This document shows, one piece after another, positions 1 through 58,641 of a stretch of 58,641 nucleotides of DNA. The stretch spans positions 1 to 58,641 of the forward strand of contig CAKZPT010000053.1 in NCBI GenBank assembly GCA_937139365.1. Reading direction: 5' to 3'. The first letter of the stretch is position 1. Every line of letters starts with the position of its first letter. The DNA comes from an uncultured bacterium (lineage in GTDB: Bacteria > Verrucomicrobiota > Kiritimatiellia > PWTM01). The translations under genes and the position numbers were made by a program. Under the pieces are notes generated by a model. The model was not told the DNA's origin. It was given only the letters and a program-made list of their open reading frames with translations, and ran no database searches.

Positions 1-305
1 ACCGACGACTCCTGAGGCCATCCATCGTTGAGACGCCACACTGGGATCGAAACAGGATTCATTCCCTCTTAGGTGGCCTTTTTGGCCGAAGAAGCTCGGC
101 TTGCCCTGGATGGCGTTTCGAGGCTCCCTCGACCAGGTTGAGATGCCTTCAAAGTCTCGGCGCCGTTGCCTCTCACCTCGGCGGCCGGCCATTTTCTCCA
201 AAGGCGCCCGCCCGCATTGACCCGTCAGCCCACGCCGCCCCAATGCCCGTCGCTATGTCCCTGTCCCCGCGGTGCTGTGCCTGTCCCCGGTGTCGGTCCC
301 CGGTG
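1..305. other. Non-coding stretch downstream of aceF
   Basis: I see no convincing gene in this stretch. Open frames on either strand are short, rich in Arg, Pro and Ser, and resemble no family I know. It contains a small GGCC-TTTTT-GGCC symmetry near 76-88 and short direct repeats just before position 306. It probably holds the 3' end of the aceEF transcript or a spacer beyond the window edge. Confidence 0.5.
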
Positions 306-307
306 TC
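261..307. repeat. Short C/G-rich direct repeats abutting the aceF stop codon
   Basis: CTGTCCCCG occurs at 261-269 and 281-289. CCCCGGTGTC occurs at 285-294 and again at 298-307, where the second copy runs into the aceF stop codon. The units are too short to call a REP family from one site. Finding the same unit elsewhere in the genome would show a dispersed repeat. Confidence 0.35.
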
Positions 308-1949
308 ATCCTTCCAAGGAGATGAGCATGGGTTCCTGAAGGGCTTCGACAACCCAGCGCAGGAAACGCGCGCCGTCGGCCCCGTCAATGAGGCGGTGAT
401 CGTAGGAGAGCGACAAGGGCAGCATCAACCTGGGGCGGCAGAGCTCTCCGGAGCCACCACACGCCGGCTCCAACGCCGCACGACCCACACCGAGTATGGC
501 GACCTCGGGGGCGTTGATGATGGGCGTGAAGAACGATCCGCCGATCCCGCCGAGGTTGGTCAGCGTGAACGTACCGCCCTGTAGCTCGTCCGGAGAGACC
601 TTTCCATCGCGGGCACGCCGGGCCATTTCCGTTAGCTCGATCGAAAGCTGCAGGATGTTCTTGCGATCCACATCGCGGATGACCGGAACCAGAAGGCCGC
701 GCGGCGTATCAACCGCCACGCCAATGTGGAAGTACTTTTTGTAAATGACCGCCCGCCCGGGCAGGTCCACGCTGGCGTTGAACTTCGGATAAACCTTTAG
801 TGCGGCGGCCAGGATTTTGAGGAGAATGGCCGTCAACGTCAGCTTCCCCCCCCCGGCCTCGACCCTCGGTGCCAGGCGTTTGCGCAACGTTTCCAAGTCG
901 GTGATGTCGGCCTTGTCATGTTGCGTGACGTGCGGGATCGTGGCCCACGCGCGGCTGAGATGCTCTGCGGTGACGACGCGGATCTTCGTCATTGTCTCGC
1001 GCTCGACCGCCCCCCATTTTGAGAAGTCCGGCAGCGGCTCGGCCTCCAACGCGCAGTGCGTTCGCACCGCCCGGCCGGTGGCGACCTGCCGGCTGTGGCG
1101 CTTCACGTCGTCGATCGTGATGCGGCCCCGTTCGCCACTGCCCTTGACCTCCTCGATGTTGACGCCAATCTCGCGAGCGAACCGCCGCACGGAGGGCGCC
1201 GCGGCGACGGGGATTCGCGTCGGCGCCGGCGGCGGTACGATGGGTGTCGGCGGCGGTTCGGGCGCGATCGGGCCGGAAGGAACCGACGCGGGAGCGGACG
1301 CAGACGGCGCCGGAGCAGGCGACGCAGGCGCGGCTACCGCCGCGGTCGCCTGCGCTGCCACCCGGGGCCTGGCGCCAGCCGCCGCCCACCTCAACACCGG
1401 TTGGCCAACGGCAACCTTGTCACCGGGCTTGACCAGCACCTCATCCACGCGGCCGCCGGTGGGCGCGGGGACTTCAACGGTGGCCTTGCCTGTTTCAATC
1501 TCGAGGATGGGCTGTTCTGGCCGAACCTCCTCGCCGACCTGAACGAGCACCTTGACCACGTCGCCGCCGTCGACGTTCTCGCCCAGAGAGGGCAGCAAAA
1601 GGACCGCGCCGCCAGCGGGCGCAGCGGGCGGTGGTACAGGAACTGGCGTGAGCGTCGGCGCCTCGGGCACAGCGGCGGAGGGGGCTGGCGAGGAATGTGG
1701 CGTCGCAGCGCCGAAGTCGGCGACGGTGAGGATGGGCTGACCGATAGCGACCTTGTCGCCCGGCTTCACCAGCACCGCCTCGATGACGCCGGCGGCGGGC
1801 GACGGGACCTCCACCGTCGCCTTTCCGGTTTCGATTTCAAGGACGGGTTGATCGGCAGCCACGGGGTCGCCGGGTTTCACCAGCACCTTGACCACGTCGC
1901 CCCCCTCGACATTTTCGCCTAGAGACGGAAGGTTCAACGTCCTGCCCAT
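306..1949 (-). CDS. aceF: Dihydrolipoamide acetyltransferase, E2 of pyruvate dehydrogenase
   Basis: This 547-residue E2 core enzyme of the cytoplasmic pyruvate dehydrogenase complex transfers the acetyl group from lipoamide to CoA. Two lipoyl domains are visible, at about residues 3-77 and 118-190. Each has the ETGKATVEVP lipoylation site; the first lipoyl lysine is K43. Long Ala/Pro-rich linkers follow. Next come a peripheral-subunit binding domain (VRRFAREIGVNIEEVKG...) and the catalytic domain, which ends with the DHRLIDG active-site motif at about 517-523. The length fits an E2 with two lipoyl domains. It follows aceE by 53 bp on the same strand, so the two are very likely one operon. No E3 (lpd) gene lies in the window. 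The start gives an immediate lipoyl fold (MGRTLNLPSLGEN), which supports it. Confidence 0.96.
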   Translation of the reverse strand: MGRTLNLPSLGENVEGGDVVKVLVKPGDPVAADQPVLEIETGKATVEVPSPAAGVIEAVLVKPGDKVAIGQPILTVADFGAATPHSSPAPSAAVPEAPTLTPVPVPPPAAPAGGAVLLLPSLGENVDGGDVVKVLVQVGEEVRPEQPILEIETGKATVEVPAPTGGRVDEVLVKPGDKVAVGQPVLRWAAAGARPRVAAQATAAVAAPASPAPAPSASAPASVPSGPIAPEPPPTPIVPPPAPTRIPVAAAPSVRRFAREIGVNIEEVKGSGERGRITIDDVKRHSRQVATGRAVRTHCALEAEPLPDFSKWGAVERETMTKIRVVTAEHLSRAWATIPHVTQHDKADITDLETLRKRLAPRVEAGGGKLTLTAILLKILAAALKVYPKFNASVDLPGRAVIYKKYFHIGVAVDTPRGLLVPVIRDVDRKNILQLSIELTEMARRARDGKVSPDELQGGTFTLTNLGGIGGSFFTPIINAPEVAILGVGRAALEPACGGSGELCRPRLMLPLSLSYDHRLIDGADGARFLRWVVEALQEPMLISLEG

Positions 1950-2002
1950 GACCGCTCTCCCACTGGTTTGTCAGCGCCTCCGCCGGCCCGCCAGCCGAAC
2001 CC

Positions 2003-4678
2003 CTACGCCAACCATGGATCGGGCAGGTCGGGGTTGATCTTCCAATGCTCGATCGCCGACCGGACCCGGCCCGCGTCCACGCGTCCTTCGGCCGACAGCG
2101 CGGCCAGCGCGGTGACGGCCACGTGGCCGGCGTCCACCTCAAAATGCCGCCGCAAAGCGTCGCGTCCGTCGCTGCGCCCGAATCCGTCGGTGCCGAGGGT
2201 CCACCAGCGCCCGGGGGCATATCGTGCGACGATGTCCGGCAACACCTTCATGTAGTCCGAGGCGGCGACGACCGGCGACGAATCCGCGGGTCCGAGCGCA
2301 CGGGCCACGTAGGGCACTCGCGCCGGCTCGCCCGGATGGAGACGGTTCCATCGCTCGCACTCCACAGCGTCCCGGTGGAGCCTCTTGTAGGACGTCGCCG
2401 ACCACACCTCCGCGGCGATGCCAGCTTCGGCCTCAAGCCACTCGGCCGCCTTGAGCACCTCGTTGAGGATGGCACCGCTGCCCAGCAACCGCACGCGAGG
2501 GCGACGGCCGTCGCCGACCGCAGGCCGAAACCGGTAGAGCCCGCGCAGAATGCCCTCCTCCGCGCCCTGCGGCATGACGGGCTGCGGATAGTTCTCGTTC
2601 ATCACCGTCAAGTAGTAAAAAACACTCTCGCCCTCCACGTACATCCGCCGCAGGCCATCACGGACGATCTCGGCCACCTCATAGGCGAAAGCGGGGTCGT
2701 AACACTCGAGGTTGGGCACCGCGAGCCCTAGGACATGGCTGTGCCCGTCCTGGTGTTGCAACCCCTCTCCGGCCAGGGTGGTGCGGCCGGCGGTGCCGCC
2801 GACGAGAAATCCCTTGCAGCGCGAATCGCCGGCCGCCCAGACGAAGTCGCCGACCCGCTGCATGCCGAACATCGAGTAGAAAATGAAAAACGGGACCATC
2901 GGCACGCCGTGGTTGGCGTAGGCGGTCCCGGCGGCGATGAAAGAGGAGATCGAACCGGCCTCCGTGATGCCCTCCTCGAGGATCTGGCCATCGCGCGCCT
3001 CGCGGTAATACAGCAGGCTCTCCTTGTCCACCGGCTCGTAGAGCTGGCCCGGATGCGAGTAGATACCGCACTGCCGGAACAGCGCCTCCATGCCAAACGT
3101 GCGGGCCTCGTCGGGGACGATGGGAACGACGCGGGGGCCCCAGACCGGATCGCGCAGCAACTTGGACAGCAGCCGCACGAAGACCATGGTGGTTGAGACC
3201 GGTCGATCGCTGCCGCGACGGAACTCGGCGAACACATCCGTCGGCGGAGCCGGGAGAGGGCCGACGGCGACCCGCCGCGCCGGCAGCGCCCCGCCCATCG
3301 CCGCTCGGCGCTCCCGCAGGTACTGCATCTCGGGGCTGTCTTCCGACGGGCGGTAAAACGGCAGCCGCGAAACGTCGTTGTCGCTGATCGGAATGCCGAA
3401 GCGGTTGCGAAACTCTCGCAGTTCCTCCTCGTTGAGCTTCTTCTGTTGGTGCGTGATGTTGCGGCCCTCGCCGGCCTCACCCAGCCCGTAGCCCTTGATC
3501 GTCTTGGCCAAAATGACGGTGGGCGCCCCTTGGTGCGCAACCGCTGCGGCGTAAGCGGCGTATACCTTTTCCGGATCATGGCCGCCGCGCCGCATGCGCT
3601 CAAGCTGCTCGTCCGACAGCCCCCGCACCAACTCCAGCAGACGGGGATCGGTTCCGAAAAAATGCCTCCGGATGTAGGCGCCATCGGCAACCGTGTAGCG
3701 CTGGTACTCGCCGTCCACGACCTCCGTCATCCGGCGGACCAGCACGCCGTCGCGGTCGCGTTCGAGCAGCGGATCCCAGTCCCCTCCCCAGATGACCTTG
3801 ATCACGTTCCAGCCGGCGCCGCGGAAGGCGGCCTCGAGCTCCTGGATGATCTTGCCGTTGCCCCGCACCGGCCCGTCGAGGCGCTGCAGGTTGCAGTTGA
3901 TCACGAAGATCAGGTTGTCCAGCTTCTCCCGAGCGGCCAGCGTGATCGCGCCGAGCGTCTCCGGCTCATCGGTCTCGCCGTCGCCGAGGAACGCCCAGAC
4001 CTTCTGGCCGACCGGCGGACGCAGGCCGCGGTCTTCCATGTACCGGATGAACCGGGCCTGATAGATGGCCATGATCGGGCCCAAGCCCATCGAGACCGTG
4101 GGAAACTGCCAGAAATCCGGCATCAGCCAGGGGTGCGGATACGACGACAGCCCCGGTGTCGGATGCAGCTCGTGGCGGAAATTTGCGAGGCGATCGGCCG
4201 AAAGCCGCCCCTCGACAAAGGCCCGGGCGTAGATCCCCGGGGCGGCATGTCCCTGGAAATACACCAAGTCGCCGGGGAAGGTGTCGGTTGGACCGCGGAA
4301 GAAATGGTTGAAGCCCACCTCGTAGAGCGTTGCGGCGGACGCGTACGTCGAGATGTGCCCGCCGATGCCCTCCTCCTCGCGGTTGGCCCGCACCACCATC
4401 GCCATGGCGTTCCAGCGAACGATGCTCTTGATGCGGCGTTCCAGTTCGCGGTTCCCCGGGTAGGGCGGCTGCTCGGACTTCGGGATCGTGTTGATGTACG
4501 GCGTGTTGGCCGTGAAGGGCAGCTTGAGGCCGCGCTCGTGGGCCCGGATGGACAGCTCGCGAAGCAGGCGCACGGCGCGCGCCGCCCCGTCACGCACGAT
4601 CACGTCGTCGAGCGATTCCTGCCAGTCGCGCGTCTGTTCTCGGTCGGCATCCTCGTCGCGAAACGGTATTTGGGTCAT
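2003..4678 (-). CDS. aceE: Pyruvate dehydrogenase E1 component, homodimeric type
   Basis: This thiamine-diphosphate-dependent E1 decarboxylates pyruvate and reductively acetylates the lipoyl groups of AceF. At 891 residues it matches the single-chain AceE type rather than the alpha/beta heterodimer. Recognisable segments include NTPYINTIPKSEQPPYPG, FRGPTDTFPGDLVYFQGH, the ThDP-site GDGE...LDNLIFVINCNLQRLDGPV region, and the GEGLQHQDGHSH loop. I chose the start at MTQIPFRDED, since the open frame continues upstream for 94 codons of non-homologous, Arg-rich sequence. It lies upstream of aceF in the same operon. The gene pair and the absence of lpd suggest that the E3 subunit is encoded elsewhere. 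Confidence 0.97.
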   Translation of the reverse strand: MTQIPFRDEDADREQTRDWQESLDDVIVRDGAARAVRLLRELSIRAHERGLKLPFTANTPYINTIPKSEQPPYPGNRELERRIKSIVRWNAMAMVVRANREEEGIGGHISTYASAATLYEVGFNHFFRGPTDTFPGDLVYFQGHAAPGIYARAFVEGRLSADRLANFRHELHPTPGLSSYPHPWLMPDFWQFPTVSMGLGPIMAIYQARFIRYMEDRGLRPPVGQKVWAFLGDGETDEPETLGAITLAAREKLDNLIFVINCNLQRLDGPVRGNGKIIQELEAAFRGAGWNVIKVIWGGDWDPLLERDRDGVLVRRMTEVVDGEYQRYTVADGAYIRRHFFGTDPRLLELVRGLSDEQLERMRRGGHDPEKVYAAYAAAVAHQGAPTVILAKTIKGYGLGEAGEGRNITHQQKKLNEEELREFRNRFGIPISDNDVSRLPFYRPSEDSPEMQYLRERRAAMGGALPARRVAVGPLPAPPTDVFAEFRRGSDRPVSTTMVFVRLLSKLLRDPVWGPRVVPIVPDEARTFGMEALFRQCGIYSHPGQLYEPVDKESLLYYREARDGQILEEGITEAGSISSFIAAGTAYANHGVPMVPFFIFYSMFGMQRVGDFVWAAGDSRCKGFLVGGTAGRTTLAGEGLQHQDGHSHVLGLAVPNLECYDPAFAYEVAEIVRDGLRRMYVEGESVFYYLTVMNENYPQPVMPQGAEEGILRGLYRFRPAVGDGRRPRVRLLGSGAILNEVLKAAEWLEAEAGIAAEVWSATSYKRLHRDAVECERWNRLHPGEPARVPYVARALGPADSSPVVAASDYMKVLPDIVARYAPGRWWTLGTDGFGRSDGRDALRRHFEVDAGHVAVTALAALSAEGRVDAGRVRSAIEHWKINPDLPDPWLA

Positions 4679-4735
4679 GTTCGAAATCCCACGGGCTACC
4701 CCGCCCGGCGTTGGACGCCGCAGCGTTCCCGTCAC

Positions 4736-4763
4736 ACTGTACGCGGCCGGCCACCGGGCGCAA
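4736..4763 (-). promoter_or_regulatory. Possible sigma-70-like promoter for aceEF
   Basis: On the minus strand TTGCGC (4763-4758) and TACAGT (4741-4736) are separated by 16 bp, about 60 nt upstream of the aceE start. Both elements are weak matches to consensus. aceE might instead be transcribed through from nadA. Confidence 0.25.
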
Positions 4764-4779
4764 GGCCCGTGCCGCCCCG

Positions 4780-5685
4780 TCACCCGCCGAACTGCGCCTC
4801 CAGCAGCACGGTCACGCGGGGATCGGCCTCGTAGTTCCGCTCCTCGGCGAACCGCAGGCCGGGCACTACCTCGAGGAACAGCCATTCGCGTCCGAGCCGA
4901 CGCCGGAGGAGCACGTCGGCCGAGTAGGCCGCGCGTCCGCCCCGCGGCGTCTCCGGCCACTCGCCGGTCACGAACAGGCCGTAGCCCTGGCCACCGCCGG
5001 CCTCCCGGAGCCCCGCGAGCGACTGCGCCGGCGTCACGCCCTCACGGTCCTCATACCAGCCCAGCCGCGAGGACGACCGGAAGAGCCATCCCTCCCGCAG
5101 GCGTCGGCTCCACCGCATCTCGCCGATCAGGCCGACGCCGTCGCCGGACCACCACTGGGCCGTCTCGCTGAGCCGCAGTTCCCACGGATCGAGCGGGACG
5201 AGCCAGCGCGCCCGCAGCCGAACAAACGCCTGGGGGTCCGATCCTAGCCGGCCGCCACCGTCGGCCTGCAGCCGGAACGAGCCGCCCTCCCGGAAGATGT
5301 AGCGAAGTCCAGCGTCGGGACGGCTGCGCTCCACGGCCTGGTCCAGCACACCCCCCGCCGTCGGCTCGTCCACCTCGGTCACGTTGTCCACCAGCAGCTG
5401 GAGTCGACGGTGTAGCCGGGGCAGTGCCAGGCGGGCATTGAACCGGGAGGCCAGCGACGGTCCTTCGGCACGGCTCCACCGCGCCCCAAGGGCCAGGCGG
5501 ACGCGGGTGACATCGGTGTCGTCCTCCAGCCGTTCGTCCCCGAAAAAACGGTCCAGCCGCTCGACGAGGTCCACGACGCCCGCGCTGATCCATTCGCGCC
5601 AGACATCCGCGCGGGTGGCCGGCATCCGCTCCTCCCCCGCCGTCGATCCCACCGCGATCGCGACGGCGGCGGCCGCCGCCTTCAT
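4780..5685 (-). CDS. Hypothetical exported protein, probable outer-membrane beta-barrel
   Basis: This 301-residue protein has a short hydrophobic N-terminus (MKAAAAAVAIAVG) followed by alternating polar/aromatic beta-strand patterns that repeat to the C-terminus, for example RLRARWLVPLDPWELRLSET and RRRLGREWLFLEVVPGLRF. The final strand ends near a phenylalanine (VLLEAQFGG). This composition suggests an outer-membrane barrel, but I do not recognise a named family. The start codon overlaps the nadA stop as ATGA, which implies translational coupling to NAD synthesis, probably as an operon convenience rather than a shared pathway. A longer reading frame runs upstream antisense through nadA and is not real. 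The function is unknown. Confidence 0.7.
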   Translation of the reverse strand: MKAAAAAVAIAVGSTAGEERMPATRADVWREWISAGVVDLVERLDRFFGDERLEDDTDVTRVRLALGARWSRAEGPSLASRFNARLALPRLHRRLQLLVDNVTEVDEPTAGGVLDQAVERSRPDAGLRYIFREGGSFRLQADGGGRLGSDPQAFVRLRARWLVPLDPWELRLSETAQWWSGDGVGLIGEMRWSRRLREGWLFRSSSRLGWYEDREGVTPAQSLAGLREAGGGQGYGLFVTGEWPETPRGGRAAYSADVLLRRRLGREWLFLEVVPGLRFAEERNYEADPRVTVLLEAQFGG

Positions 5686-6761
5686 CCCACCGCCAGCATC
5701 CGCTCCACCGCCCGCCGCGCCCGCGAACGTACCGGCTCGGGCACGTCCACCTCGTACCGCATAAGTTTCAACGCGGCGAGGGTGTCCTCCATCGTGATTT
5801 CGTTCATGTGCGGACAACGGATGCTGCACATCCGCACCATCTCGCGGTCGGGGTGGGCGGCGGTGATGTTGTCGCCCATCGAGCATTCGGTCAGCACCAG
5901 ATACCTCGGCGCCGGATGCTCGGCGACATAGCGGATCATCGCATTGGTGCTGCCCGAAAAATCGGCCGCCGCCACCACGTCGGGGCTGCATTCGGGATGG
6001 GCCAGCACCACGACGTCGGGAAATTGACGTCGCGCGTTCTCGATGTCCGCCACCGTGAACCGCTCGTGCACCTCGCAGCGGCCGGTCCAGCCGAGGATCT
6101 GCACGTCGAGCAACCCGGAGGGATCGGCCACCGGCGTCGCGCTGGGAAAGATGATGTGCCGGCCGGTCTCGCGCGCCACGTTGGCCGCCAGGTACTGGTC
6201 GGGCAGGAAGATGACCGTCGGGGCGCCGAGCGATTCGATCACGGCCCGGGCGTTGCCCGAGGTGCAACAGATGTCGGACTCCGCCTTCACCTCGGCGTAG
6301 GTGTTGACGTAGCTGACCACCGGCACCCCCGGAAAGCGCCGGCGCAAATCCCTCACCTGCTCCGCGGTGATGCTCTCGGCCAACGAGCAGCCCGCCCGAG
6401 GGGACGGGACGAGCACCGTGCGCTCCGGGTTGAGGATCTTCGCGGTCTCGGCCATGAACCGCACGCCGCAGAACACGATGACGTCGGCCTGCGTTGCCGC
6501 CGCCTTGCGGCTCAGGTCCAGCGAGTCGCCGCGGTGATCCGGCACCGAGTAGAAGAGCGCCGGCTCCATGTAATTGTGCGCAAGGATCACGGCGTTGCGC
6601 CGCCGCTTCCACTCGAGGATCTCCACGGCGATCTCGGCTTTGCGCCGGATCTCGAATTCCGGCAGCACGCGACCCAGCCGCTCGCGCAGCTGCCCGGTCA
6701 TGTCCTCCACGGTCATGGCTTTGCCCTGGCTCCCGATGCGCGCCTTCTCGTGGACGCCCAT
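5682..6761 (-). CDS. nadA: Quinolinate synthase
   Basis: NadA condenses iminoaspartate with dihydroxyacetone phosphate to quinolinate in de novo NAD synthesis, using a [4Fe-4S] cluster. The 359-residue protein shows the family blocks AVILAHNYMEPALFYSVPDH, IVFCGVRFMAETAKILNPE, SYVNTYAEVKAESDICCTS, VVLAHPECSPDVV and TECSMGDNI, and ends with CSIRCPHMNEITMEDTL. The cysteines in FCGV, DICCTS and RCPHMN are the expected cluster ligands. The start could also be the internal MTVEDM 15 residues downstream. Neither nadB nor nadC is in the window. Downstream the gene overlaps a barrel-like protein by 4 bp, and it is divergent from the pseudopilin gene. Confidence 0.96.
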   Translation of the reverse strand: MGVHEKARIGSQGKAMTVEDMTGQLRERLGRVLPEFEIRRKAEIAVEILEWKRRRNAVILAHNYMEPALFYSVPDHRGDSLDLSRKAAATQADVIVFCGVRFMAETAKILNPERTVLVPSPRAGCSLAESITAEQVRDLRRRFPGVPVVSYVNTYAEVKAESDICCTSGNARAVIESLGAPTVIFLPDQYLAANVARETGRHIIFPSATPVADPSGLLDVQILGWTGRCEVHERFTVADIENARRQFPDVVVLAHPECSPDVVAAADFSGSTNAMIRYVAEHPAPRYLVLTECSMGDNITAAHPDREMVRMCSIRCPHMNEITMEDTLAALKLMRYEVDVPEPVRSRARRAVERMLAVG

Positions 6762-6817
6762 TCATCCCTATGATACGTTCGATACGGGCCGGCGCGAGCC
6801 GGCCACGGAGGCGCGCC

Positions 6818-7492
6818 ATGAGGACACGGCGGACGCGCGGGTTTACGCTCGTCGAGATGCTCGTCGTCATCTCCATCATCGCGATCCTGGCCGGGCTGCT
6901 GCTGCCGACCCTGTCGTCGTCGATGGCTAAGTCGAAGGAGCTGCACTGCATCAACAACGTGGGGCAACACGCCAAGGCCGTCATCCAGTTGGCCTCGCAG
7001 AACCGCGGGCGGCTGATTGCCCCCGACCCGACCGGCCAGTGGATGCTCACGCTCGACCGCCTGCTGGGCCTGGGCCAGCGCACCGAGGCGCGCCTGTGCC
7101 CCAATGCCGTGAGGGCCAACGCGGGGCGGGGGTCCGTCGACCGCGCGTGGACGCTCAACGGCTGGGTCGGCAGCCTCGCCATCAACACCCACATCTCGGC
7201 CATGTCGCCCGGGACGAACGACTACACGTTGATGTCGCAGACGGAGGCCAGAACGCCGGCCTTCACCGACGGGGCGTGGTTCGAGAGCGGGCCGGTTACG
7301 GGCGTGTCGTGGCCCGCCGACCTCGGTGGCGCCAGCAACTGGATCCTCGACCGCCACCGCAAGGCCATCGCGGTGAGCTTCTGCGACGGCCATGCCGAGC
7401 GGGTGGAGTTGGCGATGATCTGGGACCTCAAGTGGAACCGGACCTACATCCCAGCCGGCCGGCAGACGAATCCGTCTCTGGGTATCCGATGA
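6818..7492 (+). CDS. Type II secretion/pseudopilin-like protein with H-X9-DG motif
   Basis: This 224-residue protein starts with a prepilin peptidase site, RTRGFTLVEMLVVISIIAIL. Cleavage is expected after the glycine, with the glutamate at position +5 and a following hydrophobic helix. Near the C-terminus it carries RHRKAIAVSFCDGHAE, in which a histidine is followed by nine residues and Asp-Gly. This is the H-X9-DG motif typical of the large pseudopilin-like families of Planctomycetota, Verrucomicrobiota and relatives. The chosen ATG has a GGAGG ribosome site 6 nt upstream (6807-6811). No secretion ATPase or other pilin gene lies beside it, so it is likely an orphan family member with an unknown cell-surface role. 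Confidence 0.85.
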   Translation: MRTRRTRGFTLVEMLVVISIIAILAGLLLPTLSSSMAKSKELHCINNVGQHAKAVIQLASQNRGRLIAPDPTGQWMLTLDRLLGLGQRTEARLCPNAVRANAGRGSVDRAWTLNGWVGSLAINTHISAMSPGTNDYTLMSQTEARTPAFTDGAWFESGPVTGVSWPADLGGASNWILDRHRKAIAVSFCDGHAERVELAMIWDLKWNRTYIPAGRQTNPSLGIR

Positions 7493-7526
7493 ACGACACC
7501 CACCGGGCGCTCCACCGATCCGCGAC

Positions 7527-9206
7527 GTGATTCCGACCCCCGACCACAACGTGCTGGTCCGCCTGCAAGGCGGCGCGCCGTTCGCGGTCCCCGTGGGGAT
7601 CCGCGTGGGCGAACTCTGCCGCACGCTGGCTCCGCCCGACGGCCTGGCCTGGTTGGGCGCGCTGGTGAACAACGAGGTGGTGACCCTGTCCTACCCGATC
7701 GAGGTGGACAGCGACGTCACCCTGCTGACCATCGCCGACCGGCACGGCTGGAGGATCTACCGAAACTCCGTGGCCTTCCTGCTCGCCAAAGCGGTACGCG
7801 AGCTCTTTCCCGAGGCGCGATTTGCGGTGGAGCATTCGCTCGGCTCGGGTTTCTACTGCTCGTTGACGGCGCCCGGCGGCGGGATGCCGCCCAACGCGAT
7901 CGAGCAGCTTCGGCGGCGGCTGCGGGAACTGGTGGACGCCGACCTGCCGATCGAACGACGCAAGATCTCGTTCAGCGAGGCGTTGCGCCGCTTCCGGGAG
8001 GCAGGCCAGCAGGACAAATACGACCTGCTGAGGTTTCGTAACCCCCCGAAGGTCGTCATCTACGACTGCAACGGGTTCACGGACTTGGCGCACGGCGTCC
8101 TCGCCGACCGCACGGGGGCCCTGCGGCACGTCGACCTCATCGCGCACCCGCCGGGGTTTGTGCTGTTGTTTCCCGATCGCGACGCGCCGCCGCGGCTGGC
8201 GCCGTTCGACCCGCAGCCCTACCTCTTCCGCATCTTCACCGAACACAAGGAGTGGGGCCGGATCCTCGGCCTGCGGACCGTGGGCGATCTCAACCGGATT
8301 ATCGCCGACCGCCAGGCCGACGAGATCATCCGCATCGCCGAAGCATTGCACGAGAAGACCATCGCTCGGCTCGCCGACCGCATCGCGGAGCGGCAGCCGC
8401 GGCCACGCTGGATCCTGATCGCCGGCCCGTCCTCCTCCGGCAAGACGACGTTCGCCAAGCGCCTGGCCGTGCAGCTGCGCGTCAACGGCCTCCGGCCGGT
8501 GGCCATTTCCACCGACAACTACTTCCTCGATCGCGACCGCACCCCATTGGACGAGGCCGGTCAGCCAGACTTCGAGCACATCGAGGCACTCGACCTGCCG
8601 CTCTTCAACGAGCAGATGGCGCGGCTCGACGAGGGCCACGAGGTGGTGGCGCCGCTCTTCGATTTTCGTCAAGGCCTCCGCCTGCCGCAGGGCCGTCCGT
8701 TGCGCGTGGAACCGGACCAGATCGTCCTCATCGAGGGCATCCACTGCCTCAATCCACGGCTTGGATCCGCCATCCCGCGGGATCGCGTGTTTCGCATCTA
8801 CGTCAGCGCACTCACCCAGTTGAACCTCGACGAGCACAACCGGATCGCGACGACCGACAACCGCCTCCTGCGTCGGCTCGTCCGCGACCACCAGTTCCGC
8901 GGCCACGGCGCGCTCCGCACCCTCGACATGTGGCCCGGCGTGCGCCGCGGCGAAAAACGATGGATTTTCCCTTACCAGAACGAGGCCGACGCGGTGTTCA
9001 ATTCCGCCCTCGACTACGAGTTGGCCGTGCTGAAACCGCTGGCCGAGCCCCTGCTCTGGGAGGTCAAACCCGACCAGCCCCAGTACGCCGAGGCCCGCCG
9101 CCTGAGCGCCTTTCTCGAAAGCTTCCTGGCCCTGCCCTACGGCCCAGTGCCGCCCAACTCCATCCTCCGGGAGTTCATCGGTCGCAGCAGCTTCCGATAC
9201 GGGTGA
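7527..9206 (+). CDS. Nucleoside kinase (uridine kinase/PRK family) with N-terminal TGS-like region
   Basis: This 559-residue protein has two parts. The N-terminal 250 residues resemble the TGS and second-additional-domain region of threonyl-tRNA synthetase (the VLVRLQGGAPFAVPVG segment, then GSGFYCSLTAPGG). The C-terminal part is a phosphoribulokinase/uridine kinase domain with a Walker A loop, GPSSSGKTTFAKRL, at about residue 300. It is followed by STDNYFLDRDRTPLDEAGQPDFEH and IVLIEGIHCLNPRL. The architecture is known in many bacteria and is usually annotated as a nucleoside kinase; the true substrate is uncertain. The start is a GTG, 34 nt after the preceding stop, with no strong ribosome site. 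The kinase motifs are complete, so the protein is probably functional. Confidence 0.88.
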   Translation: MIPTPDHNVLVRLQGGAPFAVPVGIRVGELCRTLAPPDGLAWLGALVNNEVVTLSYPIEVDSDVTLLTIADRHGWRIYRNSVAFLLAKAVRELFPEARFAVEHSLGSGFYCSLTAPGGGMPPNAIEQLRRRLRELVDADLPIERRKISFSEALRRFREAGQQDKYDLLRFRNPPKVVIYDCNGFTDLAHGVLADRTGALRHVDLIAHPPGFVLLFPDRDAPPRLAPFDPQPYLFRIFTEHKEWGRILGLRTVGDLNRIIADRQADEIIRIAEALHEKTIARLADRIAERQPRPRWILIAGPSSSGKTTFAKRLAVQLRVNGLRPVAISTDNYFLDRDRTPLDEAGQPDFEHIEALDLPLFNEQMARLDEGHEVVAPLFDFRQGLRLPQGRPLRVEPDQIVLIEGIHCLNPRLGSAIPRDRVFRIYVSALTQLNLDEHNRIATTDNRLLRRLVRDHQFRGHGALRTLDMWPGVRRGEKRWIFPYQNEADAVFNSALDYELAVLKPLAEPLLWEVKPDQPQYAEARRLSAFLESFLALPYGPVPPNSILREFIGRSSFRYG

Positions 9207-9449
9207 TCGGGCGCCCCTCAGGGGCGTACCGCATTTTCACGGCGCAAGTCCGGGCGATGGCCAAACGCGCGCGCGCCGCCTGAAGTGGGAGCGAGGGGTT
9301 GCTGTGCGGGCATCGAGGACCATCGCACATTGCCCCGGCCGCCGTGGCGCAGGACTATCGGCATGCGCCGGACCCGGCCATTCCGGCTGGGCTCGAATCC
9401 CCTTCTCCGTCCCGCGCGCCCCGGCTACGCGCTGGCGATCCTCCCACCG

Positions 9450-11704
9450 GGCGCCATGCGGTGGACGCGGCCGGGGGGCGAGATCGATGCGGCCATTGCC
9501 CTGCTGGAGGCGGAGGCCGAGCGCCAGCCCCAAACCCGCGAATCTGGAGAATCCTGGGGCTGCTCGACTGGCGAAAGGGGCGGCCCGATCGGGCGGAGGC
9601 GCGGTGGAAGCTGTTTCGCACGATGACGGGCGATCGCGCGACGCCCTCGGCATGGCTCGCCGAGCTGTACGCCGCGCATCACCGACTCGCCGAAGCGCTA
9701 ACCGAATACGACGCCGCCCGCGCCACCAATCCTGACGACCTCGAGCTGCAGTTTCAATGATCCCGCATCCGCCGCTGGATGGGCCACACGGCCGAGGCGG
9801 TGAACACGATGCGGACATCGTGCGCTGCCCATCCCGACCGCGACGACTTCCGTCGGGAGCTGCCCGCGGTCCTCTTCGCCAAGCGCGACTACGCCGAGGC
9901 CAGCCGCTGTGGGAGCAGGTCCGCGCCGCGCGACCGGGCGATCCCGACGCCGTCATCCGTGCCCTCGCCGCACGGATCCACGCCACCGGCGATCGGGAGG
10001 CCGTCGCCGAAGCCGAACGGTTTCTCGAAGAACACCCCAACCATACCATGACCCTCGGCTCGCTCATGGCGGCCGCGCGTGGACGGCGCGACTGGACGGC
10101 CGTCATCCGATACACACAACGGCTGATCGCGATCGAGCCTCGCCCCGCCGGCGCCGCCGTCTTCTGTACCAATGCGTGGAGATGCTTTTGCACCTCCACC
10201 GGCTCTCGCCCGGCCCGAGCGCGTTGGACGAGGCGCTGGACATGATCCGGATATCCGGCGAACGCGACGGCCGCGACGTGGACACGCTGCTGCTGTAGGC
10301 CGAGACAACCATCGAGGCCGGCCGCGTCGGCGATGCCCGCCCCCTGTTCGAGGAGGTCTTGCGCCGCCACCACCCTGCCCATCTGCGCGCGCTCCGGGGC
10401 CTCTTTGATGTCGCGGTGAGCGACCCGCGGTTTACGGAGGCCCGCGACCATCTGGACCGAATCCGAAGGTTCAACCCGCAGGCCCCCTACCTCGCGCACT
10501 GGGAGGCACGGTGCCTCGCCGCCCCAAAAAGGTACTCCGAAGCGCTGGCGGCCCTCGACCGGCTCGAGGCCGCCGGCGGTCGAGGTGCCGAGGCCGTGCT
10601 GCTGTACCACGGCCTCGGCGAAAGCGACTGGGGCGATGTCCCCTCCGTGAGACGGCTGCGGGAACACCTGACGGCCCTGCGCGACGCTGGCTATGGGTTG
10701 GTCGCGGCGCACGAGTTACCCGCCGTCCTCGGGAGTGCATCCCTGCCGTCCGGGCGGACGGGCTGCCGATCCGGATGGTCTGCGTGACCTTCGACGACGC
10801 ACGGTGAGATGCGATCCGGCACGGCGAAGCCGTCACCCGGGACCTCGGCGTGCCGATCACAATGCATGTGCCCCTCGGGTTTGTGTAAACGGGCCCTCCG
10901 TTCATTGCCTCCTGGGAGGAGACGGTCCGCGCCGCGTCGGAGGCGCCGTGGCGGTACGGCAGCCATGGCTTCGACGCCCACACGCTGGTGCCGACGGCGG
11001 TGGGCGGGGAGCCTGCCCCTCCGCTCGCCAACCGTCTGTGGCTTCCCGCCGAACGCCGTCTCGAGACGCCGGCCGAATACCGCGAGCGGTTGCGGATCGA
11101 CTACGGCCGCACCCGCGAACTCCTCGTCGCCCATTTTCGCAGCCCCGCCGACGCCAATGTGATCGCCTACCCGTTCGGGGACATCGGCCACCTCAGTGCC
11201 AACAACGTGGAGACGGCCTCGGTCGTCAACCTCGAAATCGCCGCCCGCTACTAGAAGGTCGGGTTCATCCAGAGCTTGTTCGGCCATGCAGTGCATCGCG
11301 ATTATCCCCTTCTCTACCAGCGCACCGAACCGAAGTTCGGGAAGGACGGCACCTCCCTAGTGGCCCGCCTGTTCGTCCACCACCCTGCGCTGTTCGCCCG
11401 GATCAAGAAGCTGGACATCGCGACGCCGGCCGCCAAACCCCACCTCGCCCGGGAGTTATTGGCCCGGCTGGGACGGCATGGGTGCCCGGAGTCAACGCTG
11501 CAGGAGCTTCGCACCCTGATCCGGTCCCGGCTCGGGGGCTCGGTGTTCGACTGGTTTCGGCCCGAGGCTCCCGCCCCGCCGCCGGCTGGACCGGACGACC
11601 CTGCCCTGCGACCCGACCGCCGGCTCGACGCGCCGCCCCCGCAACGAAGTTTGCCGCCCGAGGTCCCGCCGCCCCCCGACCTCTGGAGGCCTAATCCCGA
11701 GTGA
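9450..11704 (+). pseudogene. Decayed paralogue of the TPR/polysaccharide-deacetylase protein at 35.0-38.8 kb
   Basis: Translated pieces align in order with the intact protein at 35022-38786 but lie in changing frames. Frame breaks occur near 9535, 9905, 10145 and 10745. In-frame stops lie at 9758 (TGA), 10296 (TAG), 10805 (TGA), 10886 (TAA) and 11252 (TAG). The TPR part is recognisable from 9540 onward. ALDRLEAAGGRGAEAVLLYHG matches ALDRLEAAGEQGAVAVLLYHG of the intact copy. VTFDDAR, YGSHGFDAH, VIAYPFGDIG and VGFIQSLFGHAV match its deacetylase domain. The reading ends at 11704 in a Pro-rich tail without the beta-barrel, so the ancestor was either a shorter version or has lost its 3' end. I see no recognisable signal-peptide region upstream; 9207-9449 holds no gene. 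Confidence 0.85.
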
Positions 11705-11827
11705 GGTGAAAAACAACGGGCGCGATCGCCCGGTCGGCCCGGCGCTTGTTGAGCACGCCTCATTTCGAAGCGGCTTTTCGCCCTCCGGCGGTGCCGATAG
11801 GATACCCGCCAATGGAGTCGCGACACG

Positions 11828-12589
11828 ATGAACGTACTCGTTTGGGCCCTCGCGGCGGCCGGCACGGTCTACGCGGCCACCTCCCCTGGCACCGCTGATC
11901 ACATGCAGGCCTGTTCGTTCAAGTGCACAACCGCGGTCGAGCTATCCTGCCGATACTGGCTGGCCCTGCCCGCCGGTTACGAGAATGACCCGGCGCGACG
12001 CTGGCCGCTGCTCTTGTTCCTCCACGGCGCGGGCGAGCGAGGCGATGACTTGGAGCTCGTGAAAAAACACGGCCCGCCTCGCCGGATTGCGGAGGGCCGG
12101 ACCTATCCCTTCATCGTCGCGGCGCCGCAGTGCCCGGCGGGGGCATGGTGGGAGGACGTCCGACAGGTACAGACCCTCGCCGCCCTGCTCGACGAGCTCG
12201 AGCGAGCGCTGCGGGTGGACCCCGATCGCGTGTACCTGACCGGCCTGAGCATGGGGGGGTATGGCACATGGCGGCTGGCCGCCGAATACCCCGACCGGTT
12301 CGCCGCGATCGTCCCCATCTGCGGGGGCGGCCGCTGGTTCATGGCCGATCGCATCCGCCACCTTCCCGCCTGGGTCGTCCACGGCGCGAAGGACACGGTC
12401 GTTCCGCCGCAGGAATCGCAGTTGATGGTCGAGGCCCTGCGCCGCGCCGGCGGCGCCGTCGAGTTCCGGCTGGATCCGGAGGCCGGTCATGACTCGTGGA
12501 CGGCGGCGTACGACGAACCGCAGTTGTATGAATGGCTGCTCCGGCAGGTCCGCCGCCCCCGCACGCCCGCCGTGGATTCGCGGCGCTGA
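11828..12589 (+). CDS. Secreted alpha/beta hydrolase (esterase, PHB-depolymerase/CE1-like)
   Basis: This 253-residue hydrolase has a short N-terminal hydrophobic segment that looks like a signal peptide. The fold is clear: an oxyanion region (LLLFLHGAGERGDD), the nucleophile elbow GLSMGGYGTW with Ser141, the acid in WVVHGAKDTVVPP with Asp189, and the base in EAGHDSW with His221. PVC genomes carry many such secreted esterases, often acting on acylated or feruloylated polysaccharides. The substrate here cannot be read from the sequence. It follows the decayed deacetylase paralogue by 123 bp and may have been part of the same polysaccharide-processing locus, which is inference. The triad is complete, so activity is expected. 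Confidence 0.88.
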   Translation: MNVLVWALAAAGTVYAATSPGTADHMQACSFKCTTAVELSCRYWLALPAGYENDPARRWPLLLFLHGAGERGDDLELVKKHGPPRRIAEGRTYPFIVAAPQCPAGAWWEDVRQVQTLAALLDELERALRVDPDRVYLTGLSMGGYGTWRLAAEYPDRFAAIVPICGGGRWFMADRIRHLPAWVVHGAKDTVVPPQESQLMVEALRRAGGAVEFRLDPEAGHDSWTAAYDEPQLYEWLLRQVRRPRTPAVDSRR

Positions 12590-12655
12590 CAGTTGTTTGC
12601 ACCCGTCGCCAATATGGTGTACATGAACCTAACCACCGCTAACGGAGGCGCCACC

Positions 12656-13318
12656 ATGACTGGGAACCAAGTAGACATCGGGGCGTGGCTCAAGGAGGCG
12701 TTCGAGTTGTACAAACGCCACTTCGGCATCCTCGTCGTCGCCAACCTGATCGCGCTGGCGCTGGGCGCGGTCACCCTCGGCATCTTGGCCGGCCCGCTAT
12801 TTGTTGGGGTCGCGTCCGTAACGCTGGCCTTGCTGGACAACGCGGCGTCGCCACCGAAGGCCAGCGACGTCTTCAACGGCATGAAGGTGTTTGTCCCCGC
12901 CCTGCTCTGGATGCTGCTGGTCGCCCTGGCCACGGTCGCCGTTGTCGGGATCTGCCAGCTCACCTGCATCTTGGCGCCAGCCTCGCCGCTCGGCGCGCTC
13001 CTCATCGGCACGGCCACATTTTTCTCGCCCTTCTTCATCTGGGAGCGTCGCGTTGGGGTGTGGCCGGCCATCACGATGAGTTACCAGGCCATTAAACCCG
13101 CGTTCTGGCTCGTGCTGGCCTACGCGCTGATTGCCCAGTTTGCCGCCGGCCTCGGCGCCATCGCCTGCGGCATCGGAGCCGTCTTCACGGCGCCGTTCTA
13201 CATGTGCGCCGCCGCCGTCGCGTACCGCAAAATGATCGTCCCGTTGCCGCCCGTCGCCGGCGAGCCGCTGGTGAAGGTGGACCCACCCCATCCTTCGGCA
13301 GCCGGGCCCGCCGCCTGA
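12656..13318 (+). CDS. Hypothetical multi-pass membrane protein
   Basis: This 220-residue protein has about five hydrophobic segments. The first two are ILVVANLIALALGAVTLGIL and LFVGVASVTLALL, followed by VPALLWMLLVALATVAVV, LLIGTATFFSPFFIW and the C-terminal pair WLVLAYALIAQFAAGLGAI and VFTAPFYMCAAAVAY. It starts with a soluble stretch (VDIGAWLKEAFELYKRHFG), typical of the family of small bacterial integral membrane proteins of unknown function that resemble DUF975-type proteins. I chose the ATG at 12656 because GGAGG lies at 12644-12648; an upstream start would add 21 residues without a ribosome site. The stop is 7 nt before the glycosyltransferase start, so the two are probably cotranscribed. 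Confidence 0.75.
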   Translation: MTGNQVDIGAWLKEAFELYKRHFGILVVANLIALALGAVTLGILAGPLFVGVASVTLALLDNAASPPKASDVFNGMKVFVPALLWMLLVALATVAVVGICQLTCILAPASPLGALLIGTATFFSPFFIWERRVGVWPAITMSYQAIKPAFWLVLAYALIAQFAAGLGAIACGIGAVFTAPFYMCAAAVAYRKMIVPLPPVAGEPLVKVDPPHPSAAGPAA

Positions 13319-13325
13319 CGCGGGC

Positions 13326-14546
13326 ATGAAGTACCTGTTTCTCGCCCCACAGCCGTTTCTGCGCGAGCGCGGCACGCCGTTGCGTGCGCGGAACATCCTG
13401 ACCGCGTTGGGCGAACTTGGACACGAGGTCGATCTGCTCTGTTATCCGTTCGGCGAACCGGCGCGGCTGCCGCACGTCCGCATCCTGCGTTCCGCGCGGG
13501 TCCCCGGCGTCCGCGACGTCGGCATCGGGCCGTCGTTCGCCAAGCTCTTGCTCGACCTCCCGTTTGCCCTGCGCGGCACCGCGCTGGCCCTCGCTCGGGG
13601 ATACGACGCGATCCAGGCCGTCGAGGAGGCCGGTCTGTTCGCGTGGATCCCCGCGCGGTTACGGCGGCGGCCGCTGGTCTATCAGATGGATTCCTGGATC
13701 TCCGAACAACTCGTGTTCAGCGGATTTGCGACCCGCGGACCGGCGCTGGCCCTGGCGCGGCGGCTCGAGCGCATCGCGATGCGGTCGGCCGCGCTGGTGA
13801 TCACGGTCGGTCCCGATCACGCGGAGCAGGTCCGCCGGCTGGCTCCTCGCACCGCGGTGCTGATCCTTCCCGACACTCCGCCCGACGAACGGTTTCAACC
13901 GGACGAGGAAGGCGCCCGCCGCTGGCGCGAACGGCTGGGGTTGAGTGCTGGGCCTTGTGTCGTGTACACCGGCAACCTGGAACCCTACCAGGGGGTGGAT
14001 CTGCTCGTGGGCGCGGCGGGCCGGCTGGCGGAAGACTGGCCCGCTCTCCGTGTGGTGGTTGTCGGTGGCCGGCCTGACCAGATCGAACGGCTTCGGGCGA
14101 GCGCGCGCGAGCTGGGCGCCGGCTCCGTTTGCGTCTTCGCCGGCTCGCTTCCGCCCTCCGAGATGCCCGCCTTCCTGACGCTGGCCGACGTGCTCGTCAG
14201 CCCTCGCTGTCGCGGCCGCAACCCGCCGATGAAAATCTACCACTACCTCCAGACGGGCCGGCCGCTGTTGGCGACCCGTGTCCCGACGCACACCCAAGTG
14301 CTCCATGACGGCATCGCCCAGCTCGCCGAACCCGACCCCGCTGCCCTCGCCAACGCGCTACGCGACCTGCTCGCCGACCCCGCCCTCGCCCGCCAGCTGG
14401 CCGCCGCCGCGCGCGAGGAATTCGACCGCCGGTATTCCTGGCCGCGTTTCCGTGAACGGCTGGCCCGGGCCGCGGAGATCGCCCGCGCGGCGGAGAACCG
14501 GCGAGCTGGAGCCGGCGGGGGAGATGGCGGGGACGACGGGACTTGA
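13326..14546 (+). CDS. Family 4-like glycosyltransferase
   Basis: This 406-residue GT-B glycosyltransferase has an N-terminal acceptor domain beginning MKYLFLAPQPFLRERGTPLR and a C-terminal nucleotide-sugar domain. The latter has VVYTGNLEPYQGVDLLVGA and VVVGGRPDQIERLRA, then the region around SEMPAFLTLADVLVSPRCRGRNPPMKIYHYLQTGRPLLAT. It probably transfers a sugar to a surface glycan or lipid; donor and acceptor are unknown. The C-terminal tail is low-complexity (AGAGGGDGGDDGT), and the last 22 bp, including the stop codon, overlap the 3' end of tRNA-Asp on the opposite strand. The tail codons are therefore partly constrained by the tRNA sequence. It is probably in one operon with the upstream membrane protein. 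Confidence 0.9.
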   Translation: MKYLFLAPQPFLRERGTPLRARNILTALGELGHEVDLLCYPFGEPARLPHVRILRSARVPGVRDVGIGPSFAKLLLDLPFALRGTALALARGYDAIQAVEEAGLFAWIPARLRRRPLVYQMDSWISEQLVFSGFATRGPALALARRLERIAMRSAALVITVGPDHAEQVRRLAPRTAVLILPDTPPDERFQPDEEGARRWRERLGLSAGPCVVYTGNLEPYQGVDLLVGAAGRLAEDWPALRVVVVGGRPDQIERLRASARELGAGSVCVFAGSLPPSEMPAFLTLADVLVSPRCRGRNPPMKIYHYLQTGRPLLATRVPTHTQVLHDGIAQLAEPDPAALANALRDLLADPALARQLAAAAREEFDRRYSWPRFRERLARAAEIARAAENRRAGAGGGDGGDDGT

Positions 14547-14601
14547 ACCCGCAACACCCAGATCGACAATCTGGTACTCTAACCAATTGAGCTACGTCCC
14601 C
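14525..14601 (-). tRNA. tRNA-Asp (anticodon GTC)
   Basis: The 77-nt minus-strand gene folds as a standard cloverleaf. The acceptor stem is GGGGACG/CGTCCCC with a G discriminator and an encoded CCA (14527-14525). The D-arm begins GCTC, the anticodon stem is CCAGA/TCTGG around loop TTGTCGA, and the T-arm is GCGGG-TTCAAGT-CCCGT. The anticodon GTC specifies aspartate. Its 3' end overlaps the 3' end of the convergent glycosyltransferase gene, and the stop codon of that gene lies within the T-arm. Confidence 0.97.
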
Positions 14602-14624
14602 GCCGGGAGTTGCTCAAGGCCGTT

Positions 14625-14653
14625 ACAATAGGCCTTCGCCTCCCGTTTTTCAA
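14625..14653 (-). promoter_or_regulatory. Sigma-70-type promoter of tRNA-Asp
   Basis: On the minus strand a TTGAAA -35 box (14653-14648) and a TATTGT -10 box (14630-14625) are spaced by exactly 17 bp. Transcription would begin about 15-20 nt before the mature tRNA 5' end at 14601. The spacing, position and fit to the consensus make this a good prediction. Confidence 0.65.
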
Positions 14654-14695
14654 GCCGCCGTGCCCGTCCGACTTGCCTCCGTGCACCACAGCCGC

Positions 14696-15268
14696 ATGAT
14701 GAGGGATATGAGCGATGCCATCCGGCTCAACCGCCCCGTCCATGCCGCCCGTCGTGATGCCGTCGTCGAGCGGGCGGTCGAACTGCTGGCGTTGCCGGTG
14801 GACCACCTCGACATCGCGGGTCGGATCGACCACGTCCGCCGGATCATCCGCCTCCTCGAGCGGGCGCTCGGGGAGGCCGAGCTGGCGGTGCGGGGCGGCG
14901 GGGTGCCGCGCCTTGAGCTGGAGTTCACTCGCTTCCTTCGTCTGTTGCTCGACAACGTCCGTTCGGCGGCCGCCCTCCTCGAGAATCAAGCGCAGCTCGA
15001 ATCGGCCGAGAGCTCCTTCCTACGCGACTTTCTCGGGATTCCGCGCGAGGAGATCGAGCTGTCGGCGATGAACTATCGCCGCCTCTCGATCGAGGTGCTC
15101 GCGGGGCTCTGGCAGTTGTTGCGGCTGCTGCACATTCCCTACTCACAACTCCGCCGCGAGAACCGCGGTGAGTTCGACGCGTCGCAAGCCGAGCGTTACG
15201 AGTCCGCCTACCGCGCAATGCGCAGCGAGGTGGCGGAGGCGGAACCTCCCCCAGCGCCCCGCCCCTGA
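14696..15268 (+). CDS. Conserved hypothetical helical protein
   Basis: This soluble, mostly helical protein of about 190 residues has no signal peptide. The C-terminal half contains RLELEFTRFLRLLLDNVRS, IPREEIELSAMNYRRLSIEVL and LLRLLHIPYSQLRRENRG, which look like long amphipathic helices. I do not recognise the family. The start is uncertain: adjacent ATG codons lie at 14696 and 14699, another at 14708, and an upstream GTG at 14660. I favour 14696 because the upstream part overlaps the tRNA-Asp promoter region. It converges with the minus-strand hypothetical protein that ends at 15285. Confidence 0.65.
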   Translation: MMRDMSDAIRLNRPVHAARRDAVVERAVELLALPVDHLDIAGRIDHVRRIIRLLERALGEAELAVRGGGVPRLELEFTRFLRLLLDNVRSAAALLENQAQLESAESSFLRDFLGIPREEIELSAMNYRRLSIEVLAGLWQLLRLLHIPYSQLRRENRGEFDASQAERYESAYRAMRSEVAEAEPPPAPRP

Positions 15269-15284
15269 GACGCCGGATCGGCGG

Positions 15285-15908
15285 CTAGGGGCGGCAAGCG
15301 GCCGGCCGCACCTCGTAGCTGCCGAGGATCCGTTCGAACAGCGGCAGCGCCGCGTCGAGGCGGCCCTTGGGCGCGGCGAACTGTAGGTGGTGGTTGGTCG
15401 TCCCGACCAATAGGTCCACCAGCAGCGTCTCGTGACGGATCCATCCGATCCGGCGGCGCAGCGCGAAGCCATTGCCGAGCTGCACGATCTCCGGCTCCAT
15501 CTCCGCCACGCCCAACAGGTTGGTCTGCGACCGGATGTCGTCGGCCATTTCTTCGAACCGGTCGTAGCCCACGTCCGCCAGGCGGATCCACAGCTCAAGC
15601 TCGTCCGGCCCTCGAAACACGAAAAAGGCCATCTCGCCGGGGCGGTCCGCTGGACGGCTCGAGACGGTCCACGACGCCGGTACCGTCACCGCAAACCGGT
15701 CGGCGGGCTCGGCATACCGGACCTCCCGGCCACCGGGAGCCGGCATGGCGGCCAGGGGGGCACCGCCGGCCGGCGGCGGCCCCCCTCGTCGGATCGCCTG
15801 CTGGGCTGCCAGCGCCGCCACAAGCGCCACCGCGGCCACGCCCGCGGCGGCCGCCCGCCACCGCGGAGGGCCGCCCGGACCGTCAGGCTTGCGCAAACTG
15901 CTGTGCAT
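15285..15908 (-). CDS. Hypothetical membrane-anchored protein
   Basis: This 207-residue protein has one N-terminal membrane helix (RAAAAGVAAVALVAALAA). A Pro/Gly-rich spacer follows, then a globular domain from about residue 65 with YAEPADRFAVTVPASWTVSS and ELELWIRLADVGYDRFEEM. The VTVPASW block recalls PsbP-like or DUF1795-like periplasmic domains, but the match is only suggestive. Its first 26 bp overlap the end of the ABC transporter gene upstream, so it is probably translated from the same message. The topology suggests that the domain faces the periplasm, perhaps at the site where the exporter acts. The function is unknown. Confidence 0.65.
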   Translation of the reverse strand: MHSSLRKPDGPGGPPRWRAAAAGVAAVALVAALAAQQAIRRGGPPPAGGAPLAAMPAPGGREVRYAEPADRFAVTVPASWTVSSRPADRPGEMAFFVFRGPDELELWIRLADVGYDRFEEMADDIRSQTNLLGVAEMEPEIVQLGNGFALRRRIGWIRHETLLVDLLVGTTNHHLQFAAPKGRLDAALPLFERILGSYEVRPAACRP

Positions 15909-17658
15909 ACAACCGCCGGTACAGGCCGCCCCGCTCCATCAACTCCGCGTGGGTTCCCTCCTCCACCAACCGGCCGTGGTCGAGGACGTAGATCCGGTCC
16001 GCATGGATAACGGTGGATAGGCGATGCGCCACCATCAGCACTGTTCGTCCGACGACCAGCTCGTCCAGCGCCGCCTGGACCAGCCGTTCGCTCTCCGTGT
16101 CCAGCGAACTGGTCGCCTCGTCGAGGATCAGGATCGGTGGATTGCGCAGGATCGCCCGGGCGATTGCGATACGCTGCCGCTGTCCGCCCGACAACCGCAG
16201 GCCGCGCTCCCCGATCACCGTGGCGTAGCCGGCAGGCAGTCTGCGGATGAACTCGTCGGCCTGGGCGCGCCGGGCGGCCTCCTCGATGCGGCCCATCGGC
16301 ACGTCCGGCATCCCGTACGCGATGTTTGCCGCGACGGTGTCGTTGAAGAGCACCGTCTCCTGCGTCACCAGTCCGATCTGCGAACGAAGCGACTTCAACG
16401 TGAGGTCGCGGACATCTCGGCCGTTGATCGCCACGTGGCCGCCGGTGACGTCGAAAAAGCGCGGCAGCAGGCTGACCAGCGTCGTTTTCCCCGATCCGGA
16501 TGCCCCGATGATCGCCACCCGCTGTCCCGCCTGGATGCGCAACGTCACGCCGCGCAGCACCGGCTCGTGGTCGTAGGCGAACTCGACTTTCTCGAAGGAG
16601 ATCTCCCGCACCGGCTCGCTCAGGACCACAGCCCCAGGGCGGTCGGCCACCGTCACGGGCGTGTCGAGGATCTCGAAAATGCGATCCAGCGCCGCCGCGC
16701 TATGCTGGAGGTTCATATGGAGGTTGCCCAGGCGCTTCGCGGGGTCGTACATCACGAAGAGGGCGGCGGCGAAAGAAAGGAAATCCTGCACCGCCATTTG
16801 GGCCCCCCACGCGTAGATCAGCAGCAGCGACACCCATAGCGCCGCGAACGTGACGATGATCGGTTCGACGGCAACCCGTGCGCGCGTGAGCCGCATGATG
16901 CGGCGGAAGACCGACGCCCCCCGTTCGCGGAACCGGGCGCGCTCATAGTCCTCCATGTTGAACGCCTTCACGATGCGCACGCCCGTCAGCGTCTCCTCGA
17001 GGAGCGACACGAGGTCCGCCAGACGCTCCTGGCCTTCGCGGGCGTGGCGGCGTACGCGCCGCCCGAACGTCGTGATCGGGATCAGGCAGAGCGGGAACAC
17101 CACGAGGCTCGCGGCCGCCAGCCGCCAGTCGAGCCACACCAGGTAGGCCGCCGCCCCGATCAACACCAGCGGCTGCTGCATCAGGTCGGCCAGGACCGTC
17201 GCCACCGCGCGCTCGACGAGCGAGGTGTCGTTCGACGTCCGGGAGATCAGCTCGCCCGTCCGACGGCCGCTGAAGAAATCGAGCGAGAGGTCTTGCAGAT
17301 GGTCGAAGATCGCCACGCGCAGGTCCATCACCACGCGGTGGCCGACCCATTCGACGAGGTAGCGGCTGAGGAACTGGCCCACGCCGCGCAGGAGGGCCAG
17401 CAGCGGAATCACCGCCGCCACCGTCAGCGCGGCGCGGAAGCTGTCCACACGCTCGACAAAGACGCCGCTCAACAGGCGCCGAAGCAGGAGCAGAAGGGTC
17501 GTCGTCGAGCCGGCGAACAGCATTCCGCAGATCGTCCCGACGACGAGGCGGCCGGCGTGCGGCCGCACGTAGCCGGCCAGGCGCCGGAGGTTAGGCGGCA
17601 GGGCGACGCGCGCCCGTTCCGCGGTCGGGTCGGCGGGATCGTTGACGCTGCCGCTCAT
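15883..17658 (-). CDS. ABC exporter, fused permease and ATPase (MsbA-like)
   Basis: This 591-residue half-transporter is probably a homodimeric lipid or glycolipid flippase of the inner membrane. The N-terminal permease has about six helices, beginning near [21 protein letters not shown]. The ATPase has a Walker A ([17 protein letters not shown]), a Q-loop ([14 protein letters not shown]), an ABC signature ([18 protein letters not shown]), a Walker B ([16 protein letters not shown]) and an H-loop ([16 protein letters not shown]). All catalytic motifs are intact. I chose the start at MSGSVNDP because its ATG overlaps the trxB stop as ATGA. The name msbA is plausible but not proven. The coupled membrane protein downstream may be an accessory factor. 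Confidence 0.93.
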
Positions 17659-18578
17659 GCCCCGTGCGCTTCGAGGTACCGTGTGGCCTCGATCGCCGCC
17701 ATGCAGCCCGATCCCGCCGCGGTGACGGCCTGGCGGTACACGCGGTCCTGTACGTCGCCACAAGCGAAGACGCCCGGCCGCGAGGTGCGCGTGTATTCGG
17801 TTCGGATGTAGCCCTGGTCGTCCAGCTCAAGCTGTCCCTCGAAGATTGCGGTGTTCGGCCGATGCCCGATCGCGCAGAAGTAGCCCGCCACCTCGAGCCG
17901 CTCCGTCGCGCCGGTCACGACGTCGCGCAGCGCCACCCCGGTGACCTTCCCGGCCGCAGGATCGTGCACCTCCGTCACCACCCGGTTCCACAGCACGCGG
18001 ATCTTCGGGTGCTGCAGGGCCCGCTCCGCCATGATCGGCGAGGCGCGGAACCGGTCACGGCGATGAATGATGTAGACCTCGGAGGCGTGCCGGGTGAGGA
18101 ACAGCGCCTCCTCCATGGCGGTGTCCCCTCCTCCGACCACGCACACCGGCACCCCCCGGAAGAAAGCGCCGTCGCACGTCGCACACGCCGAGACACCATG
18201 GCCGATCAGTGCCTGCTCCGAGGGGAGCCCAAGGTAGCGGGCGCTAGCCCCTGTTGCGATGATCAGCGCCCGCGTCTGAAGCTCCTGGCCGCTGTCCAGC
18301 CACACCCGCAGCGGCGGGCCCGTCAATTCCACCCGCACCGCGCTGGCCGATACCATGCGGGCCCCGAATCGCTCCGCCTGCTGCCGCTGCAGATGCATCA
18401 GTTCGAAGCCGTCGACGCCCTTGGGAAACCCTGGAAAGTTCTCCACCTCGGTCGTCGTCGTCAGCTGCCCGCCAGGCTGGGGCCCCTCGATCAGGAGGGG
18501 GCCCAGGTTGGCCCGCCCCGCGTAGATCGCCGCCGTGTATCCGGCCGACCCGGATCCCAGAATGATCACGTTTTCCAT
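17655..18578 (-). CDS. trxB: Thioredoxin reductase
   Basis: This NADPH-dependent flavoenzyme reduces thioredoxin. The 307-residue protein has an N-terminal FAD-binding motif ([20 protein letters not shown]), the redox-active CATC within [13 protein letters not shown], an NADPH-binding motif ([18 protein letters not shown]), and a C-terminal FAD segment with [23 protein letters not shown]. The start at MENVIILG has a GGAGG ribosome site 6 nt upstream on the minus strand; upstream in-frame sequence lacks homology. It heads a coupled trxB-ABC exporter-membrane protein operon, an unusual partnership. It is divergent from pckG. The family identification is firm. Confidence 0.96.
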
Positions 18579-18668
18579 GAGCGCCTCCGGTTTCAGGCCT
18601 CGCACTATACCAGCCCACGCTCGGACGTGCACGACCGCCGCGCAGTTTTCCCCCGCGACCTGATCGCC

Positions 18669-18697
18669 TTGACGAACTACGTGGCCATGCCTATCAC
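18669..18697 (+). promoter_or_regulatory. Probable promoter of pckG
   Basis: TTGACG (18669-18674) and TATCAC (18692-18697) are spaced by 17 bp, in the divergent gap between trxB and pckG. The predicted start of transcription leaves a leader of about 65-70 nt before the pckG ATG. Confidence 0.5.
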
Positions 18698-18771
18698 GTT
18701 TGTTTCTTGCGGCGAGCGCGGATGGCGCCGGGCTGGCGCCGGCCACGTGCGCCTAATTACGGAGACTGCTC

Positions 18772-20568
18772 ATGACGACGAGACATTCGGGGTTGGCGAA
18801 ATGGGTCGGGGAGATGGCCGCCATGTGCCGGCCGGACAACGTGTACTGGTGCGACGGCTCGAAGGAAGAATACCAGCGCATGCTGGACTTGTTGATCCGT
18901 TCAGGCGCAGCGACGCCCCTCAACCCGGCCCTTCGCCCCGAGTGTTATCTCTTCCGCTCCGACCCCAGCGACGTGGCCCGGGTCGAGGATCGCACCTTTG
19001 TCTGTTCCCGGAACCGCGACGACGCCGGCCCGAACAACAACTGGGCCGATCCTGAGGAGATTCGCGCCGCGATGCGCAAGTCCTACGACGGGTGCATGCG
19101 CGGCCGCACGATGTACGTGATCCCCTACAGCATGGGCCCCATCGGCAGCCCGATCTCCAACATCGGCGTGGAGCTGACCGACTCGCCGTACGTGGTCGTC
19201 AACATGTACATCATGACCCGCATGGGCAGCCGGGTGCTCGATCAGCTCGGCACCGACGGCGAGTTCGTCCGTGGCCTCCACTCCGTCGGCGCGCCGCTGG
19301 CCCCCGGCGAGGCCGACCGGCCGTGGCCGTGCAACCCCGACCTCAGCAAGAAGTACATCACGCACTTCCCGGAAACGCGGGAAATCTGGTCCTACGGCTC
19401 CGGCTACGGAGGCAACGCGCTGCTGGGCAAAAAGTGCCACTCGCTGCGCATCGCCTCCGTGCAGGCCCGCGACGAGGGCTGGCTGGCCGAACACATGGTG
19501 ATCTTGAAGCTCACCAGCCCCTCCGGCCGCGTCTACCACGTCGCCGGGGCCCTGCCCTCCGCCTGCGGCAAGACCAACCTGGCCATGATGCAGCCATCCC
19601 TTCCTGGCTGGACACTGCAGACCATCGGCGACGACATCTGCTGGATGAAGTTCGGACCCGACGGCCGCCTCTATGCCGTGAACGCCGAGACTGGCTTCTT
19701 CGGCGTCGCGCCGGGCACCAGCATGAAGAGCAACCCCAACGCCATGCTGACCCTGCGGCGCGAATGCATCTTCACCAATTGCGTCCTGACGCCGGACAAC
19801 GACGTCTGGTGGGAGGACATGACCGATACGCCGCCGCCCCGCGGCATCGACTGGCAGGGGAAGGAATGGACCCCGAACTGCGGCCGAAAGGGCGCCCACC
19901 CCAACGCCCGGTTCACCGCGCCGGCCCGGCTGTGTCCCGTCATCGCCCCCGACTGGGAGGACCCCCGGGGGGTGCCGATCGATATCATCCTCTTCGGCGG
20001 CCGGCGCACCACGACCGTTCCGCTTGTTACAGAGGCACGCTCCTGGAAGCACGGTGTCTTCCTCGGCTCGATCATGGGCAGCGAGCTGACCGCCGCCGCG
20101 TTCGGCGTCGTCGGCACCCTCCGCCGCGACCCGATGGCGATGCTGCCCTTCTGCGGCTACAACATGGGCGACTACTTCGCCCATTGGCTGCGCATGGGCG
20201 GCCGTACCTCGCCCGAGAAGCTGCCGCGCATGTACTACGTCAACTGGTTCCGCAAGTCCGACGACGGCCGCTGGCTCTGGCCGGGCTTCGGTGAAAACAT
20301 CCGCGTCCTGAAGTGGATGGTCGAGCGGCTGGAGGGTCGCGCGGGCGCCGTGGACACCCCGATCGGCTTCGTGCCGACGATGGATGCGCTGGACCTGACC
20401 GGCCTGTCCATTCAGCCGCAGGACCTCGATCTGTTGTTGAAGGTCGATCCGGCGGACTGGAACAAGGAGCTGGCCGACATCGAGCGGCACTACGACTCCT
20501 TTGGCAACCGCCTCCCGGCGGCTCTGCGCGAGGAACTGGCCGCCCTTGGCCGGCGCCTAGGGGGTTGA
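18772..20568 (+). CDS. pckG: Phosphoenolpyruvate carboxykinase (GTP)
   Basis: This cytoplasmic enzyme interconverts oxaloacetate plus GTP with phosphoenolpyruvate, CO2 and GDP. It works in gluconeogenesis or, in fermentative bacteria, in the reverse direction to fix CO2. The 598-residue length matches the GTP-dependent family. Key blocks include [36 protein letters not shown], the kinase loop [18 protein letters not shown] at about residues 258-275, the metal site [12 protein letters not shown], and the later [16 protein letters not shown] and [18 protein letters not shown] ribosome site precedes the ATG, and a likely promoter lies upstream. Nothing seems missing. Confidence 0.97.
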
Positions 20569-20615
20569 CCGGCGCGGCTTGCCGACGGCCAACGGGGTGC
20601 CGACAATCCAGGCCG

Positions 20616-21332
20616 GTGGACGCGGGCCTCCATATCGTCGGCACCCCGATCGGCAACCTCGCCGACGTGTCGGCCCGGGCGCTGGACACGCTGCGCGCCG
20701 CGACGGCCGTCGTGGCGGAGGACACCCGTGTCACCCGTCGGCTCCTGCAACGCCATGGCATCTCGGCCCCGCTGATCTCGTGTCACAAATTCAGCGAGGC
20801 CGCCCGCGCGGACGAGATCGCCCGTCGCGCCGCGCGCGAGCCGATCGCGTTGGTTTCGGACTCCGGCATGCCCGGCCTCTCCGACCCGGGCGCGCGCATT
20901 GTGCGCGCCTGCCGGGCGGCCGGCGTCCGCATCGTCGTCGTCCCCGGCCCCTCCGCCGTCACCGCCGCCCTGGCCCTCAGCGGCTTCACCGCCGACCGTT
21001 TCACGTTCGGCGGGTTTCTTCCCTCTCACGGTCAGGCCCGCCGCCGGAGCCTCGAGGTCCTGCTCGGTCGTGACGAGACGATCGTTCTGTTCGAGTCGCC
21101 GCACCGCATTCGCAAATTGGCGGAGGAACTGGCCGGCCTGGCTCCCACGCGGCCCGTGTGCCTTGCGCGAGAGATGACGAAACTCTTCGAGGAGTCCTTC
21201 GTTGCCCTTGGCGCCGATTTGCCGGCGCGGTTGGCGGCCCATCCCCCACGGGGGGAGTACACGGTCGTCATTGCGCCCTCGAGCGGCGAACCTCAGCCCG
21301 AGGTCGACCGCGCCGAAGGCGGCCCGGACTGA
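20616..21332 (+). CDS. rsmI: 16S rRNA 2'-O-ribose methyltransferase RsmI
   Basis: This SAM-dependent enzyme methylates the ribose of C1402 in 16S rRNA. The 238-residue protein begins with the hallmark LHIVGTPIGNLADVSARAL. It continues with VVAEDTRVTRRLLQRHGI, IALVSDSGMPGLSDPGARIV and VVPGPSAVTAALALSGF, then FTFGGFLPSHGQARRRSLEV and ESPHRIRKLAEELA. The start is a GTG at 20616, directly before the first beta-strand; the frame runs on upstream inside pckG without homology. It follows pckG by 47 bp. Its last 40 bp overlap the convergent VanZ-like gene. Confidence 0.95.
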   Translation: MDAGLHIVGTPIGNLADVSARALDTLRAATAVVAEDTRVTRRLLQRHGISAPLISCHKFSEAARADEIARRAAREPIALVSDSGMPGLSDPGARIVRACRAAGVRIVVVPGPSAVTAALALSGFTADRFTFGGFLPSHGQARRRSLEVLLGRDETIVLFESPHRIRKLAEELAGLAPTRPVCLAREMTKLFEESFVALGADLPARLAAHPPRGEYTVVIAPSSGEPQPEVDRAEGGPD

Positions 21333-22483
21333 CGCCCGCCCCATCCGACCTCCGCCACTAGCAACCCCAGCGCAATGCCGGCGAGGTTGAGAGACCAATC
21401 CTCGACGCCCGGTATGCGAGTGAACGTAAGCCACTGCGACTGCTCCGCGCCGGTGGCGAACAGGACGAGTCCGGCGACGCCCTTCGCCAATGCCCCGCGT
21501 TCACCTCGCGCCGCCACCAGGCGCCATCCGAATGAACGCGCCGACGTGGCGGCAACCGCCGCAAACAACGCCACATGCGCGACGGCGTGAAGGTCTAGAC
21601 CGGCGGCCGCCCGCCGGACAACCGCGGTCATCCGTCGCCCGATGCCCGGCGTTGCAGGCGGAACCGAGGGCACTGTCGCCCGTGCGGCCCCGCTGGATGT
21701 GGGCGTCTGTGCCGCGACGACCAAAGCGGCGGGAAAGGGGCCACCGTGCACCCGGCGCTCGATCGGCGCCAGCCAAGATTCGGGCATCACCATGCCCACC
21801 GTCGCCATCAGGGCAGTCGCCGTCACCGCGCGCCCGCCCGGACGACTCCACAGCCGCAGCCGCCAGCCCGCCAGCGCCAGCCCGGCCAGCCACGCCAGCC
21901 ACCACCCTGCCAACACTGCGCCGGCCGATGGATTGAGCCGCAGCGGCCACGCGCGCACCCGAGCGACCTCCATCCAGCCGGCGGAGCCTGCATTTTGCAG
22001 GATCAGCCGCAGCACGGAAACGCGTCCGGGAAATACCAGCCGCCGCGTCCGTCGCTTCCATCCGTCCGACCCGAGGCCGCCATCGACCACGTGCGTCCAG
22101 TCCCATCGGGTCGCGCCATGAGCGTCCACCGCCGCCGCCAACACGCGCGCCACTTGGTAGTTCAGCGCCCCGCGCCGCACGTTTCCATGACGCCATTCCA
22201 CTTCTACCAGCCACACCGCGGTCCCCGTTGACGTCTGGATCACGCTCTCCAGGGCCGGCGGATGCGGCGCCGCCGTCAGCCGAACGATCGGTCCTGACTC
22301 GATGAGCGCCACTCCAGCGGCGCCCCAGCCCTGCCATCGCGCCGCATCGGAAAGCGGAGGGGCCAGGTTGGGTCCCCATTGGACGAACACCTCGTAGCAA
22401 GAGAAAAAAACGGCCTGCGCCAACAGGGCCGCGACGGCCGCCGCCCATCCCCAGCGCCGCCGGTCGGGCGTGGCCGCCGGCAT
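21293..22483 (-). CDS. Membrane protein with C-terminal VanZ-like domain
   Basis: This 396-residue protein has an N-terminal membrane helix (WGWAAAVAALLAQAVFFS). A roughly 140-residue extracytoplasmic region follows, with features of a carbohydrate-binding or discoidin-like fold (VWLVEVEWRHG, VLRLILQNAGSAGWMEVARVRAWPL). More membrane helices follow, including GAVLAGWWLAWLAGLALAGW. The C-terminal block, AHVALFAAVAATSARSFG to GAEQSQWLTFTRIPGVEDWSLNLAGIALGLL, matches the VanZ-type pattern of Glu/Gln, Pro-Gly, Asp and Asn residues. The exact role of VanZ-like proteins is unknown. It ends in a 40-bp antisense overlap with rsmI and lies 1 bp downstream of the Gfo/Idh gene, so they may be cotranscribed. 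Confidence 0.7.
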   Translation of the reverse strand: MPAATPDRRRWGWAAAVAALLAQAVFFSCYEVFVQWGPNLAPPLSDAARWQGWGAAGVALIESGPIVRLTAAPHPPALESVIQTSTGTAVWLVEVEWRHGNVRRGALNYQVARVLAAAVDAHGATRWDWTHVVDGGLGSDGWKRRTRRLVFPGRVSVLRLILQNAGSAGWMEVARVRAWPLRLNPSAGAVLAGWWLAWLAGLALAGWRLRLWSRPGGRAVTATALMATVGMVMPESWLAPIERRVHGGPFPAALVVAAQTPTSSGAARATVPSVPPATPGIGRRMTAVVRRAAAGLDLHAVAHVALFAAVAATSARSFGWRLVAARGERGALAKGVAGLVLFATGAEQSQWLTFTRIPGVEDWSLNLAGIALGLLVAEVGWGGRQSGPPSARSTSG

Positions 22484-22484
22484 G

Positions 22485-23570
22485 TCAGAGCCCCGGGGCG
22501 GTCGGCGCGCCGCCCACGTCCAGTTCCAGCGGTAACGCCACGGCTCGCCCCTGCGCCATGCTGCGCCAAACCGCCTCCGTGAAATCCATGTAACGGACGC
22601 CGTCCTCGAAGGTGGTCAGACGCACCGGGGCCCGGCCGCGGATCGCGTCAATGAAATCGGCCTCCACCCGCCATCCGCGGCGTTCCCGCGCGGAGATGCG
22701 GACCGGGGTCATCCGGCCTCGGCCGTCCCCAGCTTGCAACACCTCGCCGTCCACACGGAGCACGCCCTCCGTGCCATACAGCCATATGCCGCGTGCCTCC
22801 GGATGCTTCGGCGTCGCCACGGCCGACATCTGAAGATGGAGCAGCGCCCCGCATGCCATGTCGGCCGCCACGTCCACATGGTCCGGGGCGGAGACCTCGA
22901 TCCAGCCGCCCTCAGCCAGGCGCCGGCGCCGGGCGAACACCGCGCCGTGGGCCGTCACCCGCACCGCCTCGCCCACCCATCGGTGGATTTGCTCGTACAC
23001 GATCCCGAGCGTGCGGAAATTGAAACCGTTCCGGCGCCGATCGTGACGCCAGATCGCGGGCTCCTCCGGCCGGAACGGCCCGCCCGCATCGCAGTGCTCG
23101 ATCAACAGCAGCCGGCCGAGCCGCCCTTCGTCCATCCACCGTCGCACCGTTGCATCCACCTCCAGCGTGAACGGCGCCGGCACCAACTGCGCCACCACGT
23201 CCGGCCGGGATCTCGCGGCCGCCCACATCGCCCGCGCCTCCGCCGCCGTGGCGGCCATCCGGGCCTCGCAAAGCACGTGCTTGCCACGCTCGAGGGCGGC
23301 GATCGCCGCAGGGGCGTGTAGGTCCGGCCATGCACCGATTACCACCGCCTGCGTGTCCGGGTCCTCCACCGCCTCCCGCCAGTGGCGATACACGCGGGGG
23401 ATCCCGAACTCGGCCGCCACCCGGCGGGAGGACTCGTCCGTCCGGTTCACCACCCCCAGAACCCGCACGCCGGGAATCGCAAGGAGGTTCGGCAAATGCC
23501 GCTGCCGTGCGATGGCCCCCGCGCCGATCATCCCGACCGCGATCTCCGCCGGGCCGCGGTTCGCCCTCAT
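22485..23570 (-). CDS. Gfo/Idh/MocA family NAD(P)-dependent oxidoreductase
   Basis: This 361-residue oxidoreductase has an N-terminal Rossmann domain (VGMIGAGAIARQRHLPNLLAI and RVLGVVNRTDESSRRVAAEFG), the usual GKHVLCEARM segment, and a C-terminal alpha/beta domain. The family motif EKP is replaced by EAR; in many members the lysine of EKP binds the cofactor or takes part in catalysis, so this change deserves attention. Its ATG overlaps the gcvPA stop as ATGA. The substrate is probably a sugar, inositol or related polyol, but this is inferred from the family only. Unlike the other two members in this window, it has no Tat signal and is cytoplasmic. Confidence 0.88.
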   Translation of the reverse strand: MRANRGPAEIAVGMIGAGAIARQRHLPNLLAIPGVRVLGVVNRTDESSRRVAAEFGIPRVYRHWREAVEDPDTQAVVIGAWPDLHAPAAIAALERGKHVLCEARMAATAAEARAMWAAARSRPDVVAQLVPAPFTLEVDATVRRWMDEGRLGRLLLIEHCDAGGPFRPEEPAIWRHDRRRNGFNFRTLGIVYEQIHRWVGEAVRVTAHGAVFARRRRLAEGGWIEVSAPDHVDVAADMACGALLHLQMSAVATPKHPEARGIWLYGTEGVLRVDGEVLQAGDGRGRMTPVRISARERRGWRVEADFIDAIRGRAPVRLTTFEDGVRYMDFTEAVWRSMAQGRAVALPLELDVGGAPTAPGL

Positions 23571-24910
23571 CGCAACGCCGCCTCCAGCCGGGCCGCGAGG
23601 AGGTCGATCTCCTCCTTCGTGCGTTTTTCCGTGAACGCCAGCAACAGGACGCGGTCCATTCCTTGATAGTAGCGGCTGACCGGAAAGCCCGCCGCGATCC
23701 CCTGGTCGATCAGCCGGCCCACCACCTCGGAGGCTTCCCGGGGCAACTCCAACGCGAGCTCGTTGAAAAAGGGCCGATCGAACGCCAGCCGCACGCCAGG
23801 AATCGCCGTCAGCCGTCCCGCCGCGTACTCGGCGTTCGCCGCGCAGACCCGGGCCAATTCGACAAACCCCTCCCGCCCGAGCAGGCACAGGTGGATCAGC
23901 GCCCGGAGGGCGCACAACGCCTCGTTGGTACAGATGTTGGAGGTTGCCTTCTCGCGGCGGATGTGCTGTTCGCGCGCCTGCAGGGTCAGCACAAATCCCC
24001 GACGCCCCGCGGCATCCTCCGTCGCGCCGACAATCCGGCCGGGCATCCGGCGCACCAACTCTCTGCGCACGGCCATGAACCCGAGGTACGGCCCGCCGAA
24101 CGCCAGCGGCAGGCCGAGACTCTGTCCCTCGCCCGTCGCGATGTCGGCGCCCATTTCGCCCGGTGTCTTCAGCAGCGCCAGCGAGACGGGATACACCGAC
24201 ATCACAAACAGCGCCCCCGCCGCGTGGGCGGCCGCCGCCAAGTCGGAGATCTCGTCTGCGCATCCGAAGAAATTCGGGTTCTGCACGATGACGCAGGCGA
24301 CGCGGCTGTCCAGCATCGCGCCGATCGCGGCGCGGTCGGCCACGCCGCCAGCCATCGGGACTTCCCGGTAGTCGATGTCCAGGTTGCGCGTGTACGACCG
24401 CAGCATGGTCCGGTAGATAGGGTTGACACCCTCGTCGATGAGAATTCGCGGCCGTCCGGTTTCCCGCAGCGCCATCGAAAGGGCTTCGAACAGCGCGGTG
24501 CCGCCGTCGTAGAGCGAGGCGTTGGCCGCGTCCATTCCCGTCAGGCGAGCGATGGCGGTCTGATATTCGTACATCGCCTGCAGGGTGCCTTGCGAGGCCT
24601 CGGGTTGGTACGGCGTGTAGGCGGTGAAGAACTCCCCGCGGGAGGCCAGGGCGCCGACCGCCGCGGGGATGTAGTGGTCGTAAAAGCCGCCGCCGCAGAA
24701 ATTGATGAGGCCCGTCGAGTTACGCGCCGCCAGCGCGCGCAGCTCCCGCAGCATCTCCATTTCCGACAGGCCCGGCGGCAGGTGAAAGTCGTCCTCTTGC
24801 AGCTCCGCCGGAATGGCTGAGAAGAGGTCGTCGAACGACGAGGCGCTGACGGCCGCGAGCATCGCCCGCAGGTCGTCAGCCGACGCCGAAACAAATTCCG
24901 TGTGCGCCAT
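23567..24910 (-). CDS. gcvPA: Glycine dehydrogenase (decarboxylating) subunit 1
   Basis: This is the alpha half of the split P-protein of the glycine cleavage system, a PLP enzyme that decarboxylates glycine and passes the aminomethyl group to lipoylated GcvH. The 447-residue length fits GcvPA. Family blocks include FCGGGFYDHYIPAAVGALASR, FFTAYTPYQPEASQGTLQA, YDGGTALFEALSMALRETG, GEGQSLGLPLAFGGPYLGF and TSNICTNEALCALRALIHL. The PLP-lysine lies in the other subunit, GcvPB, which is not present here, nor are gcvT or gcvH. I chose MAHTEF because of a GGAAGG ribosome site upstream. It is coupled to a Gfo/Idh oxidoreductase rather than to gcvPB, an unusual arrangement. Confidence 0.95.
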   Translation of the reverse strand: MAHTEFVSASADDLRAMLAAVSASSFDDLFSAIPAELQEDDFHLPPGLSEMEMLRELRALAARNSTGLINFCGGGFYDHYIPAAVGALASRGEFFTAYTPYQPEASQGTLQAMYEYQTAIARLTGMDAANASLYDGGTALFEALSMALRETGRPRILIDEGVNPIYRTMLRSYTRNLDIDYREVPMAGGVADRAAIGAMLDSRVACVIVQNPNFFGCADEISDLAAAAHAAGALFVMSVYPVSLALLKTPGEMGADIATGEGQSLGLPLAFGGPYLGFMAVRRELVRRMPGRIVGATEDAAGRRGFVLTLQAREQHIRREKATSNICTNEALCALRALIHLCLLGREGFVELARVCAANAEYAAGRLTAIPGVRLAFDRPFFNELALELPREASEVVGRLIDQGIAAGFPVSRYYQGMDRVLLLAFTEKRTKEEIDLLAARLEAALR

Positions 24911-24953
24911 GGCCTGAACCTTCCGCGCCGCCGGCCGGGCGGAGCGTTCGTGC

Positions 24954-24982
24954 ATTGTGCGCGCCGGGCCGAAGGGATGCAA
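24954..24982 (-). promoter_or_regulatory. Possible promoter of gcvPA
   Basis: On the minus strand TTGCAT (24982-24977) and CACAAT (24959-24954) are spaced by 17 bp, with a 35-45 nt leader to the gcvPA start. The -35 box is poor. The arms GCATTG and CAATGC flank the spacer as an inverted repeat, which might bind a regulator. I see no glycine-riboswitch core here. Confidence 0.3.
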
Positions 24983-25564
24983 TGCCGCCGGCGGGGACAA
25001 GCGCGCGCGTCACCTCGGGCGAAGTGCGAAAAAGCTCCCGATCCGCTCGGCTCCTTCCGGGCCCGCCTCAGATCGTCGATCAGGCCCTCGAGCCGTGCTT
25101 TGGCCTCGTGCGTCCACAGCGACACCGAACGACCGCCCCCAGAGCCGGAGAAAGATTGGGCGGCCGTTTACATCGGTAGGAACTGACCGGCGGCGCGCCT
25201 CCTTTCTCTCTCCAGGCATCGCGCGAGAGGAAAAAAGAAGGGGTGGAAAAGGCCGGGGAGGATGAGCGTGTTTCAATAGAAGGCCCCATCAGCGGGGCAA
25301 ATCTCTCCTGCTCCTCAAGGACCGACCTCGTCTGAGCCGCCCCTGCGCGATCGGCCCAGGTTGACCGAGGTCCGGCAGACAGGGTCACAGTTTATAAAAT
25401 GCGGCCCGTTGAGACGGCGGTCGCACCGCCCGATGGAGGCACTCCAGTTCGCGTTGGAACCGGCGGCGGCCGCGGAACCAGGTCTACTTTGCGGCACGCC
25501 CGTGCTGTGGCGTTCGAGCATGCCCGAGCCGCCCGTCCGCGCCAGATTGGCGCGTCTCACCCGC
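24983..25564. other. Long intergenic region between gcvPA and the RND pump
   Basis: About 580 bp without a supportable gene. One minus-strand frame starting at 25125 begins with a plausible helix (MSLWTHEAKARLEGLIDDLRRARK) but then runs out of frame into gcvPA, so it could be a gene remnant or a chance frame. A purine-rich segment lies near 25210-25260. I see no tRNA, riboswitch or repeat that I can name. Confidence 0.5.
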
Positions 25565-28500
25565 TCATGCAAAACGGCTGGAGAACAGGCGCCGGATATC
25601 CTCGGCCACCAGCGTCACGGCGGGAAGAACGAGCAGTGAGACCACGGTCGAGAACAGAATGCCGAACCCCAGCGACAGGGCCATCGGGATCATGAAACGG
25701 GCCTGGACCGAGCGCTCGAGGATCATCGGCATCAGGCCAAAAAAGGTCGTGAGGGAAGTCAACATCACGGGCCGGAACCGGCGGACCGAGGCCAGTACCA
25801 TCGCCTCCGCAAGCGTGGCGCCTTCGGCGCGGTACTGGTTGGCGGCGTCGGTGAGCAGGATGCTGTCGTTGATCACCACGCCGGCCAGCGCGAGCATCCC
25901 CATGACACTGACGAAGCTCAATTGATAGCCCATCACGAGGTGTCCGACGACGGCGCCGAGGAGGCCGAACGGGATCGCCAGCATGATCAGCAAGGCCTGG
26001 AGGTAGCTGCGGAACGGCACGGCCAGCATTGCAAAGAGCCCCAGCAACACGAGAACAAAGCCGGGGAGGATGCCGGCAAAGGCCTCGCGCTGCTCCCGCT
26101 GTTCGCCCTCGAACGTGTAGATGAGCGTCGGGAACTCGTGTTGCAGATCGGCCAACACCCCCTCGATGAGGGCGCGCAGCACCTTGCGGGCGTCGGTGAT
26201 GTCGGTGAGCAGATCGGCGGTGACGTTCATCACTCGGCGGCCGTCGATGCGCCGGATCGCCTCATAGGCCCGGGTGCGGTGGATCGTGGCGGCCTCGGCG
26301 AGGGGCATGTCGCCACCGGCGGGGGTGCGGAGGACGAATTGTTCGATCGTGTGTTCGCGCCGTCGCTCGTCGAGAGGCAGTCGCACGTAGATCCGCAGTT
26401 CGTCACGGCCGCGCTGCTGACGGCGGGCCTCGGCGCCAAAGAAGGCATGCCGCACTTGGCGCGCCAGTTCGGCAGCGGTCAGGCCGGCCGCGCGTCCCGC
26501 GTCGGTCAGCCGCAAATCGAGCTGGGGTTTGCCGCGCTGGATGCCGTCGTCGACCTCGACCACGCCGGCGATGCGCCGGAGCACGTCGGCTACGCGGAGG
26601 CAGGCTGCCTCAATGACCGCAGGGTCTTCGTGGCTGATCGCGACGTCGATCGGACGGTTCTGTGCGGGGCCCAGCGTAAAGCGAAAGGAGAGCGACTCCG
26701 CGCCAGGCACCTCGTCGACGCGGCGGCGCCAACCTTCGGTGAACTCGGCCGCACTAAACCGCCGCTGGTCGCCGGGCACCAGCGCAACAGTGACGGTGGC
26801 CTGATGGCCGGCGCCACCACGGTCGGCGGACGGCCGTCCGCCGCGCATCTCGCCACCACTGCCGCCAATCGCCGTGAGGATGCCCCGCAATACACGGTCC
26901 CCGCCCCGCGCGGCGACCTCCTCCTCCGCGGCGCGCCGGATCCGGTCCGCCACCTGCCGGGTCTGTTCGACGGGCGCGCCGTACGGCAGGACCACGGAGG
27001 CGCTGACGATGTCTCCCTCCACCTTCGGAAAAAAGATAAAGGGCATCCGGCCGCCGCGCAGCCACCCGTAGCCCAGTAACAACAGGCCGATCGCTATGGA
27101 CAACACTAGGTATCGCCACCGAAGGACGGCCTCGACCCATCGCCGGAATCGCCCCCCGACGAATCGCTCCAGACCGCGGCCGATTCGTTCCTGCGGCCAC
27201 TCCAGCCAGCGCCAGGCTCGTCCGCCACCACCCGGCTGGGAATGCGCCAGGTGCGCGGGTAGGATGAACAGCGATTCGATCAGCGACACCGCGAACACGA
27301 GCGTCACGATCGCCGGGATGTTGCGCCATAACTGGCCCATGTAACCGGGCACGAACAGCAGAGGGATGAAGGCGATGATGTTCGTCAGCACGGAAAACAC
27401 CACGGGCCCTGAGACCCGCCGCGTGCCTGCCACGGCGGCCTCCAGCGACGGCCGCCCCCGTTGCCGCTCGTAATACACCGACTCACCGACCACCGTCGCG
27501 TCGTCGACCACGATGCCGAGCGTGATCAGAAACGCGAACAGCGTGATCATGTTGATCGAGACTCCCGTCCACGGCAGAAGCAGCAGACACCCCAAAAAGG
27601 AGGTTGGAATGCCCAGCATCACCCAGAACGCGAGACGAACCTCGAGGAACAGGCCCAGCGTCAGCATCACCAGGACCAGACCCTGAACGCCGTTTTTTAA
27701 CAGTAGCCGCGTGCGGTCGCGGTACAGCTCCGACCGGTCACCCCAGGTCGCCACCCGGACCGTCGGCGGCAGACGCGGACGCAGCCGCTCGACATAGGCG
27801 GCCACGGCCGCCGCCACGTCGTTGGGGCTCTCGGAGCCGACGCTGTACACAATCAGACGGGCGGCCGGCCGGCCGTTGAATTCAAGGGCCTCATCGGTCT
27901 CGGCGAATCCGTCGCGCACCTCGGCGATGTCGCCCAGCCGCAGACGGGTGCCGTCGGCAAAGCTGACCACCGGCACCTCCAGCAGCTCGCGTCCATAGGT
28001 GCGCCGCTCATTGGTGCGAAGCAGGATTTCGCCCGCCGATGTCTTCACGCCGCCGCCGCCGGCCTCCACCGTCGCGCGGTTGATTTCGTCGGCAATCCGC
28101 CCGAGGGTCAAATTGTGCGCCCGCAGCCGCGCCTCGGGCACCTCCACGCTGATCTCCACTGGACGCACGCCGACCAGGCTGACCTGCGTGATGCCGGGCT
28201 CGGCCTCCAGCTCGTCCTGAGTCCGCTGAGCCAGGCTCCGCAACGTCACTTCATCCACATCGCCGTACAGGATGAGGGAGATCACCTCCCGACGGCTGAC
28301 GAGCAGGCTGACGACCGGCCGCTCCGCGCCCTCAGGAAACGTGACGATGCGATCCACCGCGCTCTTGATGTCCTGCAACGCCCGGTCCGGATTCGCGCCC
28401 AGCAGGATCTCGGCGCTGACGATGCCGGCGCCCTCGACCGCCTGCGAGGTTACCCGACGAATGCCATCGAGCCCCCGAATCGCCTGTTCGACGGCCAGCA

Positions 28501-28735
28501 GAATCCCCTGCTCGACCTCCGAGGGGCTCGCGCCGGGATAGACCACCGACACCTGAACCGTGTCCAGTTCGACGACCGGAAAGACCTCCTTGCGGATGCG
28601 TGGGAACATCAGCACCCCGCCCGCGAGAAACGCCCACATCAAGAGATTGGCGGCGACCGGATTGCGCGCCATCCACCCGATGGCCCCCCCGGCCGAGGCC
28701 GCGTGATCGACTTCCCTGCTCGAATCCTTGTCCAT
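25565..28735 (-). CDS. RND-family efflux transporter permease (AcrB/MdtB-like)
   Basis: This 1056-residue inner-membrane proton-driven pump is related to AcrB/MdtBC. The N-terminal helix region GWMARNPVAANLLMWAFLAGGVLM is followed by the porter-domain start VFPVVELDTVQVSVVYPGASPSEVEQGI. The first-half transmembrane set contains MITLFAFLITLGIVVDDATVVGESVYYE with the conserved acidic proton-relay residues; the second half has LPGFVLVLLGLFAMLAVPFRS, FVSVMGMLALAGVVINDSILL and FRPVMLTSLTTFFGLMPM. Length and repeat organisation are normal. No membrane-fusion protein or outer-membrane channel gene adjoins it, so its partners must be elsewhere. The substrate class (drug, metal or lipid) cannot be fixed, but the size and motifs fit hydrophobic/amphiphilic efflux better than the CzcA metal class. 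Confidence 0.94.
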   Translation of the reverse strand: MDKDSSREVDHAASAGGAIGWMARNPVAANLLMWAFLAGGVLMFPRIRKEVFPVVELDTVQVSVVYPGASPSEVEQGILLAVEQAIRGLDGIRRVTSQAVEGAGIVSAEILLGANPDRALQDIKSAVDRIVTFPEGAERPVVSLLVSRREVISLILYGDVDEVTLRSLAQRTQDELEAEPGITQVSLVGVRPVEISVEVPEARLRAHNLTLGRIADEINRATVEAGGGGVKTSAGEILLRTNERRTYGRELLEVPVVSFADGTRLRLGDIAEVRDGFAETDEALEFNGRPAARLIVYSVGSESPNDVAAAVAAYVERLRPRLPPTVRVATWGDRSELYRDRTRLLLKNGVQGLVLVMLTLGLFLEVRLAFWVMLGIPTSFLGCLLLLPWTGVSINMITLFAFLITLGIVVDDATVVGESVYYERQRGRPSLEAAVAGTRRVSGPVVFSVLTNIIAFIPLLFVPGYMGQLWRNIPAIVTLVFAVSLIESLFILPAHLAHSQPGGGGRAWRWLEWPQERIGRGLERFVGGRFRRWVEAVLRWRYLVLSIAIGLLLLGYGWLRGGRMPFIFFPKVEGDIVSASVVLPYGAPVEQTRQVADRIRRAAEEEVAARGGDRVLRGILTAIGGSGGEMRGGRPSADRGGAGHQATVTVALVPGDQRRFSAAEFTEGWRRRVDEVPGAESLSFRFTLGPAQNRPIDVAISHEDPAVIEAACLRVADVLRRIAGVVEVDDGIQRGKPQLDLRLTDAGRAAGLTAAELARQVRHAFFGAEARRQQRGRDELRIYVRLPLDERRREHTIEQFVLRTPAGGDMPLAEAATIHRTRAYEAIRRIDGRRVMNVTADLLTDITDARKVLRALIEGVLADLQHEFPTLIYTFEGEQREQREAFAGILPGFVLVLLGLFAMLAVPFRSYLQALLIMLAIPFGLLGAVVGHLVMGYQLSFVSVMGMLALAGVVINDSILLTDAANQYRAEGATLAEAMVLASVRRFRPVMLTSLTTFFGLMPMILERSVQARFMIPMALSLGFGILFSTVVSLLVLPAVTLVAEDIRRLFSSRFA

Positions 28736-28878
28736 CGAAGCACAGCGCCGTTGGTGCGCGACGGCGCGAACGGTGCGATGCTATCACGACCGGCTCACCG
28801 GCCAAATGCGAACCCGCTCGGTCGCCGATGGCGATCGCCTTGATTGAGCGTCTAGCTCGATGAACGTACACTGCGCGG

Positions 28879-30312
28879 ATGCGATCTCGACGACATCGAC
28901 GAGGCGTCAAGGCCCCCGATACGCCGATCGTATCGCTGCTCAGCCTCGGTTGCGCCAAGAACACGGTGGACTCCGAGCGGCTGCTGGGCCTTCTCGTCCG
29001 CAACGGCTTTCTGATCGCGGAGCGCCCGGAGGATTCGGACATCTGTCTGGTGAACACGTGCGGGTTCATTGGGCCGGCACGCGAGGAGACTGCCGCAACC
29101 CTGCGGAAGCTGGCGGCTGCCCGCCGGCGCGGCCGACCGCGGCGGCTGGTGGCGCTCGGGTGCCTGGTCGAGCGTGCGGCCGCCCTTCCGGAGTGGCAGG
29201 AGTTCTTAGCCGCCGCGGACGCACAGGCGGGCTTTGCGATCTATCCGCGCATCGCGGAGTTCTGCCGCCGGCAGCTCGGGCTGCCGGCGGGGACCAAGGA
29301 CAGCCGCGACCTCGCCGATTTTCACCGTCAGCCGCGGCTGCTCACCGGCCGAACGCACTCGACCTGGCTCAAGATCTCCGAGGGCTGCTCCCATCGGTGT
29401 GCCTTTTGCTCGATCCCCCTTATCCGTGGCCCCCAGGTCAGCCGGCCGCCAGCCGAGATCCTCGACGAGGCGGCCGACCTGATCCGGTCCGGTGTCCGCG
29501 AGATCTGCCTGGTGGCCCAGGATACGACGGCCTACGGCGAAGACCTCGGCCCCGCCCCGCGCATCGAGGACCTCGTGCGCGCCCTGTCCCGCCTCGAGGG
29601 GCCGGTCTGGTTTCGGCTGATGTATGCGCATCCACGTCACCTGCGGCCGTCGCTATTGGATGCAATGGAGGCGGACCCGCGTTGGTGCCGCTACCTCGAC
29701 CTGCCGCTGCAGCACATCGCGGACGCCATGCTACGGCGGATGGGGCGCGGAATGGGTCGGGACGCGACCGTGCGGCTGCTGGGGGAGGTGCGACGCCGCT
29801 GGCCCGATGCCAGTTTGCGTACGTCGTTCATCGTGGGTCATCCGGGCGAGGGCATGGACGAATTTGAGGAGCTGACGGAATTTGTCCGCCACGCCGAGTT
29901 CGATCACGTCGGCGTGTTTGTCTATTCGCCCGAAGCCGGGACAAGGGCGGCCGCCGAGCAGGACCGGGTCCCGCCGGACGTCGCGGCGGAACGGTGCGCG
30001 CGGCTGCTCGACGTCCAGCGGGAAATCTCTCGCCTACGGCTGGCTCGCCGCATCCACGACCGGATCGAGGTCATCGTGGACGGACCGACCGGGGCCGGCG
30101 CCCCGGCGGGCGCACGGCTGGTCGGCCGGCACCGGGGGCAGGCGCCGGAGGTGGACGGCGTGGTTTACCTCCTTCGCTCGCCTCCGCTGAGCGTGGGGAG
30201 CATCGTTTCGGCGACGGTGGCGGACGCAACCGACTACGATCTGATCGCCCACGTCGGCGGTGCAGCACATGAAGTGGCCACCGCCGATGGTGGGGTGAGT
30301 AGTGAAGTCTGA
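28879..30312 (+). CDS. rimO: Ribosomal protein S12 methylthiotransferase RimO
   Basis: This radical-SAM enzyme adds a methylthio group to the conserved aspartate of ribosomal protein S12. The 477-residue protein shows the N-terminal UPF0004 domain with SLLSLGCAKNTVDSERLLG and CLVNTCGFIGPAREE, giving the first cluster cysteines. The radical-SAM site is CSHRCAFCSIPLIRG (CxxxCxxC), followed by VSRPPAEILDEAADL. The later block YLDLPLQHIADAMLRRMGRG and a C-terminal TRAM-like domain complete the protein. The start has basic residues before the first motif and no strong ribosome site, so a slightly later start is possible. It is divergent from the RND gene, and a lipoprotein gene begins 3 bp downstream. 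Confidence 0.96.
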   Translation: MRSRRHRRGVKAPDTPIVSLLSLGCAKNTVDSERLLGLLVRNGFLIAERPEDSDICLVNTCGFIGPAREETAATLRKLAAARRRGRPRRLVALGCLVERAAALPEWQEFLAAADAQAGFAIYPRIAEFCRRQLGLPAGTKDSRDLADFHRQPRLLTGRTHSTWLKISEGCSHRCAFCSIPLIRGPQVSRPPAEILDEAADLIRSGVREICLVAQDTTAYGEDLGPAPRIEDLVRALSRLEGPVWFRLMYAHPRHLRPSLLDAMEADPRWCRYLDLPLQHIADAMLRRMGRGMGRDATVRLLGEVRRRWPDASLRTSFIVGHPGEGMDEFEELTEFVRHAEFDHVGVFVYSPEAGTRAAAEQDRVPPDVAAERCARLLDVQREISRLRLARRIHDRIEVIVDGPTGAGAPAGARLVGRHRGQAPEVDGVVYLLRSPPLSVGSIVSATVADATDYDLIAHVGGAAHEVATADGGVSSEV

Positions 30313-30315
30313 AAA

Positions 30316-33300
30316 ATGACGAACTTGGGGTCTGCCATGCGGTACGGGCCGGCACCGGTGGCGGCGGCCCTAACGGTTGTGTGGATGGCGGCGTGCACTG
30401 CCCCTCCGCCGGAGCCTGCGGGCCCTTTGCCCGAACCGGCGGCGTCCTACGGGATGGCGGCGTTCCGCCCCGAGGCGCCCCAAGTGCCGGACACCTTGTC
30501 CGGATCGACCGGCCTGGCCTTTCGGGCTGCGGCGTCCAACGAGGAGCCACGCACGGTTCAGGGGCGACGCGGAACGGCCGTAGCGATCGACCGTGGCTCG
30601 CTGTCCGGGCCTGCGCCGGCCGCGTTCTCCAATGGTTTCACGGCCGCACTCCTCGTGAAGATCCACGGGCAGGGCGGCATCCTTGGGAACAATGGCGCGT
30701 CGAACGGAACCATTATCGCGGTCGGCAGCGGCTACAGCGACGGGTGGCGACTGATCGCGGACACCGCGCGCTCAACCCTGTCGTTCGCGATCGGCCGGCC
30801 GACGCCGCCGTACTCGGCGACGGCCTCTGCCGGCCCACTCAACCTTTCCGGATGGCGGCACATCGCCGTAACGTGGGATCGCCGCCGGATGCGTCTGTGG
30901 CTCGACGGCCGCCCGGTGGCCGAACGCGCCATGGCGGAATCATATACGACACCGGCTGCAAACCTTCTCCGCATCGGCTACGCCGGCGCCGGCGTCGGAT
31001 CGCTCCGGCTGGATGTGGAGGAGGCAACGATCTGGGACCGGGCGTTGTCCCGCTCCGAGATCGCGCGCCTCGCGGCGGGAGAAATGGCGGCGCCGCGTTT
31101 GTGGGCCGAACGGGTCGACGAGGCCGACGAATGTCTTCTCGCCGGGGACGCTGACGGTGCCGTACAGGCGGCACGCGATGCGCTGCGCATTGTGGAACGC
31201 ACGCACCGGAGGTTGGCGGTGGCGACGGGTTGCTTGCTGATCGAAGCGGCCCGCAGGGCAGGCGACGGACGCACCGAAGTGATGGTCATGGCGGACCTTG
31301 CGGAGGCGCCCGATGCGGAGGAGGCGGATCGAGCCGCTGCGGCCGCCACGCTGGCCGAGGCACTGCGCGCCGGACGGGCGGCGGACCTCGCGCCGTCGGA
31401 ACTCGAGCGCTGTGTCCGGCTCGCCCGCCTTGCGGCCGCGGAACGCGAAGAGGGGAAACTATTGATCGTCTGGGCGCTGATGGATTCCGGCCACGTCAAG
31501 GAGGCGCGACGGCGTGTGGAGCCGTTGTGCGAATCCGCCGATCCCGTTCTGAAGAGCATGGCCCGCCTGACCCTTGCGCGCCTGGCCTTTGAGGCGGGGG
31601 AGTCGGAGGCGGGCCTGGCACGGTTGCGCGAGGTCGAAGCCCAGCCCGACGCTCCGCTCGCCCACCGGGACGAGGCCGCGCGGCTGCTCGCGTCCGGCGG
31701 GCCGCGTCCGCCTTCAGACCGTCTATCGCCCGCGCCTGTGTTTCCCGAACCGGGCGTGGAGTTCCACGTTTCTCCCGACGGCGATGATGCCAATCCGGGC
31801 AGCCGGGAACGTCCGTTCGCAACCCCGGCCAGGGCGCGGGACGCGCTGCGCGAATGGCGGGCGAAGCACCCCTGGCCCGCCGGCGGTGCCGCGATCACGC
31901 TGGCGCCGGGCCGCTACGCCATTCGCTCGACGCTCACGTTGGGTCCACAGGACTCCGGCCGTCCCGGCGCGCCCGTCGTGTGGCGCGCACGAGACCCAGC
32001 CCGGCCGCCGATGTTTGATGGAGGCGTCCGGCTGACGCCGCGGCCGGTCTCCGCCGCAGACCGCGACCGCCTGGCGCCCGAGTCACGTAAGGCCGCCGTC
32101 GAACTGGACCTGGCCGCGGCGGGGCTGACCAACCTCCCTCCGATGGCCCCGGGGGGGGTTGGATCCGGCCGCGGTTTCCGCACGCATCCTACGGTGGAGC
32201 TGTTCCTCGACGGGACCGCGCTCCCGCTGTCCCGCTGGCCCAACCATGGCTTCGCCGCCGTGGCGGCTATTCACGGAACCCAACGCACCAACCAACACGG
32301 TCGGACGATCTGCGTCGACGGGATCATTGCGTACGACAGCGATCGCCCCTCCCGCTGGATCGAAGAGCCGGCGCTATTGCTACACGGTTATTGGCATCAT
32401 CGCTGGGCCGAATCGTACGAGGTGGTTTCGTCCATCGATGCCGCCCGCCGCCGGATCGAGTTCGCTCGTCCCTGGCACACCTACGGGTACGCCTCGGGCG
32501 GCCTCTGGCGTGCCGTGAACGCGATCTCGGAGATCGACGAGCCGGGTGAGTGGGCCTTTGATCCCGTTCGGCGTCGCATCATCGTTCGCCCGCCGGCCGA
32601 GGTCCCTGCCGGAGCCGAATGGGTCGTCCCAGGCTGGTTCGATCCGTTCCTGAAGGCCGATAACGTCACTCACCTCGCAATGGTCGGCCTGGTGTGGCAA
32701 TACGGAGGGGCAGATGCCCTCCTGCTTCAAGCCGCAACCAATTGCGTGCTGGTCGGTTGCACGATTCGCCATTTCGCGGGCGATGCGCTTCGAGTGGACG
32801 GTGGATGTTCTAACCTCGTGCGCTCGTGCGACATCCACAGCCTCGGCCGGGGTGGCGTGTACGTCTCGGGCGGCGACCGGCGGACGCTTCAGCCGGGCGG
32901 ACACTGCGTCGAAAACTGTCACATTCACCATCTGTCCCGACTGAACCCCACCTACACGCCGGCCGTCGCAGCGTCCGGGGTCGGCCATCGCATCGCGCAC
33001 AACTTGGTTCACGACGTCCCCAGCAGCGCATTTCGGCTCGCCGGCAACGATCATCTCGTGGAAATGAACGAGGTGTTCGAAGTCGTCACCGAATCCGACG
33101 ATCAGGGCGGCACCGACATGTGGGGCGACCCTTTCTTTCGTGGAAATCGCTTTCTTCACAACTACTGGCATCACATCGGCGATCGCCCCGGGGCCAACAT
33201 GACGGCACATGTGGGGCGCGCCGCAATCCGGCTCGACGACGCGATCAGCGGCACCGTCATCCGGGGCAACGTGTTCCTTCGCTGCGGCTCGGGCCAGAGC

Positions 33301-33789
33301 TGGCGCGGCGCCGTCCAAATCCATGGGGGCAAGGACAACGAGGTGGACGGCAACGTCGTCGCCCTGGGACCGGCCGCGGTCAGCTTTACGCCCTGGCCCG
33401 AGCCGAAATGGCAGGAGCACATAGCAGAAAAGAACTGGCGGAGGGACATCGATCTGGATCTTTACGCTCGCCGCTATCCCGTGATGGGCGACCTCGCCGC
33501 CCATCCCAACCGGAACCTGCTGTCGCGCAACTGGGTCTGGCGTTGCGAGAGGCTGACGATCAACAACGCCAGCTGGTCGCGAATCGCACCCCAAACGGCG
33601 ACGGCCCGGCACGACACGCCCTTTGTCGCGCCGGAGCGGGGCGATTTTCGCCTGCGCAAGGGCGCGCGCCCGCCGGCTTGCCTCGGTCCGGAGCCGATTC
33701 CTTTTGAGTTCATTGGGTTGCGTCCGGACCCGTATCGGGCGGTCCTGCCCGACGAGGCGGTGCGAGCCGCGCGGGCCAGGGTGCCGTGA
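30316..33789 (+). CDS. Lipoprotein with LamG-like and right-handed beta-helix domains
   Basis: This 1157-residue protein starts with a signal peptide and a lipobox-like site, VVWMAACTAPP (Cys27). A LamG/concanavalin-like domain follows at about residues 45-235 (ATIWDRALSRSEIARLAAGE). Next is an Ala/Glu/Arg-rich helical region at about 240-470 that resembles TPR-type repeats. From about 475 there is a pectate-lyase-like beta-helix that opens with FHVSPDGDDANPGSRERPFAT and a PGRYAIRSTL strand. Its coils contain repeated N/H/G-rich turns (TNCVLVGCTIRHFAGDALRVDG, HNYWHHIGD, IRGNVFLRCG). The architecture suits a surface-bound glycan-processing or binding protein in PVC bacteria; catalysis is not proven. 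It starts at 30316 or at 30337. Its 3' end overlaps rsmD by 80 bp. Confidence 0.82.
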   Translation: MTNLGSAMRYGPAPVAAALTVVWMAACTAPPPEPAGPLPEPAASYGMAAFRPEAPQVPDTLSGSTGLAFRAAASNEEPRTVQGRRGTAVAIDRGSLSGPAPAAFSNGFTAALLVKIHGQGGILGNNGASNGTIIAVGSGYSDGWRLIADTARSTLSFAIGRPTPPYSATASAGPLNLSGWRHIAVTWDRRRMRLWLDGRPVAERAMAESYTTPAANLLRIGYAGAGVGSLRLDVEEATIWDRALSRSEIARLAAGEMAAPRLWAERVDEADECLLAGDADGAVQAARDALRIVERTHRRLAVATGCLLIEAARRAGDGRTEVMVMADLAEAPDAEEADRAAAAATLAEALRAGRAADLAPSELERCVRLARLAAAEREEGKLLIVWALMDSGHVKEARRRVEPLCESADPVLKSMARLTLARLAFEAGESEAGLARLREVEAQPDAPLAHRDEAARLLASGGPRPPSDRLSPAPVFPEPGVEFHVSPDGDDANPGSRERPFATPARARDALREWRAKHPWPAGGAAITLAPGRYAIRSTLTLGPQDSGRPGAPVVWRARDPARPPMFDGGVRLTPRPVSAADRDRLAPESRKAAVELDLAAAGLTNLPPMAPGGVGSGRGFRTHPTVELFLDGTALPLSRWPNHGFAAVAAIHGTQRTNQHGRTICVDGIIAYDSDRPSRWIEEPALLLHGYWHHRWAESYEVVSSIDAARRRIEFARPWHTYGYASGGLWRAVNAISEIDEPGEWAFDPVRRRIIVRPPAEVPAGAEWVVPGWFDPFLKADNVTHLAMVGLVWQYGGADALLLQAATNCVLVGCTIRHFAGDALRVDGGCSNLVRSCDIHSLGRGGVYVSGGDRRTLQPGGHCVENCHIHHLSRLNPTYTPAVAASGVGHRIAHNLVHDVPSSAFRLAGNDHLVEMNEVFEVVTESDDQGGTDMWGDPFFRGNRFLHNYWHHIGDRPGANMTAHVGRAAIRLDDAISGTVIRGNVFLRCGSGQSWRGAVQIHGGKDNEVDGNVVALGPAAVSFTPWPEPKWQEHIAEKNWRRDIDLDLYARRYPVMGDLAAHPNRNLLSRNWVWRCERLTINNASWSRIAPQTATARHDTPFVAPERGDFRLRKGARPPACLGPEPIPFEFIGLRPDPYRAVLPDEAVRAARARVP

Positions 33790-34390
33790 AGGCTGTCCAG
33801 GCCAGCGCGCGCCGCCGGCGATAGAGGATCCAGCGGCCGTCTCCGCTGACACGGTCACGGAGGGCCTCCCACCCAGGACCGAGCGCAGCGGCGTCAGGTG
33901 GCGGCACGCGTACGGACTGCTCCCAGACGAGAAGGGCGTCGTCCGTCAGGGCATCCGCCCCGGCGAGGGCCGCCGCGAGGGTTGGCAGCGCCAGCGGGTC
34001 GCGGCTCCACTCGTAGGGGGGATCGGCAAACACGAGGGAGAAGGGGCCCTCCGACGCATACCGGCGCGGATGGGTGGCGTCGGCCTGGATCACCACTGCG
34101 CCGCTCGGCATGCGGCCGCCGCCCAGTTCCGCGAGGTTACGTCGAAGGATCCGGCACGCCTCGCCATTGTCGTCCACCCAGCAGACGAACGCCGCTCCGC
34201 GGCTGAACGCCTCCAGTCCGTAGGCGCCGGTGCCGGCGAACAGATCCAGCACGTGCGCGCCGACCACGGCGTCGCCGAGGGAGGAGAACACCGCCGTGCG
34301 CAGCCGTTCCTGTGTCGGCCGAAGTCCGGTTTTCGGCACGGCGATTCGCCGTCCGCCCCACCGGCCGCCGGAGATGCGGATCAGGCCCAT
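33710..34390 (-). CDS. rsmD: 16S rRNA (guanine966-N2)-methyltransferase RsmD
   Basis: This SAM-dependent methyltransferase modifies G966 of 16S rRNA. It opens with GLIRISGGRWGGRRIAVPK, followed by LRPTQERLRTAVFSSLGD. The SAM motif is VLDLFAGTGAYGLEAFSRGAA, and the catalytic motif is SLVFADPPYEW (DPPY). The 226-residue length is somewhat longer than typical because of a low-complexity tail (APWPARLAPPRRAGPPDT). That tail is encoded entirely on the antisense of the 3' end of the beta-helix gene, an 80-bp convergent overlap. I chose the start at MGLIRISG, since upstream in-frame sequence has no homology. It overlaps the GGDEF gene upstream by 10 bp, so the two are likely cotranscribed. Confidence 0.93.
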   Translation of the reverse strand: MGLIRISGGRWGGRRIAVPKTGLRPTQERLRTAVFSSLGDAVVGAHVLDLFAGTGAYGLEAFSRGAAFVCWVDDNGEACRILRRNLAELGGGRMPSGAVVIQADATHPRRYASEGPFSLVFADPPYEWSRDPLALPTLAAALAGADALTDDALLVWEQSVRVPPPDAAALGPGWEALRDRVSGDGRWILYRRRRALAWTAFTAPWPARLAPPRRAGPPDTGPDATQ

Positions 34391-34932
34391 GACCAGCGCA
34401 CCTGGCCCCCGCCGGCCGACTTGGCCCGCCGTAACGCACGATGGGCTGCCTCGACCAGTGTCGTCCAGCCGCGCGGGGCTGCCCCAGGGCGAACCGTTGC
34501 CACACCGGCGGACACCCGAACCGGCGTCCGCCGGGCACCGGCGGCTGCCACCGCCGCCGCCGCGACCAGTCGCGCCTCGCTGACGGAGCCGGTCCAGGGC
34601 ACAAGGAATTCGTCGCCGCCGAGCCGCACGAGCGGCCGGCTCGGCCCCAGCGCGGTTCGGATCGCCCTCGCAACCGAGATTAGGCAACGGTCGCCGGCCG
34701 CGTACCCACGGCGGTCATTGACCCGGCGCAAACCGTCCAAGTCCAGTAGGATTACCACCACGTCCTTGCGCGGCCGGCCGCGCGCGGCCAGCCAGCGCCG
34801 GTTGAAGGCGCCGGTCAGCGGGTCGCGCATGGCGGCCCGCCGCCACCGAAGGGTGGCCGCCTCCTCGGGTCGCCGGGCGCGCGGTATAGGCATATAGTTC
34901 CTGACACTAACGGCGGCGCGAGACCGTGACAA
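34381..34932 (-). CDS. Small GGDEF-domain protein, probable diguanylate cyclase
   Basis: This 183-residue protein is little more than one GGDEF domain. It contains RDPLTGAFNRRW, the metal-binding LLDLDGLRRVNDRRGYAAGD, and the active-site loop VRLGGDEFLVPW, all intact. It should therefore make cyclic di-GMP from GTP. The I-site, an RxxD placed five residues before GGDEF, is absent: the position reads GPSR. Feedback inhibition may therefore be lost. No sensor domain is attached; the N-terminal 40 residues are basic. It is divergent from the exopolysaccharide-type fusion gene at 35.0 kb, which makes a link between cyclic di-GMP and polysaccharide export possible but unproven. Confidence 0.85.
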   Translation of the reverse strand: MSRSRAAVSVRNYMPIPRARRPEEAATLRWRRAAMRDPLTGAFNRRWLAARGRPRKDVVVILLDLDGLRRVNDRRGYAAGDRCLISVARAIRTALGPSRPLVRLGGDEFLVPWTGSVSEARLVAAAAVAAAGARRTPVRVSAGVATVRPGAAPRGWTTLVEAAHRALRRAKSAGGGQVRWSWA

Positions 34933-35021
34933 TCCGTTCCACGTCGAGCATGTTGGTTCAAGGCCGCACTATGAGCCGCGCGTGCGAGGGCCCGGCAAGA
35001 GGCTCCGGAGGGGAGGTTCCA

Positions 35022-38000
35022 TTGAGGGCGCACGGCAATGAGCCCGTTGGACGGTGGTATGCCCGCCGCATCCGCAGTGGGCTATTGCTTCTGGCGGCGG
35101 CTCTGTGGGCGATGTCGGGCGGCGCGGAAGAACGGCGGGACGGTGAGCCGACGATCCGCCGACGCCCGTCGCGGGGACCGGCCGCGGCCGCCGGGAAGCC
35201 GTCGGCAGACCCGGTGCGGCCCTCGACAACCGCCGCCGCGCCCAGCGCTGCGTCGGGACCAGCGGCCACGGCCGTGCCGACGCCGCTCGTGCCGGCTGCG
35301 GCGGCTCCCGGTTTTTCTTCCTCCCCTGCGACGCCTCCTGCCATCGCCGATGCGGCTCCTACGCCCCCTGCGGCCACCGCCGCACCGTCGGCCGTCGTGA
35401 CCGCAAACGTGCCGGCCGCCGCGGCGGGCGGCTTGCCGGGCTCGCTGTTCGTCCAGCTCTTCGGCGACTCCCCTCCGGCGACCGCCGCCGCGACGTCCGC
35501 ACCGCCGCTGATCCGGCGCGCGCCGCGGATGACGCGCCTCGAGCCGGAGACACCGATCGTGCCGGTTCCATCGGGCGTCTCCCAGCGACTCGAGGAGGCG
35601 ATTCTTCTCGCGCGGGAGAAGAAACACGACGCCGCGATCCCGATCCTCGCGGACATTCTCCAACAGGACCCCACCCAGATGGCGGCCTGGGAGCAACTGG
35701 GCTGGAGCTACTGGGCGATGGGCCGCCGGGCCGACGCGATCGCGCTGTGGAACCAGTTGCTGGCCCTCGATCCGCGCAACGCACGGGCCTATGCCTGGCT
35801 GGCCCGCGCCGCCACGGCGGAAAACGACCTCGCCAAGGCGGTCGAGTACAACCGGAAGAGCCTTGAGTTGGCCCCAAACGACTTCGCCGTGAAGTACGAC
35901 CTGGCGCGCACGTTGCTGTGGAAGGGCGATATCGACGAGGCCCTGCCAATGCTGGAGAAGCTCCTCGCGGAGGATCCGAACCGGCTGGACGTGGCCGCCG
36001 AACTCGCGCGCGCGCTGACCTTCGCCTGGCAGTTCGACAGCGCCCTGCCCCTCTGGCAACGGGTGCGGCAGTCGGCGCCGGACGACGTGACCTTCATGGC
36101 GATGGAGGCCCTTTGCCGGCTGCACACCAACGACGCCGAGGGGGCAAGGGAACTGGCCACGCGGGTGCTGGACGCGGTCCCGGACGACGTGACGGCGCTC
36201 GACGTGATGGCGTCGTTGGCCGAGTTCGGAGGCTCGCCGGTGGATGCGCTGCCCCACCTCCGCAAGCTTAAGAACGTCGCCCCGACGGCCCAGGAGCGGG
36301 AGCGCTACCGGGTGCGGCTGCTGCGGCTGCTCGTCCGGCTTCACCGGGCGGAGCCGCGCGTGTACGGCTTGAAAGAGGCGATCGACCTCTGCCGGGAGCG
36401 CCGCGACGAGCTTCCGTTCTCCACGGACGCCCGTCTGATGCTCGGCGAGTTGTTGTTGATGGATGGCCAGCTGGCCGAGGCCGAGCGGCAGTTCATCGGG
36501 GTGTTGCGCGACCGCAACCCGCACAACATCCGCGCACGGCGCGGCCTGCTGGAGGTCTACCTGGCGGCGAAAGAATACGATCGGGCGCGCGAACAGCTAG
36601 CGGCGATCAGCCGGTTCAACCCGCAGGATCCCTACCTCTTCTACCACCTGGCCCGGCTGGAAGCCACGCGCGGAGACTTCTACAAGGCCCACCAGGCCCT
36701 CGACCGCCTCGAGGCGGCCGGCGAGCAGGGGGCCGTGGCGGTCCTGCTCTACCACGGCATTCTGCAGAGCCGATATTTCCCCGACGCAATTTCGGTGGAC
36801 CGGTTTCGCGAGCACATGATCGCACTTCAGAAGGCCCGCGTCCGGTTCGTTCGGCACAGCGAGTTGGCCGCCTCGCTCGGGCGCTCCACGGCGGCCACCA
36901 ACGCCGCCGGCGTGCGGCCGGTCCTGATGGGCCCCGGTTTCGCCCGGCCGGCCGGTGGCCAACGGCCGTTGACCGTCTCGATCAGCTTCGACGACGCGCG
37001 CCGTGACTCCATGTTCCACGGCACCCGTGTGGCGAAGGAGCTGGGCCTGGTCTTCTCGATGCACGTCCCTTGCGGGTACATCCAGCGCAGCCATCCGTTC
37101 ATTTGCTCATGGGAACAGCTACGTACCTACGCGGCGGAAGGTTGCTGGGAATACGGCGGCCATATGCTCGACGGCGCGATCCTCGCCGCGGTGGACTCCA
37201 CCGGCCGGGAGTGGCATGCGCTGCCGAACCGGATCTGGCGGGCCGACCTCCAGCGCATGGAGACCGTTGCGGAGTACGAGGAGCGGCTCGCCCGCGAGTT
37301 CAGCGAGAGCCGCCGGATCCTCCGGGAACAGCTCGGCGGGCCCGTCAACTTCGTTGCCTATCCCTTCGGCGACATCGGCCAGGAGGACGAGACCAACGTG
37401 GACGACCCCGTTGCCCGCATCCTCGTCCACGCGCGCCGTCACTTCGAGATCGGCTTCATCCAGAGCGTGTTTGGCTACGCCATTGCCGGCGACGACCCCC
37501 TGCTCTACCAGCGCCACGAGATGGACCGTTCGATGAGCGGCGACGACGTCGTCGACTATTTGTACGACCACCATCCGGTCTTCCTCGCCCGCCGCCTGCG
37601 CGCCGAATACCGCGCCCTCGAGGGCAAGCTCTACGCCGCCCGCGAGACCGTGCGGCAACTGGAGGCGGACGGCTACCCCGAACGCCCGCTTGCCCGCCTG
37701 AGCAAGTACGTCGAGGACCGTCTCGCCCGCACGTTCGCCGCGCCGGCCGAAGGGCCGGGGACGATCCGAAAGGCTCCGTGGGCCGTCGAGCTGCGCAAGC
37801 CCTACGCTGGCGCGGACGGCGAATTCTCCCGCGACAACCAGGACCGCGAAAGCGGCCGCGTCTTCGGACTGGCCGGCCTCAACCTCACCCCGAACCTCGT
37901 CCTCGAGGGCCGCGCCGGCATTGGCTACCTACGGCAGGACGTCGTCGAGGCCGTGACCAACGCGGTCCGGCAGGGACGCCGGACCATCCTGCAACCCGGC

Positions 38001-38786
38001 ACCCGGACCTACGGCGTTGACATCGACGAGCGGGACGTCGGCGGACGTGCCATGTTCACGTTCCCGAACGGCATCTACCTTGCCGGCGACCTCCTTCAGC
38101 GCTCCTTCAGCGGGGATGTGGATCGCGACCGGAGGATGTGGGCGCTCGAAGGCCAGGCCCGCCCCGTCCCGCCGCTCGACGTGCTGCTGCGGGTCGAACA
38201 CGACATGGCGCCGTCGGCCCTCGCCGTCGCCGAGGACATCTCCTACACGATGCTGATGGGATGGGCGCACCTGCGCATCACCGACCCGTGGACCGCGCTC
38301 CTCTCCCTGACGCGGTACGACTTCAGCGACGACAACGTCCGCGACCACTTCGCGCTGGGCACCTCGCTGCTGCTCCACGAGCGCACCGGGTTTCGGCTGG
38401 GCGTTCGGGCGTCGTACGACACGTCGGACTTCGATAGCCGCGCCTATTGGACCCCTCTCCATCTCCAGCGCTACGCGCTCGAGGCGGCGTTCCAGGGGAC
38501 TTACCTGCGAACCTACTACAACGCCCGCCTGCGGCTCGGCATCGGCAAGGAGGATGCATGGCCGGAGGAAGAAGAACGCTATCGCCAAACGGTCGCTCGG
38601 GCGGCGCGGCTGCGCTTCGACCCCGGCCCTCCGCCCGAGGACGGCTGGGAGCCAGTGATCGGCCTCATGCTCGCGGTACGGCACCGCATCGGCGAGCATT
38701 GGATCTTCAACGGCGAACTCTCCTACAACCGCAACCCGAACTACAACGAGCTATCCTTGCTCGGCGGCCTGCGGTACCGCTTCTGA
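35022..38786 (+). CDS. Secreted TPR - polysaccharide deacetylase - outer-membrane barrel fusion (PgaA/PgaB-like)
   Basis: This 1254-residue protein starts at TTG 35022, which has a strong GGAGGGGAGG ribosome site (35007-35016) five bases upstream and leads into a signal peptide (RSGLLLLAAALWAMSGGA). An Ala/Pro-rich linker fills residues 36-185. TPR-like repeats span about 186-567. A PgaB/IcaB-like deacetylase domain spans about 571-840. It opens with VAVLLYHGIL, then ISFDDARRDS (Asp657/Asp658), YGGHMLDGA (His714), ALPNRIW and VAYPFGDIG (Pro781). From about 913 to the end, alternating polar/aromatic strands finish with LLGGLRYRF, a typical outer-membrane C-terminus. In PNAG systems these functions are split between PgaA (TPR plus barrel) and PgaB (deacetylase). 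The second zinc histidine expected at 719 is alanine. It lies 9 nt before an MBOAT gene and is divergent from the GGDEF gene. Confidence 0.85.
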   Translation: MRAHGNEPVGRWYARRIRSGLLLLAAALWAMSGGAEERRDGEPTIRRRPSRGPAAAAGKPSADPVRPSTTAAAPSAASGPAATAVPTPLVPAAAAPGFSSSPATPPAIADAAPTPPAATAAPSAVVTANVPAAAAGGLPGSLFVQLFGDSPPATAAATSAPPLIRRAPRMTRLEPETPIVPVPSGVSQRLEEAILLAREKKHDAAIPILADILQQDPTQMAAWEQLGWSYWAMGRRADAIALWNQLLALDPRNARAYAWLARAATAENDLAKAVEYNRKSLELAPNDFAVKYDLARTLLWKGDIDEALPMLEKLLAEDPNRLDVAAELARALTFAWQFDSALPLWQRVRQSAPDDVTFMAMEALCRLHTNDAEGARELATRVLDAVPDDVTALDVMASLAEFGGSPVDALPHLRKLKNVAPTAQERERYRVRLLRLLVRLHRAEPRVYGLKEAIDLCRERRDELPFSTDARLMLGELLLMDGQLAEAERQFIGVLRDRNPHNIRARRGLLEVYLAAKEYDRAREQLAAISRFNPQDPYLFYHLARLEATRGDFYKAHQALDRLEAAGEQGAVAVLLYHGILQSRYFPDAISVDRFREHMIALQKARVRFVRHSELAASLGRSTAATNAAGVRPVLMGPGFARPAGGQRPLTVSISFDDARRDSMFHGTRVAKELGLVFSMHVPCGYIQRSHPFICSWEQLRTYAAEGCWEYGGHMLDGAILAAVDSTGREWHALPNRIWRADLQRMETVAEYEERLAREFSESRRILREQLGGPVNFVAYPFGDIGQEDETNVDDPVARILVHARRHFEIGFIQSVFGYAIAGDDPLLYQRHEMDRSMSGDDVVDYLYDHHPVFLARRLRAEYRALEGKLYAARETVRQLEADGYPERPLARLSKYVEDRLARTFAAPAEGPGTIRKAPWAVELRKPYAGADGEFSRDNQDRESGRVFGLAGLNLTPNLVLEGRAGIGYLRQDVVEAVTNAVRQGRRTILQPGTRTYGVDIDERDVGGRAMFTFPNGIYLAGDLLQRSFSGDVDRDRRMWALEGQARPVPPLDVLLRVEHDMAPSALAVAEDISYTMLMGWAHLRITDPWTALLSLTRYDFSDDNVRDHFALGTSLLLHERTGFRLGVRASYDTSDFDSRAYWTPLHLQRYALEAAFQGTYLRTYYNARLRLGIGKEDAWPEEEERYRQTVARAARLRFDPGPPPEDGWEPVIGLMLAVRHRIGEHWIFNGELSYNRNPNYNELSLLGGLRYRF

Positions 38787-38795
38787 CGGCTGCCG

Positions 38796-40217
38796 ATGTT
38801 GTTCCCGACGATCCTCTTCGCTGTTTTTTTCGGGCTGGTCTATGCGTTACAGTGGGCCATGGCGAGCCGTCCGGAGCTCCGCAAACGGTTCCTCCTGGTC
38901 GCCAGCTACGTCTTCTACGGTGCTTGGGACTGGCAGTTTCTGGGCCTGCTGGCCGCCTCCTCGCTGGTCAACCACGCCGCTGCCCTGGCCCTGGCTCGAC
39001 GAGAGCCGGATCGCCGCCCGGCGCTGCTGGCCCTTGCCGTCGCCTTTAACCTCGGCCTGCTCGGTTTTTTCAAGTACTACGGCTTCCTCTACGTCAACGC
39101 GGCGGGGCTGTGCGGCCGCCTGGGTGCACCCTGTCCCCTCCCGCCGCTGGACATCGTACTGCCGGTCGGGATCTCGTTTTTCACCTTCCAAGCGCTGAGC
39201 TACGTGCTCGACGTCGCTCGGGGGCAGTTGGCCCCGGCTGAGTCGTGGCTCGATTTTGCGCTGTACCTGGCCTTTTTCCCGCAGCTGGTCGCCGGCCCGA
39301 TCGTCCGCGCCGCCGAGCTCTTTCCGCAGATCGCCCGTCCGCCGCGGCCCGAACGGCTGCCGACCGGCCGCGCCACCGTCCTGATCTTGGCCGGCCTGTT
39401 CAAGAAGGTCGTCGTCGCCAACTGGCTCGCCTCGGAGCTGGTGGACCCCGTCTACGACAACCCCGAGCTCTTTGGCCGCTGGGACGCGTTGCTGGCCGTG
39501 TACGGTTACGCAGTCCAGCTCTACTGCGATTTCTCCGCTTACTCCGACATCGCGATCGGTGTCGGCCTGCTGCTCGGGTTTCGTCTGCCGAACAACTTCG
39601 ACGCGCCGTACCTCGCCTCCACCGTCCAGGAATTCTGGCGGCGCTGGCACATCTCGCTATCCACTTGGCTGCGCGACTACGTCTACGTTCCGCTCGGCGG
39701 CTCGCGCGGGCCGGGATGGCGGACGTCGGCCAACCTCGTCTTGACCTTTCTGCTGGGCGGCCTCTGGCACGGCGCGGGCTGGAACTTCGTTTTCTGGGGT
39801 CTGCTGCACGGCGTGTACTTGGCCATCGAGCGCGCCGTGTGGGCCCGCCGCGGCGGGGCCGCGAAGGCCGCCGCGACGCGCTCGCCGGCCGTGCGCCTGG
39901 CGCTGGCGTTGTTGACGTTCCACCTCGTCGGGCTGACCTACGTTTTTTTCCGCGCGCCCTCGTTCGGGGACGCCGGCCTCCTCCTGCGGGCGCTGCTGAC
40001 CCCGGCGTCGTCGACCCGGTTCACGCCAGCGCTGGCGGCGGTCCTCGCGGCGGGCTTTGCGTTGCAGTGGCTCGACGGCGGCCGCTCGCTCCGCCTAGCC
40101 GCGGGATGGCAGCGGCAACCCGTCTGGCTGCAGGGCGCGGCTGCGGCAGCCGCCGTGGCCGCGATCTTCGCGCTCGGCCCCCGGGGCGTGGCGCCGTTTA
40201 TTTACTTCCAGTTCTGA
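38796..40217 (+). CDS. MBOAT-family O-acyltransferase (AlgI-like)
   Basis: This 473-residue multi-pass inner-membrane protein belongs to the membrane-bound O-acyltransferase family that, like AlgI, moves acetyl groups across the membrane for O-acetylation of a polysaccharide. Family segments include RFLLVASYVFYGAWDWQF, DIVLPVGISFFTFQALSYVLD and FFPQLVAGPIVRAAELFPQI. The central CDFSAYSDIAIGVGLLLGF, FWRRWHISLSTWLRDYVYVPLGG and GGLWHGAGWNF follow; the histidine at residue 325 in LWHGA is the catalytic position. It starts 9 nt after the deacetylase/barrel fusion stop, in one apparent operon, which suggests that the exported glycan is also O-acylated. The following small gene overlaps its stop by 1 bp (TGATG). 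Confidence 0.95.
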   Translation: MLFPTILFAVFFGLVYALQWAMASRPELRKRFLLVASYVFYGAWDWQFLGLLAASSLVNHAAALALARREPDRRPALLALAVAFNLGLLGFFKYYGFLYVNAAGLCGRLGAPCPLPPLDIVLPVGISFFTFQALSYVLDVARGQLAPAESWLDFALYLAFFPQLVAGPIVRAAELFPQIARPPRPERLPTGRATVLILAGLFKKVVVANWLASELVDPVYDNPELFGRWDALLAVYGYAVQLYCDFSAYSDIAIGVGLLLGFRLPNNFDAPYLASTVQEFWRRWHISLSTWLRDYVYVPLGGSRGPGWRTSANLVLTFLLGGLWHGAGWNFVFWGLLHGVYLAIERAVWARRGGAAKAAATRSPAVRLALALLTFHLVGLTYVFFRAPSFGDAGLLLRALLTPASSTRFTPALAAVLAAGFALQWLDGGRSLRLAAGWQRQPVWLQGAAAAAAVAAIFALGPRGVAPFIYFQF

Positions 40218-40543
40218 TGCGCGCCTCCCCTCCATTCGCCATCACCCCGGAACCCGGCCTGGACCGGCGTCGAACGCATCTTCTGATCGCCGTGTTCTAC
40301 GCCACCGCCGCCCTGCTCGGCGGCCCGCGCCTCGAACGCGCTGCCAGCCACCTCGAATACGGGCACCCGCTGCGGCCGACCGCCCTCGCCGCCGCCCGTC
40401 CCCTCGCCGAAGTGGCCCGCGCGGTAGGCCTCGACCGCCCCCTCGCCGCGCTCGAGGCGTGGGTCGATCGCATCCGCTCCGCCGGCAGCGGCCCCGCCGC
40501 CCCGCCCTCCGCCCCGCTTGCCCCGCCCGACCCGGCGCCGTAG
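40217..40543 (+). CDS. Small membrane-anchored protein coupled to the MBOAT gene
   Basis: This 108-residue protein has one hydrophobic segment (HLLIAVFYATAALLGGP). A short extracytoplasmic part follows (ERAASHLEYGHPLRPTALAAARPLAEVARAVGLDRPLAALEAWVD), then a Pro/Ala tail. Its ATG overlaps the MBOAT stop, so translation is coupled. MBOAT acyltransferases usually work with an SGNH-type partner (AlgJ/AlgX-like or DUF459-like), whose N-terminus has this layout of a membrane anchor followed by a Leu-Arg-Pro region. The catalytic part is missing here, so this may be a truncated partner or a small dedicated subunit. I do not recognise an exact family. Confidence 0.55.
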   Translation: MRASPPFAITPEPGLDRRRTHLLIAVFYATAALLGGPRLERAASHLEYGHPLRPTALAAARPLAEVARAVGLDRPLAALEAWVDRIRSAGSGPAAPPSAPLAPPDPAP

Positions 40544-40584
40544 CATCCCCCCCGTCCTCCACAGGACACTCCGAACCGACGACG

Positions 40585-41664
40585 ATGGAACCGCCCGTCC
40601 TTCCGCCGTGGGAACAGTTCAGGGCCGCGCGGCCCGCCGAGAAGGCGCGCTGGCTTCGCACCCCGACCGGCCGCCCCTACCACGTCCTCTTCGCCCAGCA
40701 GTTCGACCGTCCCTTTCTCGACCGCCTGTGCGAAACCGCCACCCGTACCCGCCGCATCGCCAAGACGAAAGGCGGCCGCATGTTCCTCCAGAGCCTGCTG
40801 CCAGACCAGCGCGCGATGCTCTATTTCGCGCAGCCCTCGACCCGCACCTTTCTCTCCTTCTACACCGCCTGCCAGATCGTCGGACTGCGCCCGGCCGAGG
40901 TCCGCGACACGCACACCTCCAGCGAGTTCAAGGGCGAGTCGCCCGAGGACTCCGTGCGCACCTTCAGTTCCTACGTGGACCTGATCATCATGCGGCATCC
41001 CGAGCAGGGCTTCGCCGAGCGCATCGCATGGCTGTTGTCCACCACCGAGCGCTCCGTGCCCGTCATCAACGCCGGGTCCGGCAAGGACGAGCACCCCACC
41101 CAGGCCCTGTTGGACGTCTACACCCTCCAGCGCAGCTTCGCGCGCCGCGGCGGCATCGAGGGGAAGACCGTCGTCTTTGTCGGCGACCTGCTCCGCGGCC
41201 GGACCGTCCGGTCGCTCGCGCAGGTGCTCGTCCTCTACCCCGGCGTCCGGCTGATCTTCTGCGCCCCGGCACCGCTTCAGATCGCCGACGACATCCTCGA
41301 GGTGCTGCGGACCGCCGGCGTTCCCCACGAGACCACCGAGGACTTCGAATACGCCGTGGCCGCCGCGGACGCGGTCTACATGACGCGGCTACAGGACGAG
41401 TGGGACGTCGCCGGCGAAAGCCGCCAGATCCCGACCGAGCGCTTCCGCTTCGAAGAACGTCACCTGCAGCTGCTGCGGCCCGACGGCATCGTGATGCACC
41501 CGCTGCCGCGCCGCCACGAGATCGCCGTCGAGGTGGACCGCGACCCGCGGGCGATGTACTGGCGGCAGGTGCGCAACGGCATGTGGATCCGCGTCGCGCT
41601 GATCCTCACCATGTTCGGCCGCGAGGGCGAGATCCACCAGTACTACGAGGAGCTGGTCCGCTGA
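40585..41664 (+). CDS. pyrB: Aspartate carbamoyltransferase
   Basis: ATCase condenses carbamoyl phosphate with aspartate in pyrimidine synthesis. The 359-residue protein has the carbamoyl-phosphate loop YFAQPSTRTFLSF, the motif KDEHPTQALLDVYTL, the domain linker KTVVFVGDLLRGRTVRSLAQVL and the aspartate-binding VYMTRLQDE. It ends with HPLPRRHEIAVEVDRDPRAMYWRQ, a block specific to ATCases. It is longer than E. coli PyrB by about 50 residues at the N-terminus, which contains GRPYHVLFAQQFDRPFLDRL. No pyrI is adjacent. It ends 28 bp before argF, so two carbamoyltransferases with different pathways share an operon. Confidence 0.93.
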   Translation: MEPPVLPPWEQFRAARPAEKARWLRTPTGRPYHVLFAQQFDRPFLDRLCETATRTRRIAKTKGGRMFLQSLLPDQRAMLYFAQPSTRTFLSFYTACQIVGLRPAEVRDTHTSSEFKGESPEDSVRTFSSYVDLIIMRHPEQGFAERIAWLLSTTERSVPVINAGSGKDEHPTQALLDVYTLQRSFARRGGIEGKTVVFVGDLLRGRTVRSLAQVLVLYPGVRLIFCAPAPLQIADDILEVLRTAGVPHETTEDFEYAVAAADAVYMTRLQDEWDVAGESRQIPTERFRFEERHLQLLRPDGIVMHPLPRRHEIAVEVDRDPRAMYWRQVRNGMWIRVALILTMFGREGEIHQYYEELVR

Positions 41665-41692
41665 CGCCTCCGCGGGGCGCACCCTCGCCGCC

Positions 41693-42640
41693 ATGAAGGA
41701 CCTGGTGTCCATCGCCCAATGGAGCGCCGCCCGGATCCGGCGCCTGCTCGACCTCGCCCTGGACGTGAAGCGCCACTCCGGCCGGTACCGCGACGCGATG
41801 CGCGACCGCACGCTCGTGATGCTCTTCGAGAAACCCAGCCTGCGCACACGCGTCTCGTTCGAGGCGGCGATGACGCAGATGGGGGGACACGCGATCTACT
41901 ACGACCTCGGCTCCTCCCCCCTCGGCCGCGGCAAGGAAAGCGTCGAGGACACCGCCCGCGTCCTCAGCCGCTATGCCGACGCCATCATGGCGCGCATGTT
42001 CCGCCACGCCGACATCGTCGCGCTGGCCCGCCACTCCGGCGTTCCCGTCATCAACGGCCTGACGAACGACGAACACCCGACCCAGATCCTCGCCGACCTC
42101 CTGACCATCCTCGAACGGAAGGGGCGCCTCGACGGGTTGACTCTGGCCTACGTGGGCGACGGCCTGAACAACGTCACGCACTCCCTGATGCTGGGCGTCG
42201 CGCGGCTGGGACTGCACATGCGCATCGGCTGCCCCGACGAGGCCGCCTACCGCCCCGATCCCGCCGTCGTGCGGCGGGCCGCTCGCCTCGCCCGGGCCTC
42301 CGGCGCGCGGATCGACATCGTCGCCGACGCCCGAGAGGCCGTGCGCGGCGCCGACGTCGTCTACACCGACTCTTGGATGTCCTACCACATTCCCGAGGAG
42401 CAAAAGGCGGAGCGCATGGCGCGGTTTTTGCCCTACCAGGTCAATTCCGCATTGATGCGCCGCGCCCGCCGTTCTGCCATCTTTCTGCACTGCCTCCCTG
42501 CCGTCCGCGGCTGCGAAGTCACCGACGAGGTCATCGACGGCCCGCGGTCCGCCGTCTTCGACGAGGCCGAGAACCGTCTGCACATCCACAAGGCCCTGCT
42601 GCTGCACCTCGTCGCCGGCGTCCCGGCCCCGCGTGCGTGA
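41693..42640 (+). CDS. argF: Ornithine carbamoyltransferase (with atypical SMG loop)
   Basis: This enzyme makes citrulline from ornithine and carbamoyl phosphate in arginine synthesis. Visible blocks are MLFEKPSLRTRVSFEAAM, the carbamoyl-phosphate loop in the SLRTR variant, and NDEHPTQILADLLTI. The domain-linker strand LAYVGDGLNNVTHSLMLGVA and the active-site HCLPA (His266-Cys267) follow. At the usual D-x3-SMG ornithine-binding loop the sequence reads DSWMSYHIPEEQ (Asp226, Ser230, Tyr231, His232). The methionine and glycine are thus replaced, and the specificity could differ. The 315-residue length is normal. The start follows pyrB by 28 bp; both genes probably depend on the same promoter. 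Confidence 0.88.
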   Translation: MKDLVSIAQWSAARIRRLLDLALDVKRHSGRYRDAMRDRTLVMLFEKPSLRTRVSFEAAMTQMGGHAIYYDLGSSPLGRGKESVEDTARVLSRYADAIMARMFRHADIVALARHSGVPVINGLTNDEHPTQILADLLTILERKGRLDGLTLAYVGDGLNNVTHSLMLGVARLGLHMRIGCPDEAAYRPDPAVVRRAARLARASGARIDIVADAREAVRGADVVYTDSWMSYHIPEEQKAERMARFLPYQVNSALMRRARRSAIFLHCLPAVRGCEVTDEVIDGPRSAVFDEAENRLHIHKALLLHLVAGVPAPRA

Positions 42641-42878
42641 CGCTGGCGATGGCGCAGCCATCGTCGGCGGCGCCGCGCCGTGTCTACGGGCACAGCTGAC
42701 ACAAGATACCGCCCTCTGACACGGCCCGGCCCCACACGTGGCGCCGTCCGCCACGGCTCCCATGAGGCCCGGCGTTCCCGCCGAGCCGCGTGCATGCCCT
42801 GACCTCGCCGGCCCACTATCGCAGTTCGCGAATGCGGAGATTCCGCCAGGGCGGTTCACGATCGGGATCTTCGCGGGG

Positions 42879-43187
42879 ATGCAGTCCGATCTTGCTGTCC
42901 GCGCGAGCTGGGCCGCGTTTTACGATTCGGTCCGCGCCCTTTACGTGGACCTCGTCGAGGCGGCTCAGCGCGCGGGTTCGCTGTCGCTAGGTGACGCGCG
43001 CGCCCGGGTGGACCGCATGCTGGAAGCCATGGAAGGGCTGAAGCTGCGTGCGGCGTTCGAACCGGAGGTCGCCGCCCCCGCCGCCCGGGCGGAGGCACTG
43101 GCCGGCCTGATGACCATCCTCGCCGGCCGCGAGCGCCGGCCCCCCTCCGCGCCCGGTCGCCGCCCCGTCTCGGAGGATCGAACATGA
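42879..43187 (+). CDS. Small hypothetical protein coupled to a Gfo/Idh oxidoreductase
   Basis: This helical protein of about 102 residues begins MQSDLAVRASWAAFYDSVRALYVD. Further helices include SLGDARARVDRMLEAMEGL and AARAEALAGLMTILAGRE, and a basic Pro-rich tail ends it. It resembles no family I know. The frame can be extended upstream to 42738, but I chose the later ATG because the upstream sequence is not helical and has no ribosome site. Its stop overlaps the next start as ATGA, so it is translated together with the oxidoreductase. Confidence 0.5.
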   Translation: MQSDLAVRASWAAFYDSVRALYVDLVEAAQRAGSLSLGDARARVDRMLEAMEGLKLRAAFEPEVAAPAARAEALAGLMTILAGRERRPPSAPGRRPVSEDRT

Positions 43188-44479
43188 CGAAGATTCCCGC
43201 CCCCCGCCCGCTGGGCCGCCGCGCCTTTTTCCGCGCCGCGGCCGTGGCTGCTGCGCCACTGGCGCTACCCGCCCGTGTGCTCGGACGCGCCGGACATCCC
43301 GGCCCCAACGAGCAGATCGGCGCGGCCATCATCGGGCTCGGCGACCGCGGCCGGGCCCATATCCGCGGTCTCCATCGGGATGTACGCATCGTCGCCGTAT
43401 GCGACGTGGACCGGTCCATGGCCGAGGCTGCCGCGCACGAGGTGGCCCAGGCTTACGGCGACGCCGGGACGCCCTCCGTTCAAGATTACCGAAGGCTTCT
43501 CGACATGGCGTCCGTCGAGGCCGTGTTCATCGCCGCCCCGGAGCACTGGCATGCGAAGATGTCCATCGATGCCCTGCGGGCCGGGCGGGACGTGTTCTGC
43601 GAAAAGGCACTCGCGCTGACGGTTGAGGAGGGACGCGCCATCTGCCGCACGGTGGAGGCGACAGGACGCGTTTTTCAGGCCGGCACTCAGCAACGGTCGG
43701 ACGCGAATTTTCGGTTCGCTTGTGAATTGGCACTGAACGGTCACCTCGGCCGCCTGCAACGGGTGTGCGTCGGCGTGCCGGGTGGCCGGGCGCTCGGCGT
43801 TCTGTCGCCGGCGCCCGTCCCGCCGACCCTGGAGTACGACCTCTGGCTCGGCCCCGCCCCGTTTCGTCCCTACCGCGAGGGTCTGTGCCGGTTCAACTGG
43901 TACTTCATCAGCGACTACTGCGCCGGCTGGATTCAAAGCTGGGGCGTACACCATATGGACATCGCGTTGTGGGGCGCGCCGGCTTTGGCGTCCGGCCGCG
44001 TGCACGTCGCCGGTTGGGCCGTCTTTCCGGATGAGGGTGACGCGGACACCTCCATTTCCTGGAACGTCACTTTTCGGAAGGACGATGCCTCCGAACTTCT
44101 GTTCTGCTCGGACAACCTCGCGCCGCACGACCACGGAGTCCGGTTCGAGGGCGACCGGGGATGGGTCCACGTCATCCGAGGCGGCATCCGTGCGGACCCG
44201 CCAGATCTCCTGAGAACGCGCCTGCGGCCGGCGGACGTACGCTTGCGGGTCTCGAAGGACCATCAGACGAACTTTCTCGAGTGCGTTCGGCGTCACCGAC
44301 CGGCGGCCGTCACCGCGCCCGCCGAGGCCTGCCAGCGGGCCACCGCGGCCACCCTCGTGGCCGACATCGCCACCCGGCTGCGCCGCCCGCTGACATGGGA
44401 CTGGGACGCCGAACGTTTTGTCGAGCCCGATGCCAACCGCCTGCTCGGCCGGGCGCCCCGCTCCCCCTGGCATCTGTGA
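43184..44479 (+). CDS. Tat-exported Gfo/Idh/MocA family oxidoreductase
   Basis: This 431-residue NAD(P)-binding oxidoreductase has a twin-arginine signal (LGRRAFFRAAAVAAAPLALPA), so it is exported folded. The Rossmann motif is AAIIGLGDRGRAHIRGLH, followed by VRIVAVCDVDRSMAEAAA, PEHWHAKMSIDALRAG and the EKP-equivalent VFCEKALALTVEEG. The GVHHMDIALWG block typical of the PVC-specific family lies in the C-terminal domain. Such proteins act on sugars or sugar acids, but the substrate is unknown. It lies next to a HEAT/ThuA-like gene and a second Tat-type oxidoreductase (both broken), which suggests an exported sugar-oxidation locus. It is intact, unlike these neighbours. Confidence 0.9.
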   Translation: MTKIPAPRPLGRRAFFRAAAVAAAPLALPARVLGRAGHPGPNEQIGAAIIGLGDRGRAHIRGLHRDVRIVAVCDVDRSMAEAAAHEVAQAYGDAGTPSVQDYRRLLDMASVEAVFIAAPEHWHAKMSIDALRAGRDVFCEKALALTVEEGRAICRTVEATGRVFQAGTQQRSDANFRFACELALNGHLGRLQRVCVGVPGGRALGVLSPAPVPPTLEYDLWLGPAPFRPYREGLCRFNWYFISDYCAGWIQSWGVHHMDIALWGAPALASGRVHVAGWAVFPDEGDADTSISWNVTFRKDDASELLFCSDNLAPHDHGVRFEGDRGWVHVIRGGIRADPPDLLRTRLRPADVRLRVSKDHQTNFLECVRRHRPAAVTAPAEACQRATAATLVADIATRLRRPLTWDWDAERFVEPDANRLLGRAPRSPWHL

Positions 44480-44487
44480 GGACCGCC

Positions 44488-47223
44488 ATGCACTGTCTTC
44501 CCCGATGGTTGCCAGCTCTGGGGCTGGTCACCACCTTCGCGCACGCCGCCCTGCCACCCGACGCCCTGACAGCGATGTCCAACCTGGTCGCCTGGCGTGT
44601 GGGCGGAGCCCTCCGGCCGGTCAAGGCGATGGAGGCGACGACGTTCGCCGTCCTCGAGAACCCCGACGCCCGCCGCGAATGGGCGGCTGCACTGGCCGGA
44701 ACACTCGCGAGGCCCGATCTTTCTCCTGACGCGGTGGGGTGGATTTGCCGTGAGCTGGGCCGGCCGGGCGAACCGGTGGCCGCCCCCGCGCTGGTCCGCA
44801 GGCTGGTGGAGCCTGACCACGCCGAAGCCGCCAGGATCGCCCTCGAAGCGATCCCCGGCGCTGAGGCTTCCGATGCCCTACGCCACGCCCTCGAGGCAGC
44901 CACCGGCGGGCTTCAGATCGGCTGCTTCGCGCCCTCGGGCGGCGGGGAGACCCGGCCGACGTGGAGCGGATCGCCCGCAGTCTTGGCGGCGCGCCGGCGG
45001 AGGCCGCCGCGGCCGCGATGACGTTGGCGGAGATCGGCACGGCGGCGGCCCTGCGCGCCCTGTCGGACCGCCCCCGCGACCGGCTGGCGGCATGGCTGGT
45101 GGTCGCCGCATCGCCACGTGCGGACCGCGCGCTTTGCGCCGCCACACTGTCAGACCTGCTGGCCGCCGGCGGGTGGTCCGATGCCGAATGGCTGGCGATC
45201 TCGGCCGCGAGGCTTCACCTTGCGCCCGCGGTCGCCCTACCCCAACTGCTGGAAACGCTGGAATCGGACCCCTCGGAGTTTCGCGCATTCTCCGCGGCGG
45301 GTCTGCTGGCGAAGGCCGGCGGCGACGAAGTCGGCCCGCGCCTTTCCGCCTTGTTGCCGCGCCTGTCGTCCGCCCGCCGCGCTGCGGCGCTCGAGGCCCT
45401 CGCCGAGCGCGAGGAACGCCCGGTTCTGGAAACCGTTCGCGCCTGTCTTAGCGATCTCGGGACACGCGAGCCCGCCGCCCGTGTGTTGGGCCGGCACGGA
45501 GACGCCTCCGACGTGCATCCGCTCATCGCCGCGGGGGCTGCCGACGCGCTGTCCGTATTTCCCCCCCTGTTCGCGACCCCGTCGCCAGAACTGCGCGACG
45601 CGGCGCTCCGGGCGCTGGCCGTCTGGCCCGGGCTGGAGGCTGTGGACTTGCTTCTGTCCATCGCAACGAACGGCTCCCCCCTCGGAACGCGCGATCGCCC
45701 TCTCCGGAGCGCTGCGCCTATCCCCCCGCACCACCGACGCGCCGAGACGACTCGCGGCGATCGAGGGCGCCGCACTGGAGGCGGGCATGGCCGCCGAACT
45801 CGCCCGCGCCCTGGGCGAAACCCGGTCCGAAGCCGTACTGGATACGGCGGCGCGACTGGCCACCGCGGCCCCCTCCGCCCGCGCCGAGTTCGCGCTCGCG
45901 ACGGCGGCGATCGCGCACCGGCTCTCCGACGAATGTCCGGACCGGATTGTGGAACGTCTCCAGGGGCTGCTGTCCGCCCTGGCGCCCGGCTCGGCGGAGG
46001 AGAAGGCGGTGCGCGCCGCGCTGGCGGAAGGGCGGGAAAAAGCCTCGGCCGGCCGGCCGCCGCTGGAACTCCTCGAACGGTGGTTGAATCGTGTCCGGCA
46101 GCAGCTTCCGGATGGCGCCCGACTGGTCCTGCACGTGGATTGCGGCCCCGAATCGCAGGCGACCGCCGGCACGATCACGGTCCGCGTAGGCGGGCGCCCC
46201 TGGGTCTGGCAGACCGCGCGGTCCGAACATCCGGTCAATGCCAGCGTTCTCTATCACGAGGCCGCCGTGCCCGTGGACATTTCCGGCCTCGATCCCGACG
46301 CGTCCTACGAGGTCGGCGTCGCGTGGTGGGACTGCGACGGCAACGGACGGACGCAATCGATCTGGGCGGGCCAGCCGTGCCTGCTGCCCTGCCGCGCGTT
46401 GCCCAACGGCACAGCGGGCGATCTACTGGCGCAGATCCGCATGCCCCTGCCGGTCGGAACCACCTCGACGCGGCTGGCCATCCGGCGGGAAGGTCGCAGC
46501 AACGCCGTGTTGGGCGCGCTATGGCTGGTCCAACGCCCCGCGGCGCCCCCCTCGTCGGTGGGCGGCCGGCGGCGCGTGCGGGTTGCAACCGGCGACGAGT
46601 ATCCCGGTCATCCCTAGCGCGAGACCTCGGCGGCGTTGCGCGACGTGCTGGCGGCCGAGCCGCGCCTGGAAGTCGAGCTGGACGACGAACCGGCGCGATG
46701 GCTCGCTCGTGACCACGCCGGCACCGCCGCGCTCGTACTCAACTACGTCAACTGGATGAAACCCGATCCCGACCGCGCCCTGCTCGAGCGGCTCCAGGCC
46801 GCGGTGTCCAATGGCATGGGGCTGGTGCTCGTGCACTTCGCGTGCGGGGCGTTTCAGGGTCGGCCGGCGTTCGTGGAGATCGCTGGCCGGGTATGGAACC
46901 CCCGCCTTCGTGGCCACGACCCGCGGGGCGTTTTCCGTGTGCGCATCGTCGACCCTGACCACCCCGTGACCCGCGGCATGGCGGATTTCGACACCGACGA
47001 TGAGCTGTACACGTGCCGCGACGGCCCGACGCCCATTCGGGTGCTGGCCTCGGCCGTCTCCCGGGCGGATGGCCGGCTTCACCCGATGCTCTTCGTCCTC
47101 GGGCACGGTCGCGGCCGGATCGTCCAATGCACGCTGGGCCACGACCTCAAGGCGATCGCGACGCCATCGGTCCTAGAGCTCTGCCGCCGCGGAACGGTTG
47201 GGGCGGCCGGTCTGGACTCGTGA
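44488..47223 (+). pseudogene. Broken HEAT-repeat plus ThuA-like domain gene
   Basis: One long protein can be read only by joining three pieces. Piece one, from 44488, has a signal peptide (MHCLPRWLPALGLVTTFAHA) and HEAT-type helices up to about 44930. A frame change near a G-run leads to the second piece (MTLAEIGTAAALRALSDRP and following HEAT repeats). A second frame change at a six-C run near 45680 leads to the third, which contains LSGLDPDASYEV-like strands and a ThuA-like domain. This third piece is interrupted by TAG at 46615, where a ThuA domain normally has HPW: it reads VATGDEYPGHP, then the stop, then RETSAALRDVL. The same frame continues to 47223 with VLVHFACGAFQG and HDPRGVFRVRIVDPDHPVTRG. 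A GAGGA ribosome site precedes the ATG. Confidence 0.82.
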
Positions 47224-47238
47224 TGGCGGCGCTTCGCC

Positions 47239-48451
47239 TCACGCCTTGAGGCCGCGCAGGTCGGCCTCGAAACGCTCGGTGGATGTGACGAGCTTGTCCC
47301 AGTAGACGACCTCGCCGGTGTAGGCGGCCTGCCGCCCCAGGATCGTGAGCAGGTTGCTGCGGACGCTGGGCTCAACGGGCGGATTCGCGAAGTCCCTTTC
47401 GAGGATGCAGCGCCGAAACTCGGCGATGTTGGCGACCGCCCCGTCCCTATAGATGCCCGGCGGAGCGCCGCCGCGGTAGAAATTCGGTCCCCGGATCATC
47501 ACATTGCCGCCGCAGGCGGTTTCCAAAACGCCACGGTCGCCGAAGGCCCGCACGACGATGCCGTCGGGCTCGGTGTCATGGGCGTTGAACTGGCGCGAGC
47601 TGAACGTCACCCCCACGCAGCCGGGATAAGGAAATGGAGCGTGAAGTAGTCGTTGCAATCGCCGACGTCCAGCCGCACCTTGCGACCGCAGGTGCCGGAA
47701 GCGTGGAGGGGCACGGCGTCCATCACCCAGTTCACCACGTCCAGCGTGCGAATGTTCTGTTCCATGATGATGTCGCCCGACAGGGCCTTGTCGAACATCC
47801 AGTTCCTCAACCGCGACTCCGGGGTATTGTCGAGCGGCGGTTTCGCGGACAGCCGGTCGGCGTGGTAGTAGGACTCCACGAAGGCAAGCCGGCCGATCGT
47901 CCCCTGCCGCCCGCGTGCCAGCGCCTCGCGATAGAAAGGGGTCGGCGCGAGTCTGGAAATCCACACAGCTTCTTCGAGGTGGCCTGGCGTCCCAGCGCGG
48001 CGATCTCGTGGCAGCCGGGTACGTCGACCGCCACCGGTTTAGCCAGGTAGACGTGCAGGCCGGCCTCGACCGCGGCGCGGCACTGCTCCGGATGAAAGTA
48101 GGGCGGGGTCTCGACCGCCACCGCGTCGGGTTTCGCCTCGATCATCCGCTGGTAACCGCTCAGGCCCCAAGAGCAGCGTTCCGTGGGCACGCCAAGTTCG
48201 GCCCCCGCCTAGCGGGCGCGGTCCTCGAAATAATCGGCGACCGCCGTGATCTCGTAGCCCCCGTTTTCCAGAAAGAGCCGGCCGATCCAGCGGCCGCGAC
48301 CGCCGCATCCGAGCAGGCCAAGACGGATCTTTGGGGCTACCGGCATCTGCCCGCTTGCGGCCGCCGCCGCCATCGCGGCGGTCCCAGCCAGGAAGCCGCG
48401 ACGGTCGATGGCACGCGGGGCCGATCCGAAGAGACGGTCGGTTGTCTTCAT
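47239..48451 (-). pseudogene. Broken Tat-exported Gfo/Idh/MocA oxidoreductase
   Basis: On the minus strand a gene starts at 48451 with a GGAGGAGG ribosome site and a Tat signal (RRGFLAGTAAMAAAAASG). A Rossmann motif follows (LGLLGCGGRGRWIGRLF). It is stopped by TAG at 48211-48209, then continues in frame with MIEAKPDAVAVETPPYFHPEQC and HVYLAKPVAVDVPG. A frame change near 47960 brings in FYREALARGRQGTIGRLAFV, and another near 47630 brings in CVGVTFSSRQFNAHDTEPDG through to AADLRGLKA-like C-terminal sequence (TERFEADLRGLKA). All pieces in order match one oxidoreductase of the family, so this is a decayed or badly sequenced gene. It converges on the broken HEAT/ThuA gene with a 15-bp gap. Confidence 0.85.
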
Positions 48452-48533
48452 GTCGATCCTCCTCCGAACGGCCCCGGCGTCGCGCCGGGACGCCGCACGG
48501 ACCGCACCTTTCAGCCGGGCGGCGGAGGAAACG

Positions 48534-50171
48534 TCAACCGGACGATTCCGCCGGCAGCTTGCCGCGTCGGCGCCGCCACGCGGAGGCTCCCTCACCAGCC
48601 GTCAACGCCAGGGCCGCGATCGCCAACAGCCGGGCTACGACCGGGCCCCGGCGAACCATGAAGGTGGGCGGGGCGGATTCCGGAGCGGAGGGAACGTCGG
48701 CCGTCAGAAACCCTATCGCCGGCCGGCGATTGGGGCCTACCACCGGCAGGGCGCCGCCACTCTCTCCGCGTTCCCCGCCTATCCGGCCAAGGGCATCGAT
48801 CCAGCAGGTGACCCCCGAATTCGCGCAGCGGACCACTGGGCGGCGCGTCTCCACCGCTCTCGGCACGCATTGGATCAGGTGTTGGCGGTGGCCCCAGGTG
48901 CCGTCGAACCACGCGTCGTTGGTCAGCACGAACAGCAGTCGTGCCCCCTCGCGGACCAACCGGATCGCAAGTTCGGGGATCGTGTCTTCGAAGCAAATCA
49001 GCACCGCGAACGGCACGCCGCCGAGCCCGCGCCGGAAGACAATGGGGCGGGCGCCGGGGGAAAGATCGTAGTCCATCGGCACCAGTCGCCCAAGCCACGG
49101 CAGCCATCGGCGGAAGGGCACGTATTCGCCGAAGAGGACCAGGTGCTGCTTGCGGTAGACCTCCAGCGTCTCCGGCCCCGGCCCGGCCAGGATCGCTGCG
49201 TTGAAGACGGCGGCGCGGCCGGTCTCGTCGGCCTCGGAATCCAGCGCGCCGAACAGCAGCGGCACGCCGCCTGCGACGGTCCGGCCGACCAGGTCGAAGC
49301 CCCCGCCGCCCCTCCCGTAGATTTCGGGCAGAGCGGTCTCGGGCCAGACCAGCAGATCGGGCTGGAGGGCCAGCGCGGCGCGGCTCAGCCGGTCGAACCG
49401 CTCCAGCATGCCCCCGTAGGACGCCTCGGTCCATTTTTCGTACTGGGGGATCGCCGGCTGCACCAGGCCCAGCCGCAGCGCACGTCCGGCCGAGCGGGAC
49501 GCCGCGGTGGAGGCCATCCCGGCGCCCCCCGCCAACAGCGCCGCAACGAGGACGGCTCCCAGCATCCATTCGAGTCGGGCGGTAGCCGTCCGGCGCCGTT
49601 CGGCGAACGAAAGCGACACCGATAGCGCCATTCCATTGACCCAGGCCACCACGGCCGAGAGGAAGGCGACGCCGCCCCATTCCGCGTGTTGGAGGAGGGC
49701 GAGGTTGCGGTACTGGCTGACGCCGAGAAAATTCCACGGGAATCCCGTGAACCACCAGCCCCGAAGGGCCTCCCACCCGGCCCAGGACGCCGCCAGCGCG
49801 CCGGACAGCAGGAGCGCCCCTCCCAGCCGGGCGCGCCACGCCGGCGAGGCGAACCGCGCCACCGCCCAAGCCATAGGGATGGAGTACAGGGCGCAGTACA
49901 TCGCGAGCACGATCCAACCCGCCCACGTCACGCATCGGACCCAGGCAAGCGTCGGAACCCAGAACATCGCGCCCGACAGCAACGCCAGACGCGCGACCCG
50001 ACCGCGGGACTGTCCCGCCACCGCCCAGCCGAGGGGGACCAGTGCCACCCACGCGCAGGCCGACCATTCCAACGGGGGAAAGGACGCGAACAGCAGCAGG
50101 CCCGTCGCCGCCGCGGCGGCCCGACGACCCCACGGTCGAACGCCGTTCCCCGGCCTGGGCACCCCGGCCAT
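48534..50171 (-). CDS. lnt: Apolipoprotein N-acyltransferase
   Basis: Lnt is an inner-membrane enzyme that adds the third acyl chain to lipoproteins. The 545-residue protein has about seven N-terminal membrane helices starting with AAAAATGLLLFASFPPLEWS. The C-terminal nitrilase domain begins with LRLGLVQPAIPQYEKW. The catalytic triad is visible: Glu in LLVWPETALPE, Lys in YRKQHLVLFGEYVPF, and Cys in AVLICFEDTIPE. ANSGVTCWIDALGRI is the family C-terminal block. It starts 17 nt after the secA stop and is likely in the same operon. It is consistent with the lipoproteins encoded in the window. Confidence 0.95.
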   Translation of the reverse strand: MAGVPRPGNGVRPWGRRAAAAATGLLLFASFPPLEWSACAWVALVPLGWAVAGQSRGRVARLALLSGAMFWVPTLAWVRCVTWAGWIVLAMYCALYSIPMAWAVARFASPAWRARLGGALLLSGALAASWAGWEALRGWWFTGFPWNFLGVSQYRNLALLQHAEWGGVAFLSAVVAWVNGMALSVSLSFAERRRTATARLEWMLGAVLVAALLAGGAGMASTAASRSAGRALRLGLVQPAIPQYEKWTEASYGGMLERFDRLSRAALALQPDLLVWPETALPEIYGRGGGGFDLVGRTVAGGVPLLFGALDSEADETGRAAVFNAAILAGPGPETLEVYRKQHLVLFGEYVPFRRWLPWLGRLVPMDYDLSPGARPIVFRRGLGGVPFAVLICFEDTIPELAIRLVREGARLLFVLTNDAWFDGTWGHRQHLIQCVPRAVETRRPVVRCANSGVTCWIDALGRIGGERGESGGALPVVGPNRRPAIGFLTADVPSAPESAPPTFMVRRGPVVARLLAIAALALTAGEGASAWRRRRGKLPAESSG

Positions 50172-50188
50172 GCCGACGCTGGCCCGCC

Positions 50189-53248
<3,060 letters not shown>

Positions 53249-53308
53249 TTGAGGTGCCGCCGGGCGCCGCCCGGAAGCCGTGATTTATACTGATTGGGTC
53301 CCCTCAAG

Positions 53309-54034
53309 TCACGCCGCCCCTCCTGTCGCGTCGGCGAGCAACGCCACCGCGGCCACGCAGGCCGTATCGGTTCGAAGGACCCTCGGGCCGAGGCCGAACC
53401 CGCGAAATCCAGCCGCCTCGAGGTGCGACAGCTCGACGGCCGTCCAGCCGCCCTCCGGCCCGATGGCGGCCGCCGCCGGGCCGGGAGGGAGAGGGTCGGG
53501 CAGAGGCGGGCGGGTGGGATCCGCCACCCAGGTTGACTGCCCGGCGAACATCTCCCGCACCACCTCCAACGCGCGGTCGAACCGACGAATGACGGTCACC
53601 TCCGGCAGTCGTGTTTCGCCGCTCTGGGCCAGCCCCTCCACCAGGTGCCGCCGAATCTCCGCCGGATCGAGCGCCCGGCTCTCCAGGTAGCTCGGCTCGA
53701 TCCGCGCGGCGCCGGTCACCACGATCCGTCGGACACCCATCGCGGCCAATTGCGACCACAGCCGGCGCGCCGCCTTCGGCCGCGGCATCGCCAACAGCAA
53801 GGAAACCCGGCCTGGGGGCGGCGGCGGTTCGTCGCATTCGCACTGCATCTCCACAAACTCCGCCGTCACCTCGCGCACCGTCCCCCACCCCCGCCGTCCG
53901 CCCACCACCAGCACCCTTAGCCGCATCCCTGCGGCCGCGCGCAATGCGCGGATCAGGTGCGTGGCCCGTTCCCCTCCGATCCGTGCCAGACCACCCGGCC
54001 GAAGCTCCTCAGGTTCCAACGGCAACCAGTTCAC
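53309..54034 (-). CDS. rsmE: 16S rRNA (uracil1498-N3)-methyltransferase RsmE
   Basis: This SPOUT-class SAM methyltransferase modifies U1498 of 16S rRNA. The 241-residue protein has the N-terminal PUA-like part (GGERATHLIRALRAAAGMRL). The knot region reads LLLAMPRPKAARRLWSQLAAMGVRRI with RIEPSYLESRALDP. SAM-binding is in AAAIGPEGGWTAVELSHLEAAGF and LGPRVLRTDTACVAAVALL. I chose a GTG at 54034 because it gives the usual length. The upstream ATG at 54133 lies within the control region of the divergent lipoprotein gene. It is 60 bp upstream of secA and probably cotranscribed. Confidence 0.92.
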   Translation of the reverse strand: MNWLPLEPEELRPGGLARIGGERATHLIRALRAAAGMRLRVLVVGGRRGWGTVREVTAEFVEMQCECDEPPPPPGRVSLLLAMPRPKAARRLWSQLAAMGVRRIVVTGAARIEPSYLESRALDPAEIRRHLVEGLAQSGETRLPEVTVIRRFDRALEVVREMFAGQSTWVADPTRPPLPDPLPPGPAAAAIGPEGGWTAVELSHLEAAGFRGFGLGPRVLRTDTACVAAVALLADATGGAA

Positions 54035-54080
54035 CGCCAAGCCATTCCCGGTGTCCACCCACGCGATGAATACATCCGCA

Positions 54081-54100
54081 AACGATGCGTCAGTATCGTT
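54081..54100. promoter_or_regulatory. Small inverted repeat in a divergent control region
   Basis: AACGAT (54081-54086) and ATCGTT (54095-54100) form a perfect inverted repeat with an 8-bp spacer between rsmE and the glycine-zipper lipoprotein gene. It might be an operator; no regulator gene is adjacent. Confidence 0.25.
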
Positions 54101-54159
54101 GAATGATGAGGCCGCGTGATCGGGAACAGACACCCGGCCTGCGGCGCAAGGAGTTGACG

Positions 54160-54588
54160 ATGAAAGGAATGCGTAGACTTGCGATCGGATGCGTTGGCGC
54201 GGCGATGCTGGCCGGCTGCGCCAGCACCAAGCCCAGCCCCACCGATCAGGCCACCCTGCTGGGCGCCGGCATCGGCGCGGGACTTGGGACCATCCTCGGG
54301 CACAATTTCGGAGGCGGCGGGAACGACCGGGCGCTCGGCGCGGCAGCCGGAGCGCTGATCGGCGGCGCCCTCGGCCGCCAGTACGGGCGTCAAATGGAGA
54401 CCGACGCGCAACTCCGCAACCTTCAGCAGCAACAGTTCATGACCACCGTCTGGATCGAGAACTCCAACGGCTCCCGCACCCCCGTGGTCCTCAGGATGAC
54501 GGAGGGCGGACAATACATCGGCCCGCGCGGCGAGTATTACCCCTCGATGCCGACCGAGGAACAACTCCGAAAGATCTACGGCATGTAG
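54160..54588 (+). CDS. Glycine-zipper lipoprotein
   Basis: This 142-residue lipoprotein has a signal peptide and lipobox (GAAMLAGCASTK). The glycine-rich, alternating GxxxG-type region is LLGAGIGAGLGTILGHNFGGGG, followed by ALGAAAGALIGGALGRQYGR, as in Rcp/SlyB/OmpA-zipper proteins. The C-terminal part is a soluble YMGAM-less segment (MTTVWIENSNGSRTPVVLRM and GPRGEYYPSMPTEEQLRKIYG). Glycine-zipper lipoproteins associate with the outer membrane and stabilise the envelope under stress. The start has an AAGGAG ribosome site 7 nt upstream (the run CAAGGAGTTGACG), which supports 54160 over the earlier ATG at 54103. No operon partner is seen. Confidence 0.85.
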   Translation: MKGMRRLAIGCVGAAMLAGCASTKPSPTDQATLLGAGIGAGLGTILGHNFGGGGNDRALGAAAGALIGGALGRQYGRQMETDAQLRNLQQQQFMTTVWIENSNGSRTPVVLRMTEGGQYIGPRGEYYPSMPTEEQLRKIYGM

Positions 54589-54594
54589 GACGGC

Positions 54595-55383
54595 TCAGCG
54601 TCGCACCGGGGGACGGACAGTGAGGGTCTCGCTCAGACCGAAGCGCGTTCCTTTGTAGTCGCAGTAGATCACAAGGGTGTATTTGCCGGGCTTCGGCACC
54701 TCGCCGCGAAAGCCGCTGTTGGTTTCCGGCTTCAGCCTGTCCAGCGTCTCCGAGCCGCGGATCACGACCGTGCCGCTTTCATCCAGAACGTAGAAGTCGG
54801 CGCCGCCTCCGAGGGGTTTCCGGTCCATGAGGCCGTCCTTCTTCAGCTTGGCCCGGACCAGCTCGCAGGTGATCGTCACAGGGATCGGTTGGCCTTCCTT
54901 CCAATCCGGTTCGTTGTCCCCGAGGTGATGTTTGGCGACGATCCCGCCGGCGAACTCCAACTTCTCGCCGGCCTTTTCGTCCACGACCAGCTCCTTTTTC
55001 AACGCGGCGATTTCCTCGGCCGACAGGACCGTCACCTTCGCGTCCTTCTCCTTGCGCCCGCCGGAGCCGGTCAACACGGCCGGTGTAGAGGAAGGCACCG
55101 ACGCGGGCCGCGAGACATGCGGCTCGCGGCCATGGCGGCCGGGTGGCGTCGGCGGAGGGGGCATCTTCGCCGCCTGCTGCTCCTTTACGTACTGCTGGTC
55201 GTCCGCGCTCAGGGACGTCAACGGGATCATCACCTTCTGCCCGGCCTCGGTTTTCAGGATCACGAGCGCCCCCTGCATGCCCACGTACTCGGCCTCCACC
55301 GTCTGGCCGCTGGCGCTGGTCCACGTGCGCGCCATCGCGGCCGCGCCGACCAGCATCGTCGCGACGATTACGCATCCTCGCAT
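54595..55383 (-). CDS. Secreted protein with N-terminal SHD1-like domain
   Basis: This 262-residue protein has a signal peptide (MRGCVIVATMLVGAAAMA). An SLA1-homology domain 1-like module follows: RTWTSASGQTVEAEYVGMQG, then LVILKTEAGQKVMIPLTSLS, which ends SADDQQYVKE. This module is common in secreted proteins of Planctomycetota, Verrucomicrobiota and Kiritimatiellota. A Pro-rich linker with PPPPTPPGRHG leads to a C-terminal beta-rich domain (PIPVTITCELVRAKLKKDGL, LVIYCDYKGTRFGLSETL). Its role is unknown; the yeast SHD1 domain binds a peptide motif, and this may too. A GGAGGG ribosome site lies 8 nt before the ATG. It is 23 bp downstream of panD. Confidence 0.8.
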   Translation of the reverse strand: MRGCVIVATMLVGAAAMARTWTSASGQTVEAEYVGMQGALVILKTEAGQKVMIPLTSLSADDQQYVKEQQAAKMPPPPTPPGRHGREPHVSRPASVPSSTPAVLTGSGGRKEKDAKVTVLSAEEIAALKKELVVDEKAGEKLEFAGGIVAKHHLGDNEPDWKEGQPIPVTITCELVRAKLKKDGLMDRKPLGGGADFYVLDESGTVVIRGSETLDRLKPETNSGFRGEVPKPGKYTLVIYCDYKGTRFGLSETLTVRPPVRR

Positions 55384-55406
55384 GGTTCGACCCTCCACCG
55401 CGGGTG

Positions 55407-55778
55407 TTATTGTTTGGGCCGGCCGCCCCGACGCCGCGGGCGGTTTCGGCCGTCCACCAGCACCTTCTTCGCGCGAAAGGATAGCGCCTCCGCATCGTCC
55501 ACCATCGCATAGGCCACGATGATGATCGTGTCGCCGGGGGCCCCGAGCCGGGCGGCGGCGCCATTGAGCATCACCGTGCCCGAACCTGCGGGCGCCGGGA
55601 TCGCATAGGTCACCAGCCGCTCGCCGTTGGACACGTTGTACACGTGGATCTGCTCCCCCGAGACGATGTCCGCCGCGTCCATCAGCTGGCGGTCGATGGC
55701 GAGGCTCCCCTCGTAGTGGAGGTCGGCCGCTGTCACTGTGGCTCGGTGAATCTTCGATTTCAACATGATGCGTTGCAT
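55407..55778 (-). CDS. panD: Aspartate 1-decarboxylase
   Basis: PanD makes beta-alanine from aspartate for pantothenate and CoA synthesis. The 123-residue pro-enzyme starts with the signature [16 protein letters not shown], in which Lys9 is conserved. It self-cleaves between Gly24 and Ser25 in HYEGSLAID to form the pyruvoyl cofactor. The [20 protein letters not shown] and [19 protein letters not shown] blocks follow. Two upstream ATG-like choices were rejected because the motif starts here. It has a basic C-terminal tail ([14 protein letters not shown]). panB and panC are not in the window. Confidence 0.97.
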
Positions 55779-55831
55779 CGGGAACACCACATAAATTTTT
55801 GGATAAAGTCTCGGGCAGAATGGGTCGTACG

Positions 55832-56104
55832 TCAACCGCCCACGCCTTCTCCAAGCGCCGCTGCCCGCCATGCGCGCACCCGCAGCACGTCCTCCCACGC
55901 CGCCGCCCTTCGGCGGTACCGGTCCTCGACCTTTCGGGCCAGCCGGTCCCACTGTTCCGCCGTCGGTTCAAAATCGTAGACCCAGCGACCGGCGTCCGAA
56001 CGCCTCGACTGCCACCGTAACCCCCTCGTGCCGTGGAAGGTCACCCGGACCTCCAGCCGCACCCCCTCCTCCAGCCGCTCCACCCATTGCACCGGCCGGC
56101 GCAT
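55832..56104 (-). CDS. Small hypothetical protein
   Basis: This 90-residue, Arg- and Trp-rich protein ([42 protein letters not shown]) has no membrane helix. It begins 4 nt after the Rieske ferredoxin stop, so the two genes are probably translated from the same message. The pattern of beta-strands followed by a long helix suggests a small folded protein, but I do not recognise the family. Confidence 0.6.
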
Positions 56105-56108
56105 CGCC

Positions 56109-56426
56109 TCACACCTTCACCCAGACCCGCCCGTTTTCGACCTTCGTCGCGTACACCTCCAGGGGCCGGACCGCAGGCGGCGTCAGGTTGGTTCCCGTGC
56201 GGATGTCGAAGCGCGCGCCGTGCAGCGGGCACTCGATCTCGTGCCCCTCCAGCATCCCCGCCGTCAACTGCACATGGTCATGGGTGCAGAGGTTGTCCAC
56301 GGCGTGGTACCGTCCCTCCGCCTTCAGCACGAGAATCGCGCGGCCCCTGGCGACGACCGCCTTACGGTCCGTCTGCTCAAACTCGGTTTCGGCCGCCACG
56401 TCGAACCACTGTTGGAATAGGCCCAT
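56109..56426 (-). CDS. Rieske-type [2Fe-2S] ferredoxin
   Basis: This 105-residue protein is a free-standing Rieske domain. The cluster ligands are C47-x-H49 in LCTHDHVQL and C66-x2-H69 in ECPLHGARFD. It is the type seen in non-heme dioxygenase ferredoxins (BphF/NirD-like), an electron carrier of the cytoplasm. The chosen start is MGLFQQWF; the upstream ATG adds 6 residues. It heads a cluster with the 90-residue protein, panD and the SHD1 protein, whose relation to a ferredoxin is not obvious. No oxygenase or reductase lies next to it. Confidence 0.9.
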   Translation of the reverse strand: MGLFQQWFDVAAETEFEQTDRKAVVARGRAILVLKAEGRYHAVDNLCTHDHVQLTAGMLEGHEIECPLHGARFDIRTGTNLTPPAVRPLEVYATKVENGRVWVKV

Positions 56427-56527
56427 CGAAACGCCTCCATACATTCACTAGCAGGAGGCCGCCGTCCGGTCGAGCGCCGCGGACCGGAGGCTGGCCGCCG
56501 CCATCCAAAGCCGGTATCGTCTTCGGC

Positions 56528-57121
56528 ATGGCGTCCTTGAGACAACGACCAACCGCGGCCATCGTCACTCGCCAGGGCGACGCCGGCCGCACCCGGCTGC
56601 TGTCGGGGGATTGGGTGTCGAAGAATTGTCTCCGCATCGAGGCGGTGGGGACGCTGGACGAACTGGTTAGCGCGCTCGGCGTCGCCCGCTCGCAGGCCGG
56701 CCCGGCGATCGGCCGCGCGATTCTGGAGCTTCAACGCCGCTTGTTTCGGGCGGGATCCGAGCTGGTCTCGCCAGCCGACCGCGCCGCCTCGATCCCCGAC
56801 CGCATCGGGTCCGGGGACGTCGAGTGGATGGACCGCGCCTGCGCCCGACTGGAACGCGAGGCCAGGCCGCCCCAGGGCTTTGTCGTTCCCGGCGGCAGCC
56901 GGCTCGGGGCGGCGCTGGACTTCGCCCGGGCCGTCGCCCGTCGTCTTGAACGCCGAGTAGTCGGCCTTTTCGAGGGAGGCGAATTGTCCAATCCGGCGCT
57001 GCTTCAATGGCTGAACCGGCTTTCGGACTACCTGTGGCTCCTGGCGCGGCGGGCCGAACGCCGACCGGACCTCCTGGTTTCTGCCCAGCCGCCCGGGCGG
57101 CGAAAACGGCGTCCCGCATGA
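56528..57121 (+). CDS. Cob(I)alamin adenosyltransferase, PduO type
   Basis: This enzyme transfers the adenosyl group of ATP to cob(I)alamin, yielding the cofactor for B12-dependent mutases and reductases. The 197-residue protein has IVTRQGDAGRTRLLSGDWVSK, the equivalent of the TRxGDxGxT/L loop; RIEAVGTLDELVSALGVARS; and LLARRAERRPDLL near the C-terminus, matching the RRAER signature. The first helix bundle has ILELQRRLFRAGSELVS. Its stop overlaps the murB start as ATGA. The linkage to murB is unlikely to reflect a shared pathway. Confidence 0.93.
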   Translation: MASLRQRPTAAIVTRQGDAGRTRLLSGDWVSKNCLRIEAVGTLDELVSALGVARSQAGPAIGRAILELQRRLFRAGSELVSPADRAASIPDRIGSGDVEWMDRACARLEREARPPQGFVVPGGSRLGAALDFARAVARRLERRVVGLFEGGELSNPALLQWLNRLSDYLWLLARRAERRPDLLVSAQPPGRRKRRPA

Positions 57122-58110
57122 GCGGCTTGGATCCGGCGGCGGCCGCGTGTCTGGATCTGGCGCGGCATCCGGCAGTGACCGTGCACCTCCGACCGCGGCT
57201 GGCCGGCTTCACCACGTTCCAGCTCGGCGGGTTGTGCCCCGTCCTGTTGGACTGTGCCACCGAGGATGCCCTGCGAACGACGCTGGACCACCTCGACGAC
57301 CGCGGTCTTCGTTGGCGATTGATCGGCGGCGGTTCGAACCTCCTGGTCTCCGACGCCGGCCTGTCGGAGGTGCTGGTCCGGTATGCAAGCAGCAGCGCCG
57401 CCCCGAAAATCGAGGATGGGTTTCTCGACGTCTCCGCAGCCACGCCGCTGGATGTGGTCGCGGAATGGTGCGCGCGCCAGGGCTGGGAGGGCTTGACCTT
57501 CGCCACCGGCATCCCCGGTACAGTTGGCGGTGCGCTGGCCGGCAACGCGGGGGCCTTTGGCTACGATGTGGGCTCCCGTCTCGTCGAGCTGATCATCCGG
57601 GAACCCGACGGCCGCCGCCGCCAGGCCGGGCCGGCGGAGTTCGGGTTCGCCTACCGATCTTCCGGAATCCCTCAACGCCGCGTCGTCGTCCTCCGCGCCC
57701 GATGGACGATGGAGCGGGCATCACCGGAGACGCTTCTGGCCGAACGGCGGCGCATCCTCGACCTGCGCCGCGCGCGTCATCCCGACTGGCGCACCCTTCC
57801 GACCGCCGGCAGTTTCTTCCGGAACGTCGCGCCTACGTCGGCGGCCGGTCGGCGTCAGGCCGCCGGCTGGTACCTCGAACAGGCCGGCGCCAAGGCCATG
57901 CGCGAGGGTGGCGCGGCGGTGTTCGACCGCCACGCCAACATCATCGTGAAGGCGGCGGATTTCTGCACGGCGGACGACGTTCACCGCCTCGCACTCCGAA
58001 TGGCTGAAGCGGTATTCAACAGATTCGGGCTCGCCCTCGAGCCCGAGGTCCAGCGCTGGGGGGTCTTCCGGCCTGGCCCGTCCCCTGACCGCGATGAAGT
58101 CGGCACTTGA
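57118..58110 (+). CDS. murB: UDP-N-acetylenolpyruvoylglucosamine reductase
   Basis: MurB reduces UDP-GlcNAc-enolpyruvate to UDP-MurNAc in peptidoglycan synthesis, using FAD and NADPH. The 330-residue protein starts at the ATG coupled to the preceding gene. It has the FAD-binding GLRWRLIGGGSNLLVSDAGL and WEGLTFATGIPGTVGGALAGNAGAFG split by the family. The AYRSSGIP segment holds the substrate arginine. The active-site serine is in TAGSFFRNVAP, and the glutamate is in LEPEVQRWG. The catalytic residues are present. No other mur or fts genes follow; the next 320 bp are non-coding. Confidence 0.95.
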   Translation: MSGLDPAAAACLDLARHPAVTVHLRPRLAGFTTFQLGGLCPVLLDCATEDALRTTLDHLDDRGLRWRLIGGGSNLLVSDAGLSEVLVRYASSSAAPKIEDGFLDVSAATPLDVVAEWCARQGWEGLTFATGIPGTVGGALAGNAGAFGYDVGSRLVELIIREPDGRRRQAGPAEFGFAYRSSGIPQRRVVVLRARWTMERASPETLLAERRRILDLRRARHPDWRTLPTAGSFFRNVAPTSAAGRRQAAGWYLEQAGAKAMREGGAAVFDRHANIIVKAADFCTADDVHRLALRMAEAVFNRFGLALEPEVQRWGVFRPGPSPDRDEVGT

Positions 58111-58432
58111 GCGTGAAGCCCCTTTTATTCATCGGGGGTGGGGCGGCCAGCGCGAACATAGGCCACGGCCATGTGTCCGCGAGTTGGATGTTTGACAGCC
58201 GGCGGCCATCGAGCAGCCGCCGCGTTTTCCGCATGCGAAAGTCGGAATCCCCAACACAGATACGGCGTTGCACAGCTTGGATAAATCCATTTATTGGATG
58301 GCCAACCTGTTGGCGCTGAAAGACCTACCTCGCTGTTTACTTTTGACCACCTATATAAATGCTTTGTGGGGCGAGCCGGTGTTTTGTGAATGGTTGTGGA
58401 GTCCTAACGCGAACGAGAAAAGGAATGGATGG
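58111..58432. other. AT-richer non-coding leader region
   Basis: These 322 bp hold no supportable gene and are clearly richer in A+T than the rest of the window. There are TTTACTTTTGACC and TATATAAATG elements at about 58337-58362 that could be part of a promoter, although the spacing of -35 and -10 boxes is not standard. The region probably carries the terminator of murB and the control region of the following gene. Confidence 0.45.
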
Positions 58433-58641
58433 ATGGCTTCAACGTTTCGTTCCTGCAATGCCGTGGTGCTCGGAACGTGGATTCTCGCGCCGTGCGCCAC
58501 AACGGAGTCTCGTGCGCAGGTCAATCTGTTGGCCCACGACGGATTGAGCCACACCGCATTCACGATCAAAACCAACTGGAGCGATCGGCTGGTGCCCTCA
58601 AGCGGCAAGGACTACGTCGCGGCGTTCAACATCCGCACCCC
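58433..58641 (+). CDS. Secreted protein, 5' end only (window-truncated)
   Basis: The frame runs from an ATG at 58433 to the window end, with 69 complete codons. It begins with a signal-peptide-like segment (NAVVLGTWILAPCATTESRAQ). After this comes an exported region with VNLLAHDGLSHTAFTIKTNW and SDRLVPSSGKDYVAAFNIRT. The W-S-D-x-x-x-P-x-x-G-K-D-Y pattern recalls the start of the large beta-helical or autotransporter-like surface proteins of Kiritimatiellota/Verrucomicrobiota. An AAAGGA ribosome site lies about 9 nt upstream; ATGs at 58425 and 58429 are in other frames. The 3' part is unseen, so the domain content is open. Confidence 0.6.
   Translation, partial: MASTFRSCNAVVLGTWILAPCATTESRAQVNLLAHDGLSHTAFTIKTNWSDRLVPSSGKDYVAAFNIRT

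Follow-up and report, generated by a model that had tools for sequence, protein, structure and literature searches.

The window, by which we mean the whole stretch of DNA analysed (58,641 nt), is an entire contig of genome G000. It raises the question of what a single chain joining TPR repeats, a deacetylase-like domain and an outer-membrane barrel does, and whether the deacetylase-like domain works as an enzyme. We estimate a probability of roughly 78% that this protein acts as the outer-membrane export component in a Pga/PNAG-kind synthase-dependent exopolysaccharide system in part of the Kiritimatiellia, that its CE4 domain holds the polymer, and that the polymer is O-acylated by MBOAT and SGNH proteins. 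What is described below on domains and folds, gene linkage and co-occurrence, the missing metal ligand and the broken genes was obtained by computation.

Domain order and fold of the exporter

The exporter ORF (1254 aa; 35022..38786, plus strand) starts with a TTG codon. A ribosome-binding site, GGAGGGGAGG, lies at 35007-35016 with its last base 5 nt 5' of the TTG, which supports the start given in the initial annotation. A longer ORF starting with GTG at 34926 is an alternative. The chain runs from a signal peptide and a Pro/Ala-rich linker through a TPR superhelix, a CE4/NodB domain and a helical segment to a 16-stranded barrel. No lipoprotein Cys was seen after the signal peptide when the sequence was read by eye. 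The TPR superhelix (residues 186-570; 35577..36728, plus strand) has 22 helices in the AlphaFold2 model, with Pfam TPRs at about 190-570. The PgaB/IcaB-type CE4 domain of NodB fold (residues 571-833; 36732..37520, plus strand) was identified by Pfam, NCBIfam, profile search and the model. Polysacc_deac_1 matched residues 650-786 with a score exactly at the gathering threshold, the NCBIfam PgaB segment matched residues 682-788 (E=3e-8), and the top five matches of a PDB profile search were PgaB or IcaB-type deacetylases. The motifs FDDA (656-659), GGH (712-714), NRIW and YPFG (780-783) were located, and the alignment of the family HMM to E. coli PgaB spans the first three motifs. Four helices connect the CE4 domain to the barrel in the AlphaFold2 models (about residues 840-902; 37539..37727, plus strand). 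As modelled, they are possibly a terminal TPR-like segment; a sequence search of these helices gave no TPR match. The C-terminal glycoside hydrolase domain of PgaB is absent from the model, in which the helices and the barrel come after CE4. The 16-stranded PgaA/BcsC-like barrel occupies residues 928-1253 (37803..38780, plus strand; AlphaFold2, Foldseek).

AlphaFold2 models of residues 571-1254 and 186-1254 reached pLDDT 87.2 and 88.8 and pTM 0.74 and 0.80, respectively. In Foldseek the exporter model matched PgaB 4f9d (3e-13), the PgaA barrel 4y25 (E=5e-12) and BcsC 6tzk (E=5e-11), and the barrel also resembles PelB. Foldseek with the 186-1254 model returned mainly generic TPR proteins. A TPR domain followed by a C-terminal 16-stranded barrel, the hallmark of PgaA, is present by Pfam, AlphaFold2 and Foldseek. 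The 1254-aa protein is a natural single-chain PgaA-PgaB fusion. The single-chain order of TPR, deacetylase and barrel proposed initially was borne out by Pfam, NCBIfam, AlphaFold2 and Foldseek: a NodB-type fold was modelled in the proposed 571-840 segment (Foldseek, PgaB 4f9d) and 16 strands in the proposed 913-1254 segment. At the sequence level, the barrel model PF21197 matched weakly in 3 of 27 exporter family members, the window protein not among them. TIGR03939 (NCBIfam PgaA) scored 64 bits on the exporter vs. a cut-off of 367, and the window exporter reached neither the PgaA nor the PgaB cut-off of NCBIfam. Membership in PEP-CTERM/PrsT was rejected, since the high TPR score reflects repeat similarity and lies far under the cut-off. 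Comparison with the G007 counterpart gave a dN/dS of about 0.24, indicating purifying selection.

The metal site of the CE4 domain

The metal-site region (36990..37178, plus strand) was aligned to E. coli PgaB and 35 homologues. D657, D658 and H714 are kept, and the position of PgaB H189 is taken by A719, so that the PgaB triad D115, H184 and H189 reads D658, H714 and A719 and is incomplete, with one ligand missing. Four of 30 barrel-fused members carry the full triad vs. all six barrel-less paralogues, which form one clade nested inside the barrel-fused tree. Because of the Ala at 719 and this distribution, deacetylation at the pore by the window copy is doubtful, and the initial claim that the protein deacetylates the polymer there was not supported. 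It could be argued, as that claim implied, that the fused domain is an active N-deacetylase trimming the polymer on pore entry: the NodB fold and YPFG are retained, as is D657, the catalytic Asp, together with two ligands (an Asp and a His), and four barrel-fused relatives do have a full triad. The Ala in the window, the incomplete triad in the other 26 of 30 fused members, and the loss of H189 also in the nearest relatives (G007, L035, G145 and G107) make this rather unlikely.

Most likely the CE4 domain of the window copy serves, at the mouth of the pore, to hold the polymer or guide it and not to deacetylate it efficiently; even with a His ligand missing, the site might be able to bind metal or show slow activity. 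Deacetylation is more likely performed by a barrel-less, triad-complete paralogue than by the window exporter. We also propose, tentatively and at slightly less than even odds, that the exporter-deacetylase fusion is lineage-wide, that its pore-side enzyme domain has repeatedly lost the metal site and now serves to hold the polymer, and that a barrel-less duplicate has retained catalysis; in this scheme the synthase is accompanied by another deacetylase-like protein, which uniformly lacks the metal site.

The gene cluster in the window and in other genomes

An AlgI/DltB-like MBOAT O-acyltransferase gene (38796..40217, plus strand; PF03062, E=7e-30) starts 9 nt downstream of the exporter, and its conserved His was aligned to DltB. 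The next ORF (40217..40543, plus strand) overlaps the MBOAT stop and encodes a single-helix protein of 108 aa, homologues of which adjoin MBOAT in many genomes, usually between MBOAT and SGNH/DUF459. Divergent from the exporter is a gene for a GGDEF diguanylate cyclase domain protein (34381..34932, minus strand; PF00990, E=1e-20), which adjoins the exporter in G007 and G020 too (neighbours at L045 and L044).

We searched 289 genomes of one phylum. The exporter query matched in 29, most of which have the fusion; 27 sequences align over deacetylase and barrel, and independent genomes share the architecture at identities as low as 25%. A NodC/PgaC-like GT2 synthase is present in 27 of the 29, often within the same cluster, so that both the same fusion and a nearby GT2, proposed initially as things to look for in relatives, were found. 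The second deacetylase-like protein, which lacks the metal site, was detected in 25 of the 289 genomes, all inside the exporter-positive set. A GT2-deacetylase fusion as the origin of the 1300-1500 aa paralogues was rejected: in those of the paralogues that were scanned, Pfam and NCBIfam gave no GT2 domain, and TPRs and an N-terminal hydrophobic segment were found instead. GT2, second deacetylase-like protein, MBOAT, small protein, SGNH and exporter form a single cluster in G213 (of the window's family), G210, G231, G223 and others. The full system comprises about six structural genes plus regulators, and the "compact machine" of the initial annotation was an overstatement. In relatives, the genes near the exporter encode GT2 synthase, SGNH and MBOAT and do not belong to an unrelated pathway; together with the domains and fold they support a probable role in exopolysaccharide export. 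One scan of genome contigs for the exporter gave matches in two close relatives only, and no exporter was found on plasmids. A published Kiritimatiellaeota genome is a close relative.

We infer export, O-acylation and the holding role from these observations, and a likely polymer identity by sequence homology. The membrane GT2 synthase would extrude a GlcNAc-type polymer, assisted by the PgaB-like/TPR protein that is anchored in the membrane and lacks the metal site. In the exporter, the TPR superhelix would lead the chain into the exporter's own barrel, and MBOAT, the small membrane protein and the periplasmic SGNH protein would O-acylate it. The window CE4 domain would hold or guide the polymer at the pore mouth, leaving deacetylation to the barrel-less, triad-complete paralogue. 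The outer-membrane-proximal TPRs of PgaA bind the deacetylase domain of PgaB and increase PgaB activity (PMC9384988), and the PgaB-type domain appears to be fused where these TPRs bind PgaB in E. coli.

The GT2 matches NodC and PgaC models as well as hyaluronan synthase structures, and the NodC (beta-1,4) score exceeds that of PgaC (beta-1,6). A cellulose-like or hyaluronan-like polymer, with the deacetylase-like domains as mere sugar-binding relics, would fit hyaluronan synthases as the best structural matches of the GT2 by sequence, the resemblance of the barrel to BcsC and PelB as well, and the degeneracy of both fused deacetylase-like domains in most members. We consider a non-GlcNAc polymer unlikely, given PNAG deacetylases as the closest profile matches of the domain, NodC and PgaC as the top GT2 family matches, and the existence of triad-complete barrel-less paralogues.

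The SGNH protein is a DUF459 member with PatB similarity, and the G000 copy, encoded on a separate contig, has its catalytic motifs, GDS and DGIH. The PatB match, the different contig in G000 and the several MBOATs per genome here would also suit PatA/PatB-like cell-wall O-acetylation by MBOAT, small protein and SGNH as mere neighbours of the exporter. This is improbable, as MBOAT and SGNH each adjoin the exporter in 18 genomes, which come from several families, and GT2 is often there too. The conserved His of MBOAT and the SGNH linkage make O-acylation by MBOAT, as initially suggested, probable.

The synthase was noted as absent, which holds for the window and not for the genome: a GT2 gene lies on contig C15, apparently broken by two stops, and the gene for its partner has two frameshifts. 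The window itself contains a barrel-less TPR-deacetylase paralogue (9338..11557, plus strand) that is broken by three in-frame stops and by frameshifts; G007, G020 and G213 have intact copies. If these breaks in synthase, partner and paralogue are biological, as we suppose, rather than assembly errors, the polymer pathway may be decaying in this genome; with a truly dead synthase, selection on the intact exporter may have been lifted only recently, or the exporter may have another function. Such further broken loci of the same assembly could hint that the fusion too is an assembly chimera or a chance long ORF, which we dismiss given the 27 sequences alignable over deacetylase and barrel, the same architecture in independent genomes to 25% identity, and the high-confidence fold.

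Comparison with known export systems

Elsewhere in bacteria the helical guide, the sugar-trimming domain and the outer-membrane pore are split over two partner proteins. The exporter resembles E. coli PgaA (4y25) in its TPRs followed by a C-terminal barrel (16 strands; Foldseek 5e-12) and in the adjoining diguanylate cyclase gene, as dgcT adjoins pgaA. It differs in the PgaB-type domain between TPRs and barrel, and barrel sequence similarity is very weak. With E. coli PgaB/IcaB its CE4 domain shares the NodB fold, the equivalents of D114, D115 and H184, and the YPFG motif, whereas H189 is Ala, the glycoside hydrolase domain and lipoprotein Cys are missing, and the domain is fused to TPR and barrel. 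A TPR and outer-membrane barrel are likewise combined in BcsC and PelB, but neither is known to have a deacetylase domain; PelA is a separate protein from PelB. The MBOAT and SGNH pair recalls AlgI/AlgJ/AlgX and PatA/PatB, except that a separate small single-helix protein accompanies the pair here and the polymer is likely an amino-sugar one, not alginate or peptidoglycan.

The periplasmic arrangement of exporter and modifying enzyme has so far been pieced together from parts studied separately. The natural fusion fixes this arrangement and offers a single chain for structure work, and the triad-complete barrel-less vs. triad-poor barrel copies make a non-catalytic role of PgaB-type domains directly testable. 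For Kiritimatiellia, the gene cluster also offers a concrete candidate system for making an O-acylated amino-sugar matrix. Searches of an open-access library turned up no description of the fusion. Synthase-dependent operon fusions reported previously include BcsZC, BcsAB and GT-PgaB, and no PgaA-PgaB fusion was found in the passages of that report consulted (Bundalovic-Torma et al., 2020; PMC7112194). As presented there, BcsZC is comparable to the window exporter in that a modification enzyme is fused to an outer-membrane pore, and in GT-PgaB the PgaB domain is fused to a GT.

Predicted fold of the exporter

The exporter ORF (35022-38786, + strand) encodes 1254 residues from a TTG start, which is backed by a GGAGGGGAGG site 5 nt ahead of it. 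Pfam placed TPRs at about residues 190-570 and Polysacc_deac_1 at residues 650-786 (score exactly equal to the gathering score), and NCBIfam found a PgaB segment; the five best matches in a PDB profile search were PgaB and IcaB-type deacetylases. The model of residues 571-1254, built from an alignment of 27 members (mean pLDDT 87, pTM 0.74), consists of a NodB-like domain, then helices, then 16 strands at 928-1253. Searched with Foldseek, this model matched E. coli PgaB best (3e-13); the PgaA barrel 4y25 ranked fifth (5e-12) and BcsC tenth. In a longer model of residues 186-1254 (pLDDT 88.8, pTM 0.80) the deacetylase domain is preceded by 22 TPR-region helices and followed by four helices. The single chain of TPRs, deacetylase and barrel proposed in the initial annotation thus holds in the predicted fold of both the deacetylase and C-terminal regions. 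From the domain matches, models and Foldseek ranking we conclude that the exporter, as modeled, is a PgaA-like protein with a PgaB-like domain set between TPRs and barrel. The PgaA likeness of the barrel rests on fold, because its sequence similarity to PgaA is marginal. Upstream of the exporter lies a gene (30316-33789, +) whose 1157-aa product combines a Laminin-G-like domain with a right-handed beta-helix region; two adjacent carbamoyltransferase-like genes, of aspartate and ornithine type by eye, lie directly downstream (40459-42640, +).

Conserved gene cluster and its state in G000

The deacetylase-barrel query matched 29 of 289 genomes of the phylum, some weak matches spanning the deacetylase domain alone. 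A close relative of the protein (71% identity) is encoded on CAACVY010000027, part of the single-cell genome AH-151-A22, which was described as Kiritimatiellaeota in PMC6424206; on this basis the window probably belongs to Kiritimatiellia. One locus (L049, G107:C21, 6450-17096, -) carries the fusion as three tandem copies, two of which have largely lost the MT1 and MT2 residues.

Neighbor-gene clustering and family searches defined a conserved gene set. It includes a GT2 synthase matching the NodC and PgaC models, with hyaluronan synthases as nearest structures; the NodC model scored higher, which bears on polymer linkage. The other members are the second deacetylase-like protein (1300-1700 aa, with TPRs, a PgaB-like domain and a hydrophobic N-terminal segment), an SGNH/DUF459 protein, an MBOAT and a small protein with a single helix. 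A regulatory trio also belongs to the set: a receiver-domain protein, a KaiC-like ATPase and an AAA ATPase that resembles TIGR03015. The survey of relatives suggested at the outset found GT2 in 27 of the 29 exporter-query genomes and in only 6 beyond them, and the second deacetylase-like protein in 25 genomes, all within the 29 (kinship ignored in both counts). Both genes share one cluster with MBOAT, SGNH and exporter in G213 (the window's family), G210, G231, G223, G065, G090, G023 and others. The exporter is adjoined by MBOAT in 18 genomes and by DUF459 in 18; in G000, the window's genome, DUF459 is on contig C57. The 108-aa window ORF, initially noted as coupled to MBOAT, is the small cluster protein, and its homologs adjoin MBOAT in many genomes. 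A GGDEF diguanylate cyclase domain gene (34381-34932, -) is divergent from the exporter, as in G007 and G020, and parallels dgcT alongside E. coli pgaA.

Several loci showed further features. In L042 the GT2 (5892-7421, +) has N-terminal CxC/CxxC pairs, zinc-ribbon-like, ahead of the first membrane helix; the adjoining 1300-1700 aa family member (7364-11374, +) and its relatives combine TPRs and the N-terminal hydrophobic segment with a PgaB-like domain devoid of metal ligands. A GHL10-like glycoside hydrolase protein within the L060 cluster (9527-11833, -) might substitute for the missing PgaB hydrolase domain. On G000 contig C3 (L037, 12282-14407, +) the regulatory trio, which belongs to the exporter cluster in relatives, is found near an MBOAT.

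The synthase was initially reported as absent, which is correct for the window; the 2.82 Mb G000 assembly carries it, followed by its partner, on contig C15 (L083, 1998-7486, +). This GT2 has two in-frame stops and DSH for DSD at the apparent DxD motif, and the partner is split by two frameshifts; both counterparts are intact in G007 and G020. The barrel-less TPR-deacetylase paralog (window 9338-11557, +) is broken by frameshifts and three in-frame stops and is intact in G007, G020 and G213. Polysacc_deac_1 was found in G000 only at these two loci and in the exporter. The exporter ORF remains intact, and a dN/dS of about 0.24 shows that it has been under purifying selection since it diverged from its G007 counterpart (MBOAT about 0.25). 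Either the pathway was recently lost in G000, or C15 and the window contain assembly errors.

Metal site

Residue H189 of PgaB is reportedly the third metal ligand, according to the structure work of Little et al. in 2012. Aligned with E. coli PgaB, the exporter keeps D657, D658 and H714 and has A719 at H189. In PgaB the metal is coordinated by D115 and H184 (PMC13366581). Among 36 sequences, the full triad of D115, H184 and H189 is present in 6/6 barrel-less paralogs vs. 4/30 barrel-fused members (Fisher p=1e-4, kinship ignored). The barrel-less paralogs form one clade (89/73) nested among the barrel-fused members, adjacent to the clade of the window protein, and so probably lost the barrel after fusion and retained the metal site. 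The synthase-side protein lacks the site in 12/12 alignable copies (a 13th was not alignable), with H or Q replacing D115, E or Q replacing H184 and mostly F in place of H189. Polymer deacetylation at the pore by the window protein, as first proposed, is thus doubtful: given A719 and the triad distribution, we would put the chance of an active deacetylase in this copy at about one in four.

Proposed export route and comparison with E. coli

The polymer would pass from the synthase through the TPR groove and the CE4 cleft to the barrel. By analogy with known MBOAT/SGNH pairs, MBOAT, the small protein and SGNH may O-acylate it. Searches of an open-access library turned up no report describing a fusion of PgaA with PgaB, which is weak evidence of absence; the nearest published fusions in such systems are BcsZC, BcsAB and GT-PgaB (PMC7112194). 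The barrel-nearest TPRs of E. coli PgaA bind the PgaB deacetylase domain and boost its activity (PMC9384988). The fused domain of the exporter occupies the same place, and the fusion provides independent support for the E. coli arrangement, with the PgaB deacetylase domain at the barrel-proximal TPRs.
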